Shown: one piece after another, positions 1 through 62,574 of the stretch
How positions within the stretch are numbered: position 1 is the first letter of the stretch
How the letters are laid out: the number at the start of each line of letters is the position of its first letter
From: a virus
Direction: 5' to 3' (one strand)
DNA length: 62,574 bases
Virus record (IMG/VR): IMGVR_UViG_3300022752_003914
Coordinates: 1 to 62,574 of that record
Notes under the pieces: model-generated
What the model saw: the letters and a program-made list of their open reading frames with translations, nothing else
What the model was told of the DNA's origin: nothing
Database searches by the model: none
Made by a program: the position numbers and the translations under genes

Positions 1-46
1 TTTTTCGGTCACAACGAAATGTGCAGACCACTACACTAAGATCACC
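1..46 (-). tRNA. tRNA-His(GTG), partial
   Basis: The 5' half of a tRNA on the minus strand, cut by the window edge. The acceptor 5' strand is GGTGATC. A 5-bp anticodon stem (TTTCG/CGAAA) encloses the loop TTGTGAC, giving anticodon GTG. It is the last visible member of the tRNA group read leftwards from the promoter near 1039-1067. Confidence 0.8.
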
Positions 47-52
47 ATTGAT

Positions 53-143
53 TGGCGGAAGCGGGCGGAGTTGAACCCCCAAGGCGTTATTAACGCTCAA
101 CTGTTTTCAAGACAGGTACCGTCGCCAGTCGGTTTGCGCTTCC
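53..143 (-). tRNA. tRNA-Ser(TGA)
   Basis: A 91-nt class II tRNA with a long variable arm and encoded CCA. The acceptor is GGAAGCG/CGCTTCC with discriminator G, the anticodon loop is CTTGAAA, and the T-loop is canonical (TTCAACT). Confidence 0.95.
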
Positions 144-161
144 AGTTATATTACCTAAAAG

Positions 162-235
162 TGGCGTCTCAGGAGGGATTCGAACCCCCACGAACAGTTT
201 TGGAGACTGTCATGCTACCATTACACCACTGAGAC
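162..235 (-). tRNA. tRNA-Trp(CCA)
   Basis: Acceptor GTCTCAG/CTGAGAC with CCA encoded. The anticodon loop CTCCAAA gives anticodon CCA, and the T-loop TTCGAAT is canonical. Confidence 0.95.
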
Positions 236-240
236 ATTAC

Positions 241-332
241 TGGTAGAGAGTGTGGGATTCGAACCCACGGAACATATTTCTACGTTCGACGGTTTAGCAA
301 ACCGCTCCCTTCGGCCTCTCGGGCAACTCTCC
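241..332 (-). tRNA. tRNA-Ser(GCT)
   Basis: A 92-nt class II tRNA with long variable arm and encoded CCA. The anticodon loop TTGCTAA in stem CGGTT/AACCG gives GCT. The T-loop is TTCGAAT. Confidence 0.95.
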
Positions 333-424
333 AAATGCTACGGGACGCATAGTTGCTGTCGTTTAAGAGCCTAGCGTACTCCGCTGCCCTCCCTATGTTG
401 TCGCCCTATCCTGGCGACTGTGTT
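333..424. other. GC-rich structured spacer between tRNA genes
   Basis: About 92 nt between tRNA-Ser(GCT) and tRNA-Asp, far more GC-rich than the protein genes. It contains a perfect 6-bp hairpin with a 7-nt loop at 400-418 (GTCGCC/GGCGAC) and a smaller 5-bp hairpin near its left end. I could not fit a tRNA cloverleaf and no reading frame is convincing. It may be an RNA processing element or a degenerate tRNA. Confidence 0.4.
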
Positions 425-499
425 TGGCGGTCCCAAGGAGAATTGAACTCCTGCCTGGGCAGTGACAGTGCCCTATACTTACCACTATACTATGGAACC
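425..499 (-). tRNA. tRNA-Asp(GTC)
   Basis: Acceptor GGTTCCA/TGGGACC with CCA encoded. The anticodon arm GGGCA-CTGTCAC-TGCCC gives GTC. Confidence 0.95.
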
Positions 500-589
500 A
501 AATTTGTGCTATGTCCAACCTTGCAAGTAGGACTCTAGTCGCAGTCTGAGAGGCCATCCTGCCACAGCGTAAAGCGAGACTGTGCATCT
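500..589 (-). other. Structured spacer, possible reduced tRNA-Cys-like element
   Basis: A GC-rich 90-nt gap between tRNA-Asp and tRNA-Met. It holds a 6-bp inverted repeat (CAGTCT at 542-547, AGACTG at 577-582). On the minus strand a 7-nt loop TTGCAAG (anticodon position GCA, Cys) sits in a stem with one mismatch. Flanking strands GCTGTGG (568-562) and ACATAGC (515-509) can pair at six of seven positions. That would make a tRNA without a T-arm. Cys is one of three isotypes not otherwise seen here. This is speculative. Confidence 0.25.
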
Positions 590-662
590 TGGTTGCGGGT
601 GAGGGAGTCGAACCCCCAACTCCAGCTTATGAGACTGGTTAGATGCCATTTCTACAACCCGC
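590..662 (-). tRNA. tRNA-Met(CAT)
   Basis: Acceptor GCGGGTT with encoded CCA. The anticodon loop CTCATAA in stem CCAGT/GCTGG gives CAT. The paired first base favours an elongator-type tRNA. A lysidine-modified Ile tRNA cannot be excluded from sequence alone. Confidence 0.92.
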
Positions 663-669
663 GATTGTT

Positions 670-757
670 TGGTGGGTGTTGATGGTAACGCTCCACGAAC
701 TCAACTTCCCATCTCTTAGAGTAACGGATTTACAGTCCGCCGACGGGGGCAACACCC
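670..757 (-). tRNA. tRNA-Tyr(GTA), aberrant D- and T-arms
   Basis: The acceptor GGGTGTT/AACACCC, discriminator A and encoded CCA are intact. The anticodon arm (GCGGA, CTGTAAA, TCCGT) gives GTA. Only about 10 nt lie between the acceptor strand and the anticodon stem, where a normal D-arm region needs about 19. The T-loop reads AGCGTTA instead of the usual TTCGANN. The variable region is long, as expected for bacterial tRNA-Tyr. The odd T-loop is shared with the tRNA-Phe at 8717-8792. Confidence 0.75.
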
Positions 758-763
758 TTTGTT

Positions 764-838
764 TGGTACGGGTAGCAGGGATCGAACCTACGACCTAATG
801 GTTAAAAGCCATTTGCTCTTCCTCTGAGCTATACCCGC
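764..838 (-). tRNA. tRNA-Lys(TTT)
   Basis: Acceptor GCGGGTA/TACCCGT with CCA encoded. The anticodon loop CTTTTAA gives TTT. D-loop and T-loop (TTCGATC) are canonical. Confidence 0.95.
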
Positions 839-895
839 ATTTATAATTATTTTATATGTTTTACTGGCAACTTTACTCATTAAAATAAATAAAAA

Positions 896-970
896 TGGTA
901 CACCGTATGGGAGTCGAACCCATCTTTTTACCTTGAAAGGGTAACGACCTAACCGATAGTCGAACGGTGC
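896..970 (-). tRNA. tRNA-Glu(TTC)
   Basis: Acceptor GCACCGT/ACGGTGT with CCA encoded. The anticodon loop CTTTCAA gives TTC. It is the first tRNA downstream of the promoter at 1039-1067. Confidence 0.95.
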
Positions 971-1038
971 AAAATGTGTACATCAATTGTTAATGAACAT
1001 TTAAGTGTTAACTTGCGTACAAGTCATTCAATACAAGC

Positions 1039-1067
1039 ATTATATGTGATGACTGATTAATTGTCAA
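1039..1067 (-). promoter_or_regulatory. Consensus sigma70 promoter for the left tRNA group
   Basis: Read on the minus strand: TTGACA at 1067-1062, a 17-bp spacer, then TATAAT at 1044-1039. Both hexamers are perfect. It fires towards tRNA-Glu and eight further tRNAs to the left. The bases TATAATGCTTGTAT are repeated at the promoter at 1949-1977. Such a host-type promoter implies early transcription by unmodified host polymerase (inference). Confidence 0.9.
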
Positions 1068-1518
1068 CCTGCTGTACCATCTCTATGAAATCTTGACTTC
1101 CTAAATAATTTTGACCATTGTTTACTTTGTATGCAAGATTAGGAATAGTACCCTTTAAATGCTCTACGAAAAGCCAATTTAATACAGTGCTATCTATTTT
1201 TTGCCCTGCTTCTATAACTTCAAGATAAGTTATACCTTTTTTTAGACGTTTAGTTATGATAACCTTTGATAAGCTAGGCTTCATCCATTCTGGTATACTA
1301 TGGTTTACTAACCATTCGCACTTATAAGTTTTACAAGGTTCTTCAGGGCGATTTTTATAAATAGTACAATTGTTTTCGCCTTTATAGTGACACATTTTTC
1401 CTGAAAAAAAGTTATACCCGTATGCTTCACCTTCTAACCAACCTTCACAACATGCAGTACAAGTACCACACTGCCTCGCAGGACCTAACATTGTTACAGG
1501 AATATTCAATTTTTTCAT
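1057..1518 (-). CDS. YkgJ-like Cys-cluster (zinc/iron-chelating) protein
   Basis: 153 aa. The N-terminus carries CGTCTACC at about residues 17-24, the CxxCxxCC signature of the YkgJ/UPF0153 family of putative zinc- or iron-chelating proteins. More cysteines follow at about 43, 51, 62 and 66, in the order typical of that family. The biochemical role of the family is not established. Its 3' end overlaps the -35 box of the promoter at 1039-1067, so it sits between two tRNA transcription units. It could be co-transcribed with tRNA-Leu from the promoter at 1949-1977. A metal-binding protein fits a genome so rich in Fe and Fe-S enzymes, but that link is inference. Confidence 0.8.
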   Translation of the reverse strand: MKKLNIPVTMLGPARQCGTCTACCEGWLEGEAYGYNFFSGKMCHYKGENNCTIYKNRPEEPCKTYKCEWLVNHSIPEWMKPSLSKVIITKRLKKGITYLEVIEAGQKIDSTVLNWLFVEHLKGTIPNLAYKVNNGQNYLGSQDFIEMVQQVDN

Positions 1519-1544
1519 AATATTTAACTTATACTTTCATCATA

Positions 1545-1810
1545 TTGAAACACACTAAGACTTACAACTGCGCCTAAACGGACGACTTACATCTGCTTAA
1601 TGTGCTTGAATATAGTGTCGGCTACTTGTTCCCACAAGCCCCAACTTGAGTTGTTACCCTGTCCGTGCCTGTTCGTCTGAAGGCCAATCACATCTCAACA
1701 TTTACCACACCGGATGAAAGGCCCGAAGGGAGGTCGTTGAGCTAACCTAGACTACTAACGTAAGTCCAACCGCCTACTTACTGACCGGCGTAGGGCCGGG
1801 GATACTTCAA
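1545..1810 (-). ncRNA. Candidate structured non-coding RNA in tRNA cluster
   Basis: A 260-nt gene-free stretch, conspicuously more GC-rich than the flanking genes and directly downstream of tRNA-Leu(TAA) on its transcript. Local hairpins include 1785-1799 (perfect 5-bp CCGGC/GCCGG), 1760-1781 (perfect 6-bp GTAAGT/ACTTAC) and 1625-1638 (CTTGT/ACAAG around a tetraloop). I could not match it to tmRNA, RNase P RNA, 6S or a group I intron core. T4 also carries small stable RNAs of unknown role inside its tRNA cluster, so this is a plausible counterpart. The strand is inferred from the promoter at 1949-1977. Confidence 0.45.
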
Positions 1811-1813
1811 AAA

Positions 1814-1900
1814 TGGTGCCCGTAGCCGGACTCGAACCAGCACGCCTGTTAAGCGAGGGATTTTAAGTCCCTTGTGTCTACCGATTTCACCATACGGGCA
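1814..1900 (-). tRNA. tRNA-Leu(TAA)
   Basis: An 87-nt class II tRNA with acceptor TGCCCGT/ACGGGCA and encoded CCA. The anticodon loop CTTAAAA gives TAA. The T-loop is TTCGAGT. It lies just downstream of the promoter at 1949-1977. Confidence 0.95.
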
Positions 1901-1948
1901 AAACTTTGTACTTCAACTTTTAAAGATCGTTTACTACAGAATACAAGC

Positions 1949-1977
1949 ATTATATACGAACTACAATTTATTGTCAA
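1949..1977 (-). promoter_or_regulatory. Consensus sigma70 promoter for tRNA-Leu
   Basis: Minus strand: TTGACA at 1977-1972, 17-bp spacer, TATAAT at 1954-1949. It is perfect, with the same downstream bases as the promoter at 1039-1067. Transcription would cover tRNA-Leu(TAA), the GC-rich structured segment and the YkgJ-like gene. Confidence 0.9.
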
Positions 1978-1987
1978 ATTTTAATTG

Positions 1988-2560
1988 CTACATTTGGCAA
2001 AACTGCTTATCAGTGCAAAACCACATTGCAATAGTTCCCCTGTTACCCTTTTCTATTTTAGTTACTCCATGAGCAGACCTAGAGTCTCCTGTAAACATAA
2101 CCAATGTTCCTGTCTTTGGAACAGAAAAGTAATCAGTTTCATTTGTAACTTTGATAAAAGTTTTACCCCCAATATAATCATCATTAAGATATAAAATTGC
2201 AGAATATTTACGCATATTTAAATCTTCTCTATTATTAGAGTTGGAGCCATCATCTACATGTCTCTCCATGCTTTGCCCTTCACGCCATAGTACTAAATCA
2301 CAAAAATGTGGATAAACTTGTACCTTGTGGATAGTTGTTAACAACTCTGCTACACTGTAGTTTATTTCAATTACTTTTTTATTAAGAGCTTTGTTATCAA
2401 TATTATAATAAAAAACATTGTTTCCAATGAACCATGGCATATTGTTATCATTATAATAAGGACAATTTGTCTTACCTAATAAAAAATTGTAGGTTTTTTT
2501 ACAAAAACTCTTGTCTACAAAATTGTCAACAACTGTTATAAGGTCTGATATTTTCTGCAT
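1988..2560 (-). CDS. 2OG-Fe(II) oxygenase, prolyl-4-hydroxylase-like
   Basis: 190 aa. This is a 2-oxoglutarate- and Fe(II)-dependent dioxygenase of the prolyl-4-hydroxylase type. The C-terminal half shows the HxD iron ligands in ERHVDD, then YLNDDYIGG, the distal ligand in SAHGV, and the 2OG-binding arginine in GNRGTIAMW. All four catalytic positions are present. The substrate cannot be read from the sequence. Phage members of this family are common and may act on proteins, nucleic acids or small molecules. It lies between tRNA-Val upstream and the tRNA-Leu promoter downstream, probably on the transcript started at 3660-3688. Confidence 0.85.
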   Translation of the reverse strand: MQKISDLITVVDNFVDKSFCKKTYNFLLGKTNCPYYNDNNMPWFIGNNVFYYNIDNKALNKKVIEINYSVAELLTTIHKVQVYPHFCDLVLWREGQSMERHVDDGSNSNNREDLNMRKYSAILYLNDDYIGGKTFIKVTNETDYFSVPKTGTLVMFTGDSRSAHGVTKIEKGNRGTIAMWFCTDKQFCQM

Positions 2561-2565
2561 AAATT

Positions 2566-2641
2566 TGGTGGACGATGACAGGTTCGAACTGCCGACCTAT
2601 GCCTTGTAAGGGCACCGCTCTACCAACTGAGCTAAACGTCC
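2566..2641 (-). tRNA. tRNA-Val(TAC)
   Basis: Acceptor GGACGTT with CCA encoded. The anticodon loop CTTACAA gives TAC. D- and T-loops are canonical. It lies 5 nt upstream of the 2OG oxygenase start. Confidence 0.95.
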
Positions 2642-2648
2642 AAATATT

Positions 2649-2726
2649 TGGTCTCGGATGTGGGATTCGAACTCACGACCTCCTGCTCCCAAAGCAGGCA
2701 TTCTAACCAAACTGAACTAATCCGAG
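2649..2726 (-). tRNA. tRNA-Pro(TGG)
   Basis: Acceptor CTCGGAT/ATCCGAG with CCA encoded. The anticodon loop TTTGGGA gives TGG. The T-loop is TTCGAAT. Confidence 0.95.
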
Positions 2727-2735
2727 AAATATTAA

Positions 2736-3383
2736 TTACATTAAACTTAAATTTGTAGCAATAGCAACTCTATGTTTGGTATCGTTTTCTTCTTGTGAAA
2801 CACTATGTAAAAGAAAACTAGGTATAATTATCATATCATCTTCTTCTACAATTATATCATAATGACTACAAACTAAGCTATGAAATGGGTTTTTAATATC
2901 GAATTTGCTATCCCTTAATGTATTTAACTCCTTAGGAAGATAATCATATAAAGGTAAAGGATTATGGAGTCTTAATGGCGCACTATTTTTTCCAACACTA
3001 ATATAGTGTACACAAGCAAAATATATATTTCCATTTAAATGATTATGTTTTTTAAAATCATTGCTCTTATTCTTCATAACTGTAATGTTTTCAATTTCAA
3101 ATTGATAAGAGATAGGTGCTTTGTTAGGAATGTTTGAAACTAAATTTTTAAAAATCTCATCATAAACATTAACCAAACTACTTAAATCTACCTTATCAAA
3201 TTTTTCATTATCCCAATCATTATAATAATGGTGTAATTTACTTTGAGTATCATGCTTATTACGAAATGGTTGTTTCCTGTAATTTTTAATTACTGTATTA
3301 AGAATAGTCTTTTTATCAAAAGAAGTTGGATTAACTTTAACTTTTATGACTGGGGTATAAAATAAATTGTAAATTGTAAACAT
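2736..3383 (-). CDS. 2OG-Fe(II) oxygenase-like protein
   Basis: 215 aa from the ATG at 3383. A longer frame starts inside the tRNA-Arg gene, and its first 16 residues are simply translated tRNA, so I reject that start. The middle has KKHNHLNGNIYFACVHY followed by an LRLHNP segment. The end has FLLHSV and HRVAIATN. This arrangement matches the putative 2OG-Fe(II) oxygenase family that is frequent in cyanophages: iron ligands near HxH/N, a distal His, then Arg. It sits between tRNA-Arg and tRNA-Pro on one transcript. Substrate unknown. Confidence 0.7.
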   Translation of the reverse strand: MFTIYNLFYTPVIKVKVNPTSFDKKTILNTVIKNYRKQPFRNKHDTQSKLHHYYNDWDNEKFDKVDLSSLVNVYDEIFKNLVSNIPNKAPISYQFEIENITVMKNKSNDFKKHNHLNGNIYFACVHYISVGKNSAPLRLHNPLPLYDYLPKELNTLRDSKFDIKNPFHSLVCSHYDIIVEEDDMIIIPSFLLHSVSQEENDTKHRVAIATNLSLM

Positions 3384-3397
3384 ATAGTATATAATAA

Positions 3398-3474
3398 TGG
3401 CCTGACCGGAGGGATTCGAACCCCCGACCAATGGATTAGAAATCCATTGCTCTATCCTACTGAGCTACGGTCAG
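3398..3474 (-). tRNA. tRNA-Arg(TCT)
   Basis: Acceptor CTGACCG/CGGTCAG with discriminator G and CCA encoded. The anticodon loop TTTCTAA gives TCT, matching the AGA-rich codon use of an AT-rich genome. Confidence 0.95.
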
Positions 3475-3485
3475 AATACGAACCT

Positions 3486-3560
3486 TGGCTCACCGACCTG
3501 GGCTCGAACCAGGGACCGACGGATTAACAGTCCGGCGCTCTACCAACTGAGCTATCGGTG
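3486..3560 (-). tRNA. tRNA-Asn(GTT)
   Basis: Acceptor CACCGAT/ATCGGTG with CCA encoded. The anticodon loop CTGTTAA gives GTT. The T-loop is TTCGAGC. Confidence 0.95.
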
Positions 3561-3567
3561 AATAGCT

Positions 3568-3643
3568 TGGTGCTGCATCCCGGATTCGAACTGGGCACCT
3601 ACTGCTTACAAGGCAGTTGCTCTACCGAATGAGCTAATGCAGC
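3568..3643 (-). tRNA. tRNA-Thr(TGT)
   Basis: Acceptor GCTGCAT/ATGCAGC with CCA encoded. The anticodon loop CTTGTAA gives TGT. It is the first tRNA after the promoter at 3660-3688. Confidence 0.95.
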
Positions 3644-3659
3644 GTTAATCTATTTACAG

Positions 3660-3688
3660 ATAATACACTAAGACAGGTTTTTTGTCAA
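3660..3688 (-). promoter_or_regulatory. Sigma70 promoter for tRNA-Thr/Asn/Arg unit
   Basis: Minus strand: TTGACA at 3688-3683, 17-bp spacer, TATTAT at 3665-3660. It should transcribe tRNA-Thr, -Asn, -Arg, an oxygenase, tRNA-Pro, -Val and a second oxygenase. A second TGACA-like repeat lies just upstream. Confidence 0.85.
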
Positions 3689-3716
3689 GTTTTTTGTCAG
3701 AAGTTTGTATATATTT

Positions 3717-4277
3717 TTAAGACAAAATTAACCTACTATGTTTAGGTATTCCAGCTAATAAATAATTCATTTGGTCTGTTAGGATATTGCGATTTTGCAA
3801 TATCATGTTTTCAAAATGATTTGGAACATATGGCACATACAATATTTCCATTCTAGCTTCTTTCAAAGTATGATTACCTTTTTCGCTATTACATTTTTTA
3901 CATGCAGTAACTACATTCATCCATTCGTTTTTGCCACCTTTACTTTTTGGGACAATGTGATCACGGCTTAATTGATTATGATTAGCGAAATGCTTTCCAC
4001 AATAAGCACAAGTGTTTCGATCTCGTCCAAACAAGGTACGATTGCTTAATGATACTCTACCATGTTTATATGGATCGAATCCATGGCCTTTTATAGCTAT
4101 AATGCTAGTAGTTTCAATGTAACTAAGTTCACCAGTTTTCTGATGACCACCGCGGTATCTAGCCACAATGTCACCCATTGTCCAAGAAACTGCTTTTTTA
4201 GCATGATATGTTATAGCATTATCATAGCTGATCCACTGTCTTGGAATTCCTGTAACGTCAAGGGCTAGTACTGACAT
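3717..4277 (-). CDS. HNH homing-type endonuclease
   Basis: 186 aa. The HNH core is clear: zinc cysteines C90/C93 in NTCAYC, the catalytic DHIVP at 106-110, GGKNEW-x2-N to residue 121, and C126/C129 in ACKKCN. It resembles McrA-type or stand-alone phage HNH nucleases that nick or cut DNA. Here it is free-standing. The start is supported by AGGAGG five bases before the ATG. It lies upstream of the tRNA promoter at 3660-3688, and phage tRNA clusters often carry such mobile nucleases. Its target cannot be predicted. Confidence 0.88.
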   Translation of the reverse strand: MSVLALDVTGIPRQWISYDNAITYHAKKAVSWTMGDIVARYRGGHQKTGELSYIETTSIIAIKGHGFDPYKHGRVSLSNRTLFGRDRNTCAYCGKHFANHNQLSRDHIVPKSKGGKNEWMNVVTACKKCNSEKGNHTLKEARMEILYVPYVPNHFENMILQNRNILTDQMNYLLAGIPKHSRLILS

Positions 4278-4286
4278 TTTAACCTC

Positions 4287-4454
4287 CTATTGTTTTACCT
4301 TACGTAATGTGTCCTTTCTTATAAGGACTTCTCGATTAGTGCCCATTTTAAAAACTCTAATGTAATCTATCCCATCAATGGTTCTTGTCTCAGATTTTGC
4401 TGGACATACATACTTTTCACCATTAATAATGTTTTCAAATACTAATTGCTTCAT
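4287..4454 (-). CDS. Small hypothetical protein
   Basis: 55 aa, starting MKQLVFEN. I use the ATG at 4454 because GGAGATATT precedes it directly. An in-frame start nine codons upstream lacks a ribosome site. The protein is basic at its C-terminus (EVLIRKDTLRKVKQ), with a predicted beta-rich core GEKYVC...VFKMGTN. It ends ten bases before the HNH gene and the two may be co-transcribed. No recognisable family. Confidence 0.7.
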   Translation of the reverse strand: MKQLVFENIINGEKYVCPAKSETRTIDGIDYIRVFKMGTNREVLIRKDTLRKVKQ

Positions 4455-4479
4455 AATATCTCCTTTTTGATTTTCCAGC

Positions 4480-4508
4480 AATAAAAAAAGGTTAGTAAAC
4501 TAACCTTT
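4480..4508 (-). terminator. Rho-independent terminator
   Basis: A perfect 9-bp stem (AAAGGTTAG/CTAACCTTT, 4-nt loop) at 4487-4508, followed on the minus strand by a run of T. It ends the leftward sugar operon (7871 to 4513). Confidence 0.85.
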
Positions 4509-4512
4509 GTAT

Positions 4513-5295
4513 TTAGAATCCTAAATTTTTTCGTCGAACAAAACTTAAATCATAACTGGTAGCACTAATAGGATTGCCTTGTATATTAAATGGGAACTCC
4601 CATGGTTGACAATTTCTCCAATTTGGTCCCCATTTTTTAGTCATATACTCTAACTCATTTATATAACGACCATGATCAATTTTGTCTTTTAATGTCATAT
4701 CTTGGCGCCATGTTTGTGACCCGCTTATCCCATACTCAAAAGTGCCACCATGCTTATATGGTATTCCTACTGATAAATGACGTTTAATAGGCTTTATCAA
4801 AAAACGCATTTCATAATCAGTATCTTCTGCATAACCAGGATAAAAGTTCTCATCAAATAAACCAAAATCTCGCACAACCCAATCACGTATTAAAAATAAA
4901 CTATAGCCACCCATAAAACTTGTAGGCCCACCATGTCCATGCACCATACCATAGATTGGGTCACTCGCTAAACTTACCATTTTATCTAAAAAACCTTCAG
5001 TAAATTCAACATCGTGATTTGTTATAATCCAATATGGACTATTCATAAACAACTTAATAATTAAATTCCAAGCTCCAGAACATCCAATATTACGTGGCAA
5101 ATGTACAGGATGAAAGTTTTGTATATAAGGATGTGGTTTATTACACAATGAATTAATATCATCGGTTAATTGTCCACGCCCATTATTATTAATAATAACA
5201 AAATTTTCAGTTGGATAATTTACACTGGCAATAAGTTTTTCTAACCAACTTACAGTATTAACAATAGCTGTACCGATCACAGGTATTTTATTCAA
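4513..5295 (-). CDS. GT2-family glycosyltransferase
   Basis: 260 aa with a GT-A fold. The N-terminus VIGTAIVNTVSWLEKLIASV and VIINNNGRG match the nucleotide-sugar binding start of family 2 enzymes. NHDVEF (about residues 91-96) is the DxD-like metal site. GLFDENFYPGYAEDTDYE at about 150 contains the ED motif expected around the catalytic base. It overlaps the preceding methyltransferase-GT2 gene by 4 bp and is last in the operon before the terminator. It probably transfers the sugar made by the DegT/acyltransferase pair upstream. Donor and acceptor unknown. Confidence 0.8.
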   Translation of the reverse strand: MNKIPVIGTAIVNTVSWLEKLIASVNYPTENFVIINNNGRGQLTDDINSLCNKPHPYIQNFHPVHLPRNIGCSGAWNLIIKLFMNSPYWIITNHDVEFTEGFLDKMVSLASDPIYGMVHGHGGPTSFMGGYSLFLIRDWVVRDFGLFDENFYPGYAEDTDYEMRFLIKPIKRHLSVGIPYKHGGTFEYGISGSQTWRQDMTLKDKIDHGRYINELEYMTKKWGPNWRNCQPWEFPFNIQGNPISATSYDLSFVRRKNLGF

Positions 5296-6641
5296 GTTGT
5301 CTCCGTGTCATGAATGCATGTAACTTTATTAATACATACACTGCGTAAACTATTACTTATCATGTATTTGCGACAACGTTCCCACATATCACCATCACCA
5401 GGCAATGTTTTGCTATCTATGGAACCATTATCAAGCCACAAATCTCTATAACGTAACGGGATCTTTGCAAAATTCATACATACACTAGAATGAACGATTT
5501 GGTTATAAATTGGATAAAATTTAACATATTTTTCTAGAGTTTCAAAAATAATAGGCAATGTAAATCCTGTTACATGCTTTGCCCTTGTACAAATAAAATC
5601 TGCTCCGGTAATTTCAACACAATTAACGATTTCTTGTAAATGATTGTTCTCCCATAAATCGTCATGATCTAAACGTGCAACATATGAATACCCACAGTCT
5701 ATAGCATAATCTATAGCTTTATTAACCGTATTAACTCCACCATACTTCCAAAGAGTTTTTTTATCTTTATGAAGCTGACGTTCTCTAGCATAAGGTATAT
5801 TCTTAAAAATTATTTTATCACTAGGATATTTTTTAATAAGTTCTACCACTTGGTCTTCGTTAGTATAATGATCTCCATACAAAAATACTTTAAAATTTTT
5901 ATAAGTTTGATTAAAAACACTATCTAACGTTTTTTCTAATAATTTTATTGTTGATCCATCTTCTTTATAATAAGTTGCTATACAGATTGCAATAGGAATA
6001 TCAAATCCAGGTAATTTATCTTTTTTTCTTATTACAAAACAATTACCGTCTTTAGCTTCATTTGTGTCGCCTTTTGCATTAAATATATTACTAAATGTTC
6101 CAATGATTTCAAAATCATCTGTAATTAAGTTACAAATATGATCAACTGCTGATTTTACCATTGGACTATGCATATGATCATTGTAATCATCAAAAACTAT
6201 ATAGCCACCATTATTAACAAGATGCCTGTAATTTAAAAAATCGTTCCAAACACCCATATAACTATGATCACCGTCAATAAACAAAATATCTGCCTTTACA
6301 TTTTTAACTCTATTTTTTACATCATCAGATTTTGAGTCACCTTTTATATAGCTATAGGAATTTTGATGTTTATTAAATTGCCAAACATTTTTTAATACAA
6401 TTTCAGGATCTATAGGCCAACCTAAATCTATACTAATAACATCAGTATGTGGTCTATGCATCATTAAACAAGCAGATCCTCCCGCATATGCTCCTATTTC
6501 TAAATAAGTAAGTCTATAATCTTTTGGATAAGTATTTGCTATATCCAATAGTAAATGATAATGATGATGAAAAGTTTTTTCTTTCATCGTAATAGCAATA
6601 TTTTCAACAATATTAAGTGATTCTAAACTAGGAATAATCAT
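5292..6641 (-). CDS. SAM methyltransferase-GT2 glycosyltransferase fusion
   Basis: 449 aa in two parts. Residues 1 to about 200 form a class I methyltransferase: motif I YLEIGAYAGGSACLM, acidic SIDLGW, ILFIDGDHSYMGVW and the FDDYND block, as in the Methyltransf_24 or cephalosporin-hydroxylase-like group. Residues from about 213 form a GT2 domain: IAICIATYYKEDGSTIKLLE, SVFNQTYKNF, and the metal site ARLDHDDLWENNH. The frame is continuous, so one polypeptide may both methylate and transfer a sugar. It overlaps the downstream GT2 gene by 4 bp. Confidence 0.85.
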   Translation of the reverse strand: MIIPSLESLNIVENIAITMKEKTFHHHYHLLLDIANTYPKDYRLTYLEIGAYAGGSACLMMHRPHTDVISIDLGWPIDPEIVLKNVWQFNKHQNSYSYIKGDSKSDDVKNRVKNVKADILFIDGDHSYMGVWNDFLNYRHLVNNGGYIVFDDYNDHMHSPMVKSAVDHICNLITDDFEIIGTFSNIFNAKGDTNEAKDGNCFVIRKKDKLPGFDIPIAICIATYYKEDGSTIKLLEKTLDSVFNQTYKNFKVFLYGDHYTNEDQVVELIKKYPSDKIIFKNIPYARERQLHKDKKTLWKYGGVNTVNKAIDYAIDCGYSYVARLDHDDLWENNHLQEIVNCVEITGADFICTRAKHVTGFTLPIIFETLEKYVKFYPIYNQIVHSSVCMNFAKIPLRYRDLWLDNGSIDSKTLPGDGDMWERCRKYMISNSLRSVCINKVTCIHDTETT

Positions 6642-6642
6642 A

Positions 6643-7242
6643 TTAAGTACGAGGTTTAGCGGGATTACCTAAAAGTGTACATTCGCTTGAATATGAATGT
6701 CTTACCATTGATCCAGCACTAACTTTAATTTTATCTGCTAATTTTACTTTTGGTATGCAATAGGCAGCAGTACCAAAAAAACATTCATTGCCTATTTCAC
6801 AATTACCCATTGTACCACAATGTGGACTAAAAGTAACGTAATCACCTATTTTATTATCGTGTGCAACGCATGAATATACATTAAATGTTACAAAATCTCC
6901 TACTATGGCATCTCCTAATATAGAACTAAAAGGACACATTACGATTCCGTTACCTAATTTCGCATGATTAGAAACATGACATGAACTATGAATAAAATTT
7001 CCCCAACGGTTTTCATTTTGTTCTACAAATATTTTTTTAATATTAATATCACCTACAGCCATTATAAATTTTGCATCAGGAAACATACCTTTGTCTAATT
7101 TTTCATAAACTTTATATTTGTTATAACTTTCACAATTAAAAGGCTGTGTACTCACAACTGCAACGATTTCATGATTATCACTTTCTATGTAACCTATAAC
7201 CTCTTTTGCAAATCCACCCGAACCAAAAACAATATACTTCAT
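6643..7242 (-). CDS. NeuD/PglD-like sugar O- or N-acyltransferase
   Basis: 199 aa, the usual size for the NeuD/PglD family. The N-terminus MKYIVFGSGGFAKEVIGYIE is the Rossmann-like nucleotide-sugar binding segment. From about residue 90 a left-handed beta-helix of hexapeptide repeats follows (HAKLGNGIVMCPFSS, GDAIVGDFVTFNVY, NKIGDYVTFSPHCG). A conserved His lies in the AHDN segment. Its start overlaps the aminotransferase gene by 4 bp. This order, sugar aminotransferase then acyltransferase, is that of PglE/PglD-type N-acetylated amino-sugar synthesis. Confidence 0.85.
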   Translation of the reverse strand: MKYIVFGSGGFAKEVIGYIESDNHEIVAVVSTQPFNCESYNKYKVYEKLDKGMFPDAKFIMAVGDINIKKIFVEQNENRWGNFIHSSCHVSNHAKLGNGIVMCPFSSILGDAIVGDFVTFNVYSCVAHDNKIGDYVTFSPHCGTMGNCEIGNECFFGTAAYCIPKVKLADKIKVSAGSMVRHSYSSECTLLGNPAKPRT

Positions 7243-7871
7243 TTTTTGTAAACCTCAAACTTGCTTAAATCAGGATAAGCATGTTCTATATCTTCATTAT
7301 GTTTTTTGCTGCCATCACTAGAATTATAAAACTGATTCATCAATAATAACCCACGTGCTGCTAATTCAGGCATCATGTAAAAATTCCAACCTAACATGTC
7401 AAAATGATCCTCATGATAACTACACTCACGACGACCACTAAATCTAGCACGTTTAAACCATAACATTGCCTCATAATTATCAGTTAGTATACAACCACCT
7501 TTACTTAACTTAAAGTGTTTGTATGGGCCAGTAAAACTTAAACACATATACTGTTTAGGTATATACATGTCACAAGTAAAGCGTAAAGCACTGTCCCAAA
7601 CTGGTGTAGGTTCTAAACGATATGCACCTTTAATAGTTTTTCCTTCTACAGGACTAAATTTTACTTTAGCCCCTGCATGAATGATTTCGCAAGGAACACT
7701 AGGATAAGTTCTGCTTGGAATAGTAATTGTTTGATCTTTTACACCAATGTACATTAATGCCAAAAATAATGCGTTACTTTGATTATCAACTGTAATAGCA
7801 TAAGGTGCACCAGTATAATCTGAAATAGCTTTCTCAAATTCTTCAGTTATTTTATAAATTCCATTTGCCAT
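7239..7871 (-). CDS. Half-length DegT/DnrJ/EryC1/StrS-type aminotransferase
   Basis: 210 aa, whereas family members usually have 360-400. It retains the N-terminal cofactor region: YAITVDNQSNALFLAL, the aspartate that contacts the PLP ring nitrogen in WDSALR (D93), and the Schiff-base lysine in SFTGPYKHFK (K118), then KGGCILTD. The C-terminal domain ends early at PDLSKFEVYKK. It is not a frameshift: stop and downstream start overlap cleanly, and a paralog at 16380-16976 has the same architecture. Expected role: PLP-dependent amination of a keto-sugar, supplying the acyltransferase at 6643. Confidence 0.75.
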   Translation of the reverse strand: MANGIYKITEEFEKAISDYTGAPYAITVDNQSNALFLALMYIGVKDQTITIPSRTYPSVPCEIIHAGAKVKFSPVEGKTIKGAYRLEPTPVWDSALRFTCDMYIPKQYMCLSFTGPYKHFKLSKGGCILTDNYEAMLWFKRARFSGRRECSYHEDHFDMLGWNFYMMPELAARGLLLMNQFYNSSDGSKKHNEDIEHAYPDLSKFEVYKK

Positions 7872-7887
7872 TCAAAATCCTGTTATT

Positions 7888-7964
7888 TGGTGCCCCAGAG
7901 GAGAGTCGAACTCCTAAAATCATGATCCTAAGTCATGCACGTATGCCAATTCCGTCACCGGGGC
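7888..7964 (-). tRNA. tRNA-Leu(TAG)
   Basis: Acceptor GCCCCGG with CCA encoded. The anticodon arm CATGA-CTTAGGA-TCATG gives TAG. Its first 10 nt are also the last codons and stop of the peptide deformylase gene. It is isolated from the main tRNA groups, inside the transcript that continues into the sugar operon. Confidence 0.93.
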
Positions 7965-8386
7965 GTAATTCTGTCATGCATCGTTAATCCATTTAAATGG
8001 TCCAACTCATGCTGAAAACAACGACTGGCTAGCCCATCTAACCACTCAATAGTTTCAACACCATATGCACTATGATATTTAACTTGTATTATATCTGGTC
8101 TAATAATTTCACAACGTTCGTTTGGGAAACTTAAACATCCTTCATTGAATGATACTTTTTCGTTACTATACTCAATTATTTCAGGATTAAAACAATGGTA
8201 AGGTTTATCATCTACTAACATAACAAAAACACGCAAATTAACTCCTGCTTGGTTCGCTGCTAATCCTATACCTTGTTCTTTATTCATCAACCTAAACAAT
8301 TCTTGTACCAATTGTAAATTCTTTTTTGGTTTATCAAAATTAGCGATAACACAAACATTTTTCAGCAATGTTTTGTCAAGTTTCAT
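7955..8386 (-). CDS. def: Peptide deformylase
   Basis: 143 aa, a little shorter than the roughly 170 of bacterial enzymes, as is common for phage versions. All three motifs are present: GIGLAANQAG (39-48), EGCLSFP (82-88, metal Cys84) and HELDH (126-130, two metal His and catalytic Glu). It removes the N-formyl group from nascent proteins using Fe2+ or Zn2+. I use the ATG at 8386, which has AGGTG nine bases upstream, rather than the GTG four codons earlier. The stop codon lies inside the adjoining tRNA-Leu gene. Phage-encoded deformylases are well known in marine phages. Confidence 0.95.
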   Translation of the reverse strand: MKLDKTLLKNVCVIANFDKPKKNLQLVQELFRLMNKEQGIGLAANQAGVNLRVFVMLVDDKPYHCFNPEIIEYSNEKVSFNEGCLSFPNERCEIIRPDIIQVKYHSAYGVETIEWLDGLASRCFQHELDHLNGLTMHDRITPR

Positions 8387-8442
8387 ACTTAAGTACACCT
8401 TTTTATTATTAAATACATATACATATTTACAAAGGAGTAATT

Positions 8443-8715
8443 ATGCATAACCCAGATCTACTACGTAGATATTTAAACATAATAAATGAAGCTGTTACAC
8501 AAATCAATGAGAAATGGGGCAAGCCTACTGTAGTAAGTCCTGAAGAAAAAGGTAAGTACAAGGGTAAATCTAAACAAGAATTACTAAAAAGCTATAACCA
8601 ACTAAAATCAAGTGGCCCTCATAAAAAAGGTAGTCCTGAATACGGTCGTATGCGTGAACTTGCATTTGCTATACGTGCCAAATCAGGTTGGGGTAAAGTC
8701 AAAGATGAAAATTAA
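8443..8715 (+). CDS. Small conserved phage protein, hypothetical
   Basis: 90 aa, preceded by AAAGGAG seven bases before the ATG. The N-terminus MHNPDLLRRYLNIINEA resembles a helical segment seen at the start of several small cyanophage proteins. The C-terminal half is basic and contains SGPHKKGSPEYGRMRELAFA and AKSGWGKV. I do not assign a function. It is transcribed rightwards, divergent from the deformylase and convergent with tRNA-Phe, and is one of very few plus-strand genes in the first 11 kb. Confidence 0.75.
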   Translation: MHNPDLLRRYLNIINEAVTQINEKWGKPTVVSPEEKGKYKGKSKQELLKSYNQLKSSGPHKKGSPEYGRMRELAFAIRAKSGWGKVKDEN

Positions 8716-8716
8716 A

Positions 8717-8792
8717 TGGGGCCTCCTCCAGGTTACGCTCCTGACTATCTGGTTCTTCAGACCAGCGCTTTCACTAGATTAGCTTAAGAGGC
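8717..8792 (-). tRNA. tRNA-Phe(GAA), non-canonical T-loop
   Basis: 76 nt with acceptor GCCTCTT/AGGAGGC (one wobble), encoded CCA and discriminator C, where bacterial tRNA-Phe normally has A. The anticodon arm CTGGT-CTGAAGA-ACCAG is perfect and gives GAA. The T-stem is good, but the T-loop is AGCGTAA instead of TTCGANN, and the D-loop lacks the usual GG doublet. The G18-Psi55 elbow contact would be missing. It shares the T-loop type with tRNA-Tyr at 670-757. A routine tRNA scan may miss it. Confidence 0.75.
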
Positions 8793-8796
8793 ATAT

Positions 8797-8871
8797 TGGT
8801 TCCAGATGGTGGGAATGATCCACCGACCCCTGCTTTATCAAAACAGTGCTCTACCACTGAGCTAATCTGGA
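8797..8871 (-). tRNA. tRNA-Ile(GAT)
   Basis: Acceptor TCCAGAT/ATCTGGA with discriminator A and CCA encoded. The anticodon loop TTGATAA gives GAT. The D-loop is normal. The T-loop ATCATTC departs mildly from TTCGANN. Confidence 0.92.
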
Positions 8872-8879
8872 GTTGTATT

Positions 8880-9029
8880 TTAATCTGATAGTCTTGTGTA
8901 ATTTAATACATTACCTTGACCATATTGTGCTTCACCTAACATTTTTGCTTCAAAGTCATTATTTGCATAAACAATCGTTTCGGCAGTTTGAAAATCATTT
9001 ATTTTTACCCATAATTTATATTTGTACAT
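8880..9029 (-). CDS. Small phage protein (49 aa), hypothetical
   Basis: 49 aa, beginning MYKYKLWVKINDFQTAETI and containing YANNDFEAKMLGEAQYG. GGAG stands six bases before the ATG. Its start abuts the stop of the radical SAM gene at 9030 and its stop lies nine bases before tRNA-Ile, so the unit reads tRNA-Gln, tRNA-Thr, radical SAM, this gene, tRNA-Ile, tRNA-Phe. The sequence looks like a compact beta-alpha protein of a type I have seen annotated only as hypothetical in cyanophages. Function unknown. Confidence 0.75.
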   Translation of the reverse strand: MYKYKLWVKINDFQTAETIVYANNDFEAKMLGEAQYGQGNVLNYTRLSD

Positions 9030-10253
9030 TTAATTCTCCTTAAATTTTTTTAACATCATTCTTTTTTTATTATGTATCTTTTTTATAATATTATCTACTT
9101 CTTGTTCATTTAGATTACGTACACTAAAATCTAACATAATAGGTATCTCTCTTGCATAGATAAAACTATGACTATAAACAATATCGTCTACAGATTTAAC
9201 AATGTTTGCTTCTTTAAGAACATTTTGTACATATAACTTTTCTTGCTCTAGGTCATTTGTGACAAACTTAAATACTGGATCAATATTATTAATATTTGTC
9301 TCAAAGTAATTAAAACCACTAATGTTTGAATGTGTTTGTGTCAATTGGTTCTTATAAGAACCAATAGCTAGTGTTTGTAATTGATTGTTTAAAATTTGCC
9401 AATTCGGATCCATATTACCAGTAAAACTATAAAATTCATTGTTTTTAGGTGTCTTATTATTAAATAACCTAAAACATTTTAATTGTTGATTGATAACAAG
9501 TAAATCATCTTTTGACAATTTATCAGCCCATTCAGGAGTATAGTGTTTGATGAGTTTATGATTAAAGATAGAATCCAAAACCATTCTTGTCAAATCTTTA
9601 CGCTGATACAAAGTTTGTACACTAATTTCATCAGGTTTAAGTTGACTGACAATATCTAAATCATTTTGTAGGATTTGTATGTCAGTCGGTTGCTGATTTA
9701 AAAAAGCTATTAAGTCTAATCCTATTTTAAATCCACGTTTTCTGCACTCCTTAAACAACTTTTTACATGTATCAATACCTGATACAGTTCTATTTTGACG
9801 TTTTAATGTGCCTATATCAAATGTTTGTTGGCAAATGATTACAGTTGTAAAATTGTATTTTTTAAGCACATCTAAAAGTTCAACAGTGTATGCACCAGGG
9901 TGTATTTCAAAAACCTTTTCACTAGGATGATTAGCAAAGTTTGGTAAAGAATCAAATAACATATCTGCCATACTAGCTGTCATTAATGACGGTGTACCAC
10001 CACCAAAAAACCAACTAGTAATTAAATTAGTTTTAGTATCTAAAATGTTACTGTACATATCAACTACCTTAGGTAGGTAATGATCGTAGTATTGTTCAAA
10101 TAAAGTATTGTTGTACTTCAACCCTTTATAGATACAAAACTTACAAATTGACTGACAAAAGGGGCTGTGTATGTAAACATTAAATGGGTTGGTATTAGCC
10201 ATCCATTTATCATAAATCACTTGAAAGTCTATAATGTCAAATCTATTATACAT
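9030..10253 (-). CDS. Radical SAM protein, HemN/HemW-like
   Basis: 407 aa. The 4Fe-4S motif is C33-x3-C37-x2-C40 (SPFCQSICKFC), followed by the SAM-binding WFFGGGTPS at about 81-89, as in HemN-family enzymes. EISVQTLYQRKD and the C-terminal helical part also fit the HemN/HemW layout. True HemN makes protoporphyrinogen; HemW-like members bind or insert haem and others are methyltransferases, so the reaction is uncertain. It starts 12 nt after tRNA-Thr(GGT) on the same strand and is likely co-transcribed with the two tRNAs upstream. Confidence 0.85.
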   Translation of the reverse strand: MYNRFDIIDFQVIYDKWMANTNPFNVYIHSPFCQSICKFCIYKGLKYNNTLFEQYYDHYLPKVVDMYSNILDTKTNLITSWFFGGGTPSLMTASMADMLFDSLPNFANHPSEKVFEIHPGAYTVELLDVLKKYNFTTVIICQQTFDIGTLKRQNRTVSGIDTCKKLFKECRKRGFKIGLDLIAFLNQQPTDIQILQNDLDIVSQLKPDEISVQTLYQRKDLTRMVLDSIFNHKLIKHYTPEWADKLSKDDLLVINQQLKCFRLFNNKTPKNNEFYSFTGNMDPNWQILNNQLQTLAIGSYKNQLTQTHSNISGFNYFETNINNIDPVFKFVTNDLEQEKLYVQNVLKEANIVKSVDDIVYSHSFIYAREIPIMLDFSVRNLNEQEVDNIIKKIHNKKRMMLKKFKEN

Positions 10254-10265
10254 GGTTAATTTGTT

Positions 10266-10340
10266 TGGTGCTGATGGCGAGATTTGAACTCACGACTTCT
10301 TTCTTACCAAGAAAGCGATCTACCACTGATCTACATCAGC
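10266..10340 (-). tRNA. tRNA-Thr(GGT)
   Basis: Acceptor GCTGATG with CCA encoded. The anticodon loop TTGGTAA in stem CTTTC/GAAAG gives GGT. The T-loop is TTCAAAT. It is the second Thr tRNA of the window. Confidence 0.95.
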
Positions 10341-10343
10341 ATT

Positions 10344-10417
10344 TGGCAGGAGGTATAGGATTCGAACCTATGCATACCGGAATCAAAATCCGGGGCCTTA
10401 CCACTTGGCGAACCTCC
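10344..10417 (-). tRNA. tRNA-Gln(TTG)
   Basis: Acceptor GGAGGTT/AACCTCC with CCA encoded. The anticodon arm CCGGA-TTTTGAT-TCCGG gives TTG. The T-loop is TTCGAAT. The numerous CAA/CAG codons of the collagen-like fibre may make this tRNA useful (inference). Confidence 0.95.
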
Positions 10418-10443
10418 AACTGATTATATTTACTAGATAAACA

Positions 10444-10517
10444 GGCATTCCAAAATATATCTTGATACATTTTAGAATGCCGTGTTTAAACACGGCATAT
10501 TGGGGTCATGCCCCAAT
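10444..10517 (-). repeat. Three tandem hairpins
   Basis: Three stem-loops lie end to end: 10444-10481 (12 pairs and one mismatch, AT-rich loop), 10477-10498 (a perfect 22-bp palindrome centred on TTTAAA, sharing bases with the first) and 10499-10517 (perfect 7-bp ATTGGGG/CCCCAAT, 5-nt loop). The stop codon of the 41-aa gene lies in the loop of the third. No T-run follows on either strand, so these are not simple terminators. They may protect or process the RNA between the small genes and tRNA-Gln. Confidence 0.7.
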
Positions 10518-10631
10518 CAGCAGTCTTACTTTGTGCGTTACCTCCGCAAATTTCATGTATACTGTCCGCCCGTTTGAAACAATTTTATAGTGCTGTTTCT
10601 TGGCCCTCGTTACCTTATACACTACTATCAT
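10506..10631 (-). CDS. Small basic protein (41 aa), translationally coupled
   Basis: 41 aa, starting MIVVYKVTRAKKQHYKI and ending HKVRLLIGA. Its ATG overlaps the TGA of the upstream 55-aa gene in an ATGA, a typical coupling arrangement. It is basic and predicted beta-rich. The sequence is somewhat more GC-rich than the surrounding genes. No family recognised. The coupling and lack of stops are my main evidence, and comparative data would be needed to be certain. Confidence 0.6.
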   Translation of the reverse strand: MIVVYKVTRAKKQHYKIVSNGRTVYMKFAEVTHKVRLLIGA

Positions 10632-10795
10632 AATATTTTAAATCTATTCTGATCCAATGTATGATAGAATTTCGCTATATTCAACTTTCGTTCAATAAGC
10701 ATACTGTACTGTTCCTCTGTTAATGGCTCTGTAAAATCAAATTCATCAAAGAAACCGTACTCTACATCAATTTCATAATTACTGTCAACCTTCAT
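10628..10795 (-). CDS. Small acidic protein (55 aa), hypothetical
   Basis: 55 aa from the ATG at 10795, chosen because AGGAG lies six bases upstream; an in-frame ATG seven codons earlier sits before that site. The sequence MKVDSNYEIDVEYGFFDEF is strongly acidic, with a helical C-terminal half. It immediately follows a terminator-like hairpin and overlaps the next gene by 4 bp. No family recognised. An acidic small protein next to a small basic one suggests a paired function, but this is only a guess. Confidence 0.7.
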   Translation of the reverse strand: MKVDSNYEIDVEYGFFDEFDFTEPLTEEQYSMLIERKLNIAKFYHTLDQNRFKIL

Positions 10796-10817
10796 ATTTC
10801 TCCTATTATAAAACAAA

Positions 10818-10848
10818 AAACCCTGGGTTTTTAAGTTTCCCAGGGTTT
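10818..10848 (-). terminator. Rho-independent terminator or attenuator
   Basis: A perfect 10-bp stem (AAACCCTGGG/CCCAGGGTTT) with an 11-nt loop. On the minus strand it is followed by TTTTTTGTTTT. It lies 23 bp before the 55-aa gene, so it would end or attenuate leftward transcripts entering the small-gene/tRNA unit. Confidence 0.8.
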
Positions 10849-11071
10849 AGATTTAACTTTTCTAGTTTTACCTAATCCCCAGGTATCCTCTATTTAACTG
10901 TGTGCGCTGGATACTTGATGAGTTTACTGGCGCAAAGGATTCATTGGCATTAAACCAATGACATAAATTTATTTTCAAGTAGGTATTCATCATAGTATTT
11001 TATTTATTCCTATTCATAATAATATAGTATTTTTAAATAAAAAACAAGTTTATTTTTTCCCAAAATATGAA
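10849..11071. other. Intergenic region, possible small minus-strand ORF
   Basis: About 220 nt at the switch from minus- to plus-strand genes. A minus-strand frame of 41 codons (start near 10992, stop near 10870) runs into the terminator at 10818-10848 but has no ribosome site, so I do not call it. A 6-bp hairpin (CATTGG/CCAATG) lies near 10943-10961. The right half is very AT-rich and leads into the TATAAATA box. Confidence 0.4.
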
Positions 11072-11079
11072 TATAAATA
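11072..11079 (+). promoter_or_regulatory. T4-late-like box TATAAATA
   Basis: A perfect TATAAATA with 4 nt between the box and the ATG of the 520-aa gene at 11084. In T4 the start lies about six bases after the box, so the transcript would begin at or next to the AUG. No ribosome site precedes this ATG. Confidence 0.7.
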
Positions 11080-11083
11080 ATAA

Positions 11084-12646
11084 ATGTTTTTAGATCCCAA
11101 TAATTATCAGACTGTATTTTTAAGTTATGATGAACCTAACTGTGAAAAAAACTTTGAAAATTTATTATTAGTATGTCCAAAGGCCAAAAGAGTACATGGT
11201 ATAAAAGGCAGTGACGCCGCACATAAAAAAGTTGCTGCCTTATTTCCTAGCGATAGCCACGTCATTATAGTAGATGGAGATAATTTTGTTAGAGATGATT
11301 TTTATAAACAAAAATATCTTGTAAACAATTATAATGATAAAGTTGTAAGTTTTACTGCACACAATATCATTAATGGACAACAGTATGGTAACGGTGGTAT
11401 AAAATGTTGGCCTCTTAAAATTATTAGGACGATGAAAACACATGAAAATAGTAATGATTTAAGTACATTAGTAGATTTTGATTTAAGTAATTATATACAG
11501 TTAAACCATATTGCCAGTGATATTATTATTAATTCAAGTCCTTTACAAGCATGGCGTGCAGGTTTTCGTGAGGGAGTCAAGTTGTTGCTTGAGAATGGAA
11601 AACTTATTTCAGACCTGAATAGCCTAGACTGGAGAAATTTTGATAGATTATATAACTGGATGCATATTGGAGCGGATGTAGAAAATGGATTATTTGCAAT
11701 TTATGGAGCTCGATTGGGAGTTTATAAAAGCCTAATAAATTTTGATTTAAAAAATTTACACGATTTTGATTATTTAAATTCATTATTTCACATGAAAAAT
11801 TATTCTACTAATCTATTAGAATTATGTAATGAATTAGGTAATAAAATAAACATACTATTGGATAAAGATATAGTAGATGATGTTTATTCTGTAAATGAAA
11901 GTTTTAATTATAAACACCAAGTAAAACCTATATTACGTTGTCCTGATGACATACCTTACGACATTGTTTTCATAGACTACGATGAAACCTTTGCTGATGA
12001 AAATTATAAACATCTTACAAAAAGATTTCCTAGAGCACTGCGTATTCAAAAAGTAAAAGGCATACACAATGCTCATATAAAAGCTGCTATGTTATGTAAA
12101 ACAGATTATTTTTATGTAGTGGATGGAGATGCAGAAATACTAGATTCATTTAATTTTGATTATAAAGTGCCGTTTTATGACCAACCTAAAATAAGAGTGT
12201 GGAGAGCTAAAAATTGCATTAATGATCTAGAATATGGATATGGTGCAGTTAAACTTTTACCTAGGACTATTACAGCAAGGTTAAAAAAAACTGATCCTGA
12301 CATGTCCACAAGTTTAGGAATAATTTATGAGCGAGTAAATGAATTAAGTAATATAACTAAATTTAATACTAATTCCTTTAATACATGGAGAAGTGCTTTT
12401 AGAGAATGTAGTAAATTGGCAAGTGAGCAAATAAATAACCAAAATACCTTAGACACAGCAGAACGTTTACACGTTTGGTGTACAAAAGGACTTGATAAAC
12501 CATTTGGCAAATATTGTATTGATGGTGCTTTATACGGTAGGTCTTACGGTTTAGCCAATAAAAATAATAAAGAAAAATTGATGTTAATTAATGACTATGA
12601 TTGGTTAAAAGAACAATATGACAGATTTTACGAAAATCCCATTTAA
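11084..12646 (+). CDS. Tandem-duplicated glycosyltransferase-like protein
   Basis: 520 aa in two homologous halves. Half one has TVFLSYDEPNCEKNFENLL, GIKGSDAAHKKVAAL and IIVDGDNF (DGD at 64-66). Half two, from about residue 285, has IVFIDYDETFADENYKHL, GIHNAHIKAAML and YVVDGDAE. In both a YG(N/Y)G(G/A)(I/V)K block and a WR(A/S)(G/A)FRE block follow. The DxD-like signature and layout suggest a GT-A type nucleotide-sugar enzyme, but I cannot name a family. It begins the plus-strand unit 11084-15406 and overlaps the next gene by 29 bp. Confidence 0.6.
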   Translation: MFLDPNNYQTVFLSYDEPNCEKNFENLLLVCPKAKRVHGIKGSDAAHKKVAALFPSDSHVIIVDGDNFVRDDFYKQKYLVNNYNDKVVSFTAHNIINGQQYGNGGIKCWPLKIIRTMKTHENSNDLSTLVDFDLSNYIQLNHIASDIIINSSPLQAWRAGFREGVKLLLENGKLISDLNSLDWRNFDRLYNWMHIGADVENGLFAIYGARLGVYKSLINFDLKNLHDFDYLNSLFHMKNYSTNLLELCNELGNKINILLDKDIVDDVYSVNESFNYKHQVKPILRCPDDIPYDIVFIDYDETFADENYKHLTKRFPRALRIQKVKGIHNAHIKAAMLCKTDYFYVVDGDAEILDSFNFDYKVPFYDQPKIRVWRAKNCINDLEYGYGAVKLLPRTITARLKKTDPDMSTSLGIIYERVNELSNITKFNTNSFNTWRSAFRECSKLASEQINNQNTLDTAERLHVWCTKGLDKPFGKYCIDGALYGRSYGLANKNNKEKLMLINDYDWLKEQYDRFYENPI

Positions 12647-13577
12647 TAAAATTATAAAATTTGGGCAAGAAACTTTACTTGATACAGATTTATTTACAAT
12701 AAGTTGGATATTAGGACGATTTTGTAATTATAATTGTTCCTACTGTTGGCCATATGCACATGCCGATATTCCCGATTATCAAGAATTAGACTTATACATA
12801 AACACTATAGCTAAAATTAAACATTTGGCAAAAGAAAATAAATTTACAAAATTCCATTGGTCATTCAGCGGTGGTGAACCTACAGCCTATAAACATTTGT
12901 TTTATTTGTTAAAAGAAATAGATGGAGATAGTATACATATGACAACAAACTTAAGTCCAGGATTACAGTATTGGAACAAATATGTTGAATTAACTAAAAA
13001 TTCTATTAGACGTAGTTTGACAGCAAGCTTTCATCATGAATTTGCAATTGAGTCAGAATTTATAGAAAAAATATTATGGTTAATGAATAATAATGTATTT
13101 GTTACTGTAAATCAGGTAATGGTACCAAAATTGTTTTATGAACTTTATGAAAGATGTTTAAGATTTAGTGAACAAGGAATAAACGTTACTCTTAAGCCAC
13201 AGAGTGATTTAACAGCTAGTAATGTAATTACAGAGTATACAGAGGATATGATAAATATTATGAAATCAGGCTTACCTCAAAAAATTAATGATAAAGAACT
13301 TTTACAAGTAAAATTATATGATGAACAACATAACGTTTATTATATAGATCAGGCTGAACGATTTAATGCATTTAATTTTAATCAATTTAAAGATTGGAAT
13401 TGTAATAGTGGGTATCAAAGTTTGGTAATAAGATTGAATGAGGTAAGACGTAGTTATAGTTGTAAGGACATCCCAATGGGAACTTTAAAAGATTTTATTT
13501 TATTTCAACACCCAACAAAATGCATTACTCAAAGATGCGTTAGTTCAGCGGATAGTAAAATCCCCAAATATAAATAA
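12618..13577 (+). CDS. Radical SAM protein with C-terminal Cys cluster
   Basis: 319 aa. The cluster motif is C36-x3-C40-x2-C43 (GRFCNYNCSYC), followed by the WSFSGGEPT block at about 88-96. At the C-terminus four cysteines (in NCNSG, SYSCKD, TKCITQRC) look like a reduced SPASM-type auxiliary Fe-S site. It resembles PqqE/anSME-like enzymes, which act on peptides or small molecules, but the substrate is unknown. It overlaps the glycosyltransferase-like gene upstream and is followed after 5 nt by a second radical SAM gene. Confidence 0.85.
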   Translation: MTDFTKIPFNKIIKFGQETLLDTDLFTISWILGRFCNYNCSYCWPYAHADIPDYQELDLYINTIAKIKHLAKENKFTKFHWSFSGGEPTAYKHLFYLLKEIDGDSIHMTTNLSPGLQYWNKYVELTKNSIRRSLTASFHHEFAIESEFIEKILWLMNNNVFVTVNQVMVPKLFYELYERCLRFSEQGINVTLKPQSDLTASNVITEYTEDMINIMKSGLPQKINDKELLQVKLYDEQHNVYYIDQAERFNAFNFNQFKDWNCNSGYQSLVIRLNEVRRSYSCKDIPMGTLKDFILFQHPTKCITQRCVSSADSKIPKYK

Positions 13578-13582
13578 CTTTT

Positions 13583-15406
13583 ATGAAAAATTTATATCTT
13601 TTTCAGCCACAACATAATGTAACAATCGACAATGAAGATACTTATTGGTTACCATATAGTTCTGGATGCATATGGTCTTACGCTAATCAGTTTGATGACA
13701 TTAAAGATAATTTTATCCTAAAAGACTTATTTTATGCAAGAGATAATCCAATAGAAGTTTTAAATAAAGTAGAAAATCCTACACTTTGTGGTTTTAGCAC
13801 TTATATTTGGAATGAAAGATATAATTTAAAAATGGCAAAAATGATTAAGGAAAAATTTCCTAATTGTAGAATCATTTTTGGTGGACCGCAAGCTAGTGGA
13901 AAACTATTAAACTATGAATTTATTGACAGCATAGTAATGGCAGAAGGTGAAGAAAACTTTTTAGAAATATTACGTGATACCATATCAGATAAAAAATTAA
14001 AAACATTTTATGACAAGAAAAGATTAGATAATTTAGATATCCCCAGTCCATATACAACAGGGGTGTTTGACAAAATAATAGATGAAAATCCTAAAGCATT
14101 ATGGAGCTTTACATTTGAGACTAATAGAGGATGTCCTTATGCTTGTACGTTTTGTGATTGGGGAGGCGTAACTTATAGTAAAGTAAAAAAATTTGATATT
14201 GAAAAAATTAAAAATGAATTAGAATGGATTGTAAATAAGCCAATTGGATACATAATATGTGCTGATGCAAATTTCGGAATTTTTAAAGAACGTGATAGGC
14301 AAATTGCACTAATTTTAAGGGATGTAGCGGATAGAAGCAAAACAGTTGACAGTATAAACTTGCAGTCAGCAAAAAATTCTACTGAATTAAATTTTGAAAT
14401 AGCAAAAATAATAGGTCCCTATAGTAGGGGACTTACTATTAGTATGCAAAGTATGAATGAATCTACATTAGAAGCAATCAAAAGAACCAACATGGAAATT
14501 AATAACATTAAAACTTTAATGAAATTAAGTGAAAAATATGATGTTATAACCTATACTGAATTAATATTGGGTATGCCACTTGAAACACTGGATTCATGGA
14601 AACAGGGATATAATGATATATTAGAAATGGGTCAACACCAAAATATTGAACAATGGTTTGGACAATTACTAGAAAATAGTGAGTTAAATTCATTAAATTC
14701 AAAACTTAAATATGGAATTAAAAGTGTTACTACAAATTTTAAAAATTATATGCCAATGTATGTAGATAAATGTCCTGAGGATCCTGAGGTAGAAGAAAAA
14801 ATAAATTTGATAAATCAAACTAGTACAATGACAACAGATGATTTTATTGAAGCATACATGTATGGATGGATGATAATACAATTTCATATTACAGGTTATA
14901 CACAGGTATTTGCACGTTATATGAGAGAAAAACACAACGTATCGTATAGACAATTTTATGACAAATTATTTACAAAATTAGAAAATAGCTTTATAAAGGA
15001 CCAATTTAACTTACTCAAAGAAGCAACTGCATTGTATTTGAGTTCAGGCAGTATAATTAAAAAAGATGGAAAACAGATACAAGGTGGAGGACATGCCTTA
15101 CATACTTCAACATATGAATTTTTATATGATAATAAAGAATTAATATTTGATTTGGCTAAAGATGTTGCTAATGAATTTTTTAAAACCCCTGACCATATAT
15201 ATGAATTGCAAAAATATTACATTTATGATCCTAAACTAGACTTTCCTGTAATTATTAATACAGATTTCACATTGACAGAAGTATATGATAAAAATATTGA
15301 TATTAAAGTAGCTCCAAGAGAGTTACATAAAACAAAATCATTAACTTGGAATTATTACAGATTTAGAAGACTAGGATTGTTAAAAAACAAAATTACAGTG
15401 ATTTAA
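13583..15406 (+). CDS. B12-binding radical SAM protein
   Basis: 607 aa. The N-terminal part (about 60-140) is a cobalamin-binding-like Rossmann domain: LCGFSTYIWNERYNLKMAKMI then RIIFGGPQASG and MAEGEENF. The radical SAM cluster is C184-x3-C188-x2-C191 (NRGCPYACTFC), with ICADANFGIF and LQSAKNSTE following as in B12-radical-SAM methyltransferases. Such enzymes methylate unactivated carbons or phosphorus, or rearrange rings. The canonical B12-ligating DxHxxG is not evident, so cobalamin may be bound base-off without His or not at all. Last gene of its unit, abutting the convergent amidinotransferase. Confidence 0.8.
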   Translation: MKNLYLFQPQHNVTIDNEDTYWLPYSSGCIWSYANQFDDIKDNFILKDLFYARDNPIEVLNKVENPTLCGFSTYIWNERYNLKMAKMIKEKFPNCRIIFGGPQASGKLLNYEFIDSIVMAEGEENFLEILRDTISDKKLKTFYDKKRLDNLDIPSPYTTGVFDKIIDENPKALWSFTFETNRGCPYACTFCDWGGVTYSKVKKFDIEKIKNELEWIVNKPIGYIICADANFGIFKERDRQIALILRDVADRSKTVDSINLQSAKNSTELNFEIAKIIGPYSRGLTISMQSMNESTLEAIKRTNMEINNIKTLMKLSEKYDVITYTELILGMPLETLDSWKQGYNDILEMGQHQNIEQWFGQLLENSELNSLNSKLKYGIKSVTTNFKNYMPMYVDKCPEDPEVEEKINLINQTSTMTTDDFIEAYMYGWMIIQFHITGYTQVFARYMREKHNVSYRQFYDKLFTKLENSFIKDQFNLLKEATALYLSSGSIIKKDGKQIQGGGHALHTSTYEFLYDNKELIFDLAKDVANEFFKTPDHIYELQKYYIYDPKLDFPVIINTDFTLTEVYDKNIDIKVAPRELHKTKSLTWNYYRFRRLGLLKNKITVI

Positions 15407-16390
15407 TTAATGTTTTCTCTCTAAATCTAATGTAACACAATGAAATCCACCACCCAAAGTTCTTTGATGCCTACCTGGTAACATTACACAATCAATATTG
15501 TGCTTATTTAACTCTTTCCGTAAATTTGTTTCATTTTCATGTATGACAACCAAATTGGGATTAATACTTAATAAATTAACATTTATCCATACACTAGCAT
15601 GACAGTATTGTGGATAATGATATTCAAACTGTGGGGTAGGACACCAAATTACATCCCATGATTGTAACGGTTTAGGTAATTGTTCTAAACTTTTTACTCT
15701 ACTTGGATTTAATAACATTAACCCTTCACGTAATAATGTAATGGTACTGTCAATATGCATATATGCATATATTCCTTTTATCTTGTAAACCTTTTTGTTA
15801 CTACCTACTAACTCTTGTAGGTAATCAGCACCTGCTTCATTCCCACTGTTGCTCACTAAATAATATAAATTATCATTATCTCTAATTATATTTGCAGCAT
15901 CAAAGCATGGTTCGGTTTCATTAAGTGCGAGTATGTCTTTATTACCGATACAATTTTTATTATATAAACTATCTAACTTCTTTGCATTTTTTTTAACATA
16001 ACGAACATTGTTATAACTAGTAAATATGCTATCCATTGATATATACTCATTTTGTCTAGCACGTAATGGCTGTGGAGTCGCAAGTATTAAATCATCATAA
16101 ACTAATACACTATCTCTAGGACAATAATTATAATAATTGTTTGCAACTGTAGAATTAGGTCTACACACCTCAACATTTTCTTTTTTAAGAGCGTCCACTA
16201 GTTTTTCTAAATCTTCATTTGCTTCATCAATCACTTGTTGAGGATAATATCCTGTTTTAACAATATAGCTATCATCTTTATCAGCATAATTTACTAGACG
16301 TAAACTTATATCATCCTTAGGTATTTGAGCATTGTCTGCTATACCAACAATAACCTTTTTAAGTGGATCCCATTCATTTTTACTTAACAT
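15407..16390 (-). CDS. Arginine:X amidinotransferase (GATM/StrB1 family)
   Basis: 327 aa. It follows the glycine amidinotransferase pattern closely: CPRDSVLVYDDLI at 90-102, EPCFDAANIIR with catalytic Asp164, MHID with catalytic His212, and GGGFHC with catalytic Cys318. These enzymes move the amidino group from L-arginine to an amine through a covalent Cys adduct. Known acceptors are glycine, lysine (AmtA) and amino-cyclitols (StrB1). It overlaps the half-length DegT aminotransferase upstream by 11 bp, which strongly hints that the amine acceptor is made by that enzyme. That step is inference. Confidence 0.88.
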   Translation of the reverse strand: MLSKNEWDPLKKVIVGIADNAQIPKDDISLRLVNYADKDDSYIVKTGYYPQQVIDEANEDLEKLVDALKKENVEVCRPNSTVANNYYNYCPRDSVLVYDDLILATPQPLRARQNEYISMDSIFTSYNNVRYVKKNAKKLDSLYNKNCIGNKDILALNETEPCFDAANIIRDNDNLYYLVSNSGNEAGADYLQELVGSNKKVYKIKGIYAYMHIDSTITLLREGLMLLNPSRVKSLEQLPKPLQSWDVIWCPTPQFEYHYPQYCHASVWINVNLLSINPNLVVIHENETNLRKELNKHNIDCVMLPGRHQRTLGGGFHCVTLDLERKH

Positions 16391-16976
16391 GTGAAAATAC
16401 CTTTAATTTTGATAAATCAGGATAGTCATTATACGACCAAAATTTTGGTACTATGTCTGTTATTTGGTAAAATTTATCAATACCAAGTAAGGCTGTTTCA
16501 GGTGTCATGTAATAATGGTATCCAATTGTTGTAACATTTTGTTCTGCCCAAGGCTTATCACGACTTCTTCCGTCATATGACATTTTAATTAATTCTAAAT
16601 AATCTTGTTCATTGCTTAAGAGTATGCAACCTCCTCGACCCAAACTTAAATGCTTCTTATGTTGAAAACTTAAGCACATAAATGTGTCTTTAATATATCC
16701 ATTTTTTTTCCAATATACTGCTGCATCAATAATATTGGTATTAGAAAAATAATAAAAATTTTGCCAATAATCATCTCTCCATTCATAATATATGTTTAAT
16801 TTATCTAAAGTCATAGGTATCGATAAATATGTATGCTTAGGAACAGAGGTTTGTTTTATTTTTTGCAACCGTAAACATAATTCAATAGCGTGAGTACAAC
16901 AATCTGTGGCTACTGCGTAAGGTGCATTATAAAAATCAGCAATAATTTTTTCAAAATTTGTTATATATTCAAACAT
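16380..16976 (-). CDS. Half-length DegT-type aminotransferase (paralog)
   Basis: 198 aa, about half the family length and collinear with the protein at 7239-7871. It keeps YAVATDCCTHAIELCL, the PLP aspartate in IIDAAVYW (D84) and the lysine region SFQHKKHLSLGRGG (K107 or K108). The tail YNDYPDLSKLKVFSHVK parallels the paralog's YPDLSKFEVYKK. It opens the minus-strand unit with the amidinotransferase. A TTAAATA box lies 4 nt before the ATG. Expected role: PLP-dependent transamination of a keto-sugar or keto-cyclitol. Confidence 0.72.
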   Translation of the reverse strand: MFEYITNFEKIIADFYNAPYAVATDCCTHAIELCLRLQKIKQTSVPKHTYLSIPMTLDKLNIYYEWRDDYWQNFYYFSNTNIIDAAVYWKKNGYIKDTFMCLSFQHKKHLSLGRGGCILLSNEQDYLELIKMSYDGRSRDKPWAEQNVTTIGYHYYMTPETALLGIDKFYQITDIVPKFWSYNDYPDLSKLKVFSHVK

Positions 16977-16999
16977 CTACTATTTAATAAAACAGCATA

Positions 17000-17908
17000 A
17001 TGAAAATATTAATTACAGGCTCAAGTGGTTTTATAGGTAAAAATCTTATTCCATATTTAAATAAATATGGACAAACTGTAAGTTTAAAAAATGACCTTAG
17101 AGATTATGAAAAAGTAAAATTAGAAGTTTTATCTTTACAACCAGACATTGTAGTACATTTGGCTGCTCGTACAGAGGTACAAGAAAGTTTTGTAGAACAA
17201 GTTACCTTTAGTGAAATAAATTATGTAGGAACAGTAAATTTAATTGAAAGCTGTAGACTTTGTAAAAAGTTACCCTTTTTTTTGTTTGCTAGTACAATGG
17301 AAGTATATGGATGGCAACCTATAAGTGATCAAATAAAAAATAATTTAGATTTTGTACCTATTACGTTTGATGAAACTACAGTTCCTAATCCAAACGCACC
17401 ATATGCAGTTGCCAAATATGGTTGTGAAAAATATTTAGAGTATGCTAATCGGTCATATGGTTTGCCTTATGTTGCTTTACGTCAAACTAATAGTTACGGT
17501 AGAAATGATAACGATTACTTTGTCACTGAACAAATAATTACGCAAATGCTTACTAAAAAAATAGTTAATCTAGGATATCCTGAACCTTATAGAAATTTTA
17601 TCTATATTGATGATTTAATTACTTTATACTTAACCATAATTGAAAAATATGCTATATTTAATAATGAAATATTTACAATTGGGCCAAATGATCCAAGAAA
17701 AATAAGTGACTGTGTAGACTTAATTGCAAATAAACTTAATTTTAGTGGTACTGTAAAATACTATACTAAACCTCCTAGGCCAGGCGAAATATATTGGTTA
17801 AATAGTAATCATAATAAACTTACCACAATGACAGGTTGGACACCAAAAATTAGTTATAGTGAAGGAATAGATAGGACAATTACATTATGGCGTACCCAAA
17901 AAATATAA
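17000..17908 (+). CDS. NAD-dependent sugar epimerase/dehydratase (extended SDR)
   Basis: 302 aa, a normal length. The NAD(P) site TGSSGFIG is at 6-13, HLAA at about 53-56, the catalytic Ser in FASTMEVYG (S98) and the YxxxK pair in APYAVAKYG (Y135, K139). RQTNSYG and a YRNFIYIDD segment complete the UDP-glucose epimerase/dehydratase pattern. It converts a nucleotide sugar, perhaps providing the keto-sugar for the aminotransferase that starts 23 bp away on the other strand. First gene of the plus-strand unit to 20607. Confidence 0.88.
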   Translation: MKILITGSSGFIGKNLIPYLNKYGQTVSLKNDLRDYEKVKLEVLSLQPDIVVHLAARTEVQESFVEQVTFSEINYVGTVNLIESCRLCKKLPFFLFASTMEVYGWQPISDQIKNNLDFVPITFDETTVPNPNAPYAVAKYGCEKYLEYANRSYGLPYVALRQTNSYGRNDNDYFVTEQIITQMLTKKIVNLGYPEPYRNFIYIDDLITLYLTIIEKYAIFNNEIFTIGPNDPRKISDCVDLIANKLNFSGTVKYYTKPPRPGEIYWLNSNHNKLTTMTGWTPKISYSEGIDRTITLWRTQKI

Positions 17909-18930
17909 CAAGCTTACATATAGAATTAACAGATAAATGCCAAGCAAGTTGCCCAATGTGTGCTAGGAATATACAGGGAGGTCCGCCAAGACCTTTTGTC
18001 GGAAATCATGAAATATATTTGGATGATTTTATAAATTGGTTTCCAATAGATTGGTTAAAAAATTTAAATAATTTTTATGCCTGTGGTAATTACGGTGATC
18101 CAATTATAGCTAAGGATTGTTTAGAAATTTTTGAATATGTTCGTAGTGTAAATCCAACCACAAAACTTTCTATACATACCAACGGCAGTGCTAGATCAGT
18201 CGATTGGTGGCAAAAATTAGCTAATATATTAGGAGCCAATCAGGAGGTTGTATTTGGTATAGATGGATTTAGTGAGAGTCATAATTTATATAGGCGTGGA
18301 ACGAATTGGTACAAAATCATTCAAAATGCTATAAGTTTTATTTCAGCAGGCGGTATCGCCACTATTGATTGTTTAGTCTTTAAACACAATCAACATGAAT
18401 TAGATGAATTTAAAAGAACTATGTTAGATTATGGTTTTAAAAAAGTAAACTTTAAATCAACTAAAAGATTTTATGATATGGAAAAATTTCCTGTTTTAGA
18501 TAAGAATTTACAACATGAATATTACCTAGAACCTGCAAATATAACTCCATATAAAAAAATTAGCATTATTAAACTAAATGAAATTAATAATAATATTGAA
18601 ATTTGGCATAATATAGTAAAAAACTCTAATATAAATCCTAAATGTGTAAATGAAAGTTCTATTTACGTTGATGCAAGAGGAATAGTTACTCCATGCTGTT
18701 GGATAGGCAGTGACATTGTAGAGGAACCTATTACAGAAACTTTTACTATACAAAAACTACGTAATAACTTAGTTGCCGATACAAAAAAACATTTTAATAA
18801 TGTTTATAACCTTAACAATTCAAATATTTTAAAGTTAATATATATGGGAATTTTTAATGACTTAAATACAAAATGGGAAGAACCTAACAAAGCAAGTATT
18901 TGTGTAAAAAATTGCGGGGAACTAAAATGA
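17887..18930 (+). CDS. Radical SAM/SPASM-type protein
   Basis: 347 aa. Cluster motif C18-x3-C22-x2-C25 (DKCQASCPMC) close to the N-terminus, then ACGNYGDP in place of the usual GGEP block. IYVDARGIVTPCCWIG and a C-terminal CVKNCG form a SPASM-like auxiliary cluster. It is closely similar in layout to the protein at 23149-24219, so the two are paralogs. It overlaps the SDR gene by 22 bp and the next gene by 4 bp. Reaction unknown. Confidence 0.83.
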   Translation: MAYPKNITSLHIELTDKCQASCPMCARNIQGGPPRPFVGNHEIYLDDFINWFPIDWLKNLNNFYACGNYGDPIIAKDCLEIFEYVRSVNPTTKLSIHTNGSARSVDWWQKLANILGANQEVVFGIDGFSESHNLYRRGTNWYKIIQNAISFISAGGIATIDCLVFKHNQHELDEFKRTMLDYGFKKVNFKSTKRFYDMEKFPVLDKNLQHEYYLEPANITPYKKISIIKLNEINNNIEIWHNIVKNSNINPKCVNESSIYVDARGIVTPCCWIGSDIVEEPITETFTIQKLRNNLVADTKKHFNNVYNLNNSNILKLIYMGIFNDLNTKWEEPNKASICVKNCGELK

Positions 18931-19430
18931 TAATGCAGGGATCAATACAGTGCAATTGGCAAAAATCAGACTATTTAAATTTAAATTTTCACAATTACCC
19001 ATATCACCAAAACAAATCAATAAATTTAAACTACAACGAAGATTATAACATATATAAATTAGAAATAGGATATTTTAGGGCCGAAGATAATTTTATAGAA
19101 AAAACATTTAGTTTAGAACAAGAATTTTTATGGCTACATGATAAGTCATATGCTATTCATAAAATAAGACCTGGCTTGGTGTTACCCTTTCATAGTGACT
19201 TATATTCTAAATATTCTTTATATTATAATGTAAATGATATTCGTAAAATAACTAGAGTAATTATTTTTTTAGAAGATTGGAGTCCAGGACATATTTTTCA
19301 ATTTAAAAATTTTAGTTTACCAAATTGGAAAGCAGGAGATTTTGTATCGTGGACAGGAGATACTCCACATCTAGCTGCCAACTTAGGAGAATTAGATAGA
19401 TATACTTTACAACTAACAGGGCATACATAA
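18927..19430 (+). CDS. 2OG-Fe(II) oxygenase-like (Asp/Asn hydroxylase type)
   Basis: 167 aa from the ATG at 18927, which overlaps the radical SAM stop in an ATGA. A start nine codons earlier is in frame but inside that gene. HSD in LPFHSDLYSKY gives the first two iron ligands, PHLAANLG the distal His, and DRYTLQLTG the 2OG-binding Arg, the order of aspartyl/asparaginyl hydroxylase-like folds. Between them lies IIFLEDWSPGH. Its substrate could be the product of the neighbouring radical SAM enzyme, but there is no direct evidence. Confidence 0.8.
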   Translation: MIMQGSIQCNWQKSDYLNLNFHNYPYHQNKSINLNYNEDYNIYKLEIGYFRAEDNFIEKTFSLEQEFLWLHDKSYAIHKIRPGLVLPFHSDLYSKYSLYYNVNDIRKITRVIIFLEDWSPGHIFQFKNFSLPNWKAGDFVSWTGDTPHLAANLGELDRYTLQLTGHT

Positions 19431-20027
19431 TTGAAAATTTCTACTGACAGGTTACACTATTGGTTTCAAGCAATACGTAAAAGTCCTGATCCACAACGTA
19501 CATTAGACGCATTTTGGCAAGGACAAATTCGTAGTAAAGAATGGTTAATAGACAATATTAGTCCTTATATAGTTAATAATTGCTGTATAACAATATATGG
19601 TGGCTGGGTAGGGGTATTAGCAAGTATGATGTTTGAAAGTTTTAAAAATATTAAGCATATAATAAATGTTGATATTGATCCTTTAGTTGAACCAATAGCA
19701 AAAATTATGAATCAAGAAGAGTATAATCAGGGAAAATTTAATGCTGTTACTAAAAATATGGTGGATTATACAGATTTGTCTGATATAGTTATAAACACTA
19801 GTTGTGAACATATTAACCAAAAAGATTATGAATTATGGTTATCCAACATAAGTAAAAATAGTATAATCGTTCTGCAAAGCAATAATTATATTATTGATGA
19901 ACATATAAGAATAGCTAAAAACTTAGATGAATTTGTAAAACAATCCAATTTGAATATTATAAATTTAGATGTGCTTGAACTACCATTGTATAATAGGTTC
20001 ATGCTAATAGGGAAAAAAGTTGTATAA
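19431..20027 (+). CDS. Class I methyltransferase-like protein
   Basis: 198 aa, beginning with TTG directly after the TAA of the previous gene; there is no ATG near the required N-terminus and AGGG stands nine bases before. CITIYGGWVGVLASMM is a motif I variant, INVDIDP the acidic loop, and VINTSCEHI the motif IV-like segment. The fold is therefore a SAM-dependent methyltransferase, though small and lacking a diagnostic target-recognition part. It overlaps the next gene by 8 bp. Substrate unknown. Confidence 0.65.
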   Translation: MKISTDRLHYWFQAIRKSPDPQRTLDAFWQGQIRSKEWLIDNISPYIVNNCCITIYGGWVGVLASMMFESFKNIKHIINVDIDPLVEPIAKIMNQEEYNQGKFNAVTKNMVDYTDLSDIVINTSCEHINQKDYELWLSNISKNSIIVLQSNNYIIDEHIRIAKNLDEFVKQSNLNIINLDVLELPLYNRFMLIGKKVV

Positions 20028-20607
20028 AATTGTACCATATAACGATTCATTAGATTTAAGTTTTTTTTATGAAGAATCATCTAAGCGTGGTTATACAAAT
20101 AATAATAGTAAAAAAAGTTTAATAGATAGTATCTATAGTGAAAAAGAACACGTTATATTTATTTTATATTATAACAACACCCCGATAGGTAGCATAGGCG
20201 CACATAGTTTTCCTGAATTAGGATCAAATTCTTACAGAATAGCAGCAAGAACTTGTGTTTTTTCAAATCTTGCACCTACACCAAAATGGTATACTAACCA
20301 AAGAACATTAGGTACATTAAATGGTCTTAATAGTCATCAACATGTGACAAGTCAATTTTTAATACCTGCTTGTTTACAATGGACCCCATTATGTAGTAAA
20401 CTATATATAACTACTAACAACGATAACACAGCAAAACAAAAGTCAGTTCACACATTATTCGCACCATTAATGGAAAAAAAAGGTATACTTAAATACGAAA
20501 AAGACATGTTGTATAGAGGCAGCTTACAAACAATATGGATGTTTGATCGTGAAGCTTTTACAAATGACTTAAAAAATTACCCTCGTTGGGAATTATCCAT
20601 GGGTTAA
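20020..20607 (+). CDS. Putative acyltransferase-like protein
   Basis: 195 aa from a TTG start with AGGG seven bases upstream, overlapping the methyltransferase-like gene. The middle segment VIFILYYNNTPIGSIGAHSF followed by ARTCVF resembles the beta-4/beta-5 region of GNAT N-acetyltransferases, and the C-terminus has a helical block with TKLF-like spacing. No clean acetyl-CoA P-loop (Q/RxxGxG/A) is visible, so the assignment is weak. It could be another fold. Its last 50 bp overlap the convergent gene at 20558. Confidence 0.4.
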   Translation: MYKIVPYNDSLDLSFFYEESSKRGYTNNNSKKSLIDSIYSEKEHVIFILYYNNTPIGSIGAHSFPELGSNSYRIAARTCVFSNLAPTPKWYTNQRTLGTLNGLNSHQHVTSQFLIPACLQWTPLCSKLYITTNNDNTAKQKSVHTLFAPLMEKKGILKYEKDMLYRGSLQTIWMFDREAFTNDLKNYPRWELSMG

Positions 20608-21157
20608 CTAATTGTAACATTTCATTAAAACCAATTCTTTTAGGATTATTTTTACATTGAAAAGTTACACTTATACAATATCTTGGGTATTTACTATTAT
20701 TTTGTACGCCATGTGGAATAGCAACATTTACTAGAGTCCCTTTTTTAATTACATGTTTATAAGCTAAAATATAATCAGTTTCATTATCACAGGATAAATA
20801 GGTACTACCTATATTATTGTTTTTTACTTTTAAACTAGCATTGTTTTTTATTCTATACCAATTCATTGTTGTGTTTCCACAATCATACACATAATTAATT
20901 TTACAACTATCTATTGGATCAATGTCATCTACATGTATAAAAATATTGCCATATGGATTAGTGTAAAAAATTTCTAAATGTTTAATAAACAATCCTAAAT
21001 CGGTTACCCAATCTAAAAATTGATCTTTACATTCGTTTACATTTACCTGAACATGATTTGGTTTATTAACTTTAGTAAAGTTTAATGTACTAAAAAAATT
21101 TTCATTTTTAAGTATATAATCTATTTCTAAATTTAAGTCAATTGCAAAATTATTCAT
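20558..21157 (-). CDS. 2OG-Fe(II) oxygenase-like protein
   Basis: 199 aa. HVD in IFIHVDDIDP and the distal His in IPHGVQNN, followed by RYCISVTFQ, supply the HxD...H...R set. A conserved-looking INYVYDCGNTTMNWY block sits between. It belongs to the phage Asp/Asn-hydroxylase-like group and is the last of four 2OG-type genes read leftwards from about 23.1 kb, overlapping the previous one by 8 bp. Substrate unknown. Confidence 0.72.
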   Translation of the reverse strand: MNNFAIDLNLEIDYILKNENFFSTLNFTKVNKPNHVQVNVNECKDQFLDWVTDLGLFIKHLEIFYTNPYGNIFIHVDDIDPIDSCKINYVYDCGNTTMNWYRIKNNASLKVKNNNIGSTYLSCDNETDYILAYKHVIKKGTLVNVAIPHGVQNNSKYPRYCISVTFQCKNNPKRIGFNEMLQLVNPWIIPNEGNFLSHL

Positions 21158-21734
21158 ATAAATCCGATCTCAACCAACTACAAATTAATACCCCACGTGG
21201 CATTGTTAAACTATAATTGTTTACACCATGCGGAGAAGTTTCATCAAAAATATTTAAATCTTTAACTTTTAAAGTACGTGTTTCTTCGGATACTGTAATA
21301 GTTGATACATTATCGGTTGGTATTTCAATTGCCAAATGATATTTTACCATTGAAGTAGTTCTTAAATCAGCCAAAATATTTTTTGTATCTATAGCTCTAT
21401 TGTCATCATGATCCTTATGTGTATCAATTTTTGAATTGGGGGCTAAAATACTAAATGTTGCAATTGTAGGTAAAATAGTAAATCGTGTTATACAATCTAA
21501 TATTTTACTTTTACGAATTAATTGTGAACTATTCGGAAAAATATTACCCATAAAAAATATAGGACAGACTTGCCAATAATATCCTGTATTTTTTGGATTA
21601 TTAATGCAATCATCTATGCTTATGTAATCTTGAAATAAATTATTTTGTTTAAAAGTAAAATAATCATTTTTAATATCATCAAAGTGTTGAAATAAAATAG
21701 TATGATTTAGTTTTTCTGATGGTTCAAGAAACAT
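21150..21734 (-). CDS. 2OG-Fe(II) oxygenase, Asp/Asn beta-hydroxylase-like
   Basis: 194 aa from the ATG at 21734; an upstream in-frame start lies within the preceding gene and I reject it. THKDHDDNRA carries HxD, YHLAIEIP the beta strand after it, and SPHGVNNYS with PRGVLICSW the distal His and Arg. This is close to the PF05118-type aspartyl/asparaginyl beta-hydroxylase pattern. It overlaps its upstream neighbour by 11 bp and the downstream one by 8 bp. Confidence 0.8.
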   Translation of the reverse strand: MFLEPSEKLNHTILFQHFDDIKNDYFTFKQNNLFQDYISIDDCINNPKNTGYYWQVCPIFFMGNIFPNSSQLIRKSKILDCITRFTILPTIATFSILAPNSKIDTHKDHDDNRAIDTKNILADLRTTSMVKYHLAIEIPTDNVSTITVSEETRTLKVKDLNIFDETSPHGVNNYSLTMPRGVLICSWLRSDLYE

Positions 21735-22317
21735 TTTTAAATCTTTCGTACAAATCGTTAAAAGAATAAAGTCCTGCAAATTGCAAACTAACAGAAACTC
21801 TGGTATTTGGAGCATAAATCATATGAGGTATTGAGGTATTAATTATAGCAGGTCCTTGGTCATCCCATTCATCATCCTTTGTTGTCATATCAATATTAGG
21901 TACTGGTATATAACTTGTAGGTGTATTAAAATTATATTTTTTATCAAATTCATTACCCATATATAATTGTTCTTTAAAAGGTACGTCATACCACTGGACT
22001 GAACTATATTCCGTACTATAAGTCCAGTTAAATGCTCCATGCGGCGATATTACACCCGTAACATCACAGTCTACATGAGCAACATTTGGATTAGTTATTC
22101 GCCAATGCCATAATAATATTTTGCCTATTTTCATTTGTGCAATATTTTCTACATAGGCACAAAAATCATAATTTAGTATATCTTTTGATAATACGTCTTT
22201 ACGTACATAATTATCTTCAGTAATAGACAAATTTATATTTAAGGTTTCTATAACTTCAAGATTAATGTATTCTTCTATAGTAAATGGTATATAAACTTTA
22301 TGATAATAAGGTGCCAT
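21724..22317 (-). CDS. 2OG-Fe(II) oxygenase-like protein
   Basis: 197 aa from the ATG at 22317, which shares a base with the TAA of the preceding gene (TAATG). AHVDCDVTG provides HxD and IPHMIYAPNTRVSVSLQF the distal His and Arg. NWTYSTEYSSVQWY lies between. It is one of four successive oxygenase-like genes here, each overlapping the next, so they must be expressed together. Confidence 0.75.
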   Translation of the reverse strand: MAPYYHKVYIPFTIEEYINLEVIETLNINLSITEDNYVRKDVLSKDILNYDFCAYVENIAQMKIGKILLWHWRITNPNVAHVDCDVTGVISPHGAFNWTYSTEYSSVQWYDVPFKEQLYMGNEFDKKYNFNTPTSYIPVPNIDMTTKDDEWDDQGPAIINTSIPHMIYAPNTRVSVSLQFAGLYSFNDLYERFKNVS

Positions 22318-23090
22318 TATAGTACTGTCTCGCATTGTGTTAAATCACAGTCTAAAATATTATGTGTCCAAACAGCACCATAAATATGAACCCTATCAGT
22401 ATTTCCTTTATTATGTGTGGAATGTAGGTAACTTGTATTTACCAAATAACACCACCCGTCTGCTGGTAAATGTATATCATTTCCATTTATAATAAATCTA
22501 GCATCAGTATTTGTTATAATTGGCATATGAAATCTTAATTTATCTGGAGTATCTTGATGTTGTGGGAGTTTGGTATTAGGAGTATGTATAGCTACTTGAA
22601 TATCATGTGGACCGCATGACATTTCTTCAATAACTTGTTTAGCATACCCATAAAAACATTCTCTTGCACCTAAAGATTCTGGTTCTTTTACTAATTTACT
22701 TTCACTAGTATTTCTTGGCATAGCAGCATTATATTCATCTTTTACTAAAGTTCGTAACCAAGGGACCGGTCCAACTTTATTATCACCCCAAGTTAACATT
22801 ATCCAAGAGGTATCATTTTCTAAATGTGCATCATTACCTAATTGACTGAGTGGATCATATTTCCACATGTATTTGTGCTCACCGTATTTCCATTTCCAAT
22901 CATCGTAATTTAACAACAAATCATTATACCATTCTTTTAAAAGAGTTTGATCATAACGGAACCATTTTTTGATCAACCAACCTAATTCTAACACATCATA
23001 ATTAAAAATTACATCAACCTTTTTGGTTAGATCATTTTTAGGATATGGTCTTAATTTATTTTTAACATTAGGAAAAATATTGGTTTCCAA
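22317..23090 (-). CDS. 2OG-Fe(II) oxygenase, Asp/Asn hydroxylase-like
   Basis: About 257 aa if it begins at the TTG at 23090; the frame is open to an ATG at 23174, but that would run into the divergent gene at 23149 and add a hydrophobic stretch. Catalytic residues: PQHQDTPDKLRFHMPI (HxD), the strand DARFIING, SYLHSTHNKG (distal His) and DRVHIYG (Arg). An N-terminal domain rich in Trp (WKWKYGEHKYMW) is unlike the shorter oxygenases beside it. First gene of its unit. Confidence 0.75.
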   Translation of the reverse strand: METNIFPNVKNKLRPYPKNDLTKKVDVIFNYDVLELGWLIKKWFRYDQTLLKEWYNDLLLNYDDWKWKYGEHKYMWKYDPLSQLGNDAHLENDTSWIMLTWGDNKVGPVPWLRTLVKDEYNAAMPRNTSESKLVKEPESLGARECFYGYAKQVIEEMSCGPHDIQVAIHTPNTKLPQHQDTPDKLRFHMPIITNTDARFIINGNDIHLPADGWCYLVNTSYLHSTHNKGNTDRVHIYGAVWTHNILDCDLTQCETVL

Positions 23091-23135
23091 AACTGTTTTA
23101 TCTCCGCAAACATATTTATTGTAAAAAAAATATAA

Positions 23136-23143
23136 TGTAAATA
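23136..23143 (+). promoter_or_regulatory. Late-box variant TGTAAATA
   Basis: One mismatch from TATAAATA, placed 5 nt before the ATG at 23149, the same spacing as the perfect boxes at 11072 and 31307. No ribosome site is visible in front of this ATG. Confidence 0.45.
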
Positions 23144-23148
23144 TCAAT

Positions 23149-24219
23149 ATGTTTAATTTTAATGACTTAAACACAATTCAAATTGAAATAACAAGTAATT
23201 GTCAGGCAAGCTGCCCTATGTGTGCAAGAAACTATAGGGGTAACTTGCCTAATCCCAAACTTAAATTAAATGATTGGACTTTACAAGATTTTAATAAAAT
23301 TTTTAACAATGATGTACTGAATCAAATAAAAACTATAACTTTTTGTGGAAGTTTGGGTGATCCATTAATGAATAATGATCTTTTATCTATGGTAAAATTG
23401 ATTACAAATCAACATATTAATATTCATACAAATGGTAGCATACGTTCAACAAGTTATTGGGCAGAATTAGCAAAAGCTTTACCAAAAAAACATAAAGTTG
23501 TTTTTGGAATAGATGGTTTAACTGATACACATCATCTTTATAGAATAGGAACTAACTTTGAAAAAATTATTAACAATGCCAAATCATTTATAGAAAATGG
23601 TGGAACAGCAGAATGGGTTTATATTGTTTTTAAACATAACGCACACCAAATTGAATTGGCTAAAAAATTAGCTAAGGATATTGGTTTTTCAAGTTTTATT
23701 ACTAAAAATAGTGTAAGATTTACGGATGAAAATTTTAATGTATATGATAAGAATGGTAAAACTTTATATCAATTGGAACCACCAAATGATAATATTTTAA
23801 GTTTTGTTAACAAAGATACCATTCAAAATTTCGACGAATGGTTTAACAATACTGAACCTAGTTGCCAAGTCTTAAAAACAAAAGAAATTTATATTGATTT
23901 TCAAAAAATAATGTACCCATGTTGTTGGATAGCTTCAAGTTTTTATCTATATACCAAACCAAATGATATTTTACATCCATATATATTACGTATAAACAAA
24001 GAATGCGATCAACTTATAAGTGACTTGGGTGGGTACGATTTTTTATCCCTTGATAAAAATACTATAAAAAATATTATAAACTCTAAAGTTTGGCAAACAA
24101 TATATGAAAATAAATGGAAAAATAAAGATTTGCTTATATGTTCAAAAAATTGTGGTGTATCAAAAGTAAGGCAAATAAGTATAACACCAAATCAAATAAT
24201 AAACTATGAAACATTATAA
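23149..24219 (+). CDS. Radical SAM/SPASM-type protein (paralog)
   Basis: 356 aa. The cluster motif C18-x3-C22-x2-C25 (SNCQASCPMC), FCGSLGDP, VFGIDGLTDTHHLY and the C-terminal YPCCWIAS and CSKNCG parallel the protein at 17887-18930 throughout. The first sentence of both proteins even shares NxxQIEIT spacing. Paralogs 5 kb apart in comparable modules point to duplication of whole modules. The next gene starts 2 nt after its stop. Confidence 0.84.
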   Translation: MFNFNDLNTIQIEITSNCQASCPMCARNYRGNLPNPKLKLNDWTLQDFNKIFNNDVLNQIKTITFCGSLGDPLMNNDLLSMVKLITNQHINIHTNGSIRSTSYWAELAKALPKKHKVVFGIDGLTDTHHLYRIGTNFEKIINNAKSFIENGGTAEWVYIVFKHNAHQIELAKKLAKDIGFSSFITKNSVRFTDENFNVYDKNGKTLYQLEPPNDNILSFVNKDTIQNFDEWFNNTEPSCQVLKTKEIYIDFQKIMYPCCWIASSFYLYTKPNDILHPYILRINKECDQLISDLGGYDFLSLDKNTIKNIINSKVWQTIYENKWKNKDLLICSKNCGVSKVRQISITPNQIINYETL

Positions 24220-24221
24220 AA

Positions 24222-25607
24222 ATGATTAATAAGATAAATGAATGGCAAAATAAAATAGGGAAGTTGTCGGGTAGTAAAACTTTTTGTATATTGCCATGGA
24301 TGCATTTCGCTACCAGACCAAACGGCGATATGAGATTATGTTGCAATAGTAATAGCAGCGGAGCAGGCACTGACCATGAAATTGGTTTAGTAAAAAATGA
24401 AAGCGGTAGACCTGCTAATTTTAAAACAGAAACTCCATTGAGTGCATGGAATAATGAGTACATGCGTAGTGTAAGAACTACAATGTTACAAGGAAATATT
24501 CCTGCAAGTTGTAGTAAATGTTATGAAGAGGAATCAAAAGGCGTTGTAAGTAAAAGATTATGGGAAACAGGAGAATGGGTAGAGAGTGGAATTAGTATTA
24601 ACCAACTTGTAAATAAAACAGAAAAAGATGGAACCATACCAAATGAATTAGTTTATCTAGACCTAAGGTTGGGGCATACATGTAATCTTAAATGTATTAT
24701 GTGCAGTCCGCATGATAGTAGTCAATGGGTATCTGATCAAAAAAAACTAATGAAAAAAGTAACCAACTCAAGTGTAATTAAACAAATGACATGGGATAGA
24801 AAAACTTTTGATAATTTTTGGCATGAAAACCCAAAATTTTGGGAAGAAATTTATGAACAAATACCAAATTTAAAGCAAGTATATTTTGCCGGTGGGGAAC
24901 CTCTTATGATAAAGGAACATAAATTATTTTTAGAAGAAATAATAAGAAAAGGTTATCATAATAATATATTAATTAGATATAATACTAATGGACTAAAACT
25001 TGACGAAGATATAATTAATTTATGGAAACAGTTTAAAAAAGTTAAAATTGGATTTAGTATAGATGCTATAGAGAATAGAAATTACTATATACGTTATCCA
25101 AGCGATTGGAATACAATTATAAATAACTTAGAACGCTTAGATAATACACCAAGCAACATACATGTTAGTATTGCAACTGCTATACAAATACTTAACATAA
25201 AACATTTGCCTGATTTAGCAAAGTGGAAAATTAAACAAAATTATAAAAAAATAAACTTTACGAACACAATAGGTGGAATAGAAGCAGGCGGAGGAATAAT
25301 TAATATGCATTTATTATACATTCCTACCTTTTTAAGTATACAAGTTTTACCACAAATTGACAAAATTGATGTAAGTGAAAGATTTAAAGAATTAAAAAGT
25401 TGGTTATATGAAAATTATCGTAAAGATGATGATTATTGGCTTAAAAATCCATATGGTTGGAAACGTTGGAACGCAGTGTTAGAACACATGAATAGCAAAG
25501 ATATGTCTATGGAAATACCTGGATTGCAAGAATATATTAAAGAAATGGATATAATACGCAATATTAATATTAAAAACTATATACCTGAATTAAGTCATCT
25601 GTTTTAA
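24222..25607 (+). CDS. Radical SAM protein with N-terminal SPASM/twitch-like domain
   Basis: 461 aa. The N-terminus carries FCILPWMHF (C22), RLCC (C40, C41) and CSKC (C97, C100), an auxiliary cluster domain that precedes the radical SAM core. The core motif is C154-x3-C158-x2-C161 (HTCNLKCIMC) with YFAGGEPL following. The same architecture is found in the protein at 27267-28532. It ends by overlapping the convergent gene at 25590 by 18 bp. Homologs are typical of marine phages as far as I know, with unknown substrates. Confidence 0.87.
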   Translation: MINKINEWQNKIGKLSGSKTFCILPWMHFATRPNGDMRLCCNSNSSGAGTDHEIGLVKNESGRPANFKTETPLSAWNNEYMRSVRTTMLQGNIPASCSKCYEEESKGVVSKRLWETGEWVESGISINQLVNKTEKDGTIPNELVYLDLRLGHTCNLKCIMCSPHDSSQWVSDQKKLMKKVTNSSVIKQMTWDRKTFDNFWHENPKFWEEIYEQIPNLKQVYFAGGEPLMIKEHKLFLEEIIRKGYHNNILIRYNTNGLKLDEDIINLWKQFKKVKIGFSIDAIENRNYYIRYPSDWNTIINNLERLDNTPSNIHVSIATAIQILNIKHLPDLAKWKIKQNYKKINFTNTIGGIEAGGGIINMHLLYIPTFLSIQVLPQIDKIDVSERFKELKSWLYENYRKDDDYWLKNPYGWKRWNAVLEHMNSKDMSMEIPGLQEYIKEMDIIRNINIKNYIPELSHLF

Positions 25608-26483
25608 AACTTTGGTAAGAGGTATATCTGCTGCACATGTACAAAACTCTCGTGTGCAAATAACACTAGTGTTTGGTATAATAAAAGTGTTTTTATATAT
25701 ATTTCCCAAACACCCGCCCACTCTACAAGTTGCTCTGTAAACACTTCCATCGTGATCTATCATTAGACTCTCTAAACCAGCGTTACATTCAAAGTTTTTA
25801 AATTTATTTTTATGTAATTTAATAATATCATTGGCATGCAAATATTCAACATTATCTATAACACAATTAGGTTTAACAGTGGAATTAGTTTTAAGCACAT
25901 AATCTAAATCTTTTGGTTGATAGCGATTATCATCAAAATCATCATGATCCAAATCAGTCCATCGTATTCTCCTTATATTATAAGGAATTTTTGCTTCCTC
26001 TAAGAGGTTCACTACATTTTTAACTTCTACCATATAATCATGATGTGCCATAATGTTTACTAAAAGACTTGGTTTATGTTTAAATACTTTTATAATTGTT
26101 TGTAAAACCTTATTATAATCATATTCAAAATGTAAACTAAAAACATATTGTGTTACATTTAAACTAATATAATAATCTGGTAATCTAGTCCCATTAGTTG
26201 TTACACTTATAAAATTAACATTATTTTGATTTACATATTCAATAATATCAGAAAAATAAGGATGTACTGTTGGTTCGCCTCCTGTAAAACTTAATCTAAC
26301 TGGTTTAGAAAATTCCTTAAATTTATCTATAGCTAATTTTATAATTTCTAAATCAGTATGCTTACTAAAATTATCATGTATAACTGAAGGACAATAGCTA
26401 CAATCGTAGTTGCATCGTTTACCAAGGTTCCATTCTATTTTAATAAACTTCTCATGTCCCCACACATTTCTTACACTATACAT
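25590..26483 (-). CDS. Radical SAM protein, SPASM-type C-terminus
   Basis: 297 aa. Core motif C24-x3-C28-x2-C31 (GKRCNYDCSYC), then LSFTGGEPT. The C-terminal third has CNAGLESLMIDHDGSVY, CRVGGC and CTREFCTC, giving several further Fe-S ligands as in SPASM proteins. It is the last gene of the minus-strand unit from 31278 and overlaps its upstream neighbour by 13 bp. Substrate unknown. Confidence 0.86.
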   Translation of the reverse strand: MYSVRNVWGHEKFIKIEWNLGKRCNYDCSYCPSVIHDNFSKHTDLEIIKLAIDKFKEFSKPVRLSFTGGEPTVHPYFSDIIEYVNQNNVNFISVTTNGTRLPDYYISLNVTQYVFSLHFEYDYNKVLQTIIKVFKHKPSLLVNIMAHHDYMVEVKNVVNLLEEAKIPYNIRRIRWTDLDHDDFDDNRYQPKDLDYVLKTNSTVKPNCVIDNVEYLHANDIIKLHKNKFKNFECNAGLESLMIDHDGSVYRATCRVGGCLGNIYKNTFIIPNTSVICTREFCTCAADIPLTKVLKQMT

Positions 26484-27274
26484 TTTATCGATTCCACTCT
26501 ATTAAAATTCAAAATATTTTTATTATATTTTGTTATGCACTGTGCAACAGGAATCATTCCTAAACTATAATTTTTAAAATTAAATTTATTTTTTTGTATA
26601 TATCGCTTTAATAAGTAACGTCTAGTTAAATCAACCCAATAATTAGTGCTAGGACCAAATTTTATCATAAAATCTGCGCTATAATGTGTTTGAGGCACTA
26701 TATTTTTGCAAATAACATCATTATCTTTATAAGCATCTAATATAGTTTTACCCACATGGCAATAATTAATATAAACCATGCCTTCAGTCCATTTTGTTGT
26801 AAAATGTTTAAAATCTTCCTTTAGCAATAAATGCCTAGGCCTATCCTTAAAAGTTACTACAATTGTTGGGTGTTTTCCCTTTGTTCGTAATTGTGCTTCT
26901 GCTTGATGTATGTATATATTAAATCGTTCAAGACTTTGTTTTATATTAGAAGGAGCATAATTGTAAAAATTTGTTCCAACTTCAATGTTTCCGCGTAAGT
27001 CTTCGAAAATTTTATGAAGTTCATTGTAATCTTTTTGTGTAGGTTTAATAGGTAATTTTTTAAAAATTATTTTAAAATATGAATTAATAATATCAATTTC
27101 ATTTTGTATTAACAAATCAATATTATTATTTTTAAAGTCAGTAAATCTTAAAGTTTCATATAACCTATAATTATTTAATAATTCTTTATACCAACGATTA
27201 GCTATGTCAGTAGGTAATAACTTAAAAAATAACTCATACCTGCTGTTATTATTAGCTAGGACAACCTTAAACAT
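26471..27274 (-). CDS. Hypothetical protein between two radical SAM genes
   Basis: 267 aa with no motif I recognise. Features: an N-terminal helical half with KELLNNYRLYETLRF, then a beta-rich half with IVVTFKDRPRHLLL, EGMVYINYCHVGKTI and HYSADFMIKFGP. It overlaps radical SAM genes on both sides (13 and 8 bp), so it is translated with them and may be their substrate carrier or partner. No signal peptide or transmembrane segment is evident. Confidence 0.7.
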   Translation of the reverse strand: MFKVVLANNNSRYELFFKLLPTDIANRWYKELLNNYRLYETLRFTDFKNNNIDLLIQNEIDIINSYFKIIFKKLPIKPTQKDYNELHKIFEDLRGNIEVGTNFYNYAPSNIKQSLERFNIYIHQAEAQLRTKGKHPTIVVTFKDRPRHLLLKEDFKHFTTKWTEGMVYINYCHVGKTILDAYKDNDVICKNIVPQTHYSADFMIKFGPSTNYWVDLTRRYLLKRYIQKNKFNFKNYSLGMIPVAQCITKYNKNILNFNRVESIKCIV

Positions 27275-28532
27275 AATTTTTTAGTATAGGCCATATAGAG
27301 AAAATATCTTGTTTTCTACTTTTATCCAATTTGATATTAAAATTTATAAAAGTTTGAAATAAATTAAATTGATCTGTTGCACTAAGATAATTAATATTAT
27401 CTTGAATTTGTTGTAAGGTAATTGATTTTAGTATAGGAAATTTTTTAATATTACTGTAATTGTCTAATTTATTGCTTATGTGTTGTAAATCTTTTATTAT
27501 ATTTTCTTTTAGGTCCATTGGCAAAACCTGAGCGGATAAAAAATTCGGATAGCTTACTCTATGACTATAAAATGCAATGTTCATCTTGTTTATAAAGTAA
27601 TCAATACAATCAGCAATTTGTAGCATATTACCTGCCTGTGCAGTAAACGCCCCAACAATCCTACTAATATTAGGTAAAGTTTGTATTTCTTTTATATTAT
27701 TTTCAACCTGTATGAAATCACTATTGGTACGAATATAATTATATACCTGATGTAACCCGTCTATACTTACGTTTACTGCAATACTTTTAAAGTATGGCCA
27801 ATAATCATGTATTGTTCTATTTTTACTAATTCCTAATGTAGTTCCATTTGTTGCATATTTTAGTTCTATTTGATTTCCATAGGGTTTTAACATATCAAGT
27901 ATTTTGTAATGTTGAGGATCCATTAATGGTTCGCCTCCAGCAAACTCAACTCTACGAAAGTGCGGTAATAATTTTTCAAAACTATTCCACCAATTATCTG
28001 TGTTTTCAAATGGGCATATATATCTACTAGTTTTTAGTCCTAATTCGTTAATTACAGGGACTAGGTAATTATTTTCCTTACTGTAAAATTCTTCAATTTT
28101 ATCCCAATCATTCCAAGAAGTACTATCCAATGGATGACACATCCTGCATTTTAAATTACATAAATTATTAAGTTTAATTTCCATTGTGGGAAAGGTAAAT
28201 GGCATTGAATAATCATCTGCTAATTGATTTAATGCATTTGGATAAAGTTTGATTCTTGATTCAGGAATAATTCCATTTATATGCCTCTGTCTTAAACTTT
28301 CCACTCCCTGATCTTCAAGATCAAAACAAGGTTTACAAACATTGGGACGTATATTATTTAAAACTTGTTTACGTACAAGTTTTATATTATTATTATTCCA
28401 AATTTCTTCTAAAGACTCTTTTTCAATGTGCCCAATTGGCAATGATCTACAACATACTTTAACTGATCCATCTTCTCTAGTAGCTAGTCCAGTGAAAGGG
28501 TGCATACAAAATGTTTTGCTAATAGATTTCAT
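27267..28532 (-). CDS. Radical SAM protein with N-terminal SPASM/twitch-like domain (paralog)
   Basis: 421 aa. Auxiliary cysteines C9 (FCMHPF), C27/C28 (KVCC) and C66/C69 (CKPC) precede the core C125-x3-C129-x2-C132 (NLCNLKCRMC), and VEFAGGEPL follows. Layout equals that of the protein at 24222-25607. It overlaps the B12-type gene upstream by 4 bp and the unknown gene downstream by 8 bp. Confidence 0.88.
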   Translation of the reverse strand: MKSISKTFCMHPFTGLATREDGSVKVCCRSLPIGHIEKESLEEIWNNNNIKLVRKQVLNNIRPNVCKPCFDLEDQGVESLRQRHINGIIPESRIKLYPNALNQLADDYSMPFTFPTMEIKLNNLCNLKCRMCHPLDSTSWNDWDKIEEFYSKENNYLVPVINELGLKTSRYICPFENTDNWWNSFEKLLPHFRRVEFAGGEPLMDPQHYKILDMLKPYGNQIELKYATNGTTLGISKNRTIHDYWPYFKSIAVNVSIDGLHQVYNYIRTNSDFIQVENNIKEIQTLPNISRIVGAFTAQAGNMLQIADCIDYFINKMNIAFYSHRVSYPNFLSAQVLPMDLKENIIKDLQHISNKLDNYSNIKKFPILKSITLQQIQDNINYLSATDQFNLFQTFINFNIKLDKSRKQDIFSIWPILKNYV

Positions 28533-29995
28533 ATACCCAATTTTTTTTGAACGTAATCTCTTTTAATTGTTTTTCCTTTTTTATTTATTTTTAATTCTGA
28601 TTCAAGATTATATAACAGAGCATTTTGCATATTATCAACTAATGGAAATAATGAAAATAGGAGCCAGCTATCGGGTAAATCATACCCATTTACATTTAGC
28701 TTTAAATTAGCTAATCTTACTGCATCATTAAAATTCATATCAGGATTTTCCCAAATTATATACTGCCCTGCAAAAAAACTATTACCTGGATTGTAATAAT
28801 CACGATTTTCAATACTTAATATTTTATAATTATACTTTTCTAAATTCTCATCAATTTTTGATTTTTTACCATTGATAGTGATTGTGAAAGGAAAAATAAT
28901 TGTTGCATTATCCTCCCAATTATTTTTTAGCCACTGTTGGGCTTCTGTAATTGTTTGAATAGTTTCTTTTGGTAATCCATATATTAAACTTACTGTTCCT
29001 CTATATAAACCTAAATGTTTATAAAAGTATTCCTTTGTTGTTAATAACCCTTGCTTAATTTTATCTGGATGTAATCCTTTACCTATTATTTTGCCTGTTT
29101 CATGATTAAAGGTTTCTATACCATAATAATGTCCCCATACTCTGGCATTTACTAACATTTCTAATTGTTGTTGTCTTAAAAATAAAATATCTCCTCTTAT
29201 AAATGCACTAAAATTTGGTTCAAAACTTAATCTGTTAACAATATTACCTATATTAATAAGTTTTTCATCTCTATCATTAAGTGTTTCATCAGCTACTTGA
29301 TAATTAGTTACACCGTATAAATCATAATTTCTTCGCAAATCATTTTCTAAAATTGTTAAATCTACTGTGGTATCTTCTTTTACTCCCAACACAGGAAAGT
29401 TACAAAAAGCACAGGCAAATTTGCATCCTCTACTAAATTCAAGCGTTAATGTTTCGTTTGGAAAAATAAAATCATTTGGTTGATATTCAATTGATAAATC
29501 TTTAATTGGCCATGCTTGATAAAATGCATTAGCATCAATTATCCAACTATTTTTCCATGGAATTCCTTTTGGTTTTTTTCCGTTACTATATAAGTATTTA
29601 AGTAATTCTAATATAGCTACTTCACCGAAACCTTTTATGATGTAATCAACATCATTATAAATTTGTAACTCTAAATTTGGATTTTGTCCACCCGCAATTA
29701 TTTTAATGTGTTTAAAATATTTTCTGACATGGCTTAATATTTCTATTAATTTTTTATGAGTGTTTTCGCTAGCATAATTTAACCAAGTTATACTGAATCC
29801 TATCCATTCGATTCTTTCTTGTTTATTACGCTTATCAATAAGTTGCATTAATTCAAGTAGGTCCCAAATATAAAAGAAATCTATTACTTCAACATTCCAA
29901 CCATATGGTCTTAAATATGTTGATATTCTATATGCTCCGCCCACTCTCTCTAGTCCATGTGAGTTTTCATACCCAGTAAAAATTAAGGCATTCAT
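28529..29995 (-). CDS. B12-binding-type radical SAM protein
   Basis: 488 aa. The N-terminal part has WIGFSITWLNYASENT and HIKIIAGGQNP, the Rossmann-like shape of the cobalamin-binding domain, and IIKGFGEVAILELL. The cluster is C191-x3-C195-x2-C198 (SRGCKFACAFC). YGIETFNHETGKIIGKGL and SLIYGLPKET match the MiaB/B12-rSAM core further on. Similar in architecture to the protein at 13583-15406. No clear DxHxxG ligand, so cobalamin use is uncertain. Overlaps both neighbours by 4 bp. Confidence 0.82.
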   Translation of the reverse strand: MNALIFTGYENSHGLERVGGAYRISTYLRPYGWNVEVIDFFYIWDLLELMQLIDKRNKQERIEWIGFSITWLNYASENTHKKLIEILSHVRKYFKHIKIIAGGQNPNLELQIYNDVDYIIKGFGEVAILELLKYLYSNGKKPKGIPWKNSWIIDANAFYQAWPIKDLSIEYQPNDFIFPNETLTLEFSRGCKFACAFCNFPVLGVKEDTTVDLTILENDLRRNYDLYGVTNYQVADETLNDRDEKLINIGNIVNRLSFEPNFSAFIRGDILFLRQQQLEMLVNARVWGHYYGIETFNHETGKIIGKGLHPDKIKQGLLTTKEYFYKHLGLYRGTVSLIYGLPKETIQTITEAQQWLKNNWEDNATIIFPFTITINGKKSKIDENLEKYNYKILSIENRDYYNPGNSFFAGQYIIWENPDMNFNDAVRLANLKLNVNGYDLPDSWLLFSLFPLVDNMQNALLYNLESELKINKKGKTIKRDYVQKKLGI

Positions 29996-31278
29996 TTAAA
30001 TTTATTATATGGGATATGATTAAAATTATGTTCTAACACAACTTGCATTTTTTCTAGCAACTTCCTGCATTTATCAATAGTAAAAGTTTCAATACTATTT
30101 AACAAATCAAAAATAGCAAATAATCTTTCTTTATGATCTTCTAAATTATCGTAGGTTTCGTCAAAAAAGTTATTAAATGTTTTATAACCCTGATCACGTA
30201 TAAATTCAAGCGAATGAGGAGGACCAAGTATTATAAAGGGTCGACAGGCTAACATAGTTTGCCTTACTCTTTCATCTGATATACTAAATGGACTTACAAA
30301 TCTTGTTTGAGCTACTACATGGCAAAAAGAATTTTGCATATACTCTAAAGGTAATAAATTTTTAAAAGAACAAGGTGATATATTTAATAATGACTTATCT
30401 TCATCTAAAGTAATTGGAAAGATTTTTTCAATAATTTTTAAATTTTCAAAAATATGAGTATAATTTGATGTACATTCCTCCAAATCAAACCATAAATATT
30501 TTTTCAAATTTTCAATTGTTGGTATCTCACCCAAACTAAGAAAAGACAAGTAAGCACTCTTTTTTAGTAAATGCGCTGTTAATAAATGTCTCTCAGGCAT
30601 ATATCTCCTTGTAGGACTATAAAAATGCTTTATAATATGTTGACTATTTAAACTGAAAGGAGTATATTCAAAATCCAATGACATAACATAATCACTCCAA
30701 ATATTGTGATTGGAAATTTTAAAATTTGGATAGAATTTTTGCAAAAACTTATCTGCATTCTTTTCGTATGTTTTTATAGTGACATTGGTTAATTTGTTAT
30801 TATCTACAAATACTTTAATGCTTTCAAATTCTGCTGAAAACATATTTTCATAATTAATTTTGCTCCTTGACCCATATACAATATTTCTTAATTCATTTAA
30901 TTCATTATCAGACAAATTTTCATAATTACATACCATAATTGGTTTTTTTTCATAATAACTTATTACCAATACTTCTTGTAGATAAATCGTCAAACCTACA
31001 TTATTGAAATGTTGCACATGTAAATCATCGTAAAGTAATTTTTCTAAATTTGGCAATGTTCCGAAACCGGTTATAATTAAATATGGGTCATTAATTTTTT
31101 CAAAAGCTGTGTTTTTGTAATGATCCTCATGAAAATCAAAAAAATTATATTCAATAGTGTCGGAACTGCTGTAAATAATTTTAGATCCTAATGTAATTAC
31201 CCGAGGCTTATTTATTTGAGAGTTTTCATAAATGGTATGTAAAAATTTACCTTGGTCTAAATTACGAAGTTTTTTCAT
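29992..31278 (-). CDS. Exostosin-like glycosyltransferase domain protein
   Basis: 428 aa from the ATG at 31278 (a TTG two codons earlier is possible). The C-terminal segment FSISDERVRQTMLACRPFIILGPP and LEFIRDQGYKTF, then DETYD, matches the nucleotide-sugar-binding half of exostosin-like glycosyltransferases seen in marine phages. The N-terminal 200 residues are unlike anything I recognise. A similar C-terminal block occurs at 37369-38502. It is the first gene of a five-gene unit otherwise made mainly of radical SAM genes. Confidence 0.62.
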   Translation of the reverse strand: MKKLRNLDQGKFLHTIYENSQINKPRVITLGSKIIYSSSDTIEYNFFDFHEDHYKNTAFEKINDPYLIITGFGTLPNLEKLLYDDLHVQHFNNVGLTIYLQEVLVISYYEKKPIMVCNYENLSDNELNELRNIVYGSRSKINYENMFSAEFESIKVFVDNNKLTNVTIKTYEKNADKFLQKFYPNFKISNHNIWSDYVMSLDFEYTPFSLNSQHIIKHFYSPTRRYMPERHLLTAHLLKKSAYLSFLSLGEIPTIENLKKYLWFDLEECTSNYTHIFENLKIIEKIFPITLDEDKSLLNISPCSFKNLLPLEYMQNSFCHVVAQTRFVSPFSISDERVRQTMLACRPFIILGPPHSLEFIRDQGYKTFNNFFDETYDNLEDHKERLFAIFDLLNSIETFTIDKCRKLLEKMQVVLEHNFNHIPYNKFK

Positions 31279-31306
31279 GTACAATTATTTACTAAAACAA
31301 TAATAT

Positions 31307-31314
31307 TATAAATA
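31307..31314 (+). promoter_or_regulatory. T4-late-like box TATAAATA
   Basis: A perfect box, 4 nt before the ATG at 31319, identical in spacing to the box at 11072. No Shine-Dalgarno sequence lies between them. Confidence 0.7.
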
Positions 31315-31318
31315 TATT

Positions 31319-32011
31319 ATGGAATTTGAATACTATTACAATAATGTGCCAAATTTAGGAAAAGTTAGAAATAATTTGGTTTATACAAGTTTAATAAACA
31401 GAGAAAAAACTATATTTTTAAAATGGTTTCACAACGATACAGAATACCATAAAGGACGAAACCAAGTTATAGATCCCTCTCTGATGCGTAAAAAATTTGA
31501 TCGTGAGGTATATTTTTTAAGAAAATTAGAGAAAATTAATTCAAATTTAATTCCAAAAATTATAAAAATAGATGATTTACAACAGAAAATTTATTTTGAA
31601 ATTCAAGGAGACGATTTTTGGGAAAAAGCCAATTGTCAGGAAACAAACTATAATAAAATAGTTCCTGATTGGCAGGATCAAATGCTTCATATATTACAAC
31701 TTTATAGAGACTTAGGATGGTATAAATTTAGTCTGCACCCTAGCAGTTATTTTATAGTTAATGATAAATTAAAGAGCATAAATTATTTTTTTACATATGA
31801 ATCTAATGAACCTATTGTTACTTTGGAGGAGCACAGAAGTCACATTAGTTTAGAAAGACAAGAAAAAATGAAAGATATTATGGCAGCACTTAATATAAAA
31901 TGGGAAGATAAAATATGTTATAAAAAACTACAAATATTATGTTTTGAATCATTCCGCTCTAATTATCCAAATGATTTTATAAATTCCGCTATAAAAATTT
32001 ATGCTAACTAA
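31319..32011 (+). CDS. Kinase-fold protein, probably degenerate
   Basis: 230 aa. TIFLKWFHN resembles the lysine strand, KFDREVYFLRKL the alpha-C helix with its glutamate, and HPSSYFIVNDKLKSINYFF the catalytic loop plus the strand that normally ends in DFG or D. The position of the catalytic HxD is occupied by HPS and no metal-binding D is clear. I infer a kinase-like fold, perhaps an inactive or strongly diverged sugar/lipid kinase. It begins a three-gene unit with two 2OG-type genes and overlaps the next by 11 bp. Confidence 0.5.
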   Translation: MEFEYYYNNVPNLGKVRNNLVYTSLINREKTIFLKWFHNDTEYHKGRNQVIDPSLMRKKFDREVYFLRKLEKINSNLIPKIIKIDDLQQKIYFEIQGDDFWEKANCQETNYNKIVPDWQDQMLHILQLYRDLGWYKFSLHPSSYFIVNDKLKSINYFFTYESNEPIVTLEEHRSHISLERQEKMKDIMAALNIKWEDKICYKKLQILCFESFRSNYPNDFINSAIKIYAN

Positions 32012-32684
32012 AACAAATTTATATTATAACGTAAATGATTTAATTCCATTGTTAAATAATATAAAATGGGATGAAAAAAATAGATGCCAATTAAATTCTC
32101 CTATAGGTAATTGGCTATATGATCCATATATAATGAAGGATTTATGGAAAAATACAGGATTTGAAGAACTTTTAAATATGTTATCAAACACCTACCCTAT
32201 TGGTGAGGCAAGACTTATTAAATTACAACCTGGAACCTGTTATCGTTCACATACGGATGTTGATGACAGATTACATATTAATATAATAGGAAATGACCAA
32301 AGTTACTTAATAGACCTCGACACACAGACTTTATATAAAACAATTAGTGATAATTTTGTTTATTATATGGACGCAAGTCATAAACACGTTGCTGCAAATT
32401 TTGGATCCTTTGATAGAATTCAGTTAGTAGTAAGGGTAAGGTTAATTAAAAACACAAATATTAACTTTAAACTTAAAAAAATAAAATTTGTTAAAGTTTA
32501 TGACAAATTTAGATATGATTTTGACAATGAAATTTCTCCTATAATATCACATAAAATTAAACAGAAAGAAATTGGTTTTTTTGATTTTGTAAATGGAGAA
32601 ATTTTAATAGAATGTGAACAACATACTTTAAATGATATAATAGATAAACTTAAATTAATTAACAAGGATTATGTTATTTTATGA
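32001..32684 (+). CDS. 2OG-Fe(II) oxygenase-like (Asp/Asn hydroxylase type)
   Basis: 227 aa. Catalytic pattern: LQPGTCYRSHTDVDDRLHINI (HxD), YYMDASHKHVAANFG (distal His) and DRIQLVVRVRL (Arg). The C-terminal 70 residues after that form a basic extension not seen in the shorter paralogs. Translation is linked to neighbours on both sides by overlaps of 11 and 4 bp. Substrate unknown. Confidence 0.78.
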   Translation: MLTKTNLYYNVNDLIPLLNNIKWDEKNRCQLNSPIGNWLYDPYIMKDLWKNTGFEELLNMLSNTYPIGEARLIKLQPGTCYRSHTDVDDRLHINIIGNDQSYLIDLDTQTLYKTISDNFVYYMDASHKHVAANFGSFDRIQLVVRVRLIKNTNINFKLKKIKFVKVYDKFRYDFDNEISPIISHKIKQKEIGFFDFVNGEILIECEQHTLNDIIDKLKLINKDYVIL

Positions 32685-33469
32685 TAAAAGGTATAAATGG
32701 CAAACCATATTACGATTTAGATAACCTAATCGATATAGAAGGTTTTTTAAAATTGCATCCTGAAATTTGTGCTGGATTAGTATTATCAAAGCACAAAAAA
32801 GAAGGAAATTTGTATGTATGTGCGGGAGCTGAGACTAGCCCTGACTACGGATATCGTAAATGGACTTATTATGCGATAGAGGAATATAACAAATTACCAA
32901 ATAATGATCCAATAAAAATTCAAGGAGAAAAATTAGGTGGATTGCACAAAAACCGTGACCAGTTTATATTATATTTAAAACTAGTATTAGGTGCATATGA
33001 TGCCTACCAGTTTGTTTTTTTAAAGACTGAATCAGGTGGATGGGATAGTAGATTTGAAGAAAAAGATTATACTCCAGATATAGTATATTTTCCTAATCTT
33101 AAAATATGGTTAGAAAATCTTGTCAAAGACAATATTTTCAAACATTTAGGACGAATTATTTTCTTTAAACAAGAACATGACACAAGACCTGGCATACATA
33201 GAGACTTATATCAAGGTGATGCATTTTCTTACACCCCACACAGACATGAATTTATACACATTACCCCTGACAACAATAAAGGATTATTTTTATGGGACCC
33301 AGACACAAACGAAAGACTTAAAATAAATTCAAGAGCATGTTGGTTTAACGATTTAGATTGGCATAGCGGAAGTTCAAGTCCTGTACAGACTTATGGCATT
33401 AGAATAGATGGTGTTTTTACAGAAGAATTTAGACAAAAATTAGGCATAGACCATTTAGAAAATTATTAA
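32681..33469 (+). CDS. 2OG-Fe(II) oxygenase-like protein, large form
   Basis: 262 aa. GIHRDLYQGD gives HxD, EFIHITP and KGLFLWDPDTNE form the core, WFNDLDWHSGSSS gives the distal His, and YGIRIDG the Arg position. The N-terminal 100 residues form a separate helical domain. It is related to the protein at 36575-37372 (GYHADIN, NWHGNFN) in length and order of motifs. Its last 4 bp overlap the convergent gene at 33466. Confidence 0.7.
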   Translation: MIKGINGKPYYDLDNLIDIEGFLKLHPEICAGLVLSKHKKEGNLYVCAGAETSPDYGYRKWTYYAIEEYNKLPNNDPIKIQGEKLGGLHKNRDQFILYLKLVLGAYDAYQFVFLKTESGGWDSRFEEKDYTPDIVYFPNLKIWLENLVKDNIFKHLGRIIFFKQEHDTRPGIHRDLYQGDAFSYTPHRHEFIHITPDNNKGLFLWDPDTNERLKINSRACWFNDLDWHSGSSSPVQTYGIRIDGVFTEEFRQKLGIDHLENY

Positions 33470-34080
33470 ATTGCCATTATTTGAATAGTATATTTGTTGG
33501 TTGGTCCTAAATTTCCACCGCCATGTGCTAACCAAAAATCAAATTCATACATATCTCCCTTTAATCCAGTGGATAAAATTGTATTTCCATACCATAAATG
33601 ATGCCATGGTTTAATATCTTCTGGTAAAATAAGATAACGTTTTATTTTCATTATATTAGATTTGTCTATATTATTAGATTCAATAAATTCATCGACAGTA
33701 TCAATATGATTTGGTATACAACATCCTGGAGGTATTTGAGTTACCCATACTTTATATTTTATAAATTTTGAATTTAAAAAATTTATGAAATCATCATTAC
33801 CTATTATAGTAGAATAATTTGTAATTTTCCATTGGCATATATTTGTAGAAACAAAGTGATTAAAATGTGATAGATTTACAAAATCTTTATTATTACTTTC
33901 AACAAAATTTTTAATAGTATCAAAGTTTCTCGTAGGAACAAGATTCCAGTTATGATTTTCAAATTGATCTATGATATTATCAGGTAGAAAACCGTTTATA
34001 TTTTTTATGAAATTTAACTTTGTAATTGGGTTGCTTTTATAAAAATCATATGTAAGTGAACTAAATATCTTTGAAATCAT
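33466..34080 (-). CDS. 2OG-Fe(II) oxygenase-like protein
   Basis: 204 aa. CCIPNHIDTVDEF supplies HxD and FWLAHGGGNLG the distal His. The arginine that usually follows is a lysine (TNKYTIQIM), as in the four related genes to the right. A single-gene unit whose ATG at 34080 is preceded by a minus-strand TATAAATA box at 34093-34086. Substrate unknown. Confidence 0.7.
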   Translation of the reverse strand: MISKIFSSLTYDFYKSNPITKLNFIKNINGFLPDNIIDQFENHNWNLVPTRNFDTIKNFVESNNKDFVNLSHFNHFVSTNICQWKITNYSTIIGNDDFINFLNSKFIKYKVWVTQIPPGCCIPNHIDTVDEFIESNNIDKSNIMKIKRYLILPEDIKPWHHLWYGNTILSTGLKGDMYEFDFWLAHGGGNLGPTNKYTIQIMAI

Positions 34081-34085
34081 AAGAA

Positions 34086-34093
34086 TATTTATA
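34086..34093 (-). promoter_or_regulatory. T4-late-like box TATAAATA
   Basis: Reads TATAAATA on the minus strand and lies 5 nt before the ATG at 34080. The same AT-rich 26-bp gap must also start the divergent gene at 34107, which in contrast has a GGGAG ribosome site. Confidence 0.65.
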
Positions 34094-34106
34094 AGGGAGT
34101 TTTATA

Positions 34107-34727
34107 ATGGAATATTTTGGTAATTTGTCACATATTATAGACAAATATATTGACATATCAAAATTAATTAACGGCATTAGAGATGAACTTATTCTTGATG
34201 AATCAAAAAGAATAATAGGGGACGAACAGAGTGATATGTTATTTGAAGCAGGTTACGTTGGATTTAAATGGATAGGAATAAACTATTTCCCTAATGTACA
34301 TTTTTCTAAAGAATTAATATATGAGTTAGATAATGTCTTTAAAACAAAAGTAATAGCTGCATGGATAAATGAAATACCAGTTGGTAAAGTTTTCCCGCCA
34401 CATAGAGATCATGACCCTAGATTCGTTAAAATAAAAAAACTAGGAAAACTTGTTACTTATAATATTCATATTGGTGACCCAAGCTTTGGGCATGTATTTT
34501 TTATTGATAATAAAGTTAATTATATGCAAAACCATGGTGATTGTTATAAATGGACTCCCAATCAATTACATAGTGCAGGAAATGTTGGCTTTAAGCCAAA
34601 ATTTAATTTAATTTATAACGGTGTAGAATTATTTGAACCAATAGACATAAATTATAGGTGGGATTTTATTGACGAAACATTAGGAGATTGTAAAGAATAT
34701 TGTATTAATTGGGATTATGAATTATGA
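34107..34727 (+). CDS. 2OG-Fe(II) oxygenase-like, tandem paralog 1
   Basis: 206 aa. FPPHRDHDPRF (HxD), GDPSFGHVFF and QLHSAGNVGF (distal His) define the family; LIYNG follows with lysine in place of the usual arginine. The next two genes and the inverted gene at 35971 have the same motif order and length, so the four arose by duplication. GGGAG lies seven bases before the ATG. ATGA overlap with the next gene. Confidence 0.72.
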   Translation: MEYFGNLSHIIDKYIDISKLINGIRDELILDESKRIIGDEQSDMLFEAGYVGFKWIGINYFPNVHFSKELIYELDNVFKTKVIAAWINEIPVGKVFPPHRDHDPRFVKIKKLGKLVTYNIHIGDPSFGHVFFIDNKVNYMQNHGDCYKWTPNQLHSAGNVGFKPKFNLIYNGVELFEPIDINYRWDFIDETLGDCKEYCINWDYEL

Positions 34728-35341
34728 GTACTTTTGTTGGTAACTATGCCTCTATTGTAGATAAGTATATCAATTTAAACAATTTAAGAGATGGATGGAT
34801 AGAAAACTTAATTATTAATCATCCAAATGAAAGAGATAGTCATTCTAAGTTAATAAAAGCAGGATATGAGGATCCTGCTTGGATTGGTGTAAGTTATTGG
34901 GCACATATTCATGTTCCAAAAGAATTAATTTTTGAATTAGATGAGATTTTCGGAACTATATGCTGTGGTTTTAATATTAGCGAAATTGATGTTGGGAATG
35001 TAGCCCCGCCTCACCAAGATATTGAACCTAGAGAAAAAAAATTTAAATCAGAAGGTATTTATAAAAGATTTCATATTCATTTAGGTGAACCCAAATTTGG
35101 ACATGCATTTTTTGTTGATAATACATGCCACTACATGGAAAAACATGGAAATACATATATCTGGGATGATCCTGATGCATGGCATGCCGGTATAAACGCA
35201 GGATTATGTAAAAAATATTTATTGTCTTATAAAGGAATAAAATTCCATGACAACAGAAAAATTGAATATGACTGGTGGACCGAAAACAATGAAAATGGTT
35301 GTATAATACTTTGGAAGGATCATGAATGGCTGTTTTCCTAG
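34724..35341 (+). CDS. 2OG-Fe(II) oxygenase-like, tandem paralog 2
   Basis: 205 aa. APPHQDIEPREKKF (HxD), GEPKFGHAFF, then AWHAGINAGL (distal His) and KKYLLSYKG. Collinear with the genes on either side over the full length; the N-terminal ASIVDKYINLNNLRDG corresponds to HIIDKYIDISKLING of paralog 1. Starts in an ATGA overlap and itself overlaps paralog 3 by 16 bp. Confidence 0.72.
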   Translation: MSTFVGNYASIVDKYINLNNLRDGWIENLIINHPNERDSHSKLIKAGYEDPAWIGVSYWAHIHVPKELIFELDEIFGTICCGFNISEIDVGNVAPPHQDIEPREKKFKSEGIYKRFHIHLGEPKFGHAFFVDNTCHYMEKHGNTYIWDDPDAWHAGINAGLCKKYLLSYKGIKFHDNRKIEYDWWTENNENGCIILWKDHEWLFS

Positions 35342-35970
35342 AAAATATAAGTAAAAAATTTAATTTGTCTGACATAATGAAGTCAGTAAATGATTTAACA
35401 CTTGGTCATAGAGATATAATAAGAATGTACGACGAGGATGGTAAACCTCTATATGATAATTCCAAAGAAACATTAGAATTTGTTAAAAAAGTAAAGGATG
35501 CTGGATTAAAAGATCCAATTTGGGATAATTTTACACTATATCCTAATACACATTTTTCAGAAGATATAGTTTATTTTTTGGATAAATTATTAGGTACCGT
35601 ATGTACTCAATGTTGGATAAATCGTGTAAGACCTGGTATCACAGCAACTAGGCATAGAGATTTTGATAACAGAGAATCTGAGTTATTGAAGTTTGGAAAT
35701 CTTGAAAGATACTCATTACATTTAGGTAAACCAGAAATAGGGCATATTTTTATGGTTGAAAATGTAGCTATGTATATGCAGGAGGAAGGAAATTTATATA
35801 AATGGGATGATCATATGGCAGAACACGCAGGGGCGAATGCAGGATTTACATACAAAGCTCTTTTTATATATAGAGGTTTAAGACTTAAAGAACCACTGGA
35901 GTATGAATATGTTTGGCAAACAGATAATGATTCTGTTTTACTAAAACTAAAAGATGGAACTATTATTTAA
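35326..35970 (+). CDS. 2OG-Fe(II) oxygenase-like, tandem paralog 3
   Basis: 214 aa. TATRHRDFDNRES (HxD), GKPEIGHIFM and AEHAGANAGF (distal His), then YKALFIYRG. AAGGAT stands five bases before the ATG, and the start lies within paralog 2. Same family as its neighbours; its end abuts the convergent paralog 4 with no spacer. Confidence 0.72.
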   Translation: MAVFLENISKKFNLSDIMKSVNDLTLGHRDIIRMYDEDGKPLYDNSKETLEFVKKVKDAGLKDPIWDNFTLYPNTHFSEDIVYFLDKLLGTVCTQCWINRVRPGITATRHRDFDNRESELLKFGNLERYSLHLGKPEIGHIFMVENVAMYMQEEGNLYKWDDHMAEHAGANAGFTYKALFIYRGLRLKEPLEYEYVWQTDNDSVLLKLKDGTII

Positions 35971-36543
35971 TCATTCTATCCCAATATAGTGTAACAAATA
36001 TTTAGTTGAGTTACCACAATTAAATCCTAAATGATAATCTTTCCAATTTTTCCATTTATAAATATTACCTTGTTCAATCATATGAAACACATCGTGTTGT
36101 AGTATAAAAATTTTACCAACAGTTGGTTTATCTATAAAAATACTATAACGTGCAACTTTACCTAATTTTAGATATTCATCTTCCTTCTCTTCAATATCGT
36201 AATGCCATGGCACACATTTTCCTGGTTTAATTGAACTAATCCATACTCTTACTGGATTAGTTTTTAATAATTCATTTAATTTTTCAACGTATAATATGTC
36301 AAAATGTTGTTTAGGAAAATAATTAATATACTCAACAGAATCATTATCTAAATATCCAGCATCTTTCCAATAATTTCCCAATTCAATTATTTTTGGTCCG
36401 TGTATAGGATGATTAAACAACTTTGGATTTCCATATGGAGTTTTTGCATTCCTTAGTACCCCTTCTTTATGTTTTATTTCTTCTAATAACTGATCACAAT
36501 TAAGGAAATTATTACAATTTAAAATATATGTATATTCACTCAT
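35971..36543 (-). CDS. 2OG-Fe(II) oxygenase-like, inverted paralog 4
   Basis: 190 aa. VPWHYDIEEKEDEY (HxD), DKPTVGKIFI, DYHLGFNCGN (distal His), KYLLHYIG. Clearly related to paralogs 1-3 but on the opposite strand, meeting paralog 3 tail to tail. Its ATG is preceded at 6 nt by a TATAAATA box. An inverted copy beside three direct copies suggests that gene orientation is reshuffled within this array. Confidence 0.72.
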   Translation of the reverse strand: MSEYTYILNCNNFLNCDQLLEEIKHKEGVLRNAKTPYGNPKLFNHPIHGPKIIELGNYWKDAGYLDNDSVEYINYFPKQHFDILYVEKLNELLKTNPVRVWISSIKPGKCVPWHYDIEEKEDEYLKLGKVARYSIFIDKPTVGKIFILQHDVFHMIEQGNIYKWKNWKDYHLGFNCGNSTKYLLHYIGIE

Positions 36544-36549
36544 AAATAA

Positions 36550-36557
36550 TATTTATA
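36550..36557 (-). promoter_or_regulatory. T4-late-like box TATAAATA
   Basis: A perfect box on the minus strand, 6 nt before the ATG at 36543. The divergent gene at 36575 begins from the same gap and has AAAGGA as its ribosome site. Confidence 0.65.
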
Positions 36558-36574
36558 AAGGATAATTATGTGAA

Positions 36575-37372
36575 ATGATTTTAAGAAAAGACACACCTTA
36601 TATAACCTTAGATGAACATGTTAATGTTAAAGGATTATTAGATTTAGAAGATGAATTCAATTTTATGGTTTCAAGTGAGAACAAACATACAATAGACGGT
36701 GTATGGGTAGCAGGAAATCATAACCCAGAACATAAAAATGCATTTTATAGAGAAAAGGATGCACTTTATTATGTTCATCATCGAGCAAAATTATTAAGAA
36801 AAACAGACAAGCAATTAGATAAGTATATAAGTCATTTTGAAAAAACAAATGACATTAATGGATTAGCAAAATTTTACAAGTTAAAATTTCATGCTTATGA
36901 TCCATTCACAATTATGAAACTTCGTTATGTTATAAACAATGAAGAAAATAAACAAACGTACAAATGGAATACATGCATTAATAATTTTCCAAATATTAAA
37001 AAATTTTTTGAAGAATTACCATTTACAGATTTGCAAACTATAACTTTATTTTATGTAGATCATTACGTGCCAATTGGTTATCACGCAGACATTAATTATT
37101 TCCCATATGATAAAGATACTAGGAAAGAAAGAGAAATTAAAGCTCAAGAATTTATTTGGATGAGATTTAACCTAAATAGAGATTTTTATGTGTATGACAT
37201 AGAAGATGGTAAAATATTAGAATCTTATCCCTTTAAAGGTTATTGTGTATATTTTAATGATCATAATTGGCACGGTAATTTTAACCCAATACCATTTAGT
37301 TCAATTACTATAAAAGCCGAAGGTAATTTTATTGATGAATTAAAAAAATATAATTTACATAAAAATATTTAA
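36575..37372 (+). CDS. 2OG-Fe(II) oxygenase-like protein, large form
   Basis: 265 aa. VPIGYHADINYFPYD (HxD), FIWMRFNLNRDFYVYD, FNDHNWHGNFN (distal His) and SSITIKAEG (Arg position replaced by Lys). Length and order resemble the protein at 32681-33469. The N-terminal 100 residues are charged and helical. A single-gene plus-strand unit whose 3' end overlaps the convergent gene by 4 bp. Confidence 0.65.
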   Translation: MILRKDTPYITLDEHVNVKGLLDLEDEFNFMVSSENKHTIDGVWVAGNHNPEHKNAFYREKDALYYVHHRAKLLRKTDKQLDKYISHFEKTNDINGLAKFYKLKFHAYDPFTIMKLRYVINNEENKQTYKWNTCINNFPNIKKFFEELPFTDLQTITLFYVDHYVPIGYHADINYFPYDKDTRKEREIKAQEFIWMRFNLNRDFYVYDIEDGKILESYPFKGYCVYFNDHNWHGNFNPIPFSSITIKAEGNFIDELKKYNLHKNI

Positions 37373-38502
37373 TTTTTATTTTGTTTAATGTCTAAATTTT
37401 CGTGAATATTATATTGTTGTTCAACTAAATTTACAGGGCTGGCAAAATTAAAATTTTTGTCTATATCAACTTTAGAAATTCCGTTTTTTTCTAAAACTTG
37501 TAAAATTTCGTTGTTTTTTTCGATTAACTTACAAAAAATATTGAAATTATATTCAATATCATTTTTTAATTCATTAATATATTTATTTTTGTTATTTAAA
37601 AAATATTGTAAATTTTCAATTATAGCATCTATTCTTTGGTAAGGGTCAATTATATTATCATAATCATATTTTAAATATTCTATAAACGTTTTAAAGCCAT
37701 AACTTTCTAATGTTTTCCTTAGGCCCTTAGTACCTACTATAATAAAAGGGTGTTTATTATAAATCGCACGATAGGTTTTTTCTGAAATGTCATCTATTGG
37801 ATCATTACTTTTGTAAAAAGTTTCTGGTACCACTGATATACAGCTATTTTCATAATGTTTTTTGTTTACTGTATAATCTATATTTTTTGTGTAACCTGCT
37901 AATTCAAATCCAATAAAGTCTACCTTATCAGTGTCTAAGTGTTTAAAACAAGTTCTAAAAAATTTCTCATTTTCGGCCTCAGATAAATGTTTTGTGTATA
38001 TTTTACAGTCTTTTAAAACTGTTTCGCTGTAAGGTTCAAACAAACTATATATAATTTTATCCAAAAATCCTTGTTGAAATATTTTACTAATTAAAGTTAT
38101 TCTATTAATCCTATTAGGAATACCACCTATTATAAGACATTTTTCATTTTTAATATTATATTTGGTGTTAACTTTATATGGATATAACTTATAACTATTA
38201 TATATAGTATGCACAAATGTATTAAAATAATAAGTAACAAACTTATTAGAGAGTTGTCCATACCTTATATATGGGTAATTTAAAACTAAAAAAAAATTAT
38301 TATAGTGTAATTTTAAAGCTTTTTCATATATTATTTGTATATTTTTTTTTAGGTTTTCAATTTGATTTTCTTTCATTGTTTCTATAATAAAGCAACACAC
38401 TAAAGTTTGAAGATTTTCTAAAAGCTGATTTTCAATTACTTCATGTGCTTTTACCTCATCCAAAAAATAAAAGTAATCTAAAAATATTACATTTCCGTTC
38501 AT
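37369..38502 (-). CDS. Exostosin-like glycosyltransferase domain protein
   Basis: 377 aa. The C-terminal part has VVPETFYKSND, ISEKTYRAIYNKHPFIIVG and LESYGFKTF, the conserved nucleotide-sugar-binding block of exostosin-like enzymes, parallel to the one at 29992-31278. The N-terminal half is lysine- and asparagine-rich and not recognisable. It is the last gene of a minus-strand run and overlaps the radical SAM gene upstream by 4 bp. Confidence 0.65.
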   Translation of the reverse strand: MNGNVIFLDYFYFLDEVKAHEVIENQLLENLQTLVCCFIIETMKENQIENLKKNIQIIYEKALKLHYNNFFLVLNYPYIRYGQLSNKFVTYYFNTFVHTIYNSYKLYPYKVNTKYNIKNEKCLIIGGIPNRINRITLISKIFQQGFLDKIIYSLFEPYSETVLKDCKIYTKHLSEAENEKFFRTCFKHLDTDKVDFIGFELAGYTKNIDYTVNKKHYENSCISVVPETFYKSNDPIDDISEKTYRAIYNKHPFIIVGTKGLRKTLESYGFKTFIEYLKYDYDNIIDPYQRIDAIIENLQYFLNNKNKYINELKNDIEYNFNIFCKLIEKNNEILQVLEKNGISKVDIDKNFNFASPVNLVEQQYNIHENLDIKQNKN

Positions 38503-39356
38503 ATAATTTTTTCTAAAGCATGTGAACTAGGACATAATTTACACTGAGGAATATAGTTTTTAATTTTCACACGAAGGAAATGTTCTATTAAAGATTCATC
38601 AATAGTAGGATCGCAACTTTCATATTTTTCAAATAAGTTCTCATCCAATAAAGTATATTGTTTTGCAAATAAATGTCCAGTACCTACTACAGGACATTTG
38701 TATAAGTTACCTTGAACAATATAATGACAGGTTTTTGCAGGGCAATTTTCATGTACTGTTTTAGCATCATTACTATGAAATTTAATAGTTTTTTGATTAT
38801 ATGAAGTTATTGAATTTTTTATAAAATAGTATTTTCTATATAAATATATTAAATGTTTATTAGTAGATTCACTATAAAATACTATTTTATTCTCATATAA
38901 ATCATTTGGATCAACGTCTTTGATACGATAATTTATTTTTAGTTCTTGCAATATTTCATTAACATTTCTATAAATGTTATCAAAGTCTTTTTCATAGTGT
39001 ACAGCTACTTCTAAAAGATAATTATTTTCTATTGATTTTTTAGCTAAATTTTTATACTTTAGTTTATGAAACAAAGTTCCATTTGTAGATATTGTCATGT
39101 TATTATGCGTAGGCCATAATTTTCTAACATTAATCATCCAATTTTCAAAATCAGGATTAAGATAAGGTTCGCCTCCTAAAATTGATACACGATTAGGATA
39201 AATATATTTTGGCCATAATTCATTTTTAGTTTTATAATCTTTATATTTAAAGTAACCTTTTAAATTAAAGTTATTGAAGCTTAAACAATTACTACAAGAC
39301 AAATTACATGTATTGTTTATATAAAATTGTACTTCAGGTACATTAATTGGAAACAT
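38499..39356 (-). CDS. Radical SAM protein
   Basis: 285 aa. C17-x3-C21-x2-C24 (NTCNLSCSNC) with SILGGEPYLNPD following. C-terminal cysteines in ENCPAKTCHY, YKCPVVG and PQCKLC look like auxiliary cluster ligands. It is paralogous to the next gene (39358-40242) over its full length, and the two are separated by 1 bp. Substrate unknown. Confidence 0.86.
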   Translation of the reverse strand: MFPINVPEVQFYINNTCNLSCSNCLSFNNFNLKGYFKYKDYKTKNELWPKYIYPNRVSILGGEPYLNPDFENWMINVRKLWPTHNNMTISTNGTLFHKLKYKNLAKKSIENNYLLEVAVHYEKDFDNIYRNVNEILQELKINYRIKDVDPNDLYENKIVFYSESTNKHLIYLYRKYYFIKNSITSYNQKTIKFHSNDAKTVHENCPAKTCHYIVQGNLYKCPVVGTGHLFAKQYTLLDENLFEKYESCDPTIDESLIEHFLRVKIKNYIPQCKLCPSSHALEKII

Positions 39357-39357
39357 A

Positions 39358-40242
39358 TTAATTAATAGGATTATACACTTTAACGAAACCTATATCACAT
39401 AATCCACACTGTTTTATAGGTTCATTAATATTTTTTAAAAAATCATACACTTTATTTTTCCCAATTATTGGACTACACGGAACATAATCATTTAATAACA
39501 TATTATGTTTATTTAGCACGTTAAATTGTTTATTAAGTTGTTTGCCAACGGCTACTGCTACACATTTGAATAAATCGCCATCTACAATTATTCCACATGT
39601 TTTAAGGCAACAATTTTCATGTGTTTTAATTGGATCATTATCATGCATTTTAATTAAATTTTTATCGTAAAATTTTATTGAATTTTGAAAAAAAATTTGT
39701 TTTCTTTCAATTGTACCTAACACTTTATTTGTATCTTTATTTCTAAATTTTCTTAAATCTTCAACAATTTTTTTACTAGAATTTTTCGCAAATATAGTAT
39801 ATTCTTCAGAGTGATTTATGTTAGATTCTTTTAAAATATTTAAAAATGATTCATATGCAGGAAGATAATGATTTTCATGATGAATACTAATTTCTATTTC
39901 AAATCCAAGGTTTAAAATTTCTTTTGTAATTTTTTTAACATTTGATTTATGAAATAATGTACCATTTGTAAGTACCGATACATATTTGTCGGGCCATAGA
40001 TTACGTATACCACGTACCCAATTTATTAAATCAGGATTTAAAAAAGTTTCACCTCCTGTAATTTGTACTTTATGAGGATTAATAAAATTAGGCCAAAGTT
40101 TATTTTTACTAAAGTGATCTTCCCATTTTGAATAACCACTAAATCCTTTTATATTACTATACGATATACAATGTGTACAAGATAAATTACAAACATTAGT
40201 TATATGATAAGCTATTTCATTTAAATGAATAGGAAATTCCAA
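39358..40242 (-). CDS. Radical SAM protein (tandem paralog)
   Basis: 294 aa. C18-x3-C22-x2-C25 (NVCNLSCTHC) with QITGGETFLNPD, a GGET variant of the usual GGEP. C-terminal ENCCLKTC, FKCVAVA and KQCGLC are further cluster ligands. Shares SNIKGFSGYSKWEDH-like spacing with its neighbour's LKGYFKYKDY. Together with that neighbour and the exostosin-like gene it forms a unit likely started from the box at 41049-41056. Confidence 0.86.
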   Translation of the reverse strand: MEFPIHLNEIAYHITNVCNLSCTHCISYSNIKGFSGYSKWEDHFSKNKLWPNFINPHKVQITGGETFLNPDLINWVRGIRNLWPDKYVSVLTNGTLFHKSNVKKITKEILNLGFEIEISIHHENHYLPAYESFLNILKESNINHSEEYTIFAKNSSKKIVEDLRKFRNKDTNKVLGTIERKQIFFQNSIKFYDKNLIKMHDNDPIKTHENCCLKTCGIIVDGDLFKCVAVAVGKQLNKQFNVLNKHNMLLNDYVPCSPIIGKNKVYDFLKNINEPIKQCGLCDIGFVKVYNPIN

Positions 40243-40245
40243 AAT

Positions 40246-40509
40246 TTAATCATCCCAAAGTTTGTGCTGTTCAAATCTTTTCTCCTGTATAGTTTTTTCT
40301 TTAAACAATTTTCTCGGATTACCGCATAGTTGACAATTTGGTTTCCCACAATTCATTGCATGATGTTTAATCAGTCTATGTGGCTGATCTACTTGTTTAT
40401 TTGATTCTGTAATACCCTTAGCTTTGACTATTTTTACCTGACGATTAACTGCATTTTCATCACGTAATCTACGTGATGAATTTTTTATCCTACTACTTTC
40501 ATTACTCAT
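40246..40509 (-). CDS. Small conserved phage protein with Cys motif
   Basis: 87 aa. A basic N-terminus is followed by MNCGKPNCQLCGNPRKLF, three closely spaced cysteines of zinc-knuckle type, and EKTIQEKRFEQHKLWDD. Proteins with this CGNPRK ending are common in T4-like marine phages and are annotated only as hypothetical. It overlaps the IscU stop by 1 bp (TAATG). A nucleic-acid or metal-binding role is plausible. Confidence 0.75.
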   Translation of the reverse strand: MSNESSRIKNSSRRLRDENAVNRQVKIVKAKGITESNKQVDQPHRLIKHHAMNCGKPNCQLCGNPRKLFKEKTIQEKRFEQHKLWDD

Positions 40510-40889
40510 TAGTGTTTTTTACGATAATCATTAATTGCAGCTTTTATCGCATCTTCTGCGAGGATTGAGCAATGGATTTTGACTGGGGGGAGAGATAATT
40601 CTTCCGCGATTTTAGTATTTCTGATTGTTGTTGCATCATCCAATGTTTTACCCTTGACCCACTCTGTAACAAGACTTGACGAAGCAATTGCTGACCCGCA
40701 CCCATATGTCTTAAATTTGGCATCTGTTATAACTCCTGTTTTTTCATCTACTTTAATTTGTAACTTCATTACATCACCACATGCGGGTGCACCGACCATT
40801 CCTGTTCCTACGCTAGTATCATTTTTATCAAAACTTCCCACGTTACGTGGGTTTTCATAATGGTCAATTACTTGTTTTGAGTAAGCCAT
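40509..40889 (-). CDS. iscU: IscU/NifU-N Fe-S cluster assembly scaffold
   Basis: 126 aa, the length of E. coli IscU (about 128). All functional residues are kept: C37 and D39 in APACGD, C64 in YGCGSAIA, H106 and C107 in KIHCSILAEDA, and LPPVK at 100-104, the site recognised by the HscA chaperone. It assembles 2Fe-2S and 4Fe-4S clusters with host IscS and iron donors. No phage iscS, hscA or ferredoxin is in the window, so it must work with host partners. Eleven radical SAM enzymes in the same region give a ready explanation for its presence. Confidence 0.95.
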   Translation of the reverse strand: MAYSKQVIDHYENPRNVGSFDKNDTSVGTGMVGAPACGDVMKLQIKVDEKTGVITDAKFKTYGCGSAIASSSLVTEWVKGKTLDDATTIRNTKIAEELSLPPVKIHCSILAEDAIKAAINDYRKKH

Positions 40890-41031
40890 CTTTATTCTCC
40901 ATTGGAATCGTTGTCTCTAAATTTTCTTGTCTTAGAGGATTATTTGCAAATTTAACTAAAAAGTTTTCCCAAGCTTCGTCCTCTTCTGGAGTAACTTCTT
41001 GGTCTAGGTAAAGATTTTTACATGTATTCAT
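40864..41031 (-). CDS. Small acidic phage protein (55 aa)
   Basis: 55 aa, starting MNTCKNLYLDQEVTPEEDE, with GGAGG seven bases before the ATG and a TATAAATA box 17 nt upstream. It ends inside the iscU gene, overlapping its start by 26 bp, so it is the first gene of the iscU operon. The sequence EAWENFLVKFANNP suggests a short amphipathic helix. No known family. Confidence 0.75.
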   Translation of the reverse strand: MNTCKNLYLDQEVTPEEDEAWENFLVKFANNPLRQENLETTIPMENKDGLLKTSN

Positions 41032-41048
41032 TTTTTACCTCCTATCTG

Positions 41049-41056
41049 TATTTATA
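41049..41056 (-). promoter_or_regulatory. T4-late-like box TATAAATA
   Basis: TATAAATA on the minus strand, 17 nt before the ATG at 41031. Unlike the other boxes it leaves room for a leader with a GGAGG ribosome site. Confidence 0.65.
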
Positions 41057-41591
41057 CATCATGATCATCATTCACAACTAACCATCCTAATTTTAATAAA
41101 TCATCACGAATTTCGTCAGTTACTACACCTTCTCCCACATACCCATTTATGCCATCGTTATTTTCTTTACCTTCTTCATTTATACTTGGACTACCTTTTA
41201 TTCCACTACAGTACCAATCAATATAGTCACCTTCTTCACGCATATCAGCAATTATACCACCAGCATATCGCCAACTACAGCCCCATGATTTACCACTTAA
41301 TATTGGCCATACAAGATTGTGAATAAAGTTATTATTACATATAGCAGCATACAAGTTTTGTGCGTAAACCTCACTCACTTTGGCTTTGTCACAAATCCAC
41401 TTAGTGGTAAGTAAATCATACTCCATATTATCTACTCTTGATTCAGGATCAACAAATTTACTTTGTTCCTGATTTATTATATCATCAAACATTTTAAGAT
41501 AATCCTCATTCACACTTTGATCATTTTCGGCACATCGTTGTAGATATCTTTCTTTCTGAAAAGTGTTTCGTTTTGGGCTACGATTCATCAT
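41052..41591 (-). CDS. Conserved phage protein, hypothetical
   Basis: 179 aa. After a basic N-terminus there is SKFVDPESRVDNMEYDLL, then a likely globular core with ILSGKSWGCSWRYAGGIIADM and GDYIDWYCSG, rich in Trp and Cys. The C-terminal EGVVTDEIRDDLLKLGW resembles a segment I know from hypothetical proteins of T4-like marine phages. I do not assign a function. Overlaps the DUF2452-like gene by 14 bp. Confidence 0.7.
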   Translation of the reverse strand: MMNRSPKRNTFQKERYLQRCAENDQSVNEDYLKMFDDIINQEQSKFVDPESRVDNMEYDLLTTKWICDKAKVSEVYAQNLYAAICNNNFIHNLVWPILSGKSWGCSWRYAGGIIADMREEGDYIDWYCSGIKGSPSINEEGKENNDGINGYVGEGVVTDEIRDDLLKLGWLVVNDDHDV

Positions 41592-42057
41592 TTACCTCTA
41601 TCCAAGTATAGTCACCTAACCATTTAACACGGGTAATATATTCATATTCAACAGGTGCTCCTGTACACCAATCATTAGGTCCTAAAAGACTTAATCTTGT
41701 ACAATTAACCTTGTTATCGTATAATAAGTAGTATATATTACCATGATATATTTGAAAAGTATATTGGGCATTATGTACCATATCAGTAATATCCAATCTA
41801 CGTTTGATGTCATTAGCTTGTTTTTCCAATACCTTAACCAAATCCATTATTCTTTCATACTCTTGTTGGGCATGTAGTCTTGCTACATTGACCATAATGT
41901 CTTTTTGTTTTTCGATAGGAATCAAATCGAACTTTGGACCACCTACTTCAGTTGGATAAGGAGTTATATTGCGATTAAAAAATTGCGTTATGCCTGTACC
42001 CAAATTTGCGTCGAAACTATTTCTTCCTTGAGCCAAATTGGTTTTAGGATTTTCCAT
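41578..42057 (-). CDS. DUF2452-like conserved protein
   Basis: 159 aa. NPKTNLAQG near the start, YPTEVGGPKFDLIPIEK, a central coiled-coil-like helix (ERIMDLVKVLEKQANDIKRR) and VHNAQYTFQIYHGNIYYLL with LSLLGPNDW correspond to the DUF2452 pattern of phage and bacterial proteins. No enzymatic function is known for this family. Its ATG shares a base with the TAA of the membrane-protein gene upstream. Confidence 0.7.
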   Translation of the reverse strand: MENPKTNLAQGRNSFDANLGTGITQFFNRNITPYPTEVGGPKFDLIPIEKQKDIMVNVARLHAQQEYERIMDLVKVLEKQANDIKRRLDITDMVHNAQYTFQIYHGNIYYLLYDNKVNCTRLSLLGPNDWCTGAPVEYEYITRVKWLGDYTWIEVNDES

Positions 42058-42377
42058 TATTTAAAAAATATCAATGCCATTGCTACTGCTTGCGCCATAA
42101 AACCTAGTCCTATGGTTATTAGATTTAATCTATCTTTTTGAATAATAGCTTTCATAAACATTAAAGCTAAACCTGTCCATACTATGAGAACAAATTCTAT
42201 AGGTGGCATTGTATCAGTTATTCCGAACATCAACCCGATTAAATTAGGTGCTGTGGCAGAATGAAAACATAGTACCGCCATCCAATGTATAGTTTCGCTT
42301 GATAAATGAGTTATTCTTTCTTTAAAGTCTTTACCGAAGTTTGTTAAAAAAGTTAATATAAAATTATAAATTTGCAT
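42057..42377 (-). CDS. Small membrane protein, hypothetical
   Basis: 106 aa with three hydrophobic segments at about 34-54, 60-77 and 85-105 (IHWMAVLCFHSATAPNLIG, FVLIVWTGLALMFM, LITIGLGFMAQAVAMALIFF). The N-terminal 30 residues are amphipathic. It lies immediately downstream of the SleB-type hydrolase gene, a position where phages often encode holins, so a holin-like role is possible. There is no direct evidence for that. Confidence 0.65.
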   Translation of the reverse strand: MQIYNFILTFLTNFGKDFKERITHLSSETIHWMAVLCFHSATAPNLIGLMFGITDTMPPIEFVLIVWTGLALMFMKAIIQKDRLNLITIGLGFMAQAVAMALIFFK

Positions 42378-42382
42378 TTTTA

Positions 42383-42919
42383 TTACCTTTGATTATAAAA
42401 AATGTGATTACCTATTTTAGCTACACGTTTGTAAGGCCAATTTGGATTAATATACACAGCATGATAGTACAAAGAATATTTAAGTATATCAAGCCTAAAA
42501 CCTTCCAGTAATACTTTTTTAGCAACAGCCATACTTTCATCAAATGCTTCTTTGTGTATAGGTTTAATTTTTATATTATTATCACAATACCAACTAAATT
42601 GACAAATCACTTTTTCCATTATAATATTTTTTTGGTAAACTACACTACATATATCTTTTGGAAAAGCATGATGATTTACTCTATTTAAAGTGACTTGTGC
42701 TATTCCTACTTTACTTTCAAATGGTTCATTAGCCCCTTCCCTATATATATTTAATGCTAAACAGTTTAAAGTTTTTTCTATTTCTGCTGTTGTCGGATTA
42801 ATTGGAGCCGAATCATTGGCTTTATACACATTAAGTTTGTGTGTGGTAATATTAAATGTAAATACCAATACAATTAAAAAACCAAATAAATGGTAGATAT
42901 TCTGTAAATATTTTGACAC
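42383..42919 (-). CDS. SleB-type cell wall hydrolase (endolysin candidate)
   Basis: 178 aa beginning with GTG (AGGAG nine bases before). An N-terminal hydrophobic anchor (about 8-26) is followed by a SleB/Hydrolase_2 domain: LALNIYREGANEPFESKVGIAQVTLNRV with the catalytic Glu, then ICSVVYQK, CQFSWYCD and YHAVYINPNWPY. These enzymes are lytic transglycosylase-like peptidoglycan hydrolases. With a signal anchor and a neighbouring small membrane protein it is the best candidate for host lysis. Confidence 0.85.
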   Translation of the reverse strand: MSKYLQNIYHLFGFLIVLVFTFNITTHKLNVYKANDSAPINPTTAEIEKTLNCLALNIYREGANEPFESKVGIAQVTLNRVNHHAFPKDICSVVYQKNIIMEKVICQFSWYCDNNIKIKPIHKEAFDESMAVAKKVLLEGFRLDILKYSLYYHAVYINPNWPYKRVAKIGNHIFYNQR

Positions 42920-42944
42920 AATTACAATCTCCTTTTAGAATTAT

Positions 42945-45900
42945 TTAAATAAGCCAACAGTCACAATTACACTCAATGACCTGAGCTATTGCATCGTCCA
43001 CTGTTGAATTAGTTATAGTGCTTGACGTAAAGGTTAAATCAAGCAAAGTTGGTACAACCAACGTAGTATTTCCTAAGCTTCCTCGTGTTTTAGGAATGAA
43101 TGATGTTAGTGTGCCTGTATTAAAAGTAGTCCTATTTCTAGAATTACCTGTTATATTACCTGTATTAAAAGGAGTCCTATCTCTAGGATTACCTGTTATA
43201 ATATTAACATTACCTGAGGTAAAAGTTGTTATATTACCATCTATAACATTTGGATCCACAATAGTTCTATCTATAGTGATAGGTAACTCTTTTGTTATAT
43301 TGTTAGTAACAATATCAGTTACATCATTTACTTTACTAAAATCAAATTGAACTGTATTCCCTGTAGCTAAATCTATTTGTAAATTACCCTTGTATTTTGT
43401 ATCAAAAATAAATGTGGTTGTATTTATAACAGGAGTAACAACATTTTGAATTATATCTTCAGGCAATAGATATGGGCCAGATGGTACTATTGGAAGAATA
43501 ACTTTAGTTTCACAATCTCCATTTAAAAAGGTAAGATTTGTTCCAACTATTCCTGCACCTGTACCTAAAATTAATCCTCCTTGACCAGGATCATAAACAT
43601 AACTACCTTTTGGAGTAAGAGCTGAATTTGTGCTTGTCCACGATGGCAGAGTCCAAGTGGTAGCACAATCTTTTACAAATACCCCACTGCCCGCGCGGGC
43701 AATTGGAGCTGTACCATTTAATAATAATTTTTGATAATCGGCAAGGCTAATACCTTCTAGAACTGCAGGTATATTATTATATAAATCAGTGCCTAATATA
43801 TTTAATCTAATTTGATTTCTAGCTTCTCTCATCATAGCAATTAAACTTTGACCGCCAACCGTTTTAATATTAGCAATAGCTTCTAGGGTCTGTACATGCA
43901 TATGAGGTAATGTATTTTTAGCATATGTTGGTACACTATCCACAAAATTAATAATAGTGCCTGGATATGAATTTAAAAATACATCTTTTTTATTTGTGTC
44001 TACAATAGGAACACTACCAAGCCCTAAAAATCTAGCACGTTGTTCTACAGCTAATTGTGAACCGTATATTAAATAATTTATATTAAGCCAATCAGCTTTC
44101 TTTGTGTTTTTTTTGTAAATATTTCCTACTTCACTATTTGCTTGAGCAATATAATTTTGGCATACGCTTCCCATAGTTGAGGGCCAGTAATTATTTGCAT
44201 TATTTATGTTAACTCCATTAGTTGCTTTTCCTTGATCCGTTACTGGTAAAGACTCGATCGGAGGCCCGTAAACTAAAACTGTTTCAACAGGTCTTGTTGG
44301 TTTAGTAGGCGTAGTGCTAAAATCTGTGCTTGTCCCATAATAAAATTGACCTCCGTTATTGATCTTAAAACCTACTCTACCATATGTACCTGCTCCTGCT
44401 GATCCTAAAGAATCACCTAAAAAGTATGAAGAAATAGTGGCCCTACAATTATTAGGAGACAAAGTTACTGGTGGAGGAGCTGCTCCTCCCCTACCATATC
44501 CTCCCCCGTCTGCGGTTGCCGTATATGTACAGGTATAGTACCAATCCACAATCAAGGGTTTGGCTGGAACACCTGGTTTAGTTGGAGTAGCAGGTACAGC
44601 AGGAACATAATTTTGTTTGACAACTTGTATATCTGTTTGAGTAACTACAATTTCTGCTCGTTCCCATTGTGTTGCCAAATAAAGTTGATCATAAATATTA
44701 AATAATTTTGTAGTTTCAAGTTGTTTTATAGCGTCATATGTATCTTTATGTGGATAAGGTAAAGCACTCATGCATCCAAAAAAATCACTAACTGTATAAG
44801 TGCCAAATGGCCCTGACCCTAGTGCCATGTAATTTGTTCCGAAAAAAGCTTCAATTTGATTTGTAGGCAATTCAGTCCCTGTATTTGTTAATTCTAAACC
44901 ATTGTTTCCTTCTAGGCTATAAACAACCTGTCCAAATTTTTCAATATCCATTTTATCGATATTCTTTATTTGTTGCATTGAGTAAGAAAATGCCCCAGCA
45001 GTAATTGCTAAATCTGTCGGTAATATATTTCTTAAATATGAATCGAATCCAGGAATCAAATCTGAAATAACCACTTCCTTATCCACAATTTCTATTTCTT
45101 CGGGAACAGGTTGTCCAGGTAGTGTTAAAAATCCAACTTTTTCTTTAACTTGTGTTGAACTTAATTGCGAGTTAACCCCGCCATTCGTAAATAATAAATA
45201 AAATGTTTTAGAATTAGTTGGCCCTGTCGTAGTATTATATATAGGAACAGTTAATGAACCAAAACTTGTTGGGAACATTTTTTTGACATTAAGTAAGTCT
45301 GCAAGACTTGTTAAATTAGGAGTTGAACAATTTAGACCATTTAATATTTGTTGGAGATTTTGATCAATTATAATCAAAAAAGCTCCATATATAGCTTTTT
45401 CAACATTTGTTTCTAATTTTTTTACTTCTCCTGTAGTAATGGCAACTATTTGAGATTGTACTACTCCTGCTGCATTTAAGGCTAGTATAAGATCAGTTGT
45501 TATAATATTATTTTTATAAAGTGTTCTAAGTAGGTTACTTGGCAAACCAAATGAACTTATTGTTAATAAATCTAAACTTTTGCCTAGCGCCATTAAATCA
45601 TTTCCAAATGCCTTTGATGCTATGTTGACATTAAATACATCACCTGTCATCAAATCATTCATATTGCTATATGTACCTTTAAGAAATCTGAAACTTTCGT
45701 AATTAGCATATATAGCGGCATTTGTGTATTCTAAAAAACTACAAGCTTGCATAAAACTTGCCAAAAATTCTTTATATTCAGGATGAGGTTTTGTAGGATA
45801 AGGTGTTTTTGCACTGTCGCCTGCTCCACCTCCATTATAATTAAACTGATTCCAAGCCTGCAATGCATTCAATCTAAAAAATCCCCATTGTGTAACACTA

Positions 45901-46394
45901 TGATTCGATGAATTGGCAGATCCCCATGGTCGCCACTTTGCAGTTTGACCATTGCCATTACTAATCCCTGATAATGCATATCCTGTATTAGCAGGTGCAT
46001 TTGTTTCAGTTTTTTTACTCATACTGCCGTTTGGATTTGTACTTCCAGACCACCATTCAGCAGGATCTGTTAAAATAAAATTTGGAGAAAGAGAATTTCC
46101 TAATGCAGGTATATCACCTGCAATAAGTAATAATTGATCATATAAATCATTTGTATAGGTTGGTCCACCTGATGCACCTCCTCCAAGAGATCCTCTTAAA
46201 TAAGCATCGTTAATTGCCCATGTTAATTTTAATAAGCATGTATCACTTATTATTTTACCAAATGAATAATCTGTATTTGTTTTGCTTACACCAATATATT
46301 CCTCAACTATTGGGTTAATGTTTAGTCCGATATCCCGTAGGAAACTACCTAAAACATTCATTCCTAATGGAGTTTGTTTTCCTGTATCTGCCAT
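42945..46394 (-). CDS. Large putative virion structural protein
   Basis: 1149 aa from the ATG at 46394 (MADTGKQTP), which shares a base with the stop of the PAAR gene; a longer in-frame start three codons earlier is less likely. The protein is rich in Asn, Thr, Gly and Pro. A proline-rich linker near residue 620 (PAVPATPTKPGVP) and a C-terminal duplicated unit (ITGNPRDRTPFNTG, ITGNSRNRTTFNTG) suggest an extended virion component. The first 300 residues contain KTETNAPANTGYALSG and are predicted globular. Placed next to PAAR, it may belong to the baseplate or spike. Function inferred from context only. Confidence 0.6.
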   Translation of the reverse strand: MADTGKQTPLGMNVLGSFLRDIGLNINPIVEEYIGVSKTNTDYSFGKIISDTCLLKLTWAINDAYLRGSLGGGASGGPTYTNDLYDQLLLIAGDIPALGNSLSPNFILTDPAEWWSGSTNPNGSMSKKTETNAPANTGYALSGISNGNGQTAKWRPWGSANSSNHSVTQWGFFRLNALQAWNQFNYNGGGAGDSAKTPYPTKPHPEYKEFLASFMQACSFLEYTNAAIYANYESFRFLKGTYSNMNDLMTGDVFNVNIASKAFGNDLMALGKSLDLLTISSFGLPSNLLRTLYKNNIITTDLILALNAAGVVQSQIVAITTGEVKKLETNVEKAIYGAFLIIIDQNLQQILNGLNCSTPNLTSLADLLNVKKMFPTSFGSLTVPIYNTTTGPTNSKTFYLLFTNGGVNSQLSSTQVKEKVGFLTLPGQPVPEEIEIVDKEVVISDLIPGFDSYLRNILPTDLAITAGAFSYSMQQIKNIDKMDIEKFGQVVYSLEGNNGLELTNTGTELPTNQIEAFFGTNYMALGSGPFGTYTVSDFFGCMSALPYPHKDTYDAIKQLETTKLFNIYDQLYLATQWERAEIVVTQTDIQVVKQNYVPAVPATPTKPGVPAKPLIVDWYYTCTYTATADGGGYGRGGAAPPPVTLSPNNCRATISSYFLGDSLGSAGAGTYGRVGFKINNGGQFYYGTSTDFSTTPTKPTRPVETVLVYGPPIESLPVTDQGKATNGVNINNANNYWPSTMGSVCQNYIAQANSEVGNIYKKNTKKADWLNINYLIYGSQLAVEQRARFLGLGSVPIVDTNKKDVFLNSYPGTIINFVDSVPTYAKNTLPHMHVQTLEAIANIKTVGGQSLIAMMREARNQIRLNILGTDLYNNIPAVLEGISLADYQKLLLNGTAPIARAGSGVFVKDCATTWTLPSWTSTNSALTPKGSYVYDPGQGGLILGTGAGIVGTNLTFLNGDCETKVILPIVPSGPYLLPEDIIQNVVTPVINTTTFIFDTKYKGNLQIDLATGNTVQFDFSKVNDVTDIVTNNITKELPITIDRTIVDPNVIDGNITTFTSGNVNIITGNPRDRTPFNTGNITGNSRNRTTFNTGTLTSFIPKTRGSLGNTTLVVPTLLDLTFTSSTITNSTVDDAIAQVIECNCDCWLI

Positions 46395-46675
46395 TATGGG
46401 CAAAAAGTATCGCTACTTCCTTGGCTAATTCTATGACCACATGTATTCCCAGACCCTACACGTAATACTTGGCTGTTTTCTGCAAAAACGGTTGGACTAC
46501 CCTCTGTTGTATTTGCTGCACTATGCGGAGGATGAGGTTTGCCAAATGGTTGGTGAGGACTAATTCTACTTACATGTAAACCTACAGGAATTCCGTTGCA
46601 AAATACTGTGCTTGCACCCCTAAGTATTTTACCTCCTGCATTATTAATATCTCCTAACCTACTTAATTGAGGCAT
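46394..46675 (-). CDS. PAAR-domain spike-tip protein
   Basis: 93 aa, a normal length. The N-terminus MPQLSRLGDINNAGGKIL, then GIPVGLHVSRISPHQPFG and HPPHSAA, and the end GSGNTCGHRISQGSSDTFCP, show the PAAR pattern in which three His and one Cys bind a metal at the tip of a cone. It caps the tail spike (the gp5.4 role in T4). Its stop overlaps the ATG of the large virion protein, which supports co-assembly. Confidence 0.88.
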   Translation of the reverse strand: MPQLSRLGDINNAGGKILRGASTVFCNGIPVGLHVSRISPHQPFGKPHPPHSAANTTEGSPTVFAENSQVLRVGSGNTCGHRISQGSSDTFCP

Positions 46676-46679
46676 AATT

Positions 46680-46979
46680 TTACCCTAGAACAATTTTTTT
46701 AGTTGGTACTGATATACCTGTTGTAGCTTCAATATATTTGTTTTTGACAGCATCTTCTGTGGCTCCGTACATAGTAACTGTATTAATATTTATCTTTATA
46801 ATATCCTTGGTATCTGCGGTAAAAATAGTAGGTATTAAACTCATTCCTTGGCCAGTTGGCGCTATGCTTACAGGATCACTTATCTCTATCCAATCATTGT
46901 TGACTGCTAAAACTTTTGCAATACATTCTTCTCCAGTGTTTAACTTAAAACTATAAATTTTTCCTATTTCAAATTTCAT
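46680..46979 (-). CDS. Sm-like phage protein
   Basis: 99 aa. KIYSFKLNTGEECIAKVLAV and DWIEISDPVSIAP resemble the beta-barrel strands of Sm/Lsm folds, and an Sm-like protein of putative cyanophage origin with this kind of N-terminus has been described structurally. An RNA-binding role as for Hfq is therefore possible. The C-terminal IEATTGISVPTKKIVLG is also typical of phage versions. Located between PAAR and the glutaredoxin, with 1-4 bp spacing. Confidence 0.65.
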   Translation of the reverse strand: MKFEIGKIYSFKLNTGEECIAKVLAVNNDWIEISDPVSIAPTGQGMSLIPTIFTADTKDIIKININTVTMYGATEDAVKNKYIEATTGISVPTKKIVLG

Positions 46980-47209
46980 TATGCTGCCTTTTCTAAATGT
47001 TTTTTTAATTCTTGAAAACCACCAATATATATCTCATCCAAATATATCTGCGGTACTGTTCTTGCAGTTGGAATGGCTTCCAACAATTCTTCTTTACTGT
47101 ATCCATCACCTATCTTTTTTTCTTCTATTTCGTATCCTTTCTTTTTGAGTAGTTGTCTTGCTTGGTCACAATAGGGGCAATGATACTTACTCCACATTAG
47201 TGCTTTCAT
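46979..47209 (-). CDS. Glutaredoxin
   Basis: 76 aa, a minimal glutaredoxin. The redox pair is C11 and C14 (HCPYC), followed by the TVPQ cis-Pro motif (about 51-54) and the IGGFQEL helix start. It re-reduces ribonucleotide reductase and acts just upstream in metabolism of the nrdB and nrdA genes beside it, with which it shares an operon on the minus strand. Same role as T4 nrdC, though the families differ somewhat. Confidence 0.93.
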   Translation of the reverse strand: MKALMWSKYHCPYCDQARQLLKKKGYEIEEKKIGDGYSKEELLEAIPTARTVPQIYLDEIYIGGFQELKKHLEKAA

Positions 47210-47220
47210 ATTTTTTCTCC

Positions 47221-48324
47221 TTATAAACTTGGTAACTCATCGTAATCTAAATTGTCACTCATTACACCAATGACATAGTTTGTCGATTCATTTTCTTGTA
47301 ATGCTGTTTGTTTTTTACTTGTGTCGCTGTGTTTATTAAACCATGGAATAGGTGTTGATTTTGGTGCATGTTCATTATACTTTATGCCAATTTCTTTTAA
47401 TGCATTGTTTGCTGTATAATCAACAAAATCTTTAAGAATATTGGCGTTAAGTCCAATAACAGGGCCTTTCTTAAACAAATACTCAGCCCATTGTTTTTCT
47501 TCTTGGATTACGCCTAAATACATGGCATATACTTCTTGCTCACATTCTTGTTTTGCTTTTACGAATCTACTATCTTCTTTTACTACTTGGTTGATAATAT
47601 ATGCTGTCCATTCTTTGTGTAACAATTCATCTTGTAAAATTAAACTGATGATATTACCATTGCCAATAAAAATTTTATTCTCTACCATTGCTAGACTTGT
47701 AGCAAACGATACCATAAAGCGCAAGGCCTCTAAAGCATAACTGGCATTGAGTGCTAACCAGATCGCTCGAATATGTATTTCTTCGTTTACATCAGGCTTA
47801 CCTAATTCTTTCAAACAATTAATTTCATGTAATCTATCATAGTATCGCCCAACATTTGCAGCCATATCTACTATCTCTCTGGTATCGTGAATTGAATTGA
47901 AAACTTCTTTAGGCACGTTATAGATGTTACGAATAATATGGCTGTAACTACGGCTATGTATATTAGTTTCAAAAAAACTCCAATTATATACCAATGCCTC
48001 TAGTTCAGGTAAACTAATAACAGGAGTAAAAATTTGACTTGGCCCTCTTCCTTGTAAACTGTCCAATGCAGTTTGTCTTAGCAAATTGCTTGTAAAAATG
48101 TGTTTTACTGCATCACTTGCATCTTTAAAATCTTGTGCGTCTTTTGTTAAACTAACCTCTTCAGGAACCCAAAAGAATCCACGTGCTGTTTGTTCTAGTT
48201 TTTGTATTTTAGGATATTTTACTTCCTCAAATCGCTGTATTGTGACAGGCCCCTCATCGTCTAAAAACATTTTACGATGTAAATAATCTGTCTTAGTTTG
48301 TAAGTTATATTGTTGTATAGACAT
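47221..48324 (-). CDS. nrdB: Ribonucleotide reductase class Ia, small subunit
   Basis: 367 aa, the standard length. The diiron site and tyrosyl radical region reads FFETNIHSRSYSHIIRN; later ligands appear in ALRFMVSFATS and ILQDELLHKEW. It forms the radical that NrdA uses to reduce ribonucleotides. Between the Glu and His of the first ligand helix there are three residues (ETNIH), whereas E. coli NrdB has two (ETIH), a possible one-residue insertion. It lies 44 bp downstream of nrdA. Confidence 0.95.
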   Translation of the reverse strand: MSIQQYNLQTKTDYLHRKMFLDDEGPVTIQRFEEVKYPKIQKLEQTARGFFWVPEEVSLTKDAQDFKDASDAVKHIFTSNLLRQTALDSLQGRGPSQIFTPVISLPELEALVYNWSFFETNIHSRSYSHIIRNIYNVPKEVFNSIHDTREIVDMAANVGRYYDRLHEINCLKELGKPDVNEEIHIRAIWLALNASYALEALRFMVSFATSLAMVENKIFIGNGNIISLILQDELLHKEWTAYIINQVVKEDSRFVKAKQECEQEVYAMYLGVIQEEKQWAEYLFKKGPVIGLNANILKDFVDYTANNALKEIGIKYNEHAPKSTPIPWFNKHSDTSKKQTALQENESTNYVIGVMSDNLDYDELPSL

Positions 48325-48368
48325 TTATTTTCTTCCTTGGTTATTCTACTTTTCTTACAGCTTTTTGA

Positions 48369-50687
48369 TCATAATACACATGCATCACAATTTTCATCAA
48401 GTTCTTCCGATGGTTTATATTGTTTATTTTCTTTTACTACGTCCTCTATTTTGGACCCTGATTTATTTATAAGTGAGTAGTAAAAGGTCTTTATACCATA
48501 ATAATGTGCTAACATTAAATTCTTGGCAATAGTTGTAGTTGGTACTTTACGATTTGGAAAATGTGCAGGATTATAAAATGTATTTGTACTAATACTTTGA
48601 TCGACATACGCCTGCAATACTGCTGCTGTTTTCAGATAATTTAAACAATCATTTTGCTCCCACATTAACTGGTACTTATTTTTAAGTTTATGATATTCTG
48701 GAACAACTTGTGTCAAACTAGCAGCTTTACTTTCTTTTACTGTAATTAAACTCATGGGCATTTCAATACCATTCGTACTATTAATAACTACGCTACTACT
48801 TTCTACTGGTGCTATTGCCATTAATGTAGCATTACGAACTCCGTATTTTTTCATGTTTTCACGTAGTATTTCCCAATCTAATTCTGGAGTGAAACTAGCT
48901 AAATCATTCACACCCTTCGCTCTGCGTTCCCATGGGAAAATACCACGCCCATAAAAAGTCTTATCGCTATCTGAACATTTACCACGTTCTTTGGCCAATT
49001 CTACAGTAGCTTCAGTAAGATAATATGCCTGATGCTCCATCCAAGATTTTACTTCTTGTAATGAATCCTTCTGTCCATACTTTAGCCCACGTTTGGCATG
49101 CCAATACGCAAGATTTGTAACACCTATGCCAAGTGGTTGTATTTCATCATTACTTAACTTAGATTGTATAGATAAAAAGTCTTGGTAATCAAGTATATTA
49201 CAAAGGCTACGCTGCAATACACGACAAGCCCTACGCATATCTTCGGGATTACGGAAAGCACCCCAGTTGATTGATCCCAATGTGCATAATGCGATACGGC
49301 CATTACTGTCATCCAAACGCTTAAAGGGCTTAGTAGGAAGTAAAATTTCACAACATAAATTTGACTGATAGATTGTGTGGTAATCAGGATCGAATGGTCC
49401 TTGATTCATTACGTTGTCAATGAATACAAGATAAATTCTACCTGTATCAGTACGCTCCTTTAATATACCACTCTTAAAAACTTCTTCGGCTGACATAGTT
49501 TTCTTACGCAAGCCTTTTTGTTTTTCATATTTTAAATATAATTCCTCAAACTTTTCTGTATTTGAATAGAATACTTCATATAGATCAGGTACTTCATTTG
49601 GATCGAAGAATGTTATATTTTCTTTGTTTTTGAATCTTCTCCAAAAGAAACTCGAAAGGACAACCCCATAATCCATATGTCGGACCCTGGTTTCTTCGGT
49701 TCCTTGATTGTTTTTAAGTACAATAAGATCATCAAACTGATGATGCCAAATAGGATAGAATACAGTAGCACTTGCATTGCGAATACCTCCTTGACTGCAA
49801 CTACGTAAATCACCGAACCACTTCTTTAAAAATGGAATCATACCGGTGTGCATGATTTCACCACCACGAATAGGGCTACCTAGTGGTCTTAATCTACCAA
49901 TCTCTAACCCAATACCAGCACGTTTGCTAGCATACTTAGCCATCATTTCTCCACTAGCAAAGATTGAGTCCAAATCATCATCACTGCGGATAAGAACGCA
50001 ACTACTAAACTGTTTAGTGGGTGTGCCCAAACCAGCCAATACAGGAGTGGCAAGAGTAAATAAACCGTCTGATGCTGCATTATAATACTCCTTAATATAC
50101 TTCATTCTAGCACTATTTGGTTCTTCTTTATGAAACACTGTCGCTGCTGCAATCATATAACGTATTTGGGGTGTCTCATAAATGTCTTTTGTGCTACGAT
50201 TACGCACAAGATATTTTTCAATTAATTGTTCTATTGCAGCATATGAATATTCTTCGTCCTTGCTATGGTCAAGCATATCATTCATTCTATTCCAATCTTC
50301 TAGGGTATACCATTCTAATAACTCTGGAGTGTATAATCCAACATTAATGTTTTTCTTTACAATATCAAATATATGCGGCACATTATAATCGCCGTATACA
50401 TCTTTTCTTAACATACTAAGACGTTGTTTTCCTGCCACATATTGATAATTGGTATGCCCAATGATTGGGTTATGCTCTACATCAATTAAATTTACTACTG
50501 CACGTAATGTAATTTCATCTATTTCTCTTGTAGAGATTCCATCATAAAAGTGTGGTTGTGCTTTTATTTCTATCATACTTTGGCTAACATCTGCTATTCC
50601 ATTACATATGTTTGTTATTTGTGCTTGCCATTTTTCTAAATTTAATAGTTCTTTCTGCCCTGACCTTTTTATAACTTGTATTTGCAT
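48369..50687 (-). CDS. nrdA: Ribonucleotide reductase class Ia, large subunit
   Basis: 772 aa, full length. An N-terminal ATP-cone (about 1-95) is present. Active-site cysteines are visible in FSSCVLIRSDD, QSNLCCEIL and IALCTLGSINW. Radical-transfer tyrosines lie in KTFYYSLI near the end, and the C-terminal redox pair is ENCDACVL. It converts ribonucleoside diphosphates to deoxy forms for phage DNA synthesis. GGGAT precedes the ATG by 5 bases, and a promoter lies at 50707-50735. The operon continues with nrdB and glutaredoxin. Confidence 0.97.
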   Translation of the reverse strand: MQIQVIKRSGQKELLNLEKWQAQITNICNGIADVSQSMIEIKAQPHFYDGISTREIDEITLRAVVNLIDVEHNPIIGHTNYQYVAGKQRLSMLRKDVYGDYNVPHIFDIVKKNINVGLYTPELLEWYTLEDWNRMNDMLDHSKDEEYSYAAIEQLIEKYLVRNRSTKDIYETPQIRYMIAAATVFHKEEPNSARMKYIKEYYNAASDGLFTLATPVLAGLGTPTKQFSSCVLIRSDDDLDSIFASGEMMAKYASKRAGIGLEIGRLRPLGSPIRGGEIMHTGMIPFLKKWFGDLRSCSQGGIRNASATVFYPIWHHQFDDLIVLKNNQGTEETRVRHMDYGVVLSSFFWRRFKNKENITFFDPNEVPDLYEVFYSNTEKFEELYLKYEKQKGLRKKTMSAEEVFKSGILKERTDTGRIYLVFIDNVMNQGPFDPDYHTIYQSNLCCEILLPTKPFKRLDDSNGRIALCTLGSINWGAFRNPEDMRRACRVLQRSLCNILDYQDFLSIQSKLSNDEIQPLGIGVTNLAYWHAKRGLKYGQKDSLQEVKSWMEHQAYYLTEATVELAKERGKCSDSDKTFYGRGIFPWERRAKGVNDLASFTPELDWEILRENMKKYGVRNATLMAIAPVESSSVVINSTNGIEMPMSLITVKESKAASLTQVVPEYHKLKNKYQLMWEQNDCLNYLKTAAVLQAYVDQSISTNTFYNPAHFPNRKVPTTTIAKNLMLAHYYGIKTFYYSLINKSGSKIEDVVKENKQYKPSEELDENCDACVL

Positions 50688-50702
50688 ATTTTATCCCGTC
50701 TT

Positions 50703-50797
50703 AAGTAGTATACATTGAAAATTTGAATGAATCAATATTTAGCGGGTATAAACAACTTATACACGCTACATATTTTACTGCCTGTAATATACTACTT
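50703..50797. repeat. Nested inverted repeats before nrdA
   Basis: A perfect 10-bp inverted repeat, AAGTAGTATA at 50703-50712 and TATACTACTT at 50788-50797, flanks a smaller hairpin (GTATAA/TTATAC with GCG/CGC extension) near 50743-50767. The left arm includes the -10 box of the nrdA promoter. Such symmetry suggests regulation or a transcript-end structure for the GT9 gene, whose stop codon lies in the right arm. Confidence 0.45.
50707..50735 (-). promoter_or_regulatory. Sigma70-like promoter for nrdA-nrdB
   Basis: Minus strand: TTGATT at 50735-50730, 17-bp spacer, TATACT at 50712-50707. The start of nrdA is about 20 bases downstream. Matches consensus less well than the tRNA promoters but has the same geometry. 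Confidence 0.65.
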
Positions 50798-51694
50798 TTT
50801 AACTGTTTTCTTAATATGTTTTATAATATTATTACATAAGTCTTTGATTTCCTTATCAGATAAATTCATTAATTTATCATTATTAGCCTCTGCGATATAT
50901 CTATCGAAGTCAGCTAACCCATAGGGCATATAATCACGTTCTTTATCATTTACAATATTAAAGTGATCAGGATATGTAAAGTTTGTAGTATTAGAACCTC
51001 CCATAACCACAGTACCTGGAATATTAAAACTACGTGCAAAATGTTGTCCTGAACCATCTACTCCTAAGAAGTAATCACATTGTGACAAAATAGATGCCAG
51101 CGAACGAACATCAGTAGGCCATAGTTGAATAAAATCTGTTGGACTCAGTACAGGAATATCTCTATCAGTAATCAACCAAATACCATATCCTTGAAGTTTT
51201 AATCTCTTTATTATTTCTTTGCATAACTTAAGTCTCATAGACCTACAAGATTTATCCTTAACTTCATTTTCTAAGAATTCGACATCTTTACTAAATGGTT
51301 GAAAAGCAATTATGGTATTAAAATAATTTCTTTTCACACTTAATCCAACTTTACTTTCATGTTCCTGTATATACATTTTTGGAACAGGCATAGGATCTTT
51401 ATCACCGTTGATTTCTTGATTCCAAGCATCAACAAGATGAATTTTTCCATTTAAAAAATCAATATTGTAATAAGGGTCTGGTTTAATTATTTTTGTATTT
51501 TTAATTCTATTAAAAAGGTCTTTAGTATGATTATCAAAAATAAAATTAGATAATTTTTTATTGCCCCAAAAAATTGGGCCAAATTCATGCACTACTATTG
51601 TACAATCTGGGTTATTTGTTACAAACTTTTCTAAAGCTGGAATAGATGTAAAAACCTTACTCAATTCGCCTTCAATAATTAATGTTTTTTTCAT
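50792..51694 (-). CDS. GT9-type (heptosyltransferase-like) glycosyltransferase
   Basis: 300 aa. The C-terminal half has LASILSQCDYFLGVDGSGQHFARSF, the diagnostic segment of family 9 enzymes (usually D-S-G-P-x-H-x-A), then PGTVVMGG. The first half is less conserved, with a KKTLIIEGELSKVF start. GT9 enzymes add heptoses to LPS core, but phage members may act on other glycans. It is the last gene of the unit with the two oxygenases upstream, overlapping one of them by 4 bp. Confidence 0.78.
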   Translation of the reverse strand: MKKTLIIEGELSKVFTSIPALEKFVTNNPDCTIVVHEFGPIFWGNKKLSNFIFDNHTKDLFNRIKNTKIIKPDPYYNIDFLNGKIHLVDAWNQEINGDKDPMPVPKMYIQEHESKVGLSVKRNYFNTIIAFQPFSKDVEFLENEVKDKSCRSMRLKLCKEIIKRLKLQGYGIWLITDRDIPVLSPTDFIQLWPTDVRSLASILSQCDYFLGVDGSGQHFARSFNIPGTVVMGGSNTTNFTYPDHFNIVNDKERDYMPYGLADFDRYIAEANNDKLMNLSDKEIKDLCNNIIKHIKKTVKK

Positions 51695-52296
51695 AATTTA
51701 CATTCCGTTAATGTTTTATCGTGCCCTAATATACCATAGGGAAAGGTATTAAAACTTATACTTACTCTAGTCTGATCTACCTGTACAGCATCTACTCGGT
51801 GTGTTGTACCTGAGGGAAAAAGAAGTAATGTGTTTTCCTCTGCTTCAAACCACCAATCATCACTATTAAATTGATTAAATGTTTCTGTTGGTATTTCTAG
51901 TTGTTTGTATTCAGCTTTAAGAAAATAAATTCTATCTGTAGCAAGATCACTTTGTAGATAAAAAACACCACTTATAAAGCTATTTGGATGAGCATGAGCA
52001 TGATGCCATTGTCCTTTCTCACTATAGTTAGCCCAACATTGTGTTATACGTAAAGATAGTGGATTTATAGGAACATAAACATTTTTTAAAAATGTTTCTA
52101 CACTGTTTTCAAAAAACTTTTTTAATCTGTTCATTTTTTTATGTTCTAATAAGTAATGATCAGCACTTGTCATATTACCTTGATTTGGTCTGCGTTCTAG
52201 CGAAAGAATAAAATCTTTTTCAGTTTTTGTGACAGGTTTATCCAATTTAAATATTCCAATTGGTTTTGGAAATAAACTATAAATTTGAAAATTCAT
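51691..52296 (-). CDS. 2OG-Fe(II) oxygenase (cyanophage-type)
   Basis: 201 aa from the ATG at 52296 (TAATG with the previous stop). WHHAHAHPNSFISGVFYL provides HxH-type ligands, KAEYKQLEIP and WWFEAEENTLLLFPSGTTHRV the distal His, and RVSISFNTFP the Arg. This is the classic putative 2OG-Fe(II) oxygenase of cyanophages. It sits beside two P4H-type genes and upstream of GT9, near the tail fibre genes. Confidence 0.85.
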   Translation of the reverse strand: MNFQIYSLFPKPIGIFKLDKPVTKTEKDFILSLERRPNQGNMTSADHYLLEHKKMNRLKKFFENSVETFLKNVYVPINPLSLRITQCWANYSEKGQWHHAHAHPNSFISGVFYLQSDLATDRIYFLKAEYKQLEIPTETFNQFNSDDWWFEAEENTLLLFPSGTTHRVDAVQVDQTRVSISFNTFPYGILGHDKTLTECKL

Positions 52297-52892
52297 TACC
52301 AACTCCAACTTACATAACTATATCTTATACCTTTAGTAACAGGTTTTACACCATGTGGAAATAAAAAATTGCTTGGAAAAATAACAAGTCCACCTTCTTT
52401 TAAGTCTAATGGTTCATCATTCAATATAAATAATTGACCACCTTCATAATTATTATTAAGACTTCCCAAAATAGTTAATATAGGTACACCTTTATTAACC
52501 CCATCAAATAAAGTTTGTATATGATCACAATGTTTCCTCATTTCTGTTCTAACATCATATCTATTCCATCTGATCGGTGAAAAATCCTGTAAGGCGCCAA
52601 ACCAATTTATATTTATGTAGGATAGATAATCTTTTAAAGCAAAACTTATTTTTTGTTCTATTATAGTTTTTTCTGATATTTCATCACTAGAAATATGTAG
52701 GTCGTTTTCATACTGCGTATTTTTATTTGTTATATGGTCATTATAGCTATGTTTACTCCAAGGAATTTTGTTAAGTTTTTTAACAACTTTTTTACAAAAA
52801 TTTGGCTCTAAAAAATCATTATATAACTTTATATAATCTTTTAGATTATAAGATAGCCCGTCTAATTTTATATTTTGATTATGAATTATCAT
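52296..52892 (-). CDS. 2OG-Fe(II) oxygenase, P4H-like
   Basis: 198 aa. RKHCDHIQTLFDG carries HxD, ILGSLNNNYEGGQLFI the core strand, FLFPHGVKPV the distal His, and IRYSYVSWSW the Arg. All expected catalytic residues are present. Its paralog at 52929-53456 has lost the distal His, so the pair may be one active and one inactive copy. Confidence 0.85.
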   Translation of the reverse strand: MIIHNQNIKLDGLSYNLKDYIKLYNDFLEPNFCKKVVKKLNKIPWSKHSYNDHITNKNTQYENDLHISSDEISEKTIIEQKISFALKDYLSYININWFGALQDFSPIRWNRYDVRTEMRKHCDHIQTLFDGVNKGVPILTILGSLNNNYEGGQLFILNDEPLDLKEGGLVIFPSNFLFPHGVKPVTKGIRYSYVSWSW

Positions 52893-52928
52893 AGCAATAT
52901 TTACTTTGCTACAACTTCACTAAAAAAA

Positions 52929-53456
52929 TTAATATACCCAAGAAATATAACTGTACCTAGTACCTTTAGTTACTTTAGTTATAAAATATGGATACAAAAA
53001 GTTACCAGGAAACATTACGATTTGACCCTTTTTAAATTTAAGTGGTTCATCTATTAACATAAATTCTCCACCTTCAAAATCATCATTTAATAGTCCTATT
53101 ACTGTAAAAATTGGATTATTTGTTTGTCCATCATCGCCAGTTACACTATTATGGTCACACCTAATTTCCATTTTTTTATTTGATTTAATTCTATTAAATT
53201 TGACCATTGTATGTCCGTTATATTGAGTGAACCATGGGTAATTTCCACTGTACACATAATTTTTTATTATAGGATCTAAACTTCTAGTAATATTCCACTC
53301 GATTTCTGTATTTGATAAGTATGAAGTTTCAATACCATTTTCTTTTTTCCACTGAGTGGTGTCTTTTGTTAATAGTTCTAAAGCTTGATCACAGAATTCT
53401 AATTCTGTAAATTCAAACATTTTAATAAAATTAATTAAATTGGGCTGTAATATCAT
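52929..53456 (-). CDS. Degenerate 2OG-Fe(II) oxygenase-like protein
   Basis: 175 aa. Aligned to the neighbouring P4H-like protein: EIRCDHNSVTGD replaces RKHCDHIQ, so the first ligand His is Arg, and FLYPYFITKV replaces FLFPHGVKPV, so the distal His is Tyr. The fold-defining VIGLLNDDFEGGEFML and TRYSYISWVY are well kept. It is probably unable to bind iron normally, yet the frame is open and tightly coupled to its neighbour (4-bp overlap), so it may have a binding or regulatory role. Confidence 0.75.
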   Translation of the reverse strand: MILQPNLINFIKMFEFTELEFCDQALELLTKDTTQWKKENGIETSYLSNTEIEWNITRSLDPIIKNYVYSGNYPWFTQYNGHTMVKFNRIKSNKKMEIRCDHNSVTGDDGQTNNPIFTVIGLLNDDFEGGEFMLIDEPLKFKKGQIVMFPGNFLYPYFITKVTKGTRYSYISWVY

Positions 53457-53854
53457 ATATCACCATAAATTTCTAACGTTGTATTTAATAAATTGTCTTG
53501 TACCCAAATCATATTTTCTTCATCCCAATAATATGTATTTCCATCATTGGGTTCAGGAATAGGAGCTGCCCAATCTTTTGTAATAGGGTCAATTGACCAA
53601 CTTGGAAATGGTTTAGGTAATAAAAATACATCAAGGTCAGGATCATAAGTGCCGCCTATAACTGCATACCGTGCTCTAATATTATTATTATAGCTTGTTT
53701 GTTTGTAGATTTTATCTTCACCAAACAAGTTTTTAAGATATTCTATACCTATATGTTCGTGTTCAATACCATTGTCATCTACCACATCATTGTTATCTAC
53801 TTTAACAACATTAATAACAATATTATTATTATCTAATTCTGCAAAATGTGCCAT
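53453..53854 (-). CDS. Tail-fibre-associated conserved protein (MAHFA family)
   Basis: 133 aa from the ATG at 53854. MAHFAELDNNNIVINVVKVD at the start, then YKQTSYNNNIRARYAVIGGTYD and a proline-rich section (PKPFPSWSI, PIPEPNDG) and WDEENMIWVQ at the end. The protein at 59987-60361 has the same layout. Homologs in cyanophages are found beside fibre genes. I infer a fibre-assembly or adhesin role, without a known mechanism. Confidence 0.7.
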   Translation of the reverse strand: MAHFAELDNNNIVINVVKVDNNDVVDDNGIEHEHIGIEYLKNLFGEDKIYKQTSYNNNIRARYAVIGGTYDPDLDVFLLPKPFPSWSIDPITKDWAAPIPEPNDGNTYYWDEENMIWVQDNLLNTTLEIYGDI

Positions 53855-53856
53855 TT

Positions 53857-54894
53857 TTAATTCCAAGTAAAAGAACCTGCACCTGTAAATGTGTGGAATG
53901 TATATCCGCCACTAGTTGATACACTACCACCTGTTGCAATTTGTGGTCCTGGATAACCTACAATAACAATACCTGATCCACCTGCTCCACCTACTCCGCC
54001 TCTACCAGACCCACCGCCTCCACCTGTATTAGGTGAACCAGCTTGGCCTGTATTGGCGGGAGTATTTGCAGCACTACCACCGCCTCCTGATCCACCGCCT
54101 CCTGCAAATCCACCAGAAGGAGGGCTCCCTCCCCCAGTACCACCGCCACCGCCCCCTACCGTAACAATAGATCTCCAAGTTATACCAGACCCGCCTGCGC
54201 CTCCCGTCCCTGGCGCAGGTTGAGTACCTCCAGCTGCTCCAATCCCGCCACCACCTCCGCCAACACCTGGACGACCCACACCCCCCGCATTACCTTGCGT
54301 AACTGCAACTCCTTGATTACCCGTAGCTGCTCCTCCTGGCCTAGTAATGGGAGGGCTTGATAAATTACTACCTCCACCGCACCCACCAGTGCCTCCTATG
54401 TTTGGAGCTATACCAAAAACTCCGCCACCTCCGCCACCTAATCCTGACATTGTACCAAAAGGTCCTGATAAAGATGAATTTCCACCAGTACCGCCTACCA
54501 ATGGTGTACCGCCAGGTGGATATCGTCCAGCGCTGCCGCCCCCGCCGATGCTAACAGGAAAACTGCCTCCTGGACTGTAAGGGATGACTACAGCAGAAGG
54601 ATTGACACCACTTCCAAACGGTGAATTTATATTTGTACGAATACTACCAGCACCACCTCCTCCACCAGTGTTAGCACCACCTCCTCCACCGCCAGCTACA
54701 ATCATGTATTCAGCAACAATAGCAGGACCAGGAGATTTACCATAAAAATCGCTCATTTTAATAGTACCAGAAGGAACACCTGCTAATGTTCTATATGTGG
54801 GACTGTTAATACTACTGTTAGGATTGGTTCCTGATACTCCTAATTCAACGTTAATTGCATTAAATGATATCGGCCCCGATGGTGGTAATACCAT
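53857..54894 (-). CDS. Glycine-rich tail adhesin
   Basis: 345 aa. The first 50 residues (VLPPSGPISFNAINVELG, TYRTLAGVPSG, DFYGKSPGP) are an N-terminal module known from phage fibre proteins. From about 65 to 320 the protein is dominated by glycine runs (GGGGGG, GGGGSGG) broken by short Pro/Asn/Ser blocks, which in phage adhesins form polyglycine-II helix bundles. The end SGGYTFHTFTGAGSFTWN is a typical beta-strand finish. Likely receptor-binding tip. Its coding strand is GC-rich because of GGN codons. Confidence 0.82.
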   Translation of the reverse strand: MVLPPSGPISFNAINVELGVSGTNPNSSINSPTYRTLAGVPSGTIKMSDFYGKSPGPAIVAEYMIVAGGGGGGANTGGGGGAGSIRTNINSPFGSGVNPSAVVIPYSPGGSFPVSIGGGGSAGRYPPGGTPLVGGTGGNSSLSGPFGTMSGLGGGGGGVFGIAPNIGGTGGCGGGSNLSSPPITRPGGAATGNQGVAVTQGNAGGVGRPGVGGGGGGIGAAGGTQPAPGTGGAGGSGITWRSIVTVGGGGGGTGGGSPPSGGFAGGGGSGGGGSAANTPANTGQAGSPNTGGGGGSGRGGVGGAGGSGIVIVGYPGPQIATGGSVSTSGGYTFHTFTGAGSFTWN

Positions 54895-54895
54895 T

Positions 54896-56503
54896 TTACT
54901 CTCCTTTCTCTACACAATTGACATAAACAACATTTGATGAAGTACTAAAACATTCATACTTTTTAAGTTCTTCAACTTGACTTGATAATTCTTTAATACC
55001 CTCTACAAGTAAAGGTATGACTTTTTCATACCAAATTGTGTAATATTTATCATCAATAGGTGCCGTTGTTACAACTTCTGGTAAAATATTTAACATTTCT
55101 TGTGCGCTTAATCCTACTTCACGCTGTTTACTATAACCCAATGATACTGCAACATCATTGGCTTCATAAAAGAAACCTTGTAGTTGTTTTATTTTAGCTA
55201 AAGCATTTTCAATATTTCCTAATTTTGTTTTTAATCTATCATCAGAATAATAAGCTGTTATATTATTTGTAGCACGAATTTCTCCTGTCACTGCTGAACC
55301 TGCTGTACCAACTCCCAAACTATTAAATTGCACATCATTACTTGTACCTAAACTTTGTGGAGTAGATAATGTAATAGTTCCTGCACCATTGGTAACTGTT
55401 ATTTGGTTTGCAGTACCTGTTATACCTGCTGCTACATATGTAGTGCCGTTACCAATTGGAATTTGTCCGTTAGTTGGAGTGGATGTTATACCCAAACCAC
55501 CTCTTCCCACACCTAATGTACCTGTAGCTATGTTACTAGCATTAAGTTGACTTAGACCATTTCCATTACCAGTAATTAAATCAGTAACATTTAATGTACC
55601 ATTAATATTTGCCCCTGTACTTGTAAATATTACTTCGTTTGCAGAACCACCTATGCTAAAATTAATATTACCATTAGCAGTTGGTATATTAATATTACTA
55701 TTTCCATTTGCTAAAGGAAATGATACACTAGCAGATATACCTGTTAATTGACTACCATTACCTATATAAAAATTAGCAGTAATATTACCATCGGCATTTC
55801 TTTGTACAATCGTATTTGCTGTAGCTGATTGACTTGGAGTATTTCCTTGTAACGCATTTGAGTTAAGATTGGCTACAACTGTAGTTGAAGTTACGACTAA
55901 AGGAGCTGTGCCTGTAGATACGTTACTTATCAGTTGCGGAGCAGTAACATTTGCTGTTGCTAGTACCTGTGCTGTTCCCAAATTATTTACGTTGGCATTA
56001 CCTGTTGCGTTTAATGTTCCTGTAACATTAACACCTGTAGCAGTTGTAATTAAAACATTAGCTGTACCACCAACGCTTATGTTTATATTACCATTTGCTG
56101 CAGGTGCATTAATATTACTATTTCCATTAGCTAATGGAAAACCTGCACTTGCAGATATACCTGTTAGTTGGCTACCATTACCTATATAAAAATTAGCAGT
56201 AATATTACCATCGGCATTTCTTTGTACAATCGTATTTGCTGTGGCTGATTGACTTGGAGTATTTCCTTGTAACGCATTTGCGTTTAAATTTGCAACTACA
56301 GTTGTTGATGCAACAACAAATGGTGCAGTTCCTGTTGTTACGTTTGATTCTAATGTACTTGCAACAACTTTTGTTGCATTAAGATTACCTACATTGGCAT
56401 TAGCCGTACCTATAGAGAACAATCCGTTGGCTGTTATTGTTGTTATATTGGATATTGCTTGTGTGTCGGAAATAACAATATTTCCAGTGACTTTTATTGC
56501 CAT
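54896..56503 (-). CDS. Tail fibre with C-terminal S74 chaperone domain
   Basis: 535 aa. Two near-identical 140-aa repeats carry ATANTIVQRNADGNITANFY and IGNGSQLTGIS, predicted as repeated beta-structure of a fibre shaft. The C-terminal part, YYSDDRLKTKLGNIENAL, QGFFYEANDV, VGLSAQEMLNILPEVV and a coiled coil (IKELSSQVEELKKYE), is the intramolecular chaperone/S74 autoprotease domain that trims itself after trimerisation. Second gene (in transcription order the first) of the fibre cassette. Confidence 0.88.
   Translation of the reverse strand: MAIKVTGNIVISDTQAISNITTITANGLFSIGTANANVGNLNATKVVASTLESNVTTGTAPFVVASTTVVANLNANALQGNTPSQSATANTIVQRNADGNITANFYIGNGSQLTGISASAGFPLANGNSNINAPAANGNINISVGGTANVLITTATGVNVTGTLNATGNANVNNLGTAQVLATANVTAPQLISNVSTGTAPLVVTSTTVVANLNSNALQGNTPSQSATANTIVQRNADGNITANFYIGNGSQLTGISASVSFPLANGNSNINIPTANGNINFSIGGSANEVIFTSTGANINGTLNVTDLITGNGNGLSQLNASNIATGTLGVGRGGLGITSTPTNGQIPIGNGTTYVAAGITGTANQITVTNGAGTITLSTPQSLGTSNDVQFNSLGVGTAGSAVTGEIRATNNITAYYSDDRLKTKLGNIENALAKIKQLQGFFYEANDVAVSLGYSKQREVGLSAQEMLNILPEVVTTAPIDDKYYTIWYEKVIPLLVEGIKELSSQVEELKKYECFSTSSNVVYVNCVEKGE
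55741..56280 (-). repeat. Direct repeat in tail fibre gene
   Basis: Blocks 55741-55860 and 56161-56280 differ at only about three positions and lie exactly 420 bp apart, giving two 140-codon repeats. The high DNA identity points to recent duplication or gene conversion. Confidence 0.9.
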
Positions 56504-56572
56504 CTTCGCTCTCCTAAGAACTCGGCATCAAAAGTTATTAAACAATTGATACTAATATAATATTTAGTCCAA

Positions 56573-58936
56573 TTAGGGTACTTTTACCACTTCTCGCAAA
56601 TCTCTCTCAATTAAATTTTTAAAATGTTCGGGAATATCATTTCTATCTTTCATTAATAACAATGATTCTTTTGATTGTTTGTAAAAACTATTGTACCAAG
56701 CTGTAATTGCTTTAAAATATTCTAGTCCATATATTCCAGGATATTGTAAATTTGTCAATGGTTTAGTAGTATCTGTTGAAACAGATAAACCAATAGTAGC
56801 GTATAAATAACTTGCTTGATAATCTTTATTGTTATAATGATGTTCTGCAAACAAATAGTAAGCTTCAGGTCGTTTAGGATTTACTGTGATTGCACGATTA
56901 TACAATCCAGCTACGGTAAAATTTCTATTTTTTTGATGTTCAAAACATTTAGCCATTTTAATCAAAGATTCATATTGTAAATCAATATCTTCAGTTCTTT
57001 CTGCTGCTCTTAGATAGTAACTTACTGCTGCTGCTGTTTGTCCTTGATTATGATAATCTACTCCTAACCAAAAATTAGTAATTGGGTTGTTAGGATCATC
57101 AATAAATTTTTGTAAATTATTAAATTTTTGCTCCACTTTAATAGGGTTAGGAAATAAAAACTTTTCTACATTTGGTAAATCAAATATTTGTTTAGGCAAC
57201 AAACTTCTATCATATTTTTTGTATAAATTACGTTTTGCTTTTAATGGTTTAGTCAACTCTTTTTCTAACAAAGATGCTGTTTCATTTGACAGGTTATTAA
57301 CAGCGTCTAAGTTCCCTGAATGACCATAATTAGTTGCTTTAAGTAATTTGCTTGTAGTATCACCCATCCAAGTAAAATGCCAACCTAAATCCTCTACACG
57401 CTTATTATTTTCTGCAATATAAACAACTGGATAACTTTGTTGCATTCCTGATCTGTAAGTGTTGGGTCTTTGTTTTCTAAGATGACTTGGTAATGCAAAA
57501 TACATTGATTTATCCCACGGTATATTGTTACCTGCCTCATCAACTAATCTATGATCCCCTTGTCCTTCTAACAAAACCAATGGTATCTTTATTAATTTAT
57601 CAGGATTTTCTCTAGTTAACCTTGACAAGTATTCTACATGATTAGGATTAATTATCTCATCAATATCGCTAATTATGAAAACTGTATCTTCATCAAATTC
57701 ATTAAAAACGTGATGTAAACTATCTCTCTGAAGTCTTTCCCTTACCCAAGCTAATACACTCTTACTATCATTTGCCATATCAGAATGAATAGTATCAATA
57801 GGTAATATCTCTTTAGACAAATCTCTTGTTTGAAAGTCATTTTTTAATACTCTTACTTTAGTTTTGTCAATTTTTAATTTATCAAAATGCTTTTCTAAAG
57901 AAAACTCTTTTTTCTTACCAGCAAAAGTTACGTTTGATTCACTCACAATAAACAAATCTACTACATCTTTAAGCATATTATATCGTAACTCAAACAATTC
58001 TATTTCGTTAAAATACATAGTGTAGTCAACTATCTTAATTTTCTTAAATTCAGGTAGTAAAAAGTTTCTAACTCTAGGTAATTTAAAAATTTCTTTTGGT
58101 AATAATTCCGTAGGGTATGGTTTAATATGGTAATTATATTTGGAACCAATTTCTTTATACTCACCACTAAGTATTTTTTTTGTTTCAGCACTTAAATTGT
58201 TAATATGTTCAATAGCTGCACTATGCAATGTTGATTGAAGCTTTAGTCTTTTACGTTCTATATCTCCCATCCAAGTAAAATGCCAACCTAAATCTTCAAC
58301 AACAACACCATTTTCTGTGATTGTAATAGCAGGGTATGGATTTTCAAATTCGCTTCGTAAACTAGCAAAACCTTTTGTTTTAACTTGTTGCTTAGTACAA
58401 AACATTAATGACCTATTCCATTGTACAGGTATATTGTTTTCATCATATACTCTACGGTCAGCACTTCCTTCTAACAAAACAATTGGAATCTTAATTATAT
58501 TATTTGGATGTTCGCTTGATACTGTAGCAATATATCTTACTGCATCAGGTTTAGGAATTTCATCAACATCACTATGCATAAAGATAGTATCATCAGGAAA
58601 CTTGTCAATTATATCTAATAAGGCATCTTTTTGTTTACGCAACCTAGTAAAATTTTTAATACTACTTAATTTTTCTATTCTTCTTGCATCATACGCATCT
58701 AATGGATGTGTGTCTAAGTGTTCATCACTTGTATTTACCTCTAATACAATGAATTTATCCATATCTAAACCAAGCTCTTTAATAAGCTTAGTTCCTGTAA
58801 ATGGTTTAGGAATACCAGTAAACGTATGATTTGCTTCGCTTATAACAAAATAATCAACAACATCCTTTAGCATATGATAACGCAGTTCTAACAATTCTGC
58901 GTCATTATTAAACATAAAATTATCAACAATAATCAT
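56573..58936 (-). CDS. Double GT17-like glycosyltransferase with TPR tail
   Basis: 787 aa. Two homologous GT17-type (MGAT3-like beta-1,4-N-acetylglucosaminyltransferase) domains: the first from MIIVDNFMFNNDAELLELR with VDYFVISEANHTFTG and FMHSDVDEIPKP, the second from IKIVDYTMYFNEIELFELR near residue 298 with VDLFIVSESNVTFAG and FIISDIDEIINP. Both keep the DxDE metal motif and WHFTWMGD. From about 610 the C-terminus is helical with TPR-type repeats (YHNQGQTAAAVSYYLRAAER, LYNRAITVNPKRPEAYYLF). It sits between two fibre cassettes and may decorate the fibre or virion. Confidence 0.85.
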   Translation of the reverse strand: MIIVDNFMFNNDAELLELRYHMLKDVVDYFVISEANHTFTGIPKPFTGTKLIKELGLDMDKFIVLEVNTSDEHLDTHPLDAYDARRIEKLSSIKNFTRLRKQKDALLDIIDKFPDDTIFMHSDVDEIPKPDAVRYIATVSSEHPNNIIKIPIVLLEGSADRRVYDENNIPVQWNRSLMFCTKQQVKTKGFASLRSEFENPYPAITITENGVVVEDLGWHFTWMGDIERKRLKLQSTLHSAAIEHINNLSAETKKILSGEYKEIGSKYNYHIKPYPTELLPKEIFKLPRVRNFLLPEFKKIKIVDYTMYFNEIELFELRYNMLKDVVDLFIVSESNVTFAGKKKEFSLEKHFDKLKIDKTKVRVLKNDFQTRDLSKEILPIDTIHSDMANDSKSVLAWVRERLQRDSLHHVFNEFDEDTVFIISDIDEIINPNHVEYLSRLTRENPDKLIKIPLVLLEGQGDHRLVDEAGNNIPWDKSMYFALPSHLRKQRPNTYRSGMQQSYPVVYIAENNKRVEDLGWHFTWMGDTTSKLLKATNYGHSGNLDAVNNLSNETASLLEKELTKPLKAKRNLYKKYDRSLLPKQIFDLPNVEKFLFPNPIKVEQKFNNLQKFIDDPNNPITNFWLGVDYHNQGQTAAAVSYYLRAAERTEDIDLQYESLIKMAKCFEHQKNRNFTVAGLYNRAITVNPKRPEAYYLFAEHHYNNKDYQASYLYATIGLSVSTDTTKPLTNLQYPGIYGLEYFKAITAWYNSFYKQSKESLLLMKDRNDIPEHFKNLIERDLREVVKVP

Positions 58937-58937
58937 A

Positions 58938-59939
58938 TTAACCTATCTTAATAAATTGCGGTAAAAGAGATTTTGGCATTTTTAAAATAAATGCTGCGTT
59001 ATCTTGAAACCCAAAACTAATCAGTAAATTATCTTTATATTCTGCCATACCAGCACAAAACTCTATTTCACCTGTCATGAAATGAAACATTTCACTTGTA
59101 GCAGTTAAATTATAATTTTTATCCCAATATACGAACCTATGACGATATTTTCCGTCTTTTCTACCTTGTATATCGTTATAAAGATTTACTTCATGTGTAA
59201 TTGCGAGATGTCCATCTTGCCAAGGAATAACTTGACTACTACCTCTTAGATCATTAGGTAGTGGTAACCTTTTTGATTCATCTAATATAACTGTTGTACA
59301 TGTATTATCAACAATATTTGCGTATACAACTTCAGTAGGATTAGTCCATTTTACAAAATGATATGGTTTATCATTTATGGGCATCCAATTTTTTTCACAA
59401 TAGCTTAAGTTTTTACCTGGAGCTGGTATTTTATGTCTGTTAACTTCTTTTACATAATCCAAACCAATTTCAATTTCTTGTAATTGCATACGGCCTGAAC
59501 CTTTAGTATTATCATCTCTACGTACACCACACAAATAATATTTGTTATCCCATTTAAACAATCTGCAATCTTCTAGACCAATAAAGTGCCATTGTGGTTG
59601 TTGGTCTAATTTTGATGTATCTACTTTATGAAATTGCTCCATTTCTAAATTTTCATTAAACCTCAACAAAAAATTCTTTGTTGTTAATGTCATATCATTT
59701 TCAGGGTGCAAATATTGTAATGGGCCCCATGGGTGAGCAAAAACTTTAGTTTCGCTATGATATAATGTGTAGTTTATATGTCGTAGATTACATAAAATTT
59801 TGTCATTATCAACAAAAATTGATGGATTCATCAAACCAGTACCACCTGTATATTCTTCTGGTAATATAATAGGGTGTATTGAACCACCATTTTCTATAAT
59901 ATATTTTACAATACCTTTTTCAGCTATATTTTTATCCAT
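58938..59939 (-). CDS. Beta-propeller glycosidase/phosphorylase-like protein
   Basis: 333 aa. Signatures: NPSIFVDNDKILCNLRH, FIGLEDCRLFKWDNKYYLCGVRRD, KNWMPINDKPYHFVKW, RGSSQVIPWQDGHLAITHEV and EFCAGMAEYKDNLLISFG. Repeated blades with an E-D-x-R motif are typical of five-bladed propellers of the GH43/GH130 type and of related uncharacterised plant and phage proteins. Whether it cleaves or only binds a glycan is unknown. Located next to the double GT17 gene. Confidence 0.5.
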   Translation of the reverse strand: MDKNIAEKGIVKYIIENGGSIHPIILPEEYTGGTGLMNPSIFVDNDKILCNLRHINYTLYHSETKVFAHPWGPLQYLHPENDMTLTTKNFLLRFNENLEMEQFHKVDTSKLDQQPQWHFIGLEDCRLFKWDNKYYLCGVRRDDNTKGSGRMQLQEIEIGLDYVKEVNRHKIPAPGKNLSYCEKNWMPINDKPYHFVKWTNPTEVVYANIVDNTCTTVILDESKRLPLPNDLRGSSQVIPWQDGHLAITHEVNLYNDIQGRKDGKYRHRFVYWDKNYNLTATSEMFHFMTGEIEFCAGMAEYKDNLLISFGFQDNAAFILKMPKSLLPQFIKIG

Positions 59940-59986
59940 ACTTATCTCAAGATTACCTTTTATTTAGTGCTTAAAATAGTCTATGA

Positions 59987-60361
59987 TTAAAAATGAACTT
60001 CTTTCCAAACTTGATTAACTTCGTCCCATTCGTAATTTATTGTATCGGTAGGTTCGGGCACAGGAATAGGTGGATCCCAATCATAAGTAGATAAATTTAA
60101 TATCCAACTTGCAAATGGTTTAGGTGGTATAAAAGCATCTAATATTGCATCATATGTATAGCCTATGCCTGCATAGTTTCCTCTAAAGTTTTTATTATAG
60201 CTTGTTTGTTTCCAATTAGTGTGACCACCTGACCACTTAATCAAAAAGTTTATACCTAAGGATTCTTGTTCTATTCCATTTTCATCAAGTAATACATTAT
60301 TGTTAACTACGTTGACTTCAATAACAATATTATTTTCATCTAATTTTGCGAAATGTGCCAT
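59987..60361 (-). CDS. Tail-fibre-associated conserved protein (MAHFA family), copy 2
   Basis: 124 aa. MAHFAKLDENNIVIEVNVVNN, WKQTSYNKNFRGNYAGIGYTYD, PKPFASWIL and YEWDEVNQVWKEV correspond point for point to the protein at 53453-53854. It directly follows a Gly-rich adhesin gene, the same context as copy 1. Confidence 0.72.
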   Translation of the reverse strand: MAHFAKLDENNIVIEVNVVNNNVLLDENGIEQESLGINFLIKWSGGHTNWKQTSYNKNFRGNYAGIGYTYDAILDAFIPPKPFASWILNLSTYDWDPPIPVPEPTDTINYEWDEVNQVWKEVHF

Positions 60362-60363
60362 AA

Positions 60364-61155
60364 TTAAAAAAGGATTGATCCATTACCTGTAAATGTATAA
60401 GTTACATAACCTGCATCGTATGTAATTGAGGGAGCTCCTGTAGTTTCCACTGCTAATCTAAAATTAAGTGGATATCTAATTACAACGATACCTGATCCAC
60501 CTGATCTTGATGGAGTTGGAGAAGAAAGAGGACTTCCTGCTCCTCCACCAGTGAATGCTGCACCATTTACCGGACCAAGTCCTCCTCCCCCTTTGGCAGG
60601 ATTAGTACCTGGTCCACCGCCTCCACCTGCATACCACCCTCCAGTTATAGGACTTTGTAATCCGTCTCCTCCTTTTCCTCTGTTAGCGAGTCCAGGAGAA
60701 GGTGGACCTGGCGTTGCGCTGCCACCTGCCTCACCTGCACCACCGCCTCCACCTGAAGTTGGTCCAGAGGATGTTAAATTTGCCCCACCATTGTTACCTT
60801 GCCCAGGTGTTCCAGGTCCTCCTGACCTGGCTGGTGGACCTCCAGGTGCACCACCGCCACTTCCACCGCTAGCATTAGTACCAGCACCTCCACCTATCGC
60901 TATTTGGGTGTGAAAACTACTATTAGAACCATTTACGGATCCTGTTCCACCACCACCTACAGTAATATTATATAAAGTACCAGGTACTATAGTCAAAAAG
61001 GTATTGTTAATCATTCCACCTCCACCACCTCCTCCAGTTGAATACGATGTTCCTCCACTTCTTGAAGGAGAGCCGCCGCCACCTGCTACAACTAAACACT
61101 GTACAAAAGGCGGGGGGGAAGTATTTGTTAGTGAAGATAATGCTATTCCTGTCAT
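60364..61155 (-). CDS. Glycine-rich tail adhesin, copy 2
   Basis: 263 aa from the ATG at 61155 (ATGA with the preceding gene). After a short N-terminus come CLVVAGGGGSPSRSGG and many poly-Gly blocks up to GGGLGPVNGAAFTGGGAG, then SGIVVIRYPLNFRLAVE and YVTYTFTGNGSILF, the same kind of beta finish as copy 1 (SGIVIVGYPGPQ). It lacks the VLPPSGPISF module of the first adhesin; the preceding collagen-like gene may supply that role. Confidence 0.8.
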   Translation of the reverse strand: MTGIALSSLTNTSPPPFVQCLVVAGGGGSPSRSGGTSYSTGGGGGGGMINNTFLTIVPGTLYNITVGGGGTGSVNGSNSSFHTQIAIGGGAGTNASGGSGGGAPGGPPARSGGPGTPGQGNNGGANLTSSGPTSGGGGGAGEAGGSATPGPPSPGLANRGKGGDGLQSPITGGWYAGGGGGPGTNPAKGGGGLGPVNGAAFTGGGAGSPLSSPTPSRSGGSGIVVIRYPLNFRLAVETTGAPSITYDAGYVTYTFTGNGSILF

Positions 61156-61679
61156 AAAACTGATCCTGTTACAAAACAAGTATTTGCTGTTGTAAATAGT
61201 ACGCTGGCAACACCACGTGTTAATAAAGTAAGACTTGCATAGTCTGCATTTATCCCTGTTATATATGCAGTATTAATATTACATGTTATTGTAACATTAC
61301 CTGCTGTATTATTTACAATAGTAATAATATCACCTGATACAAAGGTATTATTAGGTATAATTATACTTCCTCCGGAATCTACTTGAACAAATTTACCTAC
61401 ATCCGTAGTTGCAAGAGTGTAACTACTTACTTGATTTCCAACCGCTGGAATATTAATAAATCCTGTTCCTTGTAGCCCTTGTGTGCCTTGACTACCCCCA
61501 CCTTGTAAACCTTGTAAACCTTGTGCTCCTTGAATACCTTGTGTTCCTTGACTGCCTCCACCCTGTAAACCTTGTCTACCTTGTGCTCCTTGTAGGCTTT
61601 GCACTCCCTGTAGTCCCTGAACCCCTTGAGCTCCAACATAACTGCCACTTAATAAATCTGCTATGCTAATGGAAGACAT
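61152..61679 (-). CDS. Collagen-like phage protein
   Basis: 175 aa. From about residue 15 to 75 it has Gly-x-Gln triplets (GVQGLQGVQSLQGAQG...), as in phage collagen-like fibre modules. The rest is beta-rich: YTLATTDVGKFVQVDSGG, IIIPNNTFVSGDIITIVNN and FTTANTCFVTGSVL, a trimeric receptor-binding-like domain known from fibre tips. Few proline or lysine residues occur in the triplets, so classical collagen hydroxylation sites are scarce. Confidence 0.8.
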   Translation of the reverse strand: MSSISIADLLSGSYVGAQGVQGLQGVQSLQGAQGRQGLQGGGSQGTQGIQGAQGLQGLQGGGSQGTQGLQGTGFINIPAVGNQVSSYTLATTDVGKFVQVDSGGSIIIPNNTFVSGDIITIVNNTAGNVTITCNINTAYITGINADYASLTLLTRGVASVLFTTANTCFVTGSVL

Positions 61680-62574
61680 TATTTTTCCTTATTATTTGTT
61701 TTATTTATAAGATTTTTTTGCAAATCTTTTATGATTTCTGATTGTTGTTTTACTGCTTCAACAAGTAATGCTATAATACCGTTGTAAGATACTGTTTTAT
61801 CTCCATTATCCGTTGTATTTACTAGTTCAGGTAAAACTTTTTCTACATGTTGAGCAATAACACCCACACTTGCTTTACCTGAATCTGCAAACTTAAATTT
61901 CCATCCTGATATCGCTGCAAGTAAATCTAATGGATTGGACAATTGCTCAAAATCAGTTTTTAATCTCACATCAGACAATGTATTTACATTTGTAGCAGAT
62001 AAATCACCTGTACTTGGATTAAAGTATAATTTTGTTGTTGTTACAGTAGCGGTTTGTGAACTACCTGCTGCTGATACCATTACTGGATAAAAACTTGCAT
62101 TGGTTGTTATATCATTAGTTGCGTTAATAGAAGTTCCTGGTCCTGCTGCACCCTGTAAACCTTGTGTACCTTGGATACTTTGTAGACCTTGTGTTCCCTG
62201 CGTTCCTTGTGTACCTGCTCCTGTCAATCCCTGTAAACCTTGTGTACCTTGGATACTTTGTAGACCTTGTGTTCCCTGCGTTCCTTGTGTACCTGCTCCT
62301 GTCAATCCCTGTAAACCTTGTGTGCCCTGTGTACCTTGTAGACCTTGCAAACCCTGTACACCTTGTGCTCCTTGAGTTCCTTGTGTACCTGCTCCTGTTA
62401 ATCCCTGTAAACCTTGTGTACCTTGTATACTTTGTAGACCTTGTGTTCCTTGTGTTCCTTGCGTTCCTTGTGTTCCTGCACCTGTTGATCCTTGAATCCC
62501 TAAAAGTCCCTGTACACCCTGTACACCTTGTGTACCTTGAATACTTTGTGGACCTTGCAGACCTAGTAATCCTT
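61679..62574 (-). CDS. Collagen-like tail fibre with S74 chaperone, partial
   Basis: At least 298 codons, running off the right edge of the window; a TTG at 62350 within the frame is not the real start because Gly-x-Gln triplets continue upstream without interruption. The N-terminal visible part is a long collagen-like region ([19 protein letters not shown]). The C-terminus is [45 protein letters not shown] and a helix, i.e. the S74 intramolecular chaperone seen also at 54896-56503. Confidence 0.85.
62151..62384 (-). repeat. 78-bp tandem repeats in collagen-like region
   Basis: Near-identical units of 78 bp (26 codons, Gly-x-Gln plus GLTGAG) begin at 62151, 62229 and 62307, with a related unit after 62403. 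Such DNA-level identity favours length variation of the fibre by recombination. These are coding repeats, not CRISPR. Confidence 0.85.

Follow-up and report, generated by a model that had tools for sequence, protein, structure and literature searches.

Two questions are raised by one end of the IMG/VR virus record IMGVR_UViG_3300022752_003914, whose 62,574 nucleotides make up the window: why does the virus carry two sets of fibre genes kept apart by sugar enzymes, and what does the small MAHFA protein that ends each set do? The most likely answer is that this is a virus of water bacteria in which each gene set builds a host-grabbing glycine-rich tip together with a small folding helper, MAHFA. 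For the explanation as a whole, in which each cassette is a tip with its own helper, two tips are used in parallel and the sugar module is separate, we estimate a probability of about two in three.

All of the genes named in an earlier note lie on the minus strand where it had placed them, and between the two cassettes of S74 fibre, glycine-rich protein and MAHFA that it described there are indeed a beta-propeller and a double GT17-TPR protein; Pfam and PHROGs concur on the kinds of the named cassette genes. Cassette 2 consists of a collagen-like fibre with GLQGTQG repeats and a C-terminal S74 domain (61679..62574; Pfam Collagen 53.6 bits, Peptidase_S74 47 bits against a cut-off of 22), which is cut by the window end; COLb (61152..61679), a short stalk protein of collagen-like sequence whose C-terminal domain is conserved, assigned from Pfam and PHROGs (Collagen 17.7 bits, under the cut-off); the putative glycine-rich tip GLY2 (60364..61152; Gly_rich_2 68.5 bits, cut-off 24.3); and, starting 2 nt after GLY2, MAHFA 2 (59987..60361; phrog_7759, E 1.1e-47). 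An alternative start for GLY2 is possible at an in-frame TTG at 61179. Cassette 1 consists of a fibre with a C-terminal S74 domain (54896..56503; 38.5 bits, cut-off 22), the putative tip GLY1 (53857..54894; Gly_rich_2 24.7 bits, cut-off 24.3; phrog_2295 and phrog_26817), which has an additional N-terminal module of about 55 residues, and the fast-evolving MAHFA 1 (53453..53866; phrog_7759, E 2.8e-41). Besides scoring over the Pfam cut-off, both fibres contain SDxRLK, which we take to be the motif of the S74 intramolecular chaperone domain, as SDVRLK at residue 200 of the fibre 2 fragment and as SDDRLK at 420 of fibre 1. A near-DNA search with the cassette region gave 0 matches in 50,697 phage records. 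In the related contig L168 the genes of both cassettes follow one another just as they do in the window, so an artefact of assembly does not account for the arrangement; the homologue of fibre 2 in L168, of at least 1072 aa, is likewise cut.

MAHFA belongs to phrog_7759, a family without an assigned function: a literature search found no published account of it, sequence and profile searches against solved structures gave chance-level matches only, and a search of its relatives against Pfam gave nothing above chance. The family is common in aquatic viruses, with at least 596 relatives in a scan of viral contigs, and is also found in cultured marine phages. The gene directly upstream of MAHFA has a glycine-rich domain for 74 of 88 distinct MAHFA ORFs in a first viral sample, for 37 of 49 in a second, the contigs of which may overlap the first, and for 20 of 21 in contigs from bacterial genomes, whereas for the other genes of those loci with an upstream neighbour the fractions are 24/1174, 16/341 and 5/175, a background of 2-5%. 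The count of 74 comes from our second glycine criterion, a windowed measure restricted to distinct sequences (88 of the 97 ORFs), the first criterion having given 70 of 93 MAHFA ORFs; it omits L001, L002 and L088, loci that belong to the window itself or to the contig that holds L168, and permits an overlap of 90 nt with the upstream gene, against 120 nt for the other two samples. MAHFA thus lies directly downstream of the tip that it would serve, as expected of a Tfa-type chaperone. The reverse test, from a glycine-rich gene to a following MAHFA, succeeded in 42 of 49 cases in loci that had been selected for MAHFA, a biased set, and loci selected for the propeller or GT17 offered no cases at all; it is therefore not used as evidence.

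Exceptions to the pairing exist: in L169, MAHFA directly follows a fibre of 1760 aa that lacks a glycine-rich domain, and gene 183 of phage Melnitz-3 has a glycine-rich end, the next gene not being MAHFA. Phage S-SM1, too, carries the pair, as genes 049 and 050. Two near-identical phages, Melnitz and Melnitz-3, differ at two positions where the glycine-rich tip and MAHFA are either both present or both absent. At the first, when Melnitz-3 is compared with Melnitz, a glycine-rich fibre plus MAHFA is swapped for a fibre with a different tip and no MAHFA, the first 102 residues of the swapped fibres being 93% identical; at the second, Melnitz-3 has a glycine-rich protein and MAHFA, and Melnitz has neither.

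Predicted structures of the neighbouring GLY2 and MAHFA independently match the neighbouring gp24 and gp25 of Pam3, and so both point to one solved complex, that of a tail fibre with its chaperone (PDB 7YPX; PMC9608196), the genes of which are also ordered fibre then chaperone. The model of GLY2 (pLDDT 89.8) combines a TNF-like with a glycine-rich domain, as do gp24-type tips, and aligns to Pam3 gp24 with Z 10.2 over 148 residues and 10.1 in two entries, and to a Bxb1 tail-tip chain with Z 10.1; the next unrelated row has 4.5. A profile match of GLY2 to gp24-type tips (E 0.0034) is partly compositional, and tblastn with GLY2 gave no match in the 50,697 phage records, of which low-complexity filtering is the probable cause. 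The model of MAHFA 2 (pLDDT 94.3) aligns through residues 3-57 to the N-terminal domain of gp25 with Z 6.0 and an rmsd of 1.9 over 55 residues, a score within the range attainable by unrelated proteins; among the 65 chains aligned to this model, only gp25 reaches a Z of at least 2. The best Foldseek hit of the model in the PDB has E 1.6, a MAHFA profile showed no similarity to the gp25 sequence, and none of the 14 BFVD matches at E <=0.001 has a functional name. Mu Tfa is not among the VIA-align rows for the MAHFA model, nor S16 gp38 among those for GLY2, and neither absence is evidence.

The likeness to Pam3 has its differences. Where gp25 has a helical bundle, the predicted C-terminal half of MAHFA is beta-rich, with strands only after residue 43; the helical C-terminal trimerisation domain of Tfa chaperones is absent from the model, so MAHFA, which would work like a Tfa chaperone, is not classed as one. 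The GLY2 model has no helix and hence no counterpart of the N-terminal helical docking domain of gp24, for which reason GLY2 would need a partner, and the window, unlike Pam3, has shaft and tip as separate genes and in two sets. A separate glycine-rich tip gene beside a long fibre gene is likewise seen in the gp38 adhesins of Salmonella phage S16 and the T2 type, and the Pam3 paper itself likens gp24 to S16 gp38 (PMC9608196). Modules of a fibre and its cognate chaperone are known to move together between unrelated marine phages, as in Alteromonas phages V22 and A5 (PMC7289586, PMC10579305); compared by description, they resemble the cassettes in this pairing, and the accessible part of the A5 paper (PMC10579305) has no mention of a glycine-rich tip.

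MAHFA is thus most likely an assembly chaperone that serves the glycine-rich tip, and not an adhesin. The glycine-rich protein would form the receptor-binding tip, with a TNF-like base and stacked glycine-rich loops whose ends contact the host, as in gp24, and the S74 fibre, together with COLb in cassette 2, would be the shaft that carries it by a presumed docking; COLb is a candidate connector for the tip: in 20 of the 74 pairs its C-terminal domain lies upstream of the glycine-rich gene. By analogy with gp25, the putative N-terminal beta-sandwich of MAHFA may grip the glycine-rich end during folding of the tip, MAHFA probably being released afterwards.

The enclosed enzymes call for an explanation of their own. 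The 787-aa double glycosyltransferase (56573..58936, minus strand) matches Glyco_transf_17 in two stretches (94.8 bits, cut-off 26), its halves are 42% identical, with SDVDEI at 121 and SDIDEI at 422 (zero-based numbering), and it has a C-terminal TPR region. The propeller protein PROP (58938..59939, minus strand) is related to GH130 phosphorylases: against PF04041 the copy of the window by itself reaches 12.8 bits (cut-off 26), 30 of its 56 aligned relatives match that family (best E 4.8e-6), and neither sequence nor profile searches with PROP gave a usable match among solved structures. The cassettes flank the pair in the window, in L168 and in L169; in 80 viral propeller loci, a TPR gene follows PROP in 72 and MAHFA is present in 1, which points to a free-standing sugar-enzyme module that would be lodged here by chance. 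Such independence also suits the possibility that the enzymes change the host surface polysaccharide during infection, for instance so as to exclude other phages, and owe their placement to a hypervariable island. Glycosyltransferases have been read in this way in the pelagimyophage host recognition cluster, a variable cluster of fibres and glycosyltransferases in T4-like aquatic phages (PMC7029224); the accessible part of that paper has no mention of "glycine-rich". In the window, a ribonucleotide reductase gene adjoins the fibre cluster, and a neck gene was not seen at that place. We regard an action on the host surface as a real possibility, at somewhat less than even odds.

It is rather unlikely that fibre proteins are decorated, prior to their assembly, by the enclosed propeller and GT17-TPR enzymes acting with the oxygenases encoded downstream. 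The position of the enclosed enzymes within the fibre cluster in all three contigs speaks for it; TPR regions can present protein substrates, and the collagen-like repeats adjoin hydroxylase-like genes. Three such genes lie on the minus strand outside the cassette proper: an oxygenase-like protein (52929..53456; Pfam 2OG-Fe(II) 28.1 bits, cut-off 27) that has lost both iron-binding histidines in the alignment and is a probable pseudoenzyme, a prolyl-4-hydroxylase-like 2OG-Fe(II) oxygenase with its iron ligands kept (52296..52892; 2OG-FeII_Oxy_3, 43.3 bits), and an oxygenase of another family (51691..52308; 2OG-FeII_Oxy_5, 73.8 bits). A 2OG-oxygenase-like gene occurs within 2.5 kb of 21 of the 97 MAHFA ORFs. 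Against decoration, the propeller-TPR pair is widespread without MAHFA, and proline and lysine are scarce in the collagen repeats that are visible, which therefore offer few sites for classical collagen hydroxylation.

MAHFA might instead be a structural subunit of the tip that remains on the virion, at the end of the glycine-rich protein, and itself contacts the receptor, in the manner of T2-type gp38 on gp37 or of Mu Tfa on its fibre. Between the window and L168, MAHFA 1 is 46% identical, the lowest of 14 gene pairs and hence the fastest-diverging gene of cassette 1, and MAHFA 2 is 64% identical, against 70% and 59% for the glycine-rich tips; the C-terminal half is the most variable in both copies, identity by quarter falling through 0.56, 0.56, 0.41 and 0.32 in MAHFA 1 and through 0.83, 0.77, 0.50 and 0.45 in MAHFA 2. 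Such fast change would also suit an exposed part, as would the swapping of MAHFA together with the tip. The sole structural match, however, is to a chaperone that, according to the accessible part of the Pam3 paper, was undetected in virions (PMC9608196), and several tandem glycine-rich genes may be followed by one MAHFA (loci L007, L030 and L052), an arrangement which suits a chaperone. On these grounds a structural subunit is unlikely, and the receptor-binding role that the earlier note had given MAHFA is less likely than that of an assembly chaperone, for which the glycine-rich pairing, the likeness to gp24 and gp25 and the Melnitz co-swap argue. An adhesin finishing line, in which chaperones of a new, beta-rich class fold the two tips, the neighbouring 2OG oxygenases (one a catalytically dead partner) hydroxylate shafts or tips, and the GT17-TPR and GH130-like enzymes glycosylate them, seems improbable.

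The cassettes are duplicated in architecture, as had been proposed, but are not the product of recent copying: the MAHFA copies never group in a tree and fall in different parts of it (118 columns only, with several long branches meeting), and L168 holds both cassettes in order. MAHFA 1 and 2 are 54% identical (E 4e-34) and the S74 ends of the two fibres 35% (E 5e-15); composition-adjusted BLASTP found no significant likeness between GLY1 and GLY2 (E 0.7), which leaves the family profile as the basis for calling them kin. Values of dN/dS between the window and L168 are at most 0.43 for every gene, ratios that are rough given a dS of 0.9 to 2.8, and suggest purifying selection on both cassettes, which look maintained. 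That one cassette is decayed or silent, which would have told against the earlier proposal of two receptor-binding sets, is very improbable, since no support for it was found and both cassettes have intact reading frames, S74 motifs and apparent purifying selection and are kept in L168.

Of the earlier proposal, "alternative or heteromeric" receptor-binding sets, the presence of two sets is supported, both being intact in the window and kept in L168, but "alternative" is unsupported, because all genes lie on one strand and a search of 50,000-62,574 for inverted repeats gave a single pair, an overlapping palindrome within MAHFA 1; switching by inversion was rejected on this account. The virus may instead make two different tips and use them in parallel. 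For the T4 late-promoter-like TATAAATA, 24 matches would be expected in the window and 16 were counted, which gives no basis for drawing an operon boundary; counts of sigma-70-like and terminator-like signals are at chance level.

A so far unexplained family thus becomes testable for a role in the folding of tips. Should MAHFA indeed serve glycine-rich tips as chaperone, every MAHFA gene would flag its neighbour as a receptor-binding tip, which would provide a simple genomic sign for locating the host-recognition genes of uncultured aquatic viruses, and MAHFA would be the helper to co-express when glycine-rich tips are produced for study.

The record of 62,574 bases is classed as linear, and the window is therefore probably a fragment; it carries 17 tRNA genes and a ribonucleotide reductase, the small subunit of which was found through Pfam and the large subunit through tblastn. 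Read from the right end along the minus strand, cassette 2 comprises a collagen/S74 fibre truncated by the window end (61679-62574), the short collagen-like stalk protein COLb (61152-61679), the glycine-rich protein GLY2 (60364-61152 or 61179) and the phrog_7759 protein MAHFA 2 (59987-60361). A propeller protein (58938-59939) and a double GT17-TPR protein (56573-58936) lie between this and cassette 1, in which an S74 fibre (54896-56503) is followed by the glycine-rich GLY1 (53857-54894) and MAHFA 1 (53453-53866); then come three 2OG-oxygenase-like genes (51691-53456) and, before the reductase, a 300-residue protein without a Pfam match. The ORFs, Pfam and PHROGs matches of the window bear out the coordinates of the earlier note. 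The cassette 1 fibre contains a 300-nt direct repeat (55590-55889 vs 56010-56309, 83% identical), and its shaft appears to have been lengthened via internal duplication.

The pairing of MAHFA with glycine-rich genes was assessed in two samples of viral contigs, collected with different MAHFA queries, and one of bacterial-genome contigs, collected with a profile. All three samples gave the same rule: the gene preceding MAHFA encodes a glycine-rich domain (74/88, 37/49 and 20/21, respectively), against a background, for other genes having an upstream neighbour, of 24/1174, 16/341 and 5/175. Among the 14 exceptions in sample 1, one has no upstream ORF under the rule used, several are cut short at a contig end or carry an intervening oxygenase gene, and the rearranged relative L169 has a genuine non-glycine fibre before MAHFA; in sample 2 another gene precedes MAHFA in 8/49 and no gene in 4/49, and the sole exception in sample 3 is truncated by a contig end. 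Almost every contig in the bacterial-genome sample is metagenome-assembled, and the sample therefore points to no cultured host. Three loci (L007, L030 and L052) have at least two consecutive glycine-rich genes, with a single MAHFA after the last.

A natural experiment supports this rule. Melnitz and Melnitz-3 share a variable stretch flanked on both sides by identical proteins. At site 1, Melnitz encodes a 404-residue glycine-rich fibre and MAHFA, and Melnitz-3 a 291-residue fibre without MAHFA, the first 102 residues of which are 93% identical to the Melnitz fibre and the tip different; at site 2, Melnitz-3 has a 324-residue glycine-rich protein and MAHFA, and Melnitz a 220-residue protein (9% glycine) and a 74-residue protein without a MAHFA match. 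Gene 183 of Melnitz-3 is a counter-case, its glycine-rich end being followed by no MAHFA. In these nearly identical phages, tips are swapped behind a conserved fibre N-terminus, and the Melnitz-3 replacement contains a gene annotated as a tail assembly chaperone. Passages of the Melnitz paper (PMC9004378) report altered gene lengths in this stretch in one isolate, and an unchanged host range on three strains.

The earlier note had proposed a cassette duplicated around the propeller and GT17-TPR genes. The two cassettes are real, but the copies are old: MAHFA 1 and MAHFA 2 are 54% identical, MAHFA 2 reaches 68% identity with proteins of other viruses, and the two grouped in 0% of 200 bootstrap trees of 86 MAHFA proteins. 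MAHFA 1 clusters with copies from L168, L169 and L048, and MAHFA 2 lies elsewhere, in a weakly supported exact position; as this tree has few columns and long branches, only the separation of the two copies was used. L168, another IMG/VR record, repeats the gene order of the window in full: an S74/collagen fibre with COLb, a glycine-rich gene and MAHFA, then the propeller and GT17-TPR genes, then an S74 fibre with its own glycine-rich gene and MAHFA, and last the three oxygenases. In L169 two MAHFA genes flank the same enzymes. Between the window and L168, dN/dS is at most 0.43 for 14/14 genes, with synonymous sites near saturation. Given the separation in the tree, the identical order and these ratios, both cassettes are old and look maintained.

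The enclosed propeller is perhaps distantly GH130-like. Among the matches listed, a TPR region is encoded by the gene following the propeller in 72/80 loci (67 TPR, 5 TPR with GT17) and MAHFA is present in 1, which suggests that the propeller-TPR pair is a mobile module of its own; S74 occurs in 17 of these loci and collagen-like repeats in 34. Commoner company for MAHFA is a 2OG-oxygenase-like gene, found within 2.5 kb of 21/97 MAHFA ORFs; in S-SM1, a 350-residue protein (29% glycine) is followed by MAHFA and then by two genes annotated as 2OG-Fe(II) oxygenases and one as leprecan. The oxygenase-like protein directly after MAHFA 1 (52929-53456; L168 counterpart, 11438-11959) adjoins an intact paralogue and, in both records, has the first iron-binding His replaced by Arg and the second by Tyr, and is a putative conserved pseudoenzyme. 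Elsewhere in the window (12618-31284 and 38499-40242), ten ORFs have Radical_SAM matches with E of at most 1e-3, and eight of these exceed the Pfam cut-off; interspersed with the ten are three Asp/Asn hydroxylase-like ORFs (21150, 22317 and 32001) and one epimerase, one aminotransferase-like and one arginine-deiminase-like ORF. For a virus, this is a very dense modifying-enzyme set. HTVC008M has a tail-region cluster (12814-21163) of five annotated 2OG-Fe(II) oxygenases and one tryptophan halogenase. Judged from sequence, the target of the propeller, GT17-TPR and oxygenase enzymes may be either the fibres or the host surface.

The GLY2 model (pLDDT 89.8) matched the Pam3 tail fibre gp24 (Z 10.2, chain residues 94-280) and a Bxb1 tail-tip chain (Z 10.1), the next row being ALK (Z 4.5). 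For the MAHFA model (pLDDT 94.3), 1 of 65 chains aligned with VIA-align had Z of at least 2, namely chain a of the Pam3 complex (PDB 7YPX), of which residues 3-57 aligned at Z 6.0 with an rmsd of 1.9 for 55 residues. Each match is moderate alone; taken together they point to two adjoining genes of one known complex, and the Pam3 fibre and chaperone genes adjoin in the same order as GLY2 and MAHFA. Foldseek alone found no significant match for the MAHFA model, sequence comparison with the Pam3 chaperone gp25 found nothing, and the second domain is helical in gp25 whereas that of MAHFA is predicted to be beta-rich; for these reasons we describe MAHFA as probably working like a Tfa (tail fibre assembly) chaperone and do not class it as a Tfa member. 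On the best reading, the cassettes are a pair of parallel tip-and-chaperone units; what is new is the function proposed for phrog_7759.
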